NCBI GenBank assembly: GCA_023313575.1
Contig: JAJTTP010000043.1
Coordinates: 1 to 40,109, forward strand
DNA: 40,109 nt
DNA from: Eutypella sp. D-1
Taxonomy: Eukaryota > Ascomycota > Sordariomycetes > Xylariales > Diatrypaceae
Direction: 5' to 3'
Shown here: in pieces, positions 1 through 40,109 of the stretch
Numbering within the stretch: position 1 is the first letter of the stretch
Layout: each line of letters begins with the position of its first letter
Translations under genes and position numbers: made by a program
The notes under the pieces: generated by a model
Seen by the model: the letters and a program-made list of their open reading frames with translations, nothing else
Told to the model about the DNA's origin: nothing
Database searches by the model: none

Positions 1-330
1 TTTTTATGTATAAATATGTACACAACCAAAAAAACCTTTATGCATAGATTTACCTGTCAATTCATCTAAAAGTTTATTATTTTCTGGTGTAGATATAGGA
101 AGGTCGAATTCAACACCTTTAACTTTTAATAATTGGTTTAATTTAGAGTCAGTTACAACTAAGTTTTGATTTAATAATATTTTATTGATTATCAATGAAA
201 TAGTAGGTTTTCTACTATTGATATGTTCTAACGCTAACGATTCTGGGTTATTTGAAGATTTTACTAAACTAAAAAATATTTTTGAACATACTACGGGCTT
301 TACCGCCATATAACCTCTACAATGCAACAC
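1..330 (-). CDS. GIY-YIG homing endonuclease, N-terminal part (truncated by window)
   Basis: Intron-encoded DNA endonuclease; only 109 residues are visible. The segment [20 protein letters not shown] parallels [20 protein letters not shown] of the GIY-YIG ORF at 940-2115, and [10 protein letters not shown] aligns with the GVYIFT strand that opens the GIY-YIG domain. The catalytic residues lie beyond base 1. The ATG at 330 follows the intron core by about 215 bp, so this ORF is not fused to the exon. Confidence 0.7.
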
Positions 331-802
331 TACAAGAGTCCTAGTAAGACCAAAGCTTTAAACGTATTATTAAGGTAATACAGCGGGAATTTAACTCATT
401 ATACTAAAAAATCTTTATTACATAATTAATAAGTTTAGCAAACTATTGTAGATTTCCCTAAACATCTATATTAATCAAATATATATTTATTTTGGAAAAT
501 ATTAGTATTCACTAATATTTTTCTGCACCCTTTCAAGTGGGGACTGACTATATCTTAAGCATTATTAATATTAATAACACCAACCACCGTTTAGTCGATG
601 AACTGCATACCAAATAATTCAAATTTGGTACTTGGCTGCGGATTGCCCATTGAATTATAAATCTTGATCTTCCCATACCACGAGTCATTACCTGTGCCAT
701 AAATATGTTACCATACTTACTTGGATAAGATTCCTTTAGGGGTTTCCCGCAATTTGATGGTTTGTAACCATAGGTTCACTACAGTTTCGGCCATTGTACA
801 AG
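1..802 (-). mobile_element. cox2 intron 6 (group I, partial)
   Basis: It starts after GVFYG and runs past the left edge. Core elements are readable on the minus strand between about 780 and 545: a Q-like segment AATGGGCAATCCGCAGCC, an R/P7 region with CATCGACTAAACGG, and the S-like AAGATATAGTC. A GIY-YIG ORF lies 3' of the core. Confidence 0.85.
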
Positions 803-3800
803 ACCGTAGAATACTCCTTCTCTATTAATAAAAACTGAGACCTGATTTAATCTACCAGGATATGCATCACATTTAATTCCTAAAGAAGGTACTGCATAAG
901 ACGAACCACTTAAATTATTAAGTTTTAAAACTCCTACATTTAAGCTTTTGAAAAAATATACCCTTTATATGGTTTATTAGTATCTAAATGTTTAGCTAAC
1001 TGATTTCTATCAGCTGTGATACCTAAACTACGCAAATATTTCACAGCCATAGTTATACTAGGAAATTCAAGTGTTTGTTCTTGATTTTCTTCCCTAATGA
1101 TAACAGCTTTACTAAACTTAGCGCTATAACTTTTCCTTAACGCTTCTTCTCTTTTCATGTCAATTAAATTCAACAATTCTTGTAAACTCAGTTTGGTTTT
1201 TTCTGCACGATCTAAATAATCGGTTGAAATTCTAAAAAAATCTAAGTAACTGTCCCCTGTTTTTATGCAATTAGTGCAAGTAGCGTAATGTATTCCTAAA
1301 GCACCTTTAATTTCATTTAAAGAACAACCGCAATAATATAAAACTTTCCAATCTAAGCTATAAATATATACAGTCTTACCTTGATCAACCCGAAAATTAA
1401 CTATTCTTTGGGTATTAAGATTAAATTTCTCATGTAACAAGTAAAACTGTTCTAAAAATAAGTAAGAAAAATTAAAATTGAAATTATTTGAATCTTTAAA
1501 CTCTAAACCTAGGTCGTCAGGTATAACAAAAACTTCTAGATTAAACGCCTTTAATCCCTCTTTATAAATTAAAGGTATAAGTAACCCTGAATTTCTTTGA
1601 TTAAAATGCTTAAAAGAAAAATATTGATCTAGTCTTCTAGATAAGCTATTACTAGACCCTACATACTTTGCCCCAGACGCGATATGCGTAAAAATATAAA
1701 CACCCGCTTTTATACCCCTAGTGTTAGGTTTACCTACTAAACCTTCAAAAGCACTAATGGTTTGATCATTTAAAGGTAAACCGAATCTAACTCCAGGTAT
1801 AGCTTTAAGTCTAGTTAATTCAGCTTCTGTTATATAAACTTTTTGAGTTTTTAATAATTTATTTAATACATCCGCAGTTATATCTTTAAAATCTTTAAAA
1901 GTAGTTTTATTTGGTGTTGTGCTATAGAATCTAACATTGCCACTTGGTGAATTAATGCTAAATGGTATTTTCGTACCAATAAATCTAGGAAATCTGACTT
2001 TATATGCATTAGAGCTTACTTCGAAAATAAAAACAATATAAGTTAATACAGAACTTATTGGTCCTGATCCCGATAGAGATAAGGATAAGAACATGTAATA
2101 GACAACGTAAGACATAGCTTTAAAAAAGAAAATAATATAAAGAACAAGTAAACCTACTAATAAAAGGTTTTTATTGCAATAATTTCAAGACGTACCACAA
2201 TAACTTACAAGTTTGATTATTAAGCTTATACAGTATAGGACAGTTAAGTGGGAACTTTAATCTTGGGTTACTTAATTTCGCCCAAGAACCGGCTTTACCG
2301 GTGACTAGAGTATATCTTACAATATTAGAGTGACATATTTAGCACCTGTATTGAAGAACCGTATACTCGTTGCTCTTTTACAGTAATCTAGTTATAGATT
2401 GTAACACGGATACATACTTTTACTAAAATAAAGAGCTATAAACTTCGTTATATGGTTACTGACTTAGATCCGCGATCACCCATTTCAAACACGAGATAAG
2501 CGCGCTAAGCCTTAAAAGGCGCTTTCATCTTTAGTGATACTACCTTACCTTGAGTCATTAATCAAGCCAGTTAATAAGTTTCCTTGTTGCTTTGGTTACT
2601 AAAGCTTTAGGGCTTCCCCGGAGTTTGGCTCTTTTACACTCTAAATAGTAGCAAATGTCTACTATTTATTATGTATAACATCACCTGAATTAATTATAAA
2701 TCTTACATGTGTTAATTCCGGAAGGATAACTCTATTATCAACTTCCAACATTCTCAAAGCTCCATCTTCTAAATCAGATTCTGGTACTAAATATGAATCA
2801 AATTCTATAAACTCATCATCTAAATTTAAAAAATCAGGGTACTGATAGCTTCAATATCATTGGTGCAAAACGATAACTTTAAAGAAGATTTAATAAATAT
2901 GTAGAAGGCCTTAATGCTTTCCCCGAAGGGCTACACAACTGTTCTTCGCCCTTAAGATGACCAACACCGACTTTCTTTATTATATAAGCGGTATCGCCAC
3001 TAAGTCTATACCGCTCTACTAGCTCCTGACGCAAAGCAAGTGTATCTAATTGAGCATCTGCAGGGTGAGTTCTTGCGTATATTGTTTTATTTCCACCGTT
3101 ATCTATCTGCCTTTGGAGGCGCTCCTTCAGTATATCTCTTATTGAAAAGCCTTCATTATGGTCAGTTAAAGCAGGATGTACACTGAATTCATTATAAGAA
3201 GAAAGATAAACCTTCTCTACAAAGTTATAATTTGACCCAGAGTAATTATCAGATTTAACTCCTAAATATGAGTAAATTTCTAAATTATTATCTTCCAAAT
3301 TAAAAAAGTCAGTATACTGGTACTTTCAGTATCATTGGTGCAAAGTTACTCAAAAAAAAATAGTTTTATCGATCCTAAAAGGTAAATCTAAATTTTATTC
3401 GCTTATTTCGACTGTACATTAAGCATCAAATAAATTGACACCCACAAGTGCCCCAGTCTGTCGCAATAAACAATAAGAAAAAAAAATATCTACTGACAGT
3501 CTTGTATTTTTAGCTCTAATATTAACTAAAAATATATTAACTGTTTTCACTCGTGTCGCCAAAGGAAATACACACCTTTCCTAGAATTAAATTAATAGCT
3601 TTTTTCTAATCCTAATCCTAATCCTAATCCTAATACTAATCCTAATCCTAATCCTAATCCTAATCCGGAGGATATGGATATGGATATGGATATGGATATG
3701 GATATGGATATGGATATGGATATGGCACGCCCCAAAAGATAATGTATTAAGCAATTTATTAATTTAAACTCACGACTACCGTATATATGTTGAGCTAGGT

Positions 3801-6800
3801 TAGTAAAACTTTGATAATATACTCAATCTGAGGCTCCGTCTATAAACCCCTCTGCTAAATATATCACATACATAATGTAAAAATCCTTAAATAGGCTAAT
3901 TATAGCCCTAATTTATACTTCATAGAAGGATGCATGATGTGTGGTAAAAGTATTTCTCTTAAAGTGGGAATAGATGAACTTTTTATATAAATAGAGTAAT
4001 TACCACTAGCTTTTAACGTTTGGATTGCACAATCCAAATCAAATTTATCTTTAAGTATTTTAACTAATAACTTCACTTCATCTAGAGAAAAACCCTTTAC
4101 TGCTAGTCTGACTCCGGGTCCAGCCCAACCTCCGTCATCTGCATTGGAGTAAATTGTATTAGAAGTTTAATATATTGAGAGCTGAATGTACACATCTTAG
4201 TTTTAACACTATAAGTAAAAAAATATATATGTAACATCTAACACCTTTTTATTTTTTAGACGTCTACTTTTAAGTCTATAGCTGCTTAACTAACCGAATT
4301 ATATTGTACCGACTCTTTTGTAACAATATTAGTTACGATAACGGACTCTTAAACTAAGATTAAAAAACTATCATTAATATTAGATAACGAATTAACATCA
4401 TCACTAAAAATTATTAAGCATCACCTATACAGGGGTTAAGCATCACCTAACAAAATGAAACCCACTAATACTGATATAACATCTTCATTATGAGGACCTA
4501 TTCTAGATGAAGCCCTTATTCAGTAAAGAATCTACGACATTGACAATTATTTAAGGTAACCTCGTTTAGAGATATATTATTTTTTCTTTGACCATAAGAG
4601 GTATTTACTATTACATTTAATATATACGGTTTGTGGCCACCAGGACCCTCTGCTAAAACTGACATTGAAGAATCATTAACTTCATCCATTAAGTATAATA
4701 ATTTGAATGAAGGGAATGCTATTAATATTAATATAACTGCCATTGCGGCCAAATTCTTCATACAAAAGTATACAAACCAGAACAATTTTATTCAATTATT
4801 AATAGTTAATCGAAAACTAACTAAGGGTTTATACCATTTCATAAACTATAAGAAAGTAGTATTCACTACCTGCTAACATCAAGCAGTAATAAACCTAAGA
4901 AAGCGAGCTATTACTAATTAAGTATTCATTAGCGGACAATCTTTTACTATTCATACCCTCCTGGAGTCTACGAAGCTCATTAATACCTCCAGTTGTAAGA
5001 TGAGCTCCCGCCCTTATGATATCAGCGGCCTTACATCAGTCCTCATAATCAATAGACTTTACACCTAATATTTTATGCTCTTGAAAGAAAGGGATAATTC
5101 TATCAATAAGATCCGTAAAATTACTAACCGTAAAATATAAAACTGAATTTCTAGAGTCCTTTTTTAATCTACCGCAATTAAAATAAGGACTGAAACTTTC
5201 CATAAAAACCTGGTCACGTGAATGTTGAGTAATTTGAAATCCTATCTCTGCTCGATATCCTACTTTGAATTCTTGGGATTTTCTTATAGTAAGATAGAAA
5301 CTACCATCCCCGGAAACAAACCCTGCCACTCAATCAGGGTTAGGTATTACTTGGTTTAAGGCTAAGGGTCTCAATACGGGTTTAACATTATGAAAAACTC
5401 TTTTTAATTCCTTAGATAAACCGTGATTTAAGGAAGCTTTAATAGAGATAATTTCATTCAAACCCTCTAGTGTTACATGCTCTTTATTACTCATCATCAG
5501 GACGATATCTCTAAAGAGAAGGTAATCTCCTAACTTTTGAGTAACGGGAAGATATACATTAAAGTGTGGTATTACTAACTTTAAAAGGTCTTTTAGAGAA
5601 TCTATTCTAAAAGTACAACTATCTTTAGATAAAACTATCTTACCTGCTCCTCCGAAAAAGGCTTGAATCTCTTTCAATAAATATAAATCCTTTCAATGTA
5701 AAGTTAATTGAAATCTAGCTCCTACCTGCCAACCAATACGAACACTAGAACTTTTTAAAACACTAACCGTGAAAGACCCTTCGGCATCTACAAACCCAGT
5801 TATAAATCACGGCTTGAGAGACGAAACAAGTTTAGGATTATTGACTGCAGCAGGTGACTGAAGAGCAAGAGTACGTGAAAAAATAGCTAGTGATTTACTA
5901 GAAGAAAGTTGTCTACTTTGTAATATTTGTTTAGAAAGGTTTTTGGTTTGATAGTTTCTCTCGAAACTCATTAGAGTGCACCTAAAACACATTATTTTTA
6001 ATTTAGATAAAGAAATGTGTTGACTACCTTCCACTCGTTGCTCTTTTACAGCAATATCCGAGGATATTGCTGATTTAGATCCGTGATTTTCCATTTCTCT
6101 TTTGATCATATTCTGACTTGTTACCTTACCTGAACAATTAATTCAGCCGCCGATATATCTTCATATATGGCTTGGTACCAGAAGCTTTAGGACGTCCCCG
6201 GAGTTTGGCAATTTTTCCCCGCTTAAATACGGCCCCCTGCGCCGCAGGAGAGGTGTTATAGTTCATATTAATTCTATGAGTGTCAACCTTTATTTGGACT
6301 ATATCTACAACCAACTTATAGTATTTCCATTTAATATTGTAATACCCCTATTACTTATCAAAATAAAAATATTAATAGATTGGCTGTTTCACGTGTAGTC
6401 TCTGAGAATCCTACTCTTAATCTTACTAGATTAATTTGGTTTCCTGCTGATTGTTAATTGTTACATCCCTTAAAGTTTTCACTGATAATATAAACATCTA
6501 GTTAGGTGTTCATATTTTAGTATCTAAGGGCGAGTTATAAGTTCCCAGCATATAGTGAAATTTTAATAATAGTTTTCCTGAGTTTACTCTGAAGATTATT
6601 TAGTTGAAAATTTGTATCTATCTTTAAATATTGCCCCTGAATTAACATATCTGTTAACAGTACTTCCACTCATCCCTAAGAATTTTCCAGCTCTTCTAGC
6701 TGACACAAAACTTCCGATTAGTTTAAATCCTTCCTTGCCACATTTTTCATATATATTCAAAAAATTTCCACGTACAGCACTCATTTTTAATTTCGTATCT

Positions 6801-9140
6801 TCACTGTGTTTTCTCCCTAAAGCTTTGTCTCTCATTAAGTTTTTAGTTTCCTCACTATGAGTTTTACCAAATAAAGGATTATTTTCACCAGTTTTTTTCA
6901 AACTCATTCGTTTTTTGGTTTCTTCACTAAATGTTTTACCAAATCAAGGTGATTTATCTCCAACATGTACTCCTTTTAAAGCTTGGCTGATTTTAGCTTT
7001 AGTTCCTTCTGAAAGAGTATGTCCAGAAGAACTACCTGCTGTTTTTAATATATTGTATACAGGTCCTAAACTATCTAAATAAAATTGTTCTCTTTCTTGT
7101 AACTCGGACTTTTCACAATATTCTAAAATAGTAAGAGAGAAATTTGAATATCCATATTTAATTAATGCTCTACTTATGATAAGGCTTTCTTTACTTTTTA
7201 AATAACTAGAATTAAAGTAATTTATAAATCTTAAAGCTAGATTAGGAGATTGTCCTACGTAAATATCTCCTGTGATTTTGTTAGTTCATAGGTAAATTCC
7301 AGATCTACCTTTGTTTTCTTTTATAATTAATTTTTTATCCGTGTAGATATCATCGTAGAATCTCTGGTTTTCTTGAGGATCAGTAGCAGGTAAAGAGGAA
7401 TAATTACGGATAAACATATTTATTGGTAAATTATCTCCAAATAGAACATCAGAACACTTTTTACTAGGCACACTTATAGACATTATCAAAGTACCATGAT
7501 TTAAATATTTATGAGAAATCAAAAAAACCTACTTCACCCTACTAAGAGTTAAATTATTCTAGTACAATTATGAACTTATATACAAAAATAAAATAGATAC
7601 ACTCCTCTATTCTTTTTTTATTAAGATTCTCCGCATGGATCTATTTTCTACCTAAATTCATACCAGCCTTAGTCTTACGTATAAGTTTTACCCCTTCACT
7701 TGTTAAATGTAAATCATTTTTCATTAACTGCCATACTTTTAAAAAATCCAAATAATTTAATAATTTGATTCCTTGTATAGGATATTTACCAAAAAAAGGA
7801 ACAAGTTTATTAGTTATATCGCTAAATTTTGTAACAATAAAATCTACTGATCTTACACTTACATAAATTTTTCCACAGTCTAAGTAATCAACTAAACTTC
7901 TCATAAGTTGTTCATCCGTATCCCCATCGGGGATGGGGCCCCCTCCCCTAGAGGGGAACGGGTGTTGTGTTAATTTAAAACGTAAAAGTACTTGAGTACG
8001 GCTATTAGGTCTATCCATAACTCTGACCATAAAAGATCCTTCAGCTGTAGTAAATCCTGCTAATCAATTAGGATCCGGTATTTTAGAATCTAAAACACTA
8101 GACCTTTTAACTGGAGTAATATTAGTAAAAGCATCTTTTAAGGTCTCAGGTAAACCTTTATTCATACCACCTCTTATTGCTAACAATTTATGGAAACCTT
8201 CTAATGTTAAATGTTCTTTTTTTTTTATAATTTCGAATGCAGATTTAAATAATAAATAGTCCGCAAATTTTTGGGTTATCAAAGGATATTTATCAAAATG
8301 ATCTATTAATATACTTATATCTTGGAACTGTCTTACATAATAAACACAAGTTCCATCAGATTTTTGATTAATACCACCTACACCTAAATAAGATTTAATG
8401 CTTTTTAAAATAGATAAATCTTTACCACTTAAATTTATTTCAAAAGCAACTCAAGAAGCCCATCCTATTTTAGTATTATTAGTTTGTTGTATATAAAGTA
8501 TAAAAGAAGCTTCTCCATCAGAGAAACCTGTAAAAAACCAAGGATCCATTTTTGACATAAGCTCATTATGATCAGTATCAATTGTACTAGTTGAAAATAA
8601 TTTATTACTCATTAGCTTAGAATGGTTGTAAATTTCATAGTTTCTCTCGAAACCCATTAGAGTACATCTTAAACAAGTGCCATAATATAACACCAGCCCA
8701 CCACCGTATACTCGTTGATCTTTTACAACACTACTGTTACATAATACTGACTTAGATTCGCGATCACCCATTTTGCTTTCACAAATCTCCTGACTTGTTA
8801 CCATACCTGAGTAATTACTTCAGCCATATACAACCTTTCGATTGCAATAAGGTATCAGGAGCTTTAGGGCTTCCCCGAAATTTGGCAATGTATACACCCA
8901 TGACATTGATTTACCCAATCCAGACTCTGAGTTAATAGGTGATTTAGTTTCAATATAATTTCTTATTATAGACAACATTACTCACGCTACAGAAAATAAG
9001 ATTATAACTAAATAATACATGATGTTATCATGTAATTCAACTAATCCTTCCATTTGAGGAGTAGCACTATCTTGAAAATATATTCCTCAAGGAGTTGGCA
9101 CATCAAAATTTATTTTGCATAAATAATTTAAAAATAACAT
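1..9140 (-). CDS. cox2: cox2, cytochrome c oxidase subunit II (split, 3' end outside window)
   Basis: Subunit II of complex IV; it carries the CuA centre that takes electrons from cytochrome c. Six exons are visible: 9140-8937, 7519-7484, 6274-6251, 4740-4645, 2865-2671 and 901-803. They join in frame under code 4 (TGA=Trp). Joined landmarks are [56 protein letters not shown] and [15 protein letters not shown], ending at GVFYG. The expected next residues QCSEICG (CuA ligands) are not in the window, so the last exon lies left of base 1. The start ATG at 9140 gives [19 protein letters not shown], normal for fungi. No frame error appears in the joined exons. Six group I introns interrupt it, all at strongly conserved codons. 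The exon-4/5 junction is the least certain because a second HQWYW-like segment lies upstream at 3340. Confidence 0.93.
803..901 (-). CDS. cox2: cox2 exon 6
   Basis: 33 codons from [16 protein letters not shown] to GVFYG, just before the CuA cysteine motif. The preceding intron ends in G (902). The intron following GGT leaves the window. Confidence 0.9.
902..2670 (-). mobile_element. cox2 intron 5 (group I)
   Basis: Intron between GDVIH and SYAVPSLG. Core on the minus strand at about 2640-2280: ACTCCGGGGAAGCCCTAAAGC, then GGATCTAAGTCAG, GAGCAACGAGTATACGG and AAGATATACTCTAGTC. The ribozyme is 5' and the GIY-YIG ORF 3'. The 3' end is ...TTCG at 902. Confidence 0.85.
940..2115 (-). CDS. GIY-YIG homing endonuclease (cox2 intron 5)
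   Basis: 391-residue intron-encoded endonuclease, intact. It has a hydrophobic N-terminus (about 1-35), then VRFYSTTPN at about residues 61-69 (matrix-peptidase-like). A conserved lead-in segment ([11 protein letters not shown]) follows, then the GIY-YIG domain GVYIF...[14 protein letters not shown] at about 140-170 with the catalytic Arg pair. The C-terminal part ends in a NUMOD-like DNA-binding helix region ([14 protein letters not shown]...KGYIFSKA). It is separated from exon 5 by the ribozyme core, so it must be translated independently or from a processed intron. No frame damage is visible. Confidence 0.88.
2671..2865 (-). CDS. cox2: cox2 exon 5
   Basis: 65 codons from HQWYW to GDVIH. 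It carries the conserved aromatic patch (two Trp as TGA) and [18 protein letters not shown] diverged copy of its first ~30 codons lies 475 bp upstream (3340-3250) but runs into an unrelated ORF. This copy is the one that continues as Cox2. Confidence 0.88.
2879..3340 (-). pseudogene. duplicated cox2 exon-5 start fused to an unrecognised ORF
   Basis: Open frame (code 4) of 153 codons. The first ~28 codons, [15 protein letters not shown] to IYSYLG, are a diverged copy of cox2 exon 5, preceded like it by TTTG (an intron-end-like G). The frame then departs from Cox2 and continues to residues such as NNGG-type linker, [14 protein letters not shown] and [15 protein letters not shown]. It stops with TAA (2881-2879) 13 bp before true exon 5. 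The CuA domain is missing, so splicing to this site would truncate Cox2. The second part has no family I recognise. Confidence 0.6.
3606..3725. repeat. two adjacent hexanucleotide arrays
   Basis: About ten copies of CTAATC (one variant, CTAATA) at 3606-3666, followed directly by about nine copies of GGATAT at 3670-3725. Both units resemble short pieces found singly elsewhere (for example 32565-32580), suggesting slippage growth of GC mini-element ends. Confidence 0.9.
3900..4145 (-). pseudogene. LAGLIDADG endonuclease, C-terminal fragment
   Basis: About 80 codons resembling the C-terminal half of two-motif LAGLIDADG proteins of the rnl/cox1 intron type: [17 protein letters not shown], then ...[35 protein letters not shown] and [11 protein letters not shown] before TAA. 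No N-terminal half is in frame upstream, so this is a relic within cox2 intron 4. Confidence 0.75.
4645..4740 (-). CDS. cox2: cox2 exon 4
   Basis: 32 codons, [12 protein letters not shown] to SMSVLAEG: the second transmembrane helix and the start of the intermembrane-space domain. Exon 4 ends in GGT, and the frame then runs into intron sequence (PGGHKPY). Confidence 0.9.
4741..6250 (-). mobile_element. cox2 intron 3 (group I, LAGLIDADG)
   Basis: Inserted after ACACCT (ITP). Core on the minus strand at about 6215-6035: AACTCCGGGGACGTCC, TCACGGATCTAAATCAGC, AAAGAGCAACGAGTGG. The reading frame from exon 3 stays open through the whole core into the endonuclease. Belongs to the sister family also found in nad2 i1, i2, i3, i5 and cox2 i1. 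Confidence 0.88.
4895..6250 (-). CDS. LAGLIDADG homing endonuclease (cox2 intron 3)
   Basis: Frame open from the exon, 451 residues under code 4. The core-encoded part contains [18 protein letters not shown] and VKEQRVEG, then SRQLSSSK, then two LAGLIDADG units: [15 protein letters not shown] (about 5800-5755) and [15 protein letters not shown] (about 5325-5285), each with its acidic catalytic residue. Conserved linkers IPHFNVYPVTQKL-like and [10 protein letters not shown] are present. Stop TAG at 4897-4895. It looks intact; the product is probably cut free of the Cox2 N-terminus. Confidence 0.88.
6251..6274 (-). CDS. cox2: cox2 exon 3 (8 codons)
   Basis: Micro-exon encoding ELIWTITP, with TGA as Trp. 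It bridges GTLI of exon 2 and [12 protein letters not shown] of exon 4. It ends with ACACCT, the target-like motif shared by several introns here. Confidence 0.85.
6275..7483 (-). mobile_element. cox2 intron 2 (group I, GIY-YIG)
   Basis: Lies between GTLI and ELIW. Core 3' of the ORF on the minus strand at about 6470-6290: AACAATCAGCAGGAAACC, then GGATTCTCAGAGACTACACGTG, then the S-like AGATATAGTCC. This core type differs from the sister family and matches nad2 intron 6. Confidence 0.87.
6596..7483 (-). CDS. GIY-YIG homing endonuclease (cox2 intron 2)
   Basis: Frame continuous with cox2 exon 2, about 295 residues. After [12 protein letters not shown] (cleavage-like) come the GIY-YIG strands SGIYLW and [14 protein letters not shown], the [18 protein letters not shown] block, NUMOD3 repeats ([27 protein letters not shown]), and a C-terminal NUMOD1 helix-turn-helix ([19 protein letters not shown]). 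All blocks are in frame with TGA as Trp. Looks intact. Confidence 0.88.
7484..7519 (-). CDS. cox2: cox2 exon 2 (12 codons)
   Basis: Micro-exon encoding [12 protein letters not shown], which continues KSP of exon 1 exactly as in fungal Cox2. The preceding intron ends in G. The following GIY-YIG ORF is in frame. The 3' boundary is uncertain by a few bases around ATA. Confidence 0.85.
7641..8936 (-). CDS. LAGLIDADG homing endonuclease with GC-element insertion (cox2 intron 1)
   Basis: 431 residues continuous with exon 1. Core-encoded [16 protein letters not shown] and VKDQRVYGG, then [10 protein letters not shown]. First LAGLIDADG unit [15 protein letters not shown] (about 8545-8500); second [14 protein letters not shown] (about 8070-8030). 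After LTQH a stretch [15 protein letters not shown] replaces the usual one or two residues before DEQLMRSL. This stretch is encoded by the GC-rich hairpin element at 7917-7965, which has also been found at 30705 and 31477. Frame is kept, so the protein may still fold, but activity is doubtful. Confidence 0.87.
7917..7965 (-). repeat. GC-rich double-hairpin element inside a LAGLIDADG gene
   Basis: Two adjacent inverted repeats: ATCCCCATCGGGGAT and CCCCTCCCCTAGAGGGG, joined by GGGCCC. Nearly the same sequence in opposite orientation occurs at 30705-30753 and 31477-31526, both outside genes. Confidence 0.9.
8937..9140 (-). CDS. cox2: cox2 exon 1
   Basis: 68 codons from ATG to KSP (CCT). It contains the N-terminus, the VPTPWG motif and the first transmembrane helix ([15 protein letters not shown]). 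The intron begins directly after CCT, and the reading frame stays open into the intron ORF. Confidence 0.92.
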
Positions 9141-9674
9141 AATATAATTTTTGTATAAAATATCTCTATAACCTAAAAAAAATTTAGTAAATATAATACA
9201 CTATAAACGGAATATAGAGTTAAAGATAAAGTATAAGTAGATTAAATACTTACAACCCGCGCCAATAAATTACCGGCGGGTCCTAAAAGATTCTTTTTTA
9301 CAAATAATTAATAATAATAAAAATTAAGAGAAAAAAATATTTTTTTTTGCCCCTTACCCCACCCTACTAATAGTATATCTTAAGCTAAATAAACAGTAAA
9401 AAAAAAAGAAAAATCTAAAATATTATAAACCATATAACTAAACAGATTTAGATTTTTCTTTTTTTTTACTGCTTCCTTATCCCGGAGGGATATGAATAAT
9501 TACTTAGTATGCCGCCGCCGCCTAGGTATGAAAATATATTTAGTAGGACTTTATTTTTTTATTATTTTTATTTTATAATATATTAGATTAATAATATAGA
9601 ACAAATTTAAAAATAAAAATAATAAAAAAATTTACCCACTAAACAAAAATTTGTTTTTTTCTTATACCCGCCCA
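9141..9674. other. spacer cox2 - aminotransferase ORF
   Basis: AT-rich, no gene. It holds a long hairpin (9394-9471) and a segment at 9345-9400 (CACCCTACTAATA...AAGCTAAATAAACAGTAAA) that is repeated at 13665-13710 in the atp9/nad3 spacer. Likely carries the cox2 leader; I see no promoter motif I would assert. Confidence 0.75.
9394..9471. repeat. AT-rich hairpin element
   Basis: Inverted repeat with ~25-nt arms, CAGTAAAAAAAAAAGAAAA... and ...TTTTCTTTTTTTTTACTG, with a ~27-nt loop. Same family as those at 24946, 30302, 30756, 30867, 31287, 34007, 38465 and 40010. Confidence 0.85.
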
Positions 9675-11864
9675 TTATTTGTTGGTTTCTTTAAAAATCC
9701 TATCAATCACAGCTGATACCACCTTTACGATATGATCTATATCTTGCTCTTTAACGATAAATGGAGGTGCAATAATGATATGGTCCCCATTAACTCCGTC
9801 TACGGTACCAGTTCCTGGGTAAAATGTCATATTAAATTCAGGCGACTTTGCTAAGTGAACAATTTGATGAGAAACTCCTAATTTTGAGTCGAAGGGTTCC
9901 TTAGTTTCTTTATTTTCTACAAATTCTATACCCCAAAATAGACCTATCCCTCGGATATTTCCAACATTTGGATGATTACCTAATTCCTCTTTTAATCTTT
10001 CTCCTAAATAATCACCCTGATTTTTTACATTATCCAGCAAAGAGTCATCTTCAATAATTTGCTGAACCTTAAGAGCAGCAACCGCTCCTACAGGCACTGC
10101 ATCAAAGGTAAGTCCGTGAATAAACTGCTCAGTTTTTAACACCTCCCAAACACTTTGAGCAACCAAGATCGCCGCAATAGGGTGATATCCAGCTCCTAAG
10201 CCTTTACCTATTATTAAGATATCAGGTGCAACACCCTCTATCTGCCACGCATGATAAAACCCAGTTCGACCCATACCACACATTACTTCATCGAGTATTA
10301 AAAGAGCACCATATTTATGGCAAACCTCTTTCATTGCTTCGATGTACCCTGGAACAGCCGGGACACACCCAAGTGCAGCCCCACTGACAGGCTCTAATAT
10401 AAAGGCCATGACTTTTTCTGGGCCTATATTTTGGAACATTTTTTCTAATTCGTCTACTTTTCTTGCAACAAATTCAACATTAGACTCACCCTCTAATTGT
10501 TGACGATAAGAATAACATGAAGAAACGTGTTCAACCTTTTCCAGAAGAATGTCTTTATATGGCTCTTGTCTAATTTTGAATTCTGATACACTCAAAGCTC
10601 CTATGGTGTTCCCGTGATAACTGCCCTCACGACTTATGATGGTATTCCGGAGAGTATCAGGATCTTGGTCATAGAAATATTGACGAGCTAGCTTTAGCGC
10701 AGCTTCCGTGGCGTCAGATCCTGACCCTGTCAAAAAGACTTTGCTCAATACTCCATGAGTGCTATTCACAAGAAAATCTTGTAATTTTAACACATCCTTA
10801 TCCTTTCAGAAGGAGGATGCCAAATAGTGAGTTCCATTTATATATTTTTCACCTATGCCATTGATCACCTCTGAATTTCCGTAACCAATACTAGATACAG
10901 CTGCACCTGAACATGCGTCAAAAATTTTATTTCCATGCTCAGTCGTGAGGTAAAGACCTTCTCCTTTAGTAATTATGGGATAATACTTCTTAAAGTGATG
11001 ATTAAGTGATTTATTTTCAATTTTTAATTCAGACTGAACTGAATTATTTTTATTTTTAATATCTCATTTAATTTCATCTAAGTCTATTGCATTGAACACA
11101 AGAAATACAGCACCGGATATAACAAATACTACTTGATAAAAAAAAGCTAAAACCATTAAAAATAATATTAATCGAAGTAATTCCTCACATAATTTACTAG
11201 GTTTATTTTTAAGATGATATATTTTGTCGATCAAATAATATGTTATTTTTAAGGTTAGTAAACCCCCAATAATCTTTTTGGACAAGTAAAAAGATTCATT
11301 AAAAGATGGTGTGTAAAAATCAAAAAATAAGTAATTAGCTACAATATAAATAACTAAACCTAAAATTAAACTAAGTAATGCTAAATTAATTATCATATAC
11401 ACACTTTTAATAGAAGATTTAATTAAACAATCTCTATCTTTACATATTAAATAAACCATACATAAGCTAGGTATGATTGATCAAGTAGAGTAATAAATAG
11501 ATAAATCAATTTCAGATCTAAATAGGATTTGATATAAGGATACACCAAATAATACCGCAATTATACAGAAGAGAATTAAAGAATATTTTTGAATACTATC
11601 TTTTTTTATTAAATACAACCTACCTATATCAAAGAAACAAAATATAGCCGTTAAATTAATTTTTCCTTCTTTATTACTATCATTATTACATTGAGATATT
11701 TTTTTATTCTCATTTATTTTTTTTTTAGTACTATAGTCCCTTTTTTGTACAAAAGACAGAATATTTTCTTGGTTTTTATTCTTTTTTTTACAATACCCCG
11801 AAGTTAGAGCGATCCCGGGATAAGGTTTAAAACCAAATAATTTTTTACGTTGGCATAATAACAC
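9675..11864 (-). CDS. membrane-anchored class III aminotransferase-like ORF
   Basis: 729 residues in one frame if TGA is Trp (positions 128, 267 and 354); under the standard code it falls into pieces. The N-terminus is basic, with KRDYSTKKK at 41-49. Hydrophobic helices lie at about 94-115, 155-179 and 228-260, with a weaker one near 197-217. The fold-type I PLP domain spans about 295-729: TGSGSDATEA (379-388), SYHGNT (415-420), EPVSGAALG from E491, LILDEVMCGMGRTG with Asp525, and GKGLGAGYHP with the Schiff-base lysine K554. A complete C-terminal domain follows (GLFWGIEF, YPGTGTVDGVNGDH). All catalytic residues are present. The sequence resembles nuclear ascomycete class III aminotransferases, as I remember them; the substrate is unknown. 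It starts 17 bp after atp9. The catalytic half looks more GC-rich than its surroundings and mixes TGG with TGA, suggesting transfer followed by adaptation. Confidence 0.85.
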
Positions 11865-11881
11865 CCTAATTGAAGATGTTA

Positions 11882-12482
<601 letters not shown>

Positions 12483-12770
12483 TCATAGTCTTCCATTTTT
12501 ATAGTCTTCCATTTTTTTAGGAGGACCAACATCTGGAACAGGTGGTTCAAGAACAGGTAAGCGTGGACCTCCCTTCGGTACCAATGGAAGTAAATCCATA
12601 TTCCTAGGGCCAGATGAAGAAGATGATACCGGCTTATACTTGGGATCCGTTTGGTGTGGTACCCTTTTACCAGGTTCCATATTAAAAGTACCTAAAATTA
12701 AGCCTACAACTACCAATATAACAGCTATGATACCAATTATACCCAAGTTCTCACCCATACCTCTGATCAA
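12483..12770 (-). CDS. unrecognised ORF with one membrane helix and Pro-rich tail
   Basis: 95 residues from the first ATG: a strong transmembrane segment (LGIIGIIAVILVVVGLIL, about 8-25) followed by a polar Ser/Pro tail (VSSSSSGPRN, VLEPPVPDVGPPKK). The code-4 frame stays open upstream to about 13018, including Cys- and Pro-rich residues, so an alternative-start protein of up to ~178 residues is possible. I recognise no family. It sits in the nad3-atp9 spacer, next to duplicated atp9 leader DNA. Confidence 0.45.
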   Translation of the reverse strand: MIRGMGENLGIIGIIAVILVVVGLILGTFNMEPGKRVPHQTDPKYKPVSSSSSGPRNMDLLPLVPKGGPRLPVLEPPVPDVGPPKKMEDYKNGRL

Positions 12771-13049
12771 ATATCGGATAGTATCTGTTATATGTACTAC
12801 ACAACCTCCTCAATCAACTGGGTTAACTATGGGTATACCACAACATACTGTACTTCCAGGATGTTCTATAGGCGTACCAGAACATCCTAGACTCGTAGGA
12901 TGTGAAGTGGAAAAAAAAACGTGGCACGTGAAACACCCCCCCCCGAATGCTACTTTGGCTTTTTGCTTGCGCGAACGTAAAGCAAGAGCAAAATAAGTAT
13001 CAAAATTTTTAGCCTTGTATACCTAACTCATGAATCCATTTTCTATTTT

Positions 13050-13460
13050 TTATTTTTTTTTAACCCCACTAAATATGTAATTGTTAGTCATTTGTTTTTA
13101 ACAAATTTAGATTATAAATCTTGAATTATATAATATGCAATTTCGCTCAGTGTAGCGAATGCGAAGCCTATGCCTTATAAATTATGCAATTTCGCTCAGT
13201 ATAGCGAATTGCGAAGCCCTTATAAATTATGCAATTTCGCTCAGTATAGCGAATTGCCTCCGTATATCGAATTGCGAAGCCTATGCCTTATAAATTATGC
13301 CGACATATGATCTTATTTCAGAAAATATTCGCAATCAAAAGAAAGGTTCATTAGTAGAATAGAACCCATTTGAAGTTGGATCAGCGTTTTTAACCAATTT
13401 AGATTAAAAATCTTGAATTATATAATTATGTAATTTCGCTCAGTATGGCTAAGCCCACGC
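13050..13460. repeat. duplicated atp9 leader and local tandem repeats
   Basis: Copy of 12115-12380. Within it the unit AATTTCGCTCAGTATAGCGAATTGCGAAGCC plus TTATAAATTATGC is repeated about three times (13135-13300). A third partial copy lies at 13388-13450. The units contain the small hairpin GCAATTTCGC...GCGAATTGC. Confidence 0.8.
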
Positions 13461-14164
13461 CTTAGCCTTACCCCCTTTTTTATAATATAATATTCTACAA
13501 ATTAAACTAATTATCAATTAAATTGTGTTTTTTGTGTAGAGAGAATATTAAAAATCGTATAATATATTCCTAAGAATTTTTACAATAACTACATAATTAA
13601 TCGTTACATTTAAAGATATATCAGCTCTATACACACACAAATATCCCTATTTTGGCTTTTGCCCCATTACCACCCTACTAATAATATATTTTAAGCTAAA
13701 TAAACAGTAAACACACACATATATATTTTATATTTTTCTTTTACCACCCTATTTTAATATATAATACCTAATATTAAAATAAGTACCTACCCTATTCAAA
13801 CAATTGAATCCCCCCCCCCCATTATCCTTTGGATTAGCGAAGCATAGGCTACGCCTAATTTATTAGAAGCGACCCCTATTATCCTTTGGAGGCTACGCCT
13901 AATTTATTAGCAAGCGACCCTTATCTCAGAGGGATTGGATTCTAAAGACGCATAGTCCCGATCCCCTATACTAAAACTCAAACTATAACATATAAGGTAA
14001 ATTTACAGACCCTAGTGATACGTTTATTTTTGCTACCAAGGATAAAGCCTTGACCCTCATGTATTACCATCTGCCTTTTGCTGGTGATTTATTTTGAATT
14101 TTTTTTCATATAAACAAAATTATTAGAAAAAGCAAAACTGAATTCGTAACCCTAAAGTTCTTAA
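13461..14164. other. AT-rich spacer with GC mini-elements
   Basis: No gene seen. 13660-13710 repeats 9345-9400. 13830-13920 holds two copies of a mini-element (TATCCTTTGG...GGCTACGCCTAATTTATTAG...GCGACCC). Confidence 0.7.
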
Positions 14165-14665
14165 CCTCCATCCGACTCAGGAATATCTGGCATTTCACAA
14201 CTCTGTTTCTCGGGAATATAATTAATACGTGATTTATCCTCTCTTTTAGCCCGTTTATTTGCTGAATCAGATGATGATTCTCCGGCTTATTAAAAAGATC
14301 TTTTAGATGAATTCTCTGCTTTAGATCCGGAAGTTTTTTCATGTTTAGTATTAGAACTAGAACTAGAAGAAGAAGAATTTTCTGCTCTAGCTTCAGAAGA
14401 ATTTTCTGCTCTAGATTCAGAAGAAGAATTTTCTGCTCTATCTTGAGAAAATGTGACACTTAATTTTTTGCTGAAGAAATCTTTATCTATATTTTCAGGG
14501 TTACCCTCTTGTATAGACGGATCCCTTTTTGCAATAAAACGTTCTGCCTTAGTATGGGGTATCAACTGAATCTTTCATAGTTTGATAAGACTCTTTGGAT
14601 AAATTCGCAAAACGCTTATTATCCTCATTGAATTTTTTACTATCCACCCGACCAGGGTCCTGGTG
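14165..14665 (-). pseudogene. low-complexity Ser/Glu/Asn ORF, interrupted
   Basis: A frame encoding LIPHTKAERFIAKRDPSIQ, FSKKLSVTFSQDRAENSS, then repeats of the type RAENSS/EARAENSS and a run of Ser. It meets two adjacent TAA stops after SSKRSF (about 14290) and then continues in the same frame as AGESSSDSANKRAKRED to PDIPESDGG and a stop (14165). The repeats look like slippage products. It may once have continued the ORF at 14708-15157. No family recognised. Confidence 0.4.
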
Positions 14666-14707
14666 TATATCTTGCATGTAACCATCAACAACTCCCCTAC
14701 AAACAGG

Positions 14708-15157
14708 TTATAGATTTCTTTCTCTTCTATCTCTATCTAACTCCTCCTTGGCATATTTATATTTTTCTCCCTCAAAATAAGAAGCAAAATCACCTGTTGC
14801 TTCATCAAAAACAGACTCAACGTCCTTTTTTCTTGCTCCTAATGCCTCAGGATCATCTTTATATGCTGCAGCTAAATCCTCCGCTTTTTCTGATTTAATT
14901 TTTTCAGCTTCAGTTACAACAGGGACAGGATTATTTCTAGCAAACTCCATTCCAAAAGACTTTAACTTGGTTTTGTCACTAGGTGACAAAGTATCCTTTC
15001 CACCACACCCATCATCACAACCTGCATATTTAATATCAGTAACACTAAAATTACGAACAAACATAAAACCTGGTAGAACATTAAAAGCTAGAGAGTTAAC
15101 AATTACAGCACCGCTAGCTGTTACACTTCTCTTGTGGATGTTTAATTTTTTTTCCAC
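14708..15157 (-). CDS. unrecognised 149-residue ORF, acidic/helical
   Basis: Starts MEKKLNIHKRS, then a weakly hydrophobic stretch and FVRNFSVTD at 33-41, which resembles a mitochondrial presequence and cleavage site. A Cys/Gly cluster (GCDDGCGG) and a charged, probably helical remainder (TEAEKIKSEKAEDLAAAYKD, EKYKYAKEELDRD) follow. Stop TAA. Codon composition is more GC-rich than the intron ORFs. Lies between atp9 and the displaced nad3 copy. I do not recognise a family. Confidence 0.45.
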   Translation of the reverse strand: MEKKLNIHKRSVTASGAVIVNSLAFNVLPGFMFVRNFSVTDIKYAGCDDGCGGKDTLSPSDKTKLKSFGMEFARNNPVPVVTEAEKIKSEKAEDLAAAYKDDPEALGARKKDVESVFDEATGDFASYFEGEKYKYAKEELDRDRRERNL

Positions 15158-15185
15158 TCGTAGAATAGTATCTTTTTTAAACTCC

Positions 15186-15497
15186 CTATGTATTCCATTC
15201 TAGTTCTGGGTTCTTCAACTCCATATCCCTTCGGGATCAGGAGGCAGATGAAAAATTCTTCAACTGTTTATTAGATATTTGTAGTGCTCCTTTCCCGAGC
15301 TCAAAAACAAAACCTATAGTTAAGATACTAGTAAATATTAATACTATTACTAGCCCATAAACACTGTTAACATAAGAACTAACAGCATAAGGGTATATTA
15401 ATAATATTTCTAAGTAAAAAAGAAGGAACAACAAGACATAAATGAAGAAGGAAATATTAAAAGGCAATCTAGTTTGAAGGTAAGAATGAAATCCACA
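15186..15497 (-). pseudogene. nad3: nad3, displaced 3' part (second copy)
   Basis: Begins CGFHSYLQTRLPFNIS and runs through the second and third Nad3 helices to FELGKGALQISNKQ. It then continues through a GC mini-element (GATCCCGAAGGGAT) to TAG at 15188-15186 (TGA at 15237 read as Trp). There is no 5' part upstream. The conserved LLFDLEILL reads LLFYLEILL here, a change in a near-invariant acid, which argues against function. The central ~110 bp is almost identical to the complete nad3 while both ends diverge. Confidence 0.85.
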
Positions 15498-15814
15498 TAG
15501 AGTTCTTCTTAAATAACAAATACCCTAATGCATAGTGCTTAAAAACAAGTATAAATATTTAGTATTTTACCCCTACACTACCCACACTATATAACTATGC
15601 TAATCTATGAGCAACCAAGCGATCTGTACAAAATACCCCTAATACTAAAGATTCATAAAGGACATCTAAATTTAGTGAAAAAGTCAAGCAATAAACCTAT
15701 AAAAAAAAAGCATAGCAAAAATATATTAATTTTTTTTAAATTCCAAAGTTTATATATATATTGCATTGATTTTACGAGAGGATACGAACATTGGCTAAAG
15801 TTTGCGCCATAAGA
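15498..15814. other. short spacer before displaced nad3 part
   Basis: No gene supported. I see no group I core here, which argues against the GIY-YIG segment being an ordinary intron. A 71-codon frame on the + strand (15597-15812) has no recognisable features. Confidence 0.6.
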
Positions 15815-16567
15815 CTAGTCTTCATCAAATAAACCAGACTTACAATAAGTAAAGAAGTATTTATTATTGTATGGTACACCTAAAGCCAAATATTGCCTAA
15901 TAGTAGAATGTACCAGTCCTGTGGCTCTCGCAGCAGAACGAATAGTAGAATATACAGTTATAGTATTAGTTTCTAAATCTAATACTTCTATTTGAACACC
16001 AATACGTCAAGATTATACAACTTTCACCGATTTTACATAAGTTTTCTGTAATTTTGTTATAATATATCTTTTATCTATAGGACGTACCTCCCCTTTTGAT
16101 ATATATAAACTAATACGGGATCTAGATATCTTTAATTCTCTTTCTGCTTGAAACAAAGAATCATATACTTTCTCAGTACTTGTTAATAAGTCTAGAACTG
16201 AAATAGAAACACTCCCCGGTTGAGCTTTGGATATTCTTTCTATAGTAGACTTACTATGTTTATACCCTACTCTAGAAGGCATCACATTTGACTTTTGAAC
16301 GAGATTATACTCCGGACGGATCGAAGCTATATAATAATTTTCCCTGTCTTCAAGGTCCTCAGGCAGACAATATTATAAAATTTATAACTTAAAACCTGAA
16401 TGACCATATTTAATTAAAGCCCGACAAATTAACATATTATAATTTTCTTTAAGATGATTTAAATTATAATAACTGAGAAATCTCTCTTTCAAGTTTACAG
16501 AAGATCCTATATAGCTTTTACCGTTATCGATGTTAATTCAACGATAAATACCAGATTTATTCTAATT
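15815..16567 (-). pseudogene. GIY-YIG endonuclease, decayed (between the nad3 copies)
   Basis: In frame with the nad3 extension after two stops. Strands SGIYRW and KSYIGSSVNLKERF are recognisable, then GFKL*IL*YC, where both stops are TAA in place of the usual GAA. ENYYIASIRPEYNL, GYKHSKSTIERIS and a NUMOD1 unit (SRSRISLYI) follow, another TAA, then a second unit (STIRSAARATGLVHSTIRQY). At least five stops; not functional. Confidence 0.85.
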
Positions 16568-17071
16568 TTATTTGAAAATTATAATTTTATAGCTGAGCAC
16601 ATCATCATAGACTTTTACAGAAGAATTACTAGAACTCCCATTGGAATAATTTCTACGTTGATAAAAAGATCCACCAATAAAAGAGATTGTTTTAATAGAT
16701 CTTCTTTCCAAAGAATTAGATTGTTTACTATCAATTTTTAAAGCACCTTTACCTATTTCAAAAACAAAACCTATAGTTAAGATAATAGTAAATATTAATA
16801 CTATTACTAGCCCATAAACACTGTTAACATAAGAACTAACAGCATAAGGGTATATTAATAATATTTCTAAATCAAAAAGAAGGAACAACAAGGCATATAT
16901 GAAAAAAGAGATGTTGAACGGTAATCTAGTTTGTAAAAAAGAATGAAAGCCGCATTCAAAAGCAGAGACTTTTTCCTTGTAAGGGTTGTGCGGTGCCAAT
17001 AATAAATTTATTACTAAAAATAAAGCTGCTATAATACAAACAAAAAGAATAAAAAATGTCATTGAACTCAT
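16568..17071 (-). CDS. nad3: nad3, NADH dehydrogenase subunit 3 (hybrid, extended)
   Basis: Complex I membrane subunit. MSSMTFF start, LLLAPHNPYKEK, FECGFHSF, LLFDLEILLIYPYAV and IGKGALKIDSKQ give a complete ~135-residue Nad3. The frame does not stop there but runs on 32 residues, including YQRRNYSNGSSSN (cleavage-like), to TAA at 16568, immediately before a decayed GIY-YIG endonuclease. The 3' part is duplicated at 15497-15186. I infer the present 3' half came with the endonuclease element and displaced the native one; removal of the tail would restore a normal Nad3. Confidence 0.93.
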   Translation of the reverse strand: MSSMTFFILFVCIIAALFLVINLLLAPHNPYKEKVSAFECGFHSFLQTRLPFNISFFIYALLFLLFDLEILLIYPYAVSSYVNSVYGLVIVLIFTIILTIGFVFEIGKGALKIDSKQSNSLERRSIKTISFIGGSFYQRRNYSNGSSSNSSVKVYDDVLSYKIIIFK

Positions 17072-17116
17072 TTAAGGATTAAATAAAATATGAGTCATAT
17101 TGACTCCCATACTTAA

Positions 17117-18721
17117 TCACAACCTTGTGGAAATCACGCTACTTTCTAAAGTAGGTGTCACACTCTCTGAAAAGCTCGCACCCTCAGATTTTTTTATATA
17201 AACTGGTTTATTATTTATCAAAAGAGGTTCTCCTTTTAACATATAACGAGTAATCAAATTTCTAGTTTCACCTAAAGATTGAGCACAAGCTGTTAAAGTT
17301 TCAAATTTTTCAATAACATTACCATCTCCATTTTGAAGTATAACAGCTATGCTATTTTTATCTCTGTAATATTCATTTTCAGAGATTACCCAGATTCTAC
17401 CCTCTTCTTTGATTTCATAGTTACTAGGTAGTGATAATAACTCTTCTATTTTGGTTAGTAGTTCTTCTCTACTGACTAATTTAGATTTAGAATTTGAAAG
17501 TCTTTTAGCATTCATTTGACTTAAGATTAGATCTATTAATTCTTTACCTGAAGGTAAAGAATGTAAACCTTTTTCCATTTTTTTTTTTACGAAAAAAAAA
17601 AAATGGATTAGTTTTCAATCCTGGAAATCTAAATACTTTTTACTATGTCATTCCATGGAATCAAATAAAGGTATAAACACTTTACTTAAATAATCTGTAC
17701 GAGTAATATCTAATACTATCATATCAGATTGTTTACCATCTGTTTTATCCTTTCTCTTTTCAACATAGATGTAAGCAAAAGAAGGTGTATCTTTATCAGG
17801 TCTAACTTGGGTTTGCATTCCTTCTATTAATCCGTTAGATAAACAAGGTAAATTATTAAAATAATATCTAATAGCTTCCATTAAGTATAAGTTCGTCATA
17901 GATTGACCTAAACCAAACACTAAACTATATGAAAGACCACCAGATCTTTTTGAAACAAAAAATGTACCATCTCATTCCATTGTTTTATGTGCGAAGCTAC
18001 CGGAGGATATGAAAAATAGATTTTTTCTTTGTAAAAAAATTACAAAACCCAGTAATCAATTAGGTGTATTAGAAATAGGATTTTTTAAGTAATAATCAGA
18101 CATATCAAAATCTGTTCTATTATAGTTCATATTACTTTTGAATATCTTTATTTCTTCTAAAACTTCTGTAATTTTTCCTTTGTTGTTTATGTATAATTCG
18201 AAGGCTTGTTTAAAGTTAAGATAATTTCAAGCTTTATTTGATTTTAAAGGATGTAAAGCGAATATCTTTAATAATAATATTATCTCATCCTTAGCAGTGA
18301 CTGTAAAATAAGCTGCATTACTAAAAGTAGCTACCCTACCTATTCCTAACTCTTGTTGTATAAAGCACAACATATTTATGTCATCTTTATGTACTCCAAT
18401 TTCAAATTTAAAATTTTTTCCGTTTCTCTTCAGCTTGTTAAAGTGAAGAGAAAGAGGAAAAAAGAGGCGGAGCCGCGAACAAGAAGTACCTTTGTTTACA
18501 ATAGATCTTAAAAATAACCCCTCTCCTTTTTTTTTTAAACAACAGGCTAGCCCAGTAAATCACTCAAAAAACTTCTTTTTTATAGGCGAAGCCTCAGCAT
18601 CATTACTAGAAACAATTAAAGGTTTCAAAGGATCTGTAGAGTAAAATCTCCCTATAGAGAGACTACTTTTATAACTGAAGATATTGCCATTAGAGAACAG
18701 ATAAAAAGTTGAATTATACAT
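17117..18721 (-). CDS. freestanding LAGLIDADG-like ORF directly behind nad2
   Basis: 534 residues (code 4, no TAA/TAG). The ATG begins on the base after the nad2 TAA. IGRFYSTDP at about residues 24-32 is cleavage-like. Both LAGLIDADG units are recognisable but split by inserted residues: WFTGL-ACCLKKK-GEGLF and NWLLGFV-(about 20 residues)-MEWDGTFFVSK. The extra residues around 18440 and 17990 coincide with a hairpin (TTTCTCTTC...GAAGAGAAA) and a GCGAAGC mini-element. Linkers ALHPLKSNKAWNYLNFKQAF fit the family. The C-terminal ~150 residues (after MEKGLHSLP) look like a NUMOD-type DNA-binding region (FETLTACAQSLGETRN). No host intron is visible, so it may be co-translated with nad2. Confidence 0.75.
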
Positions 18722-19162
18722 TTAACTAAAAACTAAACTATGAGTCAATATGACTCCCAAACTTAATCAATGTTCGCTCATTAATATAAATAATAAAATC
18801 ACCAAAGTTATACTAGATATTGTGATAGATATAGGACTAGACATAACTATATTATTATACTTGAATTCTAACTTTTTGTTTCTAGGTTTTGTTACAGGAA
18901 CAGATATAACTTCACCCTTAATCATGATTTTTTTATATACTATCTCATTACTATAAATATAACTAGAGAATTTTTTTTCTTTTAGTAAAGAATTTATTTT
19001 ATATTCAGGTCTATAAAAGAAAATTTCTTTTATAACATTAAGGTAGTAGACCGCGGCTACTACACTAGTTAATATTGCTACTAAAGATAAAAACACATAA
19101 CCGCTATCTAGAGCAGCACTTAAAACCATCTGTTTAGCAAAAAATCCGACTAATGGTGGAAC
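18722..19162 (-). CDS. nad2: nad2 exon 7
   Basis: 146 codons plus stop, from [15 protein letters not shown] through the last helices ([15 protein letters not shown]) to HSLVFS and TAA, which abuts the ATG of the following ORF. Confidence 0.93.
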
Positions 19163-22100
19163 CGGCTAATTATTTAATTTTTCCTCCCGATACCCGAGTC
19201 TAGGAGGTTCCGGATAAAACCTCCTTCCTCGGAGGAGAGGAATCGATAGTCGTAGACTCCTGCTGTAAAGCTAGAAGGGCTAAACTATTTTGAAATCCTA
19301 CAATAAGAAAAAAGCCTAGCTACTTTTGTCTTGCCAAACTCAAATAGACTACTACATATTCAATATTCTTATTACCCCGCCTACGAAGTTGGCAGCCCTA
19401 ATAAGGGAAAAGGTCTGAAATAAATTCATTCACATTACTCTTCTTCGTTTTGTGATCTCTGTCTATTCATATTAGCTTTTATCTTTATAATTTTTTCGAC
19501 CCCGGTATTTGTAATATGTTCTTTGTCTATTATCAATTTCACTACAAGACATCAATCATCGAAATCCTTAGATTTCACACCTACAATAGGATATTTTTGA
19601 AAAAAGGGCATAATTATATCACGAGTATCCCGCAAATTTTTTACCGAAAAATCCAATCGGTCACCCCTGTGTTCTATTTTTCCGCACCCAAAATAATCAA
19701 TAAAGCTTTTCATTAAATTTTCATCACGATTATGTTGAGTAATTGTAAATCCTAACATTACCCTAAACCCCGTCAGGTTTTTCAAATGTTCTTGCACAAA
19801 AACTTTAAAACATCCTTCACCACTGGTGAACCCTGCTACTCATTGGGGATCTTTCACCTTCTTATTTTCAACGAGAGGTCTAGGATATGAATCGGAAATT
19901 TGTGTACTAAATTCTGTTTTTAATGCATCACTTAATCCTAAATTCATAGATGATTTCATAGCTACTATTTTTACTAACCCCTCTTGAGTTAATTGTTCCT
20001 TATTAATAATCATTCTCACTACCTCTTTAAATAATAGATAATCTGCTAACTTCTGAGTTATTAAAGGGTATTTATCAAAGTGAGGTAATATAGTATCTCG
20101 AAGATGTTTACTTGACTCTACTCGATAACTTACATTACCCTTTCCGAAATATATTTTACCTACTCCAAAGTAAGCTTGGATTCCTTCTAGTATATTAAAA
20201 TCTTTTTCATGGAGCCTAATGACAAATATAGCCTCCACTTTTCAACCTAAACTATGAGTTTTGGATTTGCTAATTTTAATAGAAAAACAACCTTCAGCGT
20301 CAGTAAACCCTGTAACGAAATTAGGAGAAAGAACTATTTTAGAGTCTGAATATGATGAATAAGACCTTTTATTAATCAAAGAGGTTAAATTACTTTTTTC
20401 CTCTCATATCTGGCATCCTCCAACGGAGAATTTGAGTCTTAAACTCTCTTGATAGGAGTATAGGGTATAATTACCATTAAAAATGATAATATCTTTAATT
20501 TCAAAACTAAATAATCGACGTACGATATTCATAAAAATATTTATATGGACTTTATCTTCAGAGAGTGGGTTAATAAAAGCTACACTCTAAGTATCACGTG
20601 AAGTCTCTGAGGATCCTACTCATAATGGCATATTATTTTGGTTTCCTGCTGATTGTTCAAAATTAGACATTTTCACTAAATTATGCCCGACGATAAAAAA
20701 ATTTTTTCAACCCCTCTCCCCCCTCTTCTGGTTTGCGATCTGAAGTTATGAAGAGAGAAATAAAAGATGTAGAAGGATCATAAAAAGATGTAAAAAGGTA
20801 GGGAGAGAAGCTAAAAGTCGCGTAAGTGGGACTAAATTATAGTAGTATAATTGTAAGAAGTTTCCAGCATATGGTGATATTTTTTTTTAATAATAATAGA
20901 TATAAGTAGTTTCAGCCACCTTAATCCTACAGAGCGACGGCCAATACCTACAGTTCTCTATATATTTTTATTATATATATAGGGATCTTAGGAATTAATC
21001 TATTATTATGGTTGTGGGCATTCTCGTTCACACCTACAAAAGAAAAGATTGTAATTGCTAAACTTAAGGCTAAAATAGGATTAACATAAAAATATCCTCT
21101 TAACTGGCTAATTAATTGTACCACGGCGGTAAAATTTTTTCATACAAATAAATACATAAAGAAAGATGTGTGCTGTACTTCGTTAGAAGTATGCCTACCA
21201 AAAGATTATACAATGAAACAATAAAACCGAGCTTTTAGCGCCCTAGTATTATATATTTATGGCGAAGCAACTCTACCAGTATTCATACCCACTTTTAATT
21301 TACGCAATTGCTCTAACCCTTCATTAGTTAAATGTCCTTTTACTTTCATTATATCTACTGCTTTACTAAAATCTAAAAAATCCTTAGATTTCGCACCTTG
21401 TAAGGGCATATTTTTAAACAAAGGAATAACTATCTCAGATAGATCTTTCAATTTTAGAATTTGAAAATCAACTTGATTTTCTCTAAATCTTAAGAATACT
21501 TTACCGCAGCCCCAAAATTTTACTAAGCTATTCATAAATACTTTATCAATAGAGTGCTGAGTTATATTATATCTTAGTTGTACTTGCCATCCTGTCTTTA
21601 CTGTTGACGATTTAGTGATTCTAATGCTAAAACACCCTTCTCCTTCTGTGAAACCTACCATTCAAGAAGGAGCAATATTTGAGTTTAATAATTCTTCATC
21701 AGAACGTATCGATCTTACAGCCGGAGTAATATCAGGGAAAGCAGTCTTCAATGATTCAGGAAGACCTAAATTCATAGAGGCTTTAAGAGATATAATTTTA
21801 TGTAAACCAGAAATAGTTAAATGTTCTTTTTGATTAACCAAGGTAACTATTTGTGAAAATAACTTAAAATCTTCAAGTTTTTTAGTTAAAAGAGGATATT
21901 TCTCAAAATGATTTACTATTACCTTTAAACCTTTTAAAGATTGTACCATATAATTAGAAGATTCCTCTTTATGATAAATTTCTCCTACACCTCAAAATGT
22001 TCTAATTTTTTCTAATAAATTAAAATCTCTTTGGTGTAAACCTATCTGAAAAACAAGTTGTACTGTTCAGCCTACTTTTACTGAATTACTCTTAATTATT

Positions 22101-25100
22101 CTCACTGTAAAATTAGATTCAGCATCGGAGAAACCTGTTAAATATCAAGGGTTTAGATTATTTGATAAATTATATAATAAGTTTTTAGATATAGAAGTAT
22201 ATGATCTTCTTAATGTATTTATTTGGTTAGAAAGGATTTTTATTTGATAGTTTCTCTCGAAACCCATTAGAGTATACCTTAAATGTGTTAAATTAACACA
22301 CCTATGACCATCTACCCGTTGCTCCTTTACAGATAAATTCTCTGATTTAGATCCACGATATTCCATTTCTCTTTTGAGAATCTTCTGGCTTGTTACCGTA
22401 CACCAGTAGTTAATTGGTCCACTAACGAACTTTAGGTCGCAGCTTGGTACCAGAAGCTTTAGAAATTTTCCGGAATTTGATCATAAAACCCACTGCAAGA
22501 TATTATTTGCTACATCAATAAGTAGCAACCACGGCCATAACACCCGATATTGCAGAGGTTTCCTAGACCCTCCAGCAGGTGAATTATTTTTATCCAATAA
22601 TTCTTTATGTTCTTTATTATCAGTTACATAAAAATAGTAAGAGAATCCTATTGTAACTAATATAATGAATGCATTTAAATTACTTATTGAATACTGCATT
22701 AAATAGAACACAAAAGCCTGAAGAGATTCTATACTAGTAATACTTAACGCTAATAATATAAAACCTACATGACTTATAGTACTATCTTGAAAAGGTATGA
22801 TAACACTAATAAAATAACGAACCTAGTTATACCCTAGTTGAGCAAAGGTATAACTTATTATGTATTAACTTGCAACTCACCCTAATAATATAATCATAAC
22901 CTGCTATAAAATTCTTCTTTTATCTCGTTTAGTCTACGGTAGGATCATTAGTAACTACACCTTCAGAATTCATAAATTCTGTTCTATTAATATTCATACC
23001 CCTTTTAATTTCATTAATTTGGGCTGCACCTTCACTTGTAAGATGACCTTTATTTTTAATAATATCCGCAGCTATCGCTCAGTCCTTAAAATCGTTAGCT
23101 TTGGCTCCACAAATAGGATACTTTCTAAAAAATTCTACTATTCTAGAATTATCCCCGAATTTAGTACAAGTATAATATCCTCATTCCTTAAGTTTAGGGC
23201 TAACAAATTGACCGCATGAGAAATAATCAACTAAACTCCTTAATAGTTCTTCATCACGAAGATGTTGAGCTATTTGGAATACTAAGAGGAATCCTACTCC
23301 GACCTTGTTACGACCTTGTTTCTTTAAGATATAGAAACACCCGCTTCGCACACCTGTTGTAAATCCGGCTACTCACTCTGCATGCGGGATTAAACGGTCC
23401 TTCTTTTCAAGAACTGGCCTAGATACTGAGATAGTATTAGGAAAAGCTAATTTCAAGTCTTCTGACAATCCTAAATTGATAGATGCACGAAGATTAACTA
23501 TATCTTGAAGACCTTCCGTCAGTAAATGTTGACCAGCCTTCATCTTTAACACTACTTCTTTTCATAATAAATAATCTTCTCTCTTATGCGTAATAAGGGG
23601 ATATTTGTCAAAATGGGGCAAGATATAATTCAGAATATCTTTCTGAGAACTTACTCTGTAGGCTACAACATCTTTCCCTTGTTTAACAATACTTCCTATT
23701 CCACCGAAATAAGCTTGTATTTGCTCCAAAAGAGCTAAGTCCCTCTTATGAAGTCCTATTCTAAACACGGTTTCTACACGTCAACCTAGACGAAACTCAT
23801 CGTTCTTTCTAACAATAACCACAAAACTACCTTCAGCATCCGCGAACCCTGAAATAAATCAAGGTGAAAGAATGCCAAGTGACAACTTCTGAGTATCGTC
23901 TTTATTTTTGTTTGAAAAAGATTCATTAAGACTCATTACCTTTGAAGTGTGTATGTAAGAAGTTGTGCTAAACTGTACCTTGTGCCTGGCTATTAACGAA
24001 ACTGCTTGACCTAAAAGAATTCCAGAAGATAATGGGGCTATAAAATTAGTTATAGGGCTAATAGCAATCAATACATTAGGGTTCGCAGGGCCAAAGCAAA
24101 AATTTTTTACCAGACCCTCTAAACTAACCTTATTAGTTATGGTATGGCCTAACCTATTCAAAGAGTACACCTTAATTACAAGCTCTCCTATTTGCATGTA
24201 ACAACCGCCGTCTACTCGTTGCTCTTTTACAGTTTTACTTTAACATACCACTGATTTAGATCCGCGATAGTCCACTTCTCTTACAATAACTAAAATATTA
24301 TCTTCAGATCATTATCTGAATTATTACCTTACACGGGTGATTATTCCGTCCACTCAAGACCTTCGTCCTTAAGTTTGGTATCAGACATGTTAGGATTTCC
24401 CCGGAGTTTGACGGTTACGCTCACAATTACTCACCTCACCTACCATTCACTAAAGTGGTAGTTTATTATAAGATTAAATCCTAAATAATCTAACTCTTTA
24501 ATACATTATATTCCAACGCTTGAATTTACCAGAGTATTAGAATGCAATGAATAATTTAAAAAAGGGGGTAGGGAGGGGTACTATAAGCCAATAATCTTTT
24601 AATTCTAAACTGAGTTAAACCTACTACTGTACCTATTATTAATGATAATAAAGAACTCATTAATAAACCAAAGGTTCAATTAAAATCAGTAAAATAATTG
24701 CTTGTAAAGTATACTATTTCTAATAATAAGATAAATATAGAAATTTTGGCTAAAATAGCTACAAACGTAGTTACGATAGTAGGTATTGCGTCATAAACGT
24801 CCATGGTTACTAAATTTCTCGTCCAAATTAAAGAAAAGAACGACTTCATATAAAATACTCAATAATAAACATATTGTCTAAAATTACAATATAAACATGT
24901 AATATTATATACTTATATTAAATAATATAGACCCCCAGAGGGGTTTAAAAAAAATCCAAACTAAAATCTTAAACAATATAAACAATACAATTAAGAAGAT
25001 TTAGATTTTAGTTTGGATTTTTTTATTTAACCGGAGGCCGCGGGTTTGTATTAGTATTTTTATTTTAAATATCTACCTTTATTCATTCCTACCTTTATTT

Positions 25101-28100
25101 GACGAATTTCATCAATACCTTCCTTAGTTAAATGAACCTTTGTTCGAATTATTTCCGCTACTTTAGCTCAATCCTCAAAGTCTTGTGTTCTCACACCAAG
25201 GATAGGATATTTATAGAAAAAAGGTAAAATATTTTCAGAATTGTTTTTGAATGATTGACATCTAAACTCTATATAATCTTTATAACTAAAAGTTTGACCA
25301 CATCCAAAGAAATTCACCAAACTTCTTAATAAAAATTCGTCTCTTATATGTTGAGTTAATATAAAAAGTAATACTACACGACTTCCTGCTTTACATAATT
25401 TAGATTCCCTAATGCTAACTTTGAAACAACCATCACCAGAAGTAAAACCAGATACTCATTGAGGATGTAATTTAGTATTATCTAGTGGTAATGATGGTCT
25501 TGATGTAGCAACAGTATTAGGGAAAGCTTCTTTAAGTAAGGGACTTAGTCCTTTATTAATAGAAGCTCTAATATTTATTATTTTTTGTAAACCTTCAATT
25601 GTCAAATGTTCCCCACGTTGCATCATCATAACTACTTCTTTAAATAATAAGTAATCAGCATACTTTTGAGTTTTTAAGGGATACTTATCAAAATGAGGAA
25701 TTACTTTTGTAAGTATTTGATTTAAAGAACCTATTGTATAATCACAACAATTATTTCTTTCTTTACCAATTCTACCCACTCCTCCAAAATAAGCTTGGAT
25801 AAGCTTTAAGAGTTCTATATCTCTAACATGTAGATTAATTGTAAAGTTAGCCTCAAACTGCCACCCTAATTTATTTTTAGGTGATTTACGAACTAGAACA
25901 AGAAAACAACCTTCTGCATCTGTAAATCCCGATATAAATCAAGGTTCATTCAGTTGAGGTAGTTGATTTACATCATTGTTCAGGCTAGATTCAGTAGAAT
26001 AAAGTCGTCTTTGAATAATTAGATTAGAAGGGATTTTAACTTGACAGTTTTGGAAAAAACCCATTAGAGTACATCTTAAACGTGGTAAACTATTACCACA
26101 TCAACTACCGTATACTCGTTGCTCTTTTACAGCAATATTATTTAACATTACTGACTTAGATCCGCGATAGCCCACGTTCCTTTCAGACACCTCTTGGCTT
26201 GTTACCGTACACCAATCATTAGTTGGTCCACTTATACCCTTTCGAGTATATCTTGGTACCATAAGTTCTAGGGGATTTCCGGAATTTGGTAGTTTACTCC
26301 TAACGATAAAGGATTCCCCAAACCCTCTGTCAGGAGATCAAAAATGAAAAGGTGCAGCTGAAACTTTAAATAAAAATCCTACACTAAATATTAATAAAGA
26401 GTGGTTTATGTAATATGGTTTATACCAGGAATCTATATTATCACTTATACTAGTAATTATATATAAACCATCCATATTAGTAGTACCAGAATTTGCGTAT
26501 AATAATGCTGAACCTAATAGAATAAAACACGAACTTAAACCCAAGGCTGTAGGAACTTACCATGCAAATAAACGTCCGATTCTAAAAATAAAAAAAAAAC
26601 GAATTTATTTTATTTACACTTACAATTCATATCTTCCTGTATTCATTTCAGCTTTTATTTCTGAAATCTTAGCTAACCCTCCATATCCCATGGGGATCAG
26701 GAGTTAAATGTTTCTCGGCTTTTAAAATTTAAGCTACTCTGATCCCGGAGGGATAAAAAAATCTTAAAAATCCTGAAATTTTGCTCCTAAGAGAGGGTTA
26801 TCCTTAAAAAATGGTCTAATTTTTGTAGTAATATCGGTAAGATTTGTTACTCGGAATCTACAAAGGTTACCTCAGTATAGGTATTACCGCAACCAAAAAA
26901 CTCAACTAAACTCGTCGTTAAAAGTTCATCTCTTTCTACTCCCTAATCCCCGGAGGGGATACGGGAGACGTTGAGAAATAATAAAATCCAATTGTATATT
27001 TACCTTTGATTTAGTTGTTGCAGATTTTTGTGCGAAGCGTATTTACGAAAAAACAACCACCCATATCCCTTGGGGATCAGGACTGCATCTGTAAATCCTA
27101 TTAATCAACCCAATTCTCCTATAAGTTTATTTACCACTAAAGGTCGAGATACAGGGATAATATTAGGAAAGACAGCCTGCAACTGGTTAGATAAACCTCC
27201 GTTCATTGAAGCTTTAATTGCTACAATTTTTTTTAAGGCCTCTTTCCCTCGGCTCTGCCGTGTTTTTTCCTTTCTCTTCACTCCTACAAGTAGAAGAGAA
27301 AAAAACTAAAAAATCAATAAAAAACTAAAATCTAAATTCAATTTCTCAATTTTGTATAATACTTAAACCCCCGCAGTAAGGATGCAGCGGGGGTTTGGGA
27401 AAAAGGAGGTCTAATTTTAAATGCTGTTTATTTAAAACTAGCTTATATGCTTGTTTGAAAAGTTGGAAATCTGCGAATTTTTGAGTAATTAAAGGGTATT
27501 GATCTAAATGATCAAGAATTTTTTCTAAATCTTTTAAAATTTTTCCCTTTCTCTTCTACGAGTTCAACGAGTTAAGAGAAAAGGGAAAAAGAGACAGGCG
27601 CGAATACGATAATGAAGAATTTTTTGTGTTGGATGGAAAAAAATACTACCAGCTGAAAAATATCTTTGAATTTGTTCTAAAAGAACTCTGTCTTTTGTAT
27701 GTAAAGAAATACCAAATTCAAGTTTTACTTGTCAACCAACTTTATTTTTCGAAATACCTACAGAAAAATAACCTTCCCCGTCTATAAATCCTGTAAATCA
27801 CCAAGGATTTAGCATTATAGGAGAATTATGATTTTCTAAGGGGCTACGCAGGTATAGAAAGATTGTAGAGTGGCAGTACCGATTCCTATTTGTTGATTTA
27901 TTTGTTTAGGAGGGATTCCGACTCTATAGTTTCTTTCAAAACCCTTTAGAGTACATCTTATACTCGACACATTGCCGAGTAAATCACCATATACTCGTTG
28001 CTCTTTTACAAATAATGCTATAACATTACTTGATTTAGATCCGCGATAACCTATTTTTGTTTCCTCCATATTATGAGTTGTTACTGTACATGAATAATAA

Positions 28101-30168
28101 GTTCATCCACTAATACCTTTTAAAGTATTGCTTAGTATCATAAACCTTAAGGTGTCCCCGGAGTTTGGTAATTTTTGGCGCAAAAGTAAGGAGTTCCCAC
28201 ATCCCTTGGCACCTAATAAGAAATAGATTAAACCACCTGTAGTAGCTAATTCTGAGTTCCTATAAATTGTACTTAATAAATACAAACCGTAACTTTGTAA
28301 TTCTATTGATAGAAAAATAGAAACTAAATCATTAGTAGACATTAAAAAAATTGCACCGCTAACTACAAATAATAAAATTAACGAGGCAAACTGGATTTAT
28401 CCATACAAATTCTAAACTAACCTATATATCAACACAATTATTACCTTTTATACATTGCATCTTTAATAGCTTTTATTAATGTAACTCCCTCTGAAGTTAA
28501 GTGCATTTTATTACCTATTAGAAAAGATGCTTTTTTAAATCTCTCGAAATCTAAAACTTTTACACCTGAAAGAGTATATTTTGTTAAGAATGGAATTAAA
28601 TTTAGGTTAATATCCTCAGACTTAGTGATAACTCATTCAACTGATTCACGATTACGGGCTTTCCTGATTACACCGCACCCCAAATATTTAGCGAGCCTTT
28701 CTAGTAACTCTAAATCTTTAATATGTTGACTTAAAGAAAAAATTAAACTCACTGCATACCCTGCTTTTCTTTTCTCATTTTCATAAAGAGAAATAAAGAA
28801 AGATCCTTCTGCAGTTATAAATCCTGAGAATCAATTAGGATTAAAATAAAAAGGTATCTGAAATTCTGGTGCAATAGCAGGGATAATATAAGGAAATTCC
28901 GCTTTTACTACACTCGGTAACCCTTTATTTAAATTAGCTTTTAACGAAAAGATTTTTAATAAACCAGGTAAGGAATTATGTCCCCCTTTTTCCATAAGAA
29001 TAACTATCTCCCTAAATAATAAGTAATCTTTTAATTTAAGCGTAGCTAAAGGATATTTATCGAAATGAGGCAGAATATACTTTTTTAAATCTTTTACAGA
29101 ACCTACAGTATAGTAAACTACCCCTCTTTTACTAGTATAGATATTACCTATTTTAAAAAAAGCTTTAATTTGTACTAAAAGATCTAAATCTTTTTGATCT
29201 AACCCTATAGTATACACGGGTACTACTTTTCAGCCTGTACCGGATTTTTTCTTAGTAACAGAAACAGTAAATGAACCATCCCCGTCTGTGAAACCTGTTA
29301 CGAATCAAGGGTTTAAACTAAAACTATCTCTGTCTTTAGATAATTTTTGTTGAAGATTTTTTGAATCATTAGTTGTTGAATAGAGTTGTTTACTTAGAAT
29401 TTGAATAGAAGGGATTCCAAATAGGATAATTCTTTCGAATCCTCTTAGAGTACACCTTAACTTATTAAATCTCTGTATATTTAATAAGTAACTGCCGTCT
29501 ACTCGTTGCTCTTTTACAAATAAAGCGTTACCTTTATTTGACTTAGATCCGCGATTGTCCATTTTTCGAGGTGCGACCTCGACAGCCCTTGAGTTATACA
29601 ACTCATATTTACTGCACTTAAACCAGTACCACTTATAGTGGTGAGCCATCTTTTGACTTTTTACCATACATGAGTGATTAGCTCATCCACCACGGAAATT
29701 TTTTTCCAGATTTGATATCAAAAGCTTTAGGACTTCCCCGGAGTTTGACAGTTTGCCCCACAATATTAACAAATTCCCAGGTTGTTTGACAGGGTATTCA
29801 ATAATCTTTAAATGTTCTCCCATTTTATTAATAATTTTAGTTCTATAATACACCAAATTATTAAATAATAGATCTTTTAAAGATGAATGTTCTTTAACTC
29901 AAACTTTTCTAGGGAAAAAGCTGGTTAACTGTAGTATCAATATACTAACTATAAAAACAAATATATGAAATATTTGAGTTATATTAGTTACGTGAAGTAA
30001 ACCTCCATGTAAACCTATCCCTTTATTTATAAGAGATAGACTTACAACATCATGTAAAAAACAATAAACCAAAGCAATAATGGCTATTCTATTAAAAAGT
30101 ATTGACATATCTCGTCTCAAAGTGACGGCATTCGAAAATAATAAACATAATATAGATAAAATTATCAT
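18722..30168 (-). CDS. nad2: nad2, NADH dehydrogenase subunit 2 (7 exons)
   Basis: Complex I proton-pumping subunit. Exons 30168-29791, 28381-28211, 26541-26332, 24801-24585, 22785-22577, 21121-21032 and 19162-18722 join in frame to about 571 residues, normal for Pezizomycotina. Landmarks are [100 protein letters not shown] and [19 protein letters not shown] start at ATG 30168 ([11 protein letters not shown]). The frame is open to 30237, but that would overlap trnM. Stop TAA 18724-18722. Six group I introns. Confidence 0.94.
19163..21031 (-). mobile_element. nad2 intron 6 (group I, LAGLIDADG)
   Basis: Between FVG and VPPL. Core on the minus strand at about 20680-20560: GAACAATCAGCAGGAAACC, then GGATCCTCAGAGACTTCACGTG, similar to cox2 intron 2 and unlike the other nad2 introns. 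The 3' tail (19170-19430) has GC mini-elements. Confidence 0.87.
19435..20532 (-). CDS. LAGLIDADG homing endonuclease (nad2 intron 6)
   Basis: 365 residues from ATG 20532 ([15 protein letters not shown]), not fused to the exon. [11 protein letters not shown] precedes the first unit [15 protein letters not shown]; the second is [14 protein letters not shown]. Linkers [20 protein letters not shown] and [14 protein letters not shown] are conserved. Both catalytic acids present; stop TAA 19437-19435. Looks intact. Its domain resembles the sister-family enzymes although the ribozyme core is of another type, suggesting endonuclease exchange. Confidence 0.88.
21032..21121 (-). CDS. nad2: nad2 exon 6
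   Basis: 30 codons, [20 protein letters not shown] to TIFSFVG (GGT). Confidence 0.9.
21122..22576 (-). mobile_element. nad2 intron 5 (group I, LAGLIDADG)
   Basis: Inserted after TCACCT (NSP|V). Core on the minus strand at about 22480-22300: CAAATTCCGGAAAATTTCTAAAGC, TATCGTGGATCTAAATCAG, AAGGAGCAACGGGTAGATGG. Sister family. Confidence 0.88.
21257..22576 (-). CDS. LAGLIDADG homing endonuclease (nad2 intron 5)
   Basis: 439 residues continuous with exon 5: [43 protein letters not shown], then LRRSYTSIS. First unit [15 protein letters not shown] keeps the acid but has Ser for the usual following Gly; second unit [15 protein letters not shown] is normal. [34 protein letters not shown] and the stop at 21259-21257. 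Probably functional or recently so. Confidence 0.88.
22577..22785 (-). CDS. nad2: nad2 exon 5
   Basis: [15 protein letters not shown] to ELLDKNNSP, ending TCACCT. Contains [17 protein letters not shown]. Confidence 0.9.
22786..24584 (-). mobile_element. nad2 intron 4 (group I, LAGLIDADG)
   Basis: Between LLAY and STISHVG. Core on the minus strand at about 24420-24215: AAACTCCGGGGAAATCC, TATCGCGGATCTAAATCAG, AAAGAGCAACGAGTAGACGG. Related to the sister family, but a stop lies between exon 4 and the ORF. Confidence 0.87.
22929..24197 (-). CDS. LAGLIDADG homing endonuclease with altered second motif (nad2 intron 4)
   Basis: 422 residues from ATG 24197 inside the ribozyme core. The N-terminal region differs from its sisters, with a hydrophobic stretch ([20 protein letters not shown]), then [10 protein letters not shown]. 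First unit [15 protein letters not shown] is normal. The second reads [16 protein letters not shown]: where the family has G-E/D-G, the DNA has GTGCGAAGCGG, a mini-element also seen at many other sites, so the second catalytic acid is missing. [18 protein letters not shown] and [19 protein letters not shown] are conserved. Open to TAA 22931-22929 but probably catalytically impaired. Confidence 0.85.
24585..24801 (-). CDS. nad2: nad2 exon 4
   Basis: [21 protein letters not shown] segment through [17 protein letters not shown] to RIKRLLAY. The 3' end is ambiguous by up to 7 bases, because ATAGTAC occurs at both the 5' and 3' splice sites. Confidence 0.88.
24946..25030. repeat. AT hairpin element, copy nearly identical to 34007-34094
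   Basis: AAAAAATCCAAACTAAAATC ... GATTTTAGTTTGGATTTTTT with a ~45-nt loop (TTAAACAATATAAACAATAC), flanked by CAGAGG(G/T)GTTTAAAA and ATTTAACCGGAGG. The second copy at 34007 agrees almost base for base. Confidence 0.92.
25060..26331 (-). CDS. LAGLIDADG homing endonuclease (nad2 intron 3)
   Basis: 423 residues continuous with exon 3: [33 protein letters not shown], then [19 protein letters not shown] units [15 protein letters not shown] (about 25945) and [15 protein letters not shown] (about 25455); [18 protein letters not shown] and [11 protein letters not shown] at the end; TAA 25062-25060. Intact by eye, with acids present in both units. Confidence 0.9.
26332..26541 (-). CDS. nad2: nad2 exon 3
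   Basis: 70 codons from [19 protein letters not shown] to AAPFHFWSP; TGA as Trp in HFWSP. Ends TCTCCT. Confidence 0.92.
26542..28210 (-). mobile_element. nad2 intron 2 (group I, endonuclease destroyed)
   Basis: Inserted after LLG (GGT). Core on the minus strand at about 28170-27960: AAACTCCGGGGACACCTTAAGG, TATCGCGGATCTAAATCAAG, AAAGAGCAACGAGTATATGG. Sister family. Confidence 0.87.
26620..28210 (-). pseudogene. LAGLIDADG endonuclease broken by serial insertions (nad2 intron 2)
   Basis: Recognisable pieces in order: [44 protein letters not shown] (first unit), [61 protein letters not shown] (second unit, cut), EFFGCGNTY and EMNTGRYEL. Between them stand hairpin or GC mini-elements at about 27835, 27545-27605, 27290-27420, 27240-27300, 27060-27085, 26935-26970 and 26685-26755. 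These bring stops and frameshifts. Not functional. Confidence 0.88.
28211..28381 (-). CDS. nad2: nad2 exon 2
   Basis: 57 codons from [19 protein letters not shown] to [11 protein letters not shown] (GGT). The intron before it ends in G (28382). Confidence 0.92.
28382..29790 (-). mobile_element. nad2 intron 1 (group I, LAGLIDADG)
   Basis: Inserted after TACCCT. Core on the minus strand at about 29750-29490: AAACTCCGGGGAAGTCCTAAAGC, AATCGCGGATCTAAGTCA, AAAGAGCAACGAGTAGACGG. Read-through sister family. Confidence 0.88.
28441..29790 (-). CDS. LAGLIDADG homing endonuclease (nad2 intron 1)
   Basis: 449 residues continuous with exon 1. Core-encoded [25 protein letters not shown] and [10 protein letters not shown] are followed by [19 protein letters not shown] units [15 protein letters not shown] and [15 protein letters not shown] both keep their acids; linkers [19 protein letters not shown] and [13 protein letters not shown] are normal. 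It looks intact (stop TAA 28443-28441). Likely cuts an intronless nad2 at EYP|L and may aid splicing. Confidence 0.9.
29791..30168 (-). CDS. nad2: nad2 exon 1
   Basis: 126 codons from MIILSIL to KIIEYP, ending in CCT. Contains the N-terminal helices and the VTLRRDMS motif. It remains in frame with the intron 1 ORF. Confidence 0.92.
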
Positions 30169-30210
30169 AATAAAAAAAAACTTGGCCTTAAATACTTTAG
30201 GTCTAAGGCT

Positions 30211-30283
30211 AACCAGGAGAGAAACTCGAATTCTCATCTTTAATGCATGAAATTAAGGTTTTAACCTATTAAACTACCCTGAT
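30211..30283 (-). tRNA. trnM: tRNA-Met (CAT)
   Basis: 73 nt. Acceptor ATCAGGG/TCCTGGT, D arm GTTT...AAAC, anticodon stem TTAAT/ATTAA with loop TTCATGC, T arm GAGAA-TTCGAGT-TTCTC. Last M of the MMLAFLQHM order, directly before nad2. Confidence 0.93.
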
Positions 30284-30452
30284 AATAAAGGAGTATAACA
30301 AAAAATAAAAAAAAAATCCAAAAATGAACAATCTTTTTAATATTACTGAATATTTTACTTGGGATTTTTTTTACCCTCCATCTAGCTCTATTATTTGTTG
30401 CACTTATCTAGATTTGTATATATATAGAATGTAAATTTTATATAATCATATG

Positions 30453-30526
30453 GGTAAATACCTGGACTTGAACCAAGAACATACTGAGCCACATACAGCC
30501 ACTCTACCTATTGAGTTATATTTACC
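30453..30526 (-). tRNA. trnH: tRNA-His (GTG)
   Basis: Acceptor GTAAATA/TATTTAC plus an extra 5' G opposite discriminator C, the tRNA-His identity pair. Anticodon loop ATGTGGC; T arm CTTGG-TTCAAGT-CCAGG. The last anticodon-stem pair is T-T. Confidence 0.9.
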
Positions 30527-30533
30527 TTACTTA

Positions 30534-30607
30534 TTATCTCGAGGTGATTCGAACACCCAATAGTAAATACCAAAAATTTATGACTTACCCGATTAGTCCA
30601 CGAGATA
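30534..30607 (-). tRNA. trnQ: tRNA-Gln (TTG)
   Basis: Acceptor TATCTCG/CGAGATA, anticodon stem TAAAT/ATTTA with loop TTTTGGT, T loop TTCGAAT. Lies 7 bp before trnH. Confidence 0.93.
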
Positions 30608-31004
30608 TGAAGGATTTATTATTATACCTTTTCGAATAAGAATATAACCTATTATATAGTTATAGTTAAAATTAGAGCTATAATTATAGCGATATATTTA
30701 TAAACCTCCGTTCCCCTAGGGAGGGGGCCCCCATCCCCGATGGGGATACGGAGTTTAAAAAAAATCCAAAATAAAATCTAAATTTAATACACCATATTTG
30801 ATATATATCTATGCGAAGCGGATTTTAGGTTTTGATTTTTTTTTAACCGAAGGTCGCGAATCACTATAAAAAAAAATCAAAAAAAAATCTTCAATAATAT
30901 CAAGAAGATCGTTAACATTTAGGTTTGACCCTTTGATTTTTTTACGACTACTAAATCTGCGACTAGCTACAACACAAACTACTAGTAGAGCCAATCAACG
31001 TTAG
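30608..31004. repeat. spacer with GC double-hairpin and AT hairpin elements
   Basis: No gene. GC double hairpin at 30705-30753, AT hairpins at 30756-30850 and 30867-30945; both end near ACCGAAGGTCGCG or related boundaries. Confidence 0.85.
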
Positions 31005-31142
31005 CTACTTTGGTTTAACAGACACTAATCTTGAGTCAAACTTGATAGATTGACCGTCACGCAATATACTTCTAACGGTTTGATCTGATATACCTAAATA
31101 AGCAGCACACGTATTTATAGAATTAAATTCACTAAGAATTTA
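31005..31142 (-). pseudogene. C-terminal NUMOD1 fragment of an endonuclease
   Basis: About 45 codons: FNSINTCAAYLGISDQTVRS, LRDGQSIKFDSRL, VKPK and TAG. This helix-turn-helix block is typical of GIY-YIG enzyme C-termini; no catalytic domain lies upstream. Confidence 0.65.
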
Positions 31143-31286
31143 TCCGTTCCCATACAAAACTAGAACTCCAATACCTTTAATAATTTGTACATTATCTTTG
31201 AATTCGTATTTGGAACCGCCTTCTAACATTATCTGAAGGTATAATGTAATTCAGCGTAGTAATAAATCCCTGTCCACTAAAGGAAA

Positions 31287-31621
31287 AAAAAAAATCCAAA
31301 TATTCAAGAATATTAAAAAGATCGTTCATATTTAGATTTAGATTTTTTTTTGTATTTGTATACCTAGCTCTAACTTCGTAGGCAGGGATCATAAGCGACC
31401 CGATAAAAAACAATTTTCAAAAGGTATTAGATTTATGTTATTTTTTTTATTCATATCAAGCGCTATATTTTCTGAACCTCCGTTCCCCTAGGGAGGGGGC
31501 CCCCATCCCCGATGGGGATACGGAGGGAGACCGAAGGTCGCGAAAATCAGAAGTATGCTGACTAAATACCCCATATCCTTTGGTGGCTACGCCTACAGAA
31601 GCGACCCCTTAATTAAAAATA
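31287..31621. repeat. spacer with AT hairpin, GC double hairpin and mini-element
   Basis: AT hairpin 31287-31352, mini-element TAGCTCTAACTTCGTAGGCAGGG at 31369 (again at 38136), GC double hairpin 31477-31526, and GGTGGCTACGCCTACAGAAG at 31581. No gene. Confidence 0.85.
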
Positions 31622-31702
31622 TACAGATAATAAGACTTGAACTTATACGGCTTACGCCCCTCCATCCTAAGTAGAGCCTGTCTACCATTCCAGCACATCT
31701 GT
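31622..31702 (-). tRNA. trnL(uag): tRNA-Leu (TAG)
   Basis: 81 nt with a long variable arm (GGGCGTAAGCC). Acceptor ACAGATG/TATCTGT, loop CTTAGGA, T arm ATAAG-TTCAAGT-CTTAT. Abuts trnF with no gap. Confidence 0.92.
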
Positions 31703-31775
31703 TGCTTAAGATAGGACTCGAACCTATAACCAAAGACACTTCAAATCTCTGCTCAACCAATTGAGCTTATTAAGC
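31703..31775 (-). tRNA. trnF: tRNA-Phe (GAA)
   Basis: Acceptor GCTTAAT/CTTAAGC (last pair T-C), D stem GCTC/GAGC, anticodon loop TTGAAGT, T arm ATAGG-TTCGAGT-CCTAT, discriminator A. Confidence 0.92.
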
Positions 31776-32382
31776 TTATTTAAATATTGGAAACTAAATA
31801 CCTGTTTTTTATTAATCTACGAGTAGCGAAACATACGACACCCGGAAAAAAAATAAAAAGTCAAATACTCAATTATATAAAAAAGATCAAGTTCATTTTT
31901 TTTTATTGAAAAAAGGGGCGTCTTACAGAGCCCACGCACTAAAAAAAATAAGCGGTGCGAAAAAAATTATTAGAGTTATATTTATTAAATGAAAGATTAA
32001 TAATTCAGAGCTCGCGAATTTATTACTAAAAATAATAAAAAAATAAAGGAGGACCACGAATCTTTTATATCTTCCTATAACCTACCTACTTTTTAGAGGC
32101 GTACTCAGTTAGCCACTAAATTTAAATAAACTTTGTTTATCCGCGGTTAAAAATAAAAAGTAAAATATAAGACGCTTCGCTCCTGGGTAAATTTCACCAG
32201 AGGGGTATGGAAGACCTTTATTTGATATATTACTATGCGAAGCGGATTTAATTTTTACTTTGGTTTTTAGTCTCTGCGCTCACAAAGTGGGCGACTACTT
32301 CCTTCACGAAAATACTACCTATTTTAGCTTTTTGGTATATTTACCTTAACATAATTATGTTATATTCAAAGTATAGTAAAGG
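31776..32382. repeat. spacer with ~120-bp dispersed repeat
   Basis: 32144-32268 (TAAGACGCTTCGCTCCTGG, GGAAGACCTTTATTTGATAT, ACTATGCGAAGCGGATTT) is repeated in the same orientation at 36673-36792. AT hairpin near 31845-31910. No gene. Confidence 0.85.
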
Positions 32383-32453
32383 TGGAGACACTCTGAATCG
32401 AACAGAGATAAGAAACTTGCAAAGTTCCTGTTTTACCATTAAACCATGCCCCC
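32383..32453 (-). tRNA. trnA: tRNA-Ala (TGC)
   Basis: Acceptor GGGGGCA/TGTCTCC with two G-T pairs, D stem GTTT/AAAC, anticodon stem GGAAC/GTTTC with loop TTTGCAA, T arm CTCTG-TTCGATT-CAGAG. The 5' end sits in a C run (+ strand), so the first base is uncertain. A GC mini-element follows directly upstream. Confidence 0.9.
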
Positions 32454-33578
32454 CCCCCATTATCCTTGGGATTAGCGAAGCATAGGCGTAGGCGTAGCCT
32501 ACAGAAGCGACCCCTAGCTCGCGCGCGACTTCGTCGCGCTATACCTATCCCAGAGGGATAAGGATTAGGATATGGATTAAAAAAATAAACTTTATTGTGA
32601 CTGCTTAAATTTATATATACATATATATTAATATTAGAATGCCCCTTAGACAATAAATATACAACAGGTAACTTTATAATTTCAACATAAACCCTTGAAA
32701 TTTGAACTTTTAGACGCAGGCAGATATTGCACCTGTATCCCGGAGGTATCGGGATTTTATCCCTCAATAACGCTCATAATGCTACTAATTTTTTTTTATA
32801 CTACTCATTTAACATTATTCACTATACAAGGGCCTTAATTCAAGTTACTATGAACATCATGGATTAGTTCTAAAATTTTTAATACTAAAGAGCAGAGTAA
32901 TTTCTACTTTTCTTACATTGACCAACTTTGTAACATTTTTAAGGATACTCGGTTGAACTTGTGACCCAACCACTTTGTATAAATAAGATCGACACAGCTC
33001 ATATATATATATCCCTTATCGCATATATATTATATACTTGCCCCGTAGATTTAGTATTAAGGGTAGCTAAATCAATATCTCCGTTATAAGACGGGGTAAA
33101 AGAAAAAAAAACCCCTGATCCCTTCGTAATCCCCCATATCCTTTGGTGGCTACGCCTACAGAAGCAACCCATATCCTTCGGATCAGCGACCCCCAGGGGG
33201 GGGGTACGCGAAGCTACAGGAGAGCTTGCTTTTTTATTAGGCTAAGGCGCAGCCTACGCATACTTCGTTAGCCAACTTCAGGTAAATTTTTACCTGATCC
33301 ATATCCCATATCCTTCGGTGGCTACGCCTACAGAAGCGCGGTAAATATTTACCTGATCCCTGGGAAAAATCTACCTGATGGATATGGGATATGGGATATG
33401 GAATATGACATAAATAAAAATTTAGGAAGCTCTAAATTAAATTAGTTCATATACAGATTTTTTTACAGCCCTTTCTTCTCGAAAATCCACCGTATGACAT
33501 ATTTATTTAATACCTAGAGAAAATGAGGGTTTAGTTTAGATTGGATTTAATTGTGTCTAAGGATTCCGCGAGAAATCC
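32454..33578. other. spacer rich in GC mini-elements
   Basis: No gene supported. Mini-elements with GGCTACGCCTACAGAAGC at 33141 and 33320, related ones at 32460-32515 and 33180-33270. Between 32770 and 33060 I see only AT-rich DNA. Confidence 0.75.
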
Positions 33579-33627
33579 TACCTAAGGGGTGACTTGAACA
33601 CCCATGAGTCTCCTCAGAATAGTTTAA
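33579..33627 (-). pseudogene. 3' half of a tRNA-Leu, starting in the anticodon loop
   Basis: TTAAAC (loop remainder with TAA), TATTC, short variable arm GAG-GAGA-CTC, T arm GGGTG-TTCAAGT-CACCC, acceptor strand CTTAGGT, discriminator A. No matching 5' half is adjacent; the perfect partner lies 2.1 kb upstream at 35722. Confidence 0.75.
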
Positions 33628-34124
33628 GTATGAAAAAAGAAAAAGTCCTCCGCAGGCAGAACGAAGTCAAAAAAATCAAACTAGGACTAACAACATTTTC
33701 TGCCTGCGGAAGAAAAAAAAGAACCTCCCCGGTTTTACCGCGAAGCGACCCCTAATTTACTAGCCTTGACTTATCCTGATCCCGAAGGGATATGGATCAG
33801 ACTTTAAGGAGCCGTCTCATATTAGGCAGCGGAGCAGAAGTAAGCTATCCTATCTTTATATTCATCCACCCAACCTCCCACTTACCTATTCGAATTTTAT
33901 AACTCATATATATATATCAACCTCTCATTTGTGCGAAGCGGAGTTGGTTTACTTAATATGCTACAATACCGCCCCAATAAAAAGTAAAACAAACCACCAG
34001 AGGTGTTTAAAAAAAATCCAAACTAAAATCTTAAACAATATAAACAATACAATTAAGAAGATTTAGATTTTAGTTTGGATTTTTTTATTTAACCGGAGGT
34101 CGCGAATAACCATAAAAACCAAAT
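33628..34124. repeat. spacer with a palindrome and the 34007 hairpin element
   Basis: TCCGCAGGCAGAA ... TTCTGCCTGCGGA inverted pair at 33649-33713, mini-elements near 33740-33800, and the AT hairpin 34007-34094 (near-identical to 24946). No gene. Confidence 0.85.
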
Positions 34125-35177
34125 CTATTCATCCTTAGACTTTAGAGTTATAGTGTAACCCTTACATGGTCTATTATTTTTTAAACATTTTCGGAAATAA
34201 GAGTCATCTACTCCTAATTTTTTTACTGCAGCAGTAATTGAAGCAAACTCGTATGTTTCAAGTGTCTCATTATTTACCACCAATACTTGTTTAGCATTCT
34301 TACTATTTAATGATAACTTTTCCTTCATTTCTGGAGATAATTTATTACCTAAATGGGCCTTTCGCATTAACTCACGGGAGATTTCAGTGTGCTTAGTGTA
34401 TCCACCGTTACCTTTAGCTATAGCTGATAAATAACTTTCACTTTTTAAAATATCTTCCAGAATAGTCTTAGAGCTATATACGAAGTACCCTCTACCTAAG
34501 TAAAAGTTATCTTCCCTTAACTGTTTAGCCACATGGCTTGGTTGAACTCCTATAAATTTGGCGGCTTGTCTAATAGATACAAAAGATTGGACCTCTCCGT
34601 CCTCATTATTTCTCACTAGAATTCTTACACCCTTAGATAGGGTTTCAGCAATTTTTAACCTAACTTCCTCTAAAACTATAGAATTCTTATTAGTTTCACT
34701 TATTAGCCTTTTAGTAGCTTCACTATGTTTAAACCCCTTTAATGAACCAGCAGTTTTTAAAATATTATACTCAGGTTTAAGTGTATCAATATAGTATTGT
34801 TCTCTTTCAATTACCATGTCTGGATCACAATACTCTAAGATCTCTAACATAAACATAGAATAACCGTTCTTAATTAAAGATCTATATATTATACTATTAT
34901 TCTTCTTAACTTCACGCTCTATAAAACTAATTGTATAATATTGTCTTAATCTAACTGCTAGATTCCGAGCTGAACCAACATAAGAGTAACCTGTGGCTAT
35001 ATTAACTCATCTATAAACTCCTCCTTTACCCTTATTATCCTCTAAGATGTCAAATTTTTGAATATCAGCATTTGAGTAAACAACCACTGGGACTATCTGA
35101 GTATCATTATCAAGGCTCAACCGAGCTAGTACAATAAAATCTATAATGATAACCCACTGAACTGGAATAAAGAACGA
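34125..35177 (-). CDS. freestanding GIY-YIG endonuclease ORF between trnL(taa) and trnA
   Basis: Code-4 frame open for 350 codons after a TAG at 35180-35178; no ATG before the domain, so the start is unclear (ATT, ATA or TTG). GIY-YIG domain GGVYRWVNIATGYSYVGSARNLAVRLRQYY (given here in two parts: strand 1 GGVYRW, strand 2 YSYVGSARNLAVRL), then LEILEYCDPDMVIEREQYYI, GFKHSEATKRL, and two NUMOD1 units (SIRQAAKFIGVQPSHVA and SITAAVKKLGVDDSYF). Ends KSKDE-TAA. No ribozyme core or exon flanks it. It sits between an intact tRNA-Leu and a displaced tRNA-Leu half, like the GIY-YIG segment between the nad3 copies. Confidence 0.8.
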
Positions 35178-35310
35178 CTAAACTAAACTTACTGCGAGCA
35201 AAACGACAAGAATGCCCCATGCCACAAAAGTTGTACCTATAACCTGCTTTCATTCCTCGGGTTGAAAGCATAACTTTCCCATTATTATTGTATATATTCA
35301 TTCCCTTCAT

Positions 35311-35392
35311 TACCCTAAGAGAGACTTGAACCCCCACGAATTTACTTCGAACTAATTTAACTAATTTCTGTCTACCATTCCAGCATTAGGGT
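35311..35392 (-). tRNA. trnL(uaa): tRNA-Leu (TAA)
   Basis: 82 nt. Acceptor ACCCTAA/TTAGGGT, D stem CTG/CAG, anticodon stem AATTA/TAGTT with loop GTTAAAT, variable arm CGAA-GTAAA-TTCG, T arm GGGGG-TTCAAGT-CTCTC. Flanked by half copies of a second tRNA-Leu (35722-35690 and 33627-33579). Confidence 0.9.
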
Positions 35393-35494
35393 TTTAGGTT
35401 TATTAATAGACAAACATAATACTACATTTATCTTACATACCTCTACACAATTATAAAAATAATAAAAAAAAATAAAGGAAATAACTTCATAGAG

Positions 35495-35523
35495 GGAAGG
35501 TCTGCCAATTCCAGCACTCAGGC
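35495..35523 (-). pseudogene. second 5' tRNA-Leu-like fragment
   Basis: GCCTGAG-TG-CTGGAATTGGCAGACC resembles the acceptor and D arm of the tRNA-Leu genes but has no 3' partner in the window. Confidence 0.55.
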
Positions 35524-35689
35524 TATACTATGTCTATATATAATACACCTAAATATCCGTTCATTGATAAATAAAAAGTTGGGTTTCGAGTATATCACTA
35601 TAACTTTTCAGTACAAAATATCCAATTTAAGGATTAGTTTATCATTTAATTTCATTCTATAATGAAATATAACGGGTCGCTGGGAGGGC

Positions 35690-35722
35690 GAATTCCCTGT
35701 ATACCATTTTCAGCACTTAGGT
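35690..35722 (-). pseudogene. 5' half of a tRNA-Leu, broken in the anticodon loop
   Basis: ACCTAAG acceptor strand, TG, D arm CTGAAAATGGTATACAG, G, GAATT, C; the tRNA match then ends and a GC-rich stretch follows. The acceptor strand is exactly complementary to that of the 3' half at 33627-33579. Confidence 0.75.
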
Positions 35723-35723
35723 T

Positions 35724-37269
35724 ATATATTTTATAATACTTTAACTTTTAGTAAGTAATAGTAGTATCACTTTATACCAATAAGATAGTTTGGATAATCA
35801 ATTCCTTAAACACAATCTATTTTGTCTATGAACAACCACACAGATAATATAATACCTATATCTTTATCATACCTCGTACCACCTACCTACCCCTATATTC
35901 TTCGGTGGCTAAGCATAAGGCTAAGGCTAAGGCTACGCCTACGCCTATGCCTATGCCTACAGAAGCAACCCCTATTTCAATTCATTACACACACAATACA
36001 AAACCAACTCACTAAAAATTTTTAGTATGGATGTTTTGTGAGGAGGTAACCAATGCAAAGGAGTAAAGGTTAAGACCATTAAGACGCATTATAAGGTTTT
36101 TGTCATTATAAATTTATTTACATGGTTTCTCTCAAAGTTCAAAGTAAGTACAGCCCCATTTGTTGAAAGGGAGTATATTGACATCACCTTTGAGTGCATA
36201 CGAAGTTAGCGATTTGGTTATCCTTAGACTTTTTGCACATTTTCTCCATTTCCTTATAGGATAAAAGATATCTATACCTATTTTTTTTTTTATTTAACTG
36301 TTTTATACAAATTAATCAAAGATTTTAAGCCCTTTTTGAGGGGTTATTTCCCCACTTTAACAGATTTATTTTTTTGCAACTCGACCTTACGAGAAGGTCG
36401 CAAATATATCCTCCCAACTAATTATATATTCTACAAAACATGAAAAAACAACCTTTTTATTTTACTAAAAAATATCAATACAATATTAGCCACAAATTTA
36501 TATAAACTTAGATGAAGTGTGGTTTATTGCAGCTCCATTCGAACCTTTTTATAAAATCCTTCATATTCTCTGTAACTATACTAAACCATTATATAAAATA
36601 TGCGACAGTTTTTCATAACAAAACGTCTCCTAAAAAGCCAATAAAACAATACATAGATTTAGTTGTTTATGAGCGGTTAAAAATAAAAAGTAAAATATAA
36701 GACGCTTCGCTCCTGGTAAAATTTTACCAGAGGGATATGGAAGACCTTTATTTGATATATTACTATGCGAAGCGGATTTTTTTTGGTTTTTAGTCCCAGA
36801 TCCTTCGGTGGCTACGCCTACAGAAGCGACCCATCTCTTGATTTAATTCCTTACGTAAAATATAATGATTATAAAACTTAATTATAAACATTCTTTCAAC
36901 AAATATGGTTGAAATACTTTAACCTCTGGTATTTTATACCCATTTTTTCAATTCAAGATTTATACAATGAATTAATATTATTTTAGGTTTTTTACAGAAA
37001 TAATCATCCTAACCATAACTATTTTTCGATTATTTTGAAAATTAGATCCTGTTCCACAACTCAAGTTTCTAATAAATTTGGAATTGATAAACTTCACGCA
37101 ATTTTTTCACAAGTTTTCTTTATAAAAGGTTTTGCTATACATATATCAGAAGCTTTAGAAGCTATGTTTAAAACAAGTTTTGCTAAGTAAAACATTTTAT
37201 TTACATATAAACCATTAAAAAATATTAAAAACCAAAGATATGAGTACTTTAATATTTTAGAAAATAAAA
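35724..37269. other. spacer trnL(taa) - dpo relic
   Basis: No gene I can support. 35905-35965 is a palindromic mini-element expansion (GGCTAAGG repeats facing CCTACGCC/CCTATGCC). 36673-36792 is the 120-bp repeat, with a mini-element at 36798-36832. A + strand frame near 37045-37195 (KFGIDKLHAIF, SEALEAMFKTSFAK) may be further plasmid debris. Confidence 0.6.
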
Positions 37270-37950
37270 ATGAAAAAAAAATCTAAAAATAATGATACTA
37301 ATAACTTTAAATATAAACATTTTAATATTCCTTCTACATTGGATTTAACTCTATGAGATAATACTAAATTCACCACGGAGAATACAGCTTATTCAACGTT
37401 ACAATTAAAAGATGATAACGGGAACTTTTATTCTGTGGATATATTAAGTTCTATAAAAGAAAATTCTATTACACATTTTATTAAGAATACTGATACATTA
37501 CTTCTAACCATTGAAGATAATATGTTAAACCCATAGGATTTATCTGAAATTAAAAGAATTATTACTGAAAATGATAATATAAATACATATCATTTATTTA
37601 ATCTTATCCTCCCAGAAGAATGCCGAAACTCCGTTTACCGCAGGGATCGGACTTAGATAATACTAATGAAAATATTATAACTAAGAAAATTCCTATAGCT
37701 GTATCTGTTTATGATGGAAAAACCAACAGATATTAATGTGTCTTTAAAGATATAAAAATTTGAACTGAATAATTATCTTATTAAAAATGTTTTAATGAAG
37801 AGAAAATATGATTACCCTAAAATTTATATACTTCTCTTATTTTGATGCTATTTTTATAATAGATTATTTATCCGCATTAGGTGAAGTTAAACCTGTGTTT
37901 AGAGATAATAAAATATTAAAATCCACATTTTAATTCAAAATTAAGGAGCT
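37270..37950 (+). pseudogene. dpo: plasmid-type family B DNA polymerase (dpo), decayed
   Basis: The only gene-like item on the + strand. The frame starts MKKKSKNNDTNNFKYKHFNI and contains STLDLTLWDN, ITHFIKNTDTLLLTIEDN, then a stop. After frame changes it reads PIAVSVYDGKTNRY and FDAIFIIDYLSALGEVKPVF, which resemble the exonuclease region (ExoI and ExoII) of protein-primed polymerases of linear mitochondrial plasmids. Several stops and frameshifts, and no polymerase motifs (DxxSLYP, DTD) follow. GC mini-elements have landed just behind it (37985, 38060). Interpreted as a remnant of an integrated linear plasmid. Confidence 0.65.
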
Positions 37951-39382
37951 ACGTAAAAGGAATGTTGTATAACGGTAAAAAAAGAGTAAGGCTAAGGCTA
38001 CGCCTATGCTTCGCAGGGGAGAAAAAAAGTATGTGGAGCACGGTGTGCCCCTATGAAATAAGGGTAAGGCGGAGCCTATGCTTCGCAGGGCCTAAAATAA
38101 ATAAAAGATAAATACTAACTTATTTATCACTAGCTCTAACTTCGTACGCAGGGGGTCATAAGCGACCAAAAATAAGAATTATTTCATAGTTCAAGTAAAT
38201 GTTCATCCATTTTAAACATATATAGTCCATAAATAGTTTTAAGTCCTACCCTATAATAGAATTCTAATATATAAAATCCATTATCTGCTAAAACATTTTT
38301 TAGCAGATATTTTTAATAGTTGTTATACTAAATAGCCAGTATTTTCCCTATATTTATCTTTAAGTTTTTTATATTCTGTATAATACATTTTATCTCAATT
38401 TATTAAATTATGTTTATTACGTAACACTAAAACTGACTTACCATAAATAAAATTTAACTTATCCAGGCTAAAAAATAAAAATAAAATATTAAATAATATA
38501 AACCAGGACATTAATACTTTAAACAGATTTAGATTTTATTTTTGTTTTTACTGCCTGCTGCGGTAAAAACAAAAAATAAAAAACTAAAATCCTTAGTCAT
38601 ATATCAAATATAATTACCAAAAAACAGAGGTGAAACGAAAGGGTATATACGAATAAAATGAATGTGATAAGAAGGAATATAAGCTAATAAAATCCGTACA
38701 TCGTAAAAGTTACATTAACGTATGGGTTGCACTAAAAGTTAATAACCTGGCTGCTCACCTTTCTGTCAGTAAAAGGTTACGCGTATATGTTAATAAAAGT
38801 GAGAATGAATGGAGAATTTAAGTGACTAGTAAGTTAAAAAGTACTAGCTTAAATAAAGTAGAATAAATAAGTATCCATACTATTTGGTGAAACGCTATAT
38901 TCACTGAGATGGGATTCTTCCATCTCACAGTAGTCATAGTTTATTTTAGAAATTTGGTGGTTACCTGAAGATAACCCTAGTTTTTGTATTGGCTCCGTAA
39001 CGCCTCCAATAAATTACTCCAGTGTCTCACGTGTCCCGTATACCCTTGTCCATTTAGTTCACTATGTTGTTCTACTTTGGGTCACTATAGTTTAATACTT
39101 AAAAATTCATCTTTAAGACTCTATCGCCAAACCGACTTTACAAATGCTTAAGTGAGTCACTTGTATTAGAGATCTTATACAACATGATCATAACTTCACG
39201 AATTTTTTGTTATGAAACTAAATAAACATGAGTTCAATATTTTCAAGAATTAGTATATAAGATTATTATTATTTAGCATTGTTATCATTTTTAAATTCTT
39301 GAATTATTTAATTATTTATTTTTACGGTTATTTATTTTTATTGAAATATTTCATCTTCTATTACTTAATATTAAGGTTTAAA
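37951..39382. other. spacer dpo relic - trnM
   Basis: No gene supported. Mini-elements at 37985-38100 and 38136; AT hairpin at 38465-38560. 38563-38625 is the reverse complement of part of 40010-40090. 38640-39100 is less AT-rich but shows no frame or RNA fold I can name. Confidence 0.6.
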
Positions 39383-39455
39383 TAAGGCTAAAGTGACTTG
39401 AACACTTATCAAAGCTGTCATGAGCAGCTCACTTTACCAATTAAGTTATAGCCTC
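39383..39455 (-). tRNA. trnM: tRNA-Met (CAT)
   Basis: Acceptor GAGGCTA/TAGCCTT, D stem ACTT/AAGT, anticodon stem AGCTG/CAGCT with loop CTCATGA, T arm AAGTG-TTCAAGT-CACTT. Confidence 0.93.
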
Positions 39456-39668
39456 TTAAATACGTATTTAAAGCGATCCCAACCTAAAGTTAAAGAACTT
39501 AAAGGCGTATATGACAGTAAGATTATTAAGTATCTTAAGTATTCTTATAGTCATTAGAGTCAGAAAGTGACCTGCACTTTCACGAGAATATATTTTCAAA
39601 AAAAAATTATCTATCGTCCCCATATCCTTCGGTTCATAAGCAACCCCCCCCCCCCCTAACCTTCCTGT

Positions 39669-39739
39669 ATGCGGACAAAGGACTTGCACCTTTATCATTG
39701 GATCATGAGTCAAATATGTTACTATTACACTAATCCGCA
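39669..39739 (-). tRNA. trnM: tRNA-Met (CAT)
   Basis: Acceptor TGCGGAT/GTCCGCA, loop CTCATGA on stem TTTGA/TCCAA (one T-C mismatch), T arm AAAGG-TGCAAGT-CCTTT. First M of the MM pair of the cluster. Which of the three is the initiator cannot be decided here. Confidence 0.88.
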
Positions 39740-40009
39740 TTAAAATAGAATTTAAGTCTAAAATCAATATACTATTAAAAAGATATCTACTTCTTAAATA
39801 ACAAATATTTATTTATACTTACTATAACTCTAATCACTATTAATTTTAAACTTATGAATAAAACTAGGATTAACATAATAAGCATTAACGCAAAAAGAAT
39901 AGAAAAATAGGTTAATATAAAAGGATTTTCATTTCTAAACTATAGATGATTTGATAATAGAAGGTTACATCCTGTTTAAGTTTATCCTTTAAATTTTTGT
40001 AGGATCGGC

Positions 40010-40109
40010 TTTAAAATAAAAAACTAAAATCCAAATTTGATGCATTATATTTGATATATGACTAAGGATTTTAGTTTTTATTTTTTTTTACCGTAAACCC
40101 CCGCAGTAA
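40010..40109. repeat. AT hairpin element at the right edge
   Basis: AAAACTAAAATCC ... GGATTTTAGTTTT inverted arms, then TTTACCG and AAACCCCCGCAGTAA; the latter also occurs at 27365. Related in inverted orientation to 38563-38625. Confidence 0.85.

Follow-up and report, generated by a model that had tools for sequence, protein, structure and literature searches.

The window, the whole stretch of 40,109 nucleotides that was analyzed, is contig C38 of a 48.5 Mb assembly in 72 contigs. Its content, all of it on the minus strand, is that of mitochondrial DNA: tRNAs, nad3, atp9, a cox2 exon and a large number of code-4 intron ORFs; exons of nad2 were read by eye. Between a complete atp9 (11882–12106) and the first exon of cox2 with its LAGLIDADG intron ORF (7641–9140), the next gene downstream, lies a 729-codon code-4 frame on the same strand (9675–11864, stop codon at 9675–9677), here called AT1. 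It encodes a basic N-terminal leader (residues 1–44, 11733–11864), a presequence-cleavage-like motif at the leader's end (R42-D43-Y44↓S45-T46, 11727–11741, the arrow marking the cut), a membrane domain with five predicted helices (residues 79–272, 11049–11630) and a class III PLP aminotransferase of omega-type fold (residues 288–729, 9678–11003). The first-pass annotation had recognized the single frame; its coordinates, strand, length and freedom from stops were exact on recheck, and its three TGA codons are W128, W267 and W353. The first codon, GTG, lies 17 nt past the atp9 stop; GTG is uncommon as a start, and this one is putative.

The surroundings of AT1 include several duplications and small ORFs. 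The atp9 5' region is duplicated nearby (12111–12220 and 13048–13157, 110 nt, 95% identity), and five short copies of an element containing TTTCGCTCAGT are found near the duplicates. Two hypothetical ORFs have no Pfam match (12327–13022 and 14708–15199); the former contains a hydrophobic segment, judged by eye, and differs between contigs C36 and C38 (PRFFST vs CHVFFST). Positions 15186–17071 hold nad3, then a GIY-YIG-like endonuclease fragment (16016–16372, by eye) and then a partial second nad3 3' end (234 nt, 87% identical), an arrangement resembling the replacement of the nad3 end by a mobile element. The intact nad3 has a tail with QRRNYSN at its end. A LAGLIDADG ORF (17072–18721) begins immediately past the stop of the putative last nad2 exon frame and runs up to the nad3 ATG, and its last residues are similar to the end of nad2.

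A homologue search, from which we took the best 120 of 7887 matches among 7999 candidates scored, returned proteins that span nearly all of AT1. The best of the matches listed, P0002 (746 aa), is 88% identical over 100% of the query, and P0003–P0011 show 50–60% identity over 82–96% of it. Because homologues cover nearly the whole frame, AT1 is not a chance ORF. All ten align with AT1 over both the membrane domain and the enzyme, the former being truncated in P0009.

The catalytic part belongs to the class III PLP aminotransferases: profile PF00202 spans residues 296–719 (E 5.2e-78) at 263 bits against a gathering cut-off of 30.5. The enzyme had been described as complete with its key residues, and both residues are invariant in all 11 aligned sequences, AT1 included: Asp525 (codon at 10290–10292, aligned with ADEV of structure 5kr6), presumably the pyridine-nitrogen aspartate, and Lys554 (codon at 10203–10205, aligned with the AKGL lysine of 5kr6), which we take to be the Schiff-base lysine. 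With 479.4 bits AT1 falls just below the curated cut-off of 485 for NF005685 (PRK07483), a family that it resembles without belonging to it as curated. Several homologues are labelled BioA by one source; AT1 itself scores 257.8 bits against the BioA profile (TIGR00508), for which the cut-off is 405. Amine:pyruvate transaminases carry a flipping arginine near the C-terminus. The arginine that precedes AMPHGD in 5kr6 has no arginine opposite it in AT1, which has an insertion at this place, where the alignment is uncertain.

The membrane domain had been credited with three or four helices. Plain hydropathy finds three cores above threshold, and structure models revise the count to about five, at approximately residues 95–116, 127–142, 144–179, 188–217 and 222 to 272 or beyond (whole-protein model, mean pLDDT 70 from 11 sequences; domain modelled alone, mean pLDDT 79 from 15 sequences). 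The mean net charge of the helix flanks alternates along the family, +1.4/−1.3/+1.9/−1.1/+2.6/−1.6 (10 or 11 of 11 rows). Under the positive-inside rule for membrane topology, these averages weakly predict a start in the matrix, five helices and an enzyme in the intermembrane space. The prediction is weak for the side of the enzyme because only the mean charge past the last helix is negative: it is 0 in AT1, positive in four sequences (P0002, P0003, P0004 and P0011) and negative in the remaining six. Given the length of the last hydrophobic stretch, a hairpin within it would reverse the predicted side, and export of a 440-residue enzyme to the intermembrane space would be unusual. Judged by the topology of nad4L, a relative fused to that protein would have its enzyme in the matrix. 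A profile search with the membrane domain (four proteins among 7997 candidates scored) revealed no clear relative outside the family; the matches, at least four, comprise one truncated fusion and three short ORFs without enzyme, which look like fragments. A second search (2489 candidates) returned two proteins, both fusions.

Phylogeny places AT1 in one clade of 12 rows (SH-aLRT 99; 100/99 in a second tree), which includes members fused to respiratory genes. In P0005, P0006, P0007 and P0010 nad3 stands in front of the aminotransferase in frame, and in P0008 the first half of atp9 does so. One clade member, P0004, is an Annulohypoxylon stygium protein with an AT1-type membrane domain and 60% identity to AT1; both domains in one frame and the grouping in the tree place AT1 in the same membrane-aminotransferase family. 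P0012, from Dematophora, consists of nad3 and the enzyme, with no membrane domain. Outside the clade, nad4L precedes the enzyme in P0013 and nad5 in P0022 and P0031; P0107 carries nad3 in front, and its long branch makes its placement, also outside the clade, unsure. That the membrane-aminotransferase proteins form one family with members fused in frame to nad3 or atp9 seems to be new, as does the fusion of related aminotransferases to nad4L or nad5. The first-pass annotation had pointed to aminotransferase-like ORFs in some leotiomycete mtDNAs; the nearest named relatives of AT1 are Xylariales, and named leotiomycete homologues fall elsewhere in the tree.

Eight of the 12 clade rows are located in mtDNA by their fusion, by a name matching a published gene or by being the window itself; the other four are without independent location, and among them P0002 is mitochondrial by assumption. 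For a wider comparison, 17 rows were assigned to the mitochondrion on the basis of a fusion, a name or a published gene; these include AT1 and AT2 themselves, P0029 as presumably mitochondrial, and P0002, whose sole ground is its 88% identity. Another 30 rows were treated as nuclear (contigs over 180 kb not named mitochondrial). The tree needs three changes between nucleus and mitochondrion, and the data do not reject one single clade of mitochondrial rows (p 0.35). A nuclear aminotransferase homologue lies in several pieces on contig C1 of the same assembly.

The same mtDNA holds a second gene, AT2, at C33:12955–14622 and also on C37 and C57. It contains three TGA codons, is 51% identical to AT1 over residues 284–727 and falls outside the AT1 clade. 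AT2 continues in frame from a copy of atp9 in which 54 bases are missing (18 residues, the polar loop), the repeat ATTTTGGGA stands at the junction and the ATG reads TTG. The 737 bases that end in this copy form a block with 99% identity to 12005–12741 of the window, on the minus strand, which comprises the 5' part of atp9 and its upstream region. Taken together with AT1, the fusion means that an atp9 leader plus an aminotransferase occurs twice in one mtDNA, by different routes. A second aminotransferase fused to a damaged atp9 duplicate in the same mtDNA seems to be new.

The sequences bear the marks of conservation. AT1 and P0002 share 92.5% identity across the enzyme and 89% across the membrane domain; residues 1–40 are the least conserved part, at 69% (27 of 39 identical), and residues 41–729 align without a gap. 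The 11 aligned sequences share 126 invariant columns, of which the catalytic part accounts for 120. A comparison of AT1 with AT2 over 438 codons gives differences of 37% at the first codon position, 26% at the second and 54% at the third, a pattern of purifying selection. The earlier suggestion of selection inside the mitochondrion thus gains indirect support from the eight clade rows in mtDNA and the invariant columns. Codon use bears on the origin of the gene. GC at third positions is 0.30 in the AT1 enzyme, 0.29 in AT2, 0.27 in atp9, 0.15 in the AT1 membrane part and 0.20 in nine endonuclease pieces. Among the six tryptophan codons of AT1, both of those in the membrane and linker part are TGA, against one TGA and three TGG in the catalytic part; the TGA:TGG ratio is 3:1 in AT2 and 27:7 in endonucleases. 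TGG at three of the four tryptophans of the enzyme part tips codon use slightly towards a nuclear origin for that part, but its third-position GC is near that of atp9; an old import from the nucleus is allowed by these figures but not shown.

A presequence-like site on the basic leader had been pointed out, and it stands in AT1 before the membrane domain as KRDY↓STKK. It has the form of a mitochondrial processing peptidase (MPP) site, R-x-[FY]↓S-[ST], behind a basic leader, which makes AT1 a candidate MPP substrate by sequence. The leaders of the homologues differ in alignment, and a related motif, defined post hoc, lies near the same junction in eight of the 11 sequences, AT1 included; the strict R.[FY]S[ST], counted by eye, is present in four (P0001, which is AT1, P0002, P0008 and P0011). 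The post-hoc pattern has no match in P0003, P0006, P0009, P0012, P0013, P0022 and P0031, and AT2 lacks the motif, so cleavage would not be a general property of aminotransferases made in mitochondria.

Other ORFs of this mtDNA contain the motif more often than expected. The coding strand of C33 and C36 has 65 code-4 frames of at least 150 residues; they contain 13 copies of the strict form, where shuffles give 1.2 (maximum 5 of 500), and 15 of the wider R.[FYL][SA][ST], where shuffles give 3.7 (maximum 10). On C33 alone (36 frames) the strict form occurs six times against 0.66, a count reached by 0 of 2000 shuffles; eight altered patterns match there 0 to 3 times, the three matches being of K.[FY]S[ST]. 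The other strand has none, but its 11 frames give an expectation of only 0.25, and so it is no real control. In endonuclease ORFs, a strict site precedes a LAGLIDADG-like pattern by 10–60 residues in seven of 25 frames (null 0.15, maximum 3 of 2000) and a relaxed one in 12 (null 1.6, maximum 7), the other 13 having neither. In the seven frames the strict site lies 16–23 residues ahead of the LAGLIDADG domain, apparently just past the translated intron core. Variants in the long frames include RLYST, RFYST, RSYSS and others, and frames with the motif in the window include 25060–26544, 19435–20532, 17072–18721, 940–2256 and 6596–7522. Common descent of endonuclease leaders may explain part of the excess. 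We did not find the motif described for mtDNA-encoded proteins in those parts of the literature, mostly from non-subscription journals, that join processing peptidase with homing endonucleases, intron-encoded or mtDNA-encoded proteins (among them PMC7272585 and PMC8847149); an MPP-like site before the AT1 membrane domain, with an excess of the same motif in other ORFs of the mtDNA, seems to be new.

We propose, with a probability of roughly 60%, that AT1 resides and is expressed in the mitochondrion, and that it encodes a class III (omega-type) aminotransferase anchored in the inner membrane, its expression riding on that of atp9. On the sequence evidence it is a real and apparently functional gene. 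AT1 would share a transcript with atp9, and mitoribosomes would begin its translation at the GTG just past the atp9 stop. Its basic leader would be cut at R-D-Y↓S-T by MPP, a matrix enzyme that normally acts on imported proteins. The membrane domain would be inserted during translation and would hold the enzyme at the inner membrane, where it may catalyze transamination between a keto acid and a donor that is either an omega-amino compound or an amino acid. The gene probably reached the mtDNA long ago from nuclear fungal aminotransferases, and may stay expressible by hitching to respiratory genes. A broader and more speculative idea, which we hold to be doubtful, is that fungal mtDNA makes polyproteins: captured enzymes and homing endonucleases would be extensions of respiratory genes or of translated intron cores, released by MPP at R-x-[FY]↓S-[ST] just before the cargo, and the freed AT1 membrane domain would send the enzyme to the intermembrane space.

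The data speak in differing degrees to other explanations. AT1 could be a passenger, a captured nuclear gene with little or no translation that is kept for a time by chance. The presence of two aminotransferase genes, the duplicated leaders and the apparently truncated relatives P0122 and P0123 suggest turnover in these genomes, but the catalytic residues are invariant across a clade with long branches, the alignment with P0002 is gapless past the leader, the differences from AT2 follow codon position and TGA codons are in use, all of which makes this reading unlikely. We consider it quite unlikely that the two halves of AT1 are separate gene products, arising by RNA or protein processing or from a start before residue 288. 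The hydrophilic linker between them (residues 263–287) varies in length among homologues, P0012 does without the membrane domain, and the three short ORFs without enzyme, fragment-like as they are, would fit as well. Against this, nine of the 11 aligned sequences have no methionine in the linker, and the other membrane-domain matches are fusions. AT1 lacks methionine from residue 238 to 475, so there is no ATG start just before its enzyme; an ATG in the last helix (residue 237) could start a shorter product. In the linkers of P0005 and P0011 a short segment (NNSSEVKIFDNS; SKITDKSLINN) is repeated in tandem and in frame, apparently by slippage.

AT1 might also be made as an Atp9 fusion, by a −1 ribosome slip within atp9 and run-on into AT1. 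From one stop to the next the AT1 frame measures 810 residues and stays open upstream through all of atp9, which has a T TTT TTG heptamer in the right register, and AT2 and P0008 are in-frame atp9 fusions. Among 4000 synonymous recodings of atp9, however, 12% leave the −1 frame open and 38% contain a slippery heptamer, so neither feature is remarkable; moreover, P0002 begins at the equivalent residue and the N-terminus of the A. stygium protein P0004 is unrelated, which leaves such a fusion highly improbable. Hardly credible, finally, is an assembly artefact, a nuclear copy of mtDNA or contamination. The assembly does contain overlapping mitochondrial contigs (C33, C36, C38 and C57), but positions 35324–40109 of the window equal the end of C33 at 100% (a 4786-base end overlap), and positions 1–34941 match part of C36, which encodes the AT1 protein at 100%, at 99.95%. 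Nad3, atp9, cox2, tRNAs and intact code-4 intron ORFs surround AT1, and a published report places a gene at the same position in A. stygium (PMC6140425). These findings contradict an artefact; the first-pass annotation, too, had argued against contamination or a recent nuclear copy.

As a rule genes move out of mtDNA; in this case a metabolic enzyme appears to have moved in and to have persisted while a fungal clade diverged. Its relatives form a natural series of routes by which a foreign mtDNA gene becomes expressible: placed after atp9, within a damaged copy of it, or attached to the end of nad3, with nad4L or nad5 taking that role for related aminotransferases. The shared putative cutting motif makes the maturation of fused mitochondrial ORFs directly testable by proteomics. 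If the polyprotein idea is true, a nuclear-encoded import enzyme matures proteins made in the mitochondrion, and the cutting site is the feature that lets foreign genes settle in mtDNA. There is also a warning for annotation, as a deposited 892-residue nad3 entry contains a whole enzyme.

The closest known system is the mtDNA of A. stygium, where an aminotransferase class-III like gene lies between atp9 and cox2 in all six isolates studied, and has two short introns (PMC6140425, as available in part). P0004, which we take to be its product, is homologous to AT1 over membrane domain and enzyme; the published gene differs in its introns, AT1 being a continuous frame, and the N-terminal leaders are unrelated. 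The available text of that report does not mention a membrane domain. A metabolic enzyme in mtDNA had been singled out as unusual: the gene is real, but the surprise is reduced because mitochondrial aminotransferase genes, including one at this very position, are already published. The expectation that no membrane fusion had been described agrees with the portions of the fungal mitochondrial aminotransferase literature searched, and as far as that search goes the membrane domain is new as a family trait. In Nemania diffusa, P0006 (892 aa, named NADH-ubiquinone oxidoreductase chain 3) is an AT1-type membrane-aminotransferase that, unlike AT1, is joined in frame to the nad3 C-terminus; the text of the mitogenome paper does not mention an aminotransferase (PMC7748715). 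The mitochondrial aminotransferase of Pestalotiopsis fici is described, in the part of the source available, as standalone and intergenic (PMC11277600). Aminotransferases encoded in mitochondrial introns appear in excerpts of an Ophiostoma paper (PMC7902536) and of a review (PMC8393795), the latter describing the fusion of intron ORFs to upstream exons as core creep; later processing of such fused ORFs has been supposed, with no protease named in the accessible portion of the report (PMC5626475). NF005685 (PRK07483) and omega-type structures such as 5kr6 have no membrane domain in the region matched to AT1. P0029 of Juglanconis oblonga, named 'putative aminotransferase' by its source and presumably mitochondrial in location, has R-S-Y-S-T before the enzyme; unlike AT1, it lies outside the AT1 clade and its sequence has no AT1-type membrane domain. 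A laboratory counterpart is ARG8m, reportedly a yeast class III aminotransferase gene recoded and put in mtDNA as a reporter. Although it is man-made and has no membrane domain, unlike AT1, ARG8m is said to show that an enzyme of class III is functional if synthesized within the mitochondrion, that it needs the leader of a mitochondrial gene, and that its product can be released from a fusion.
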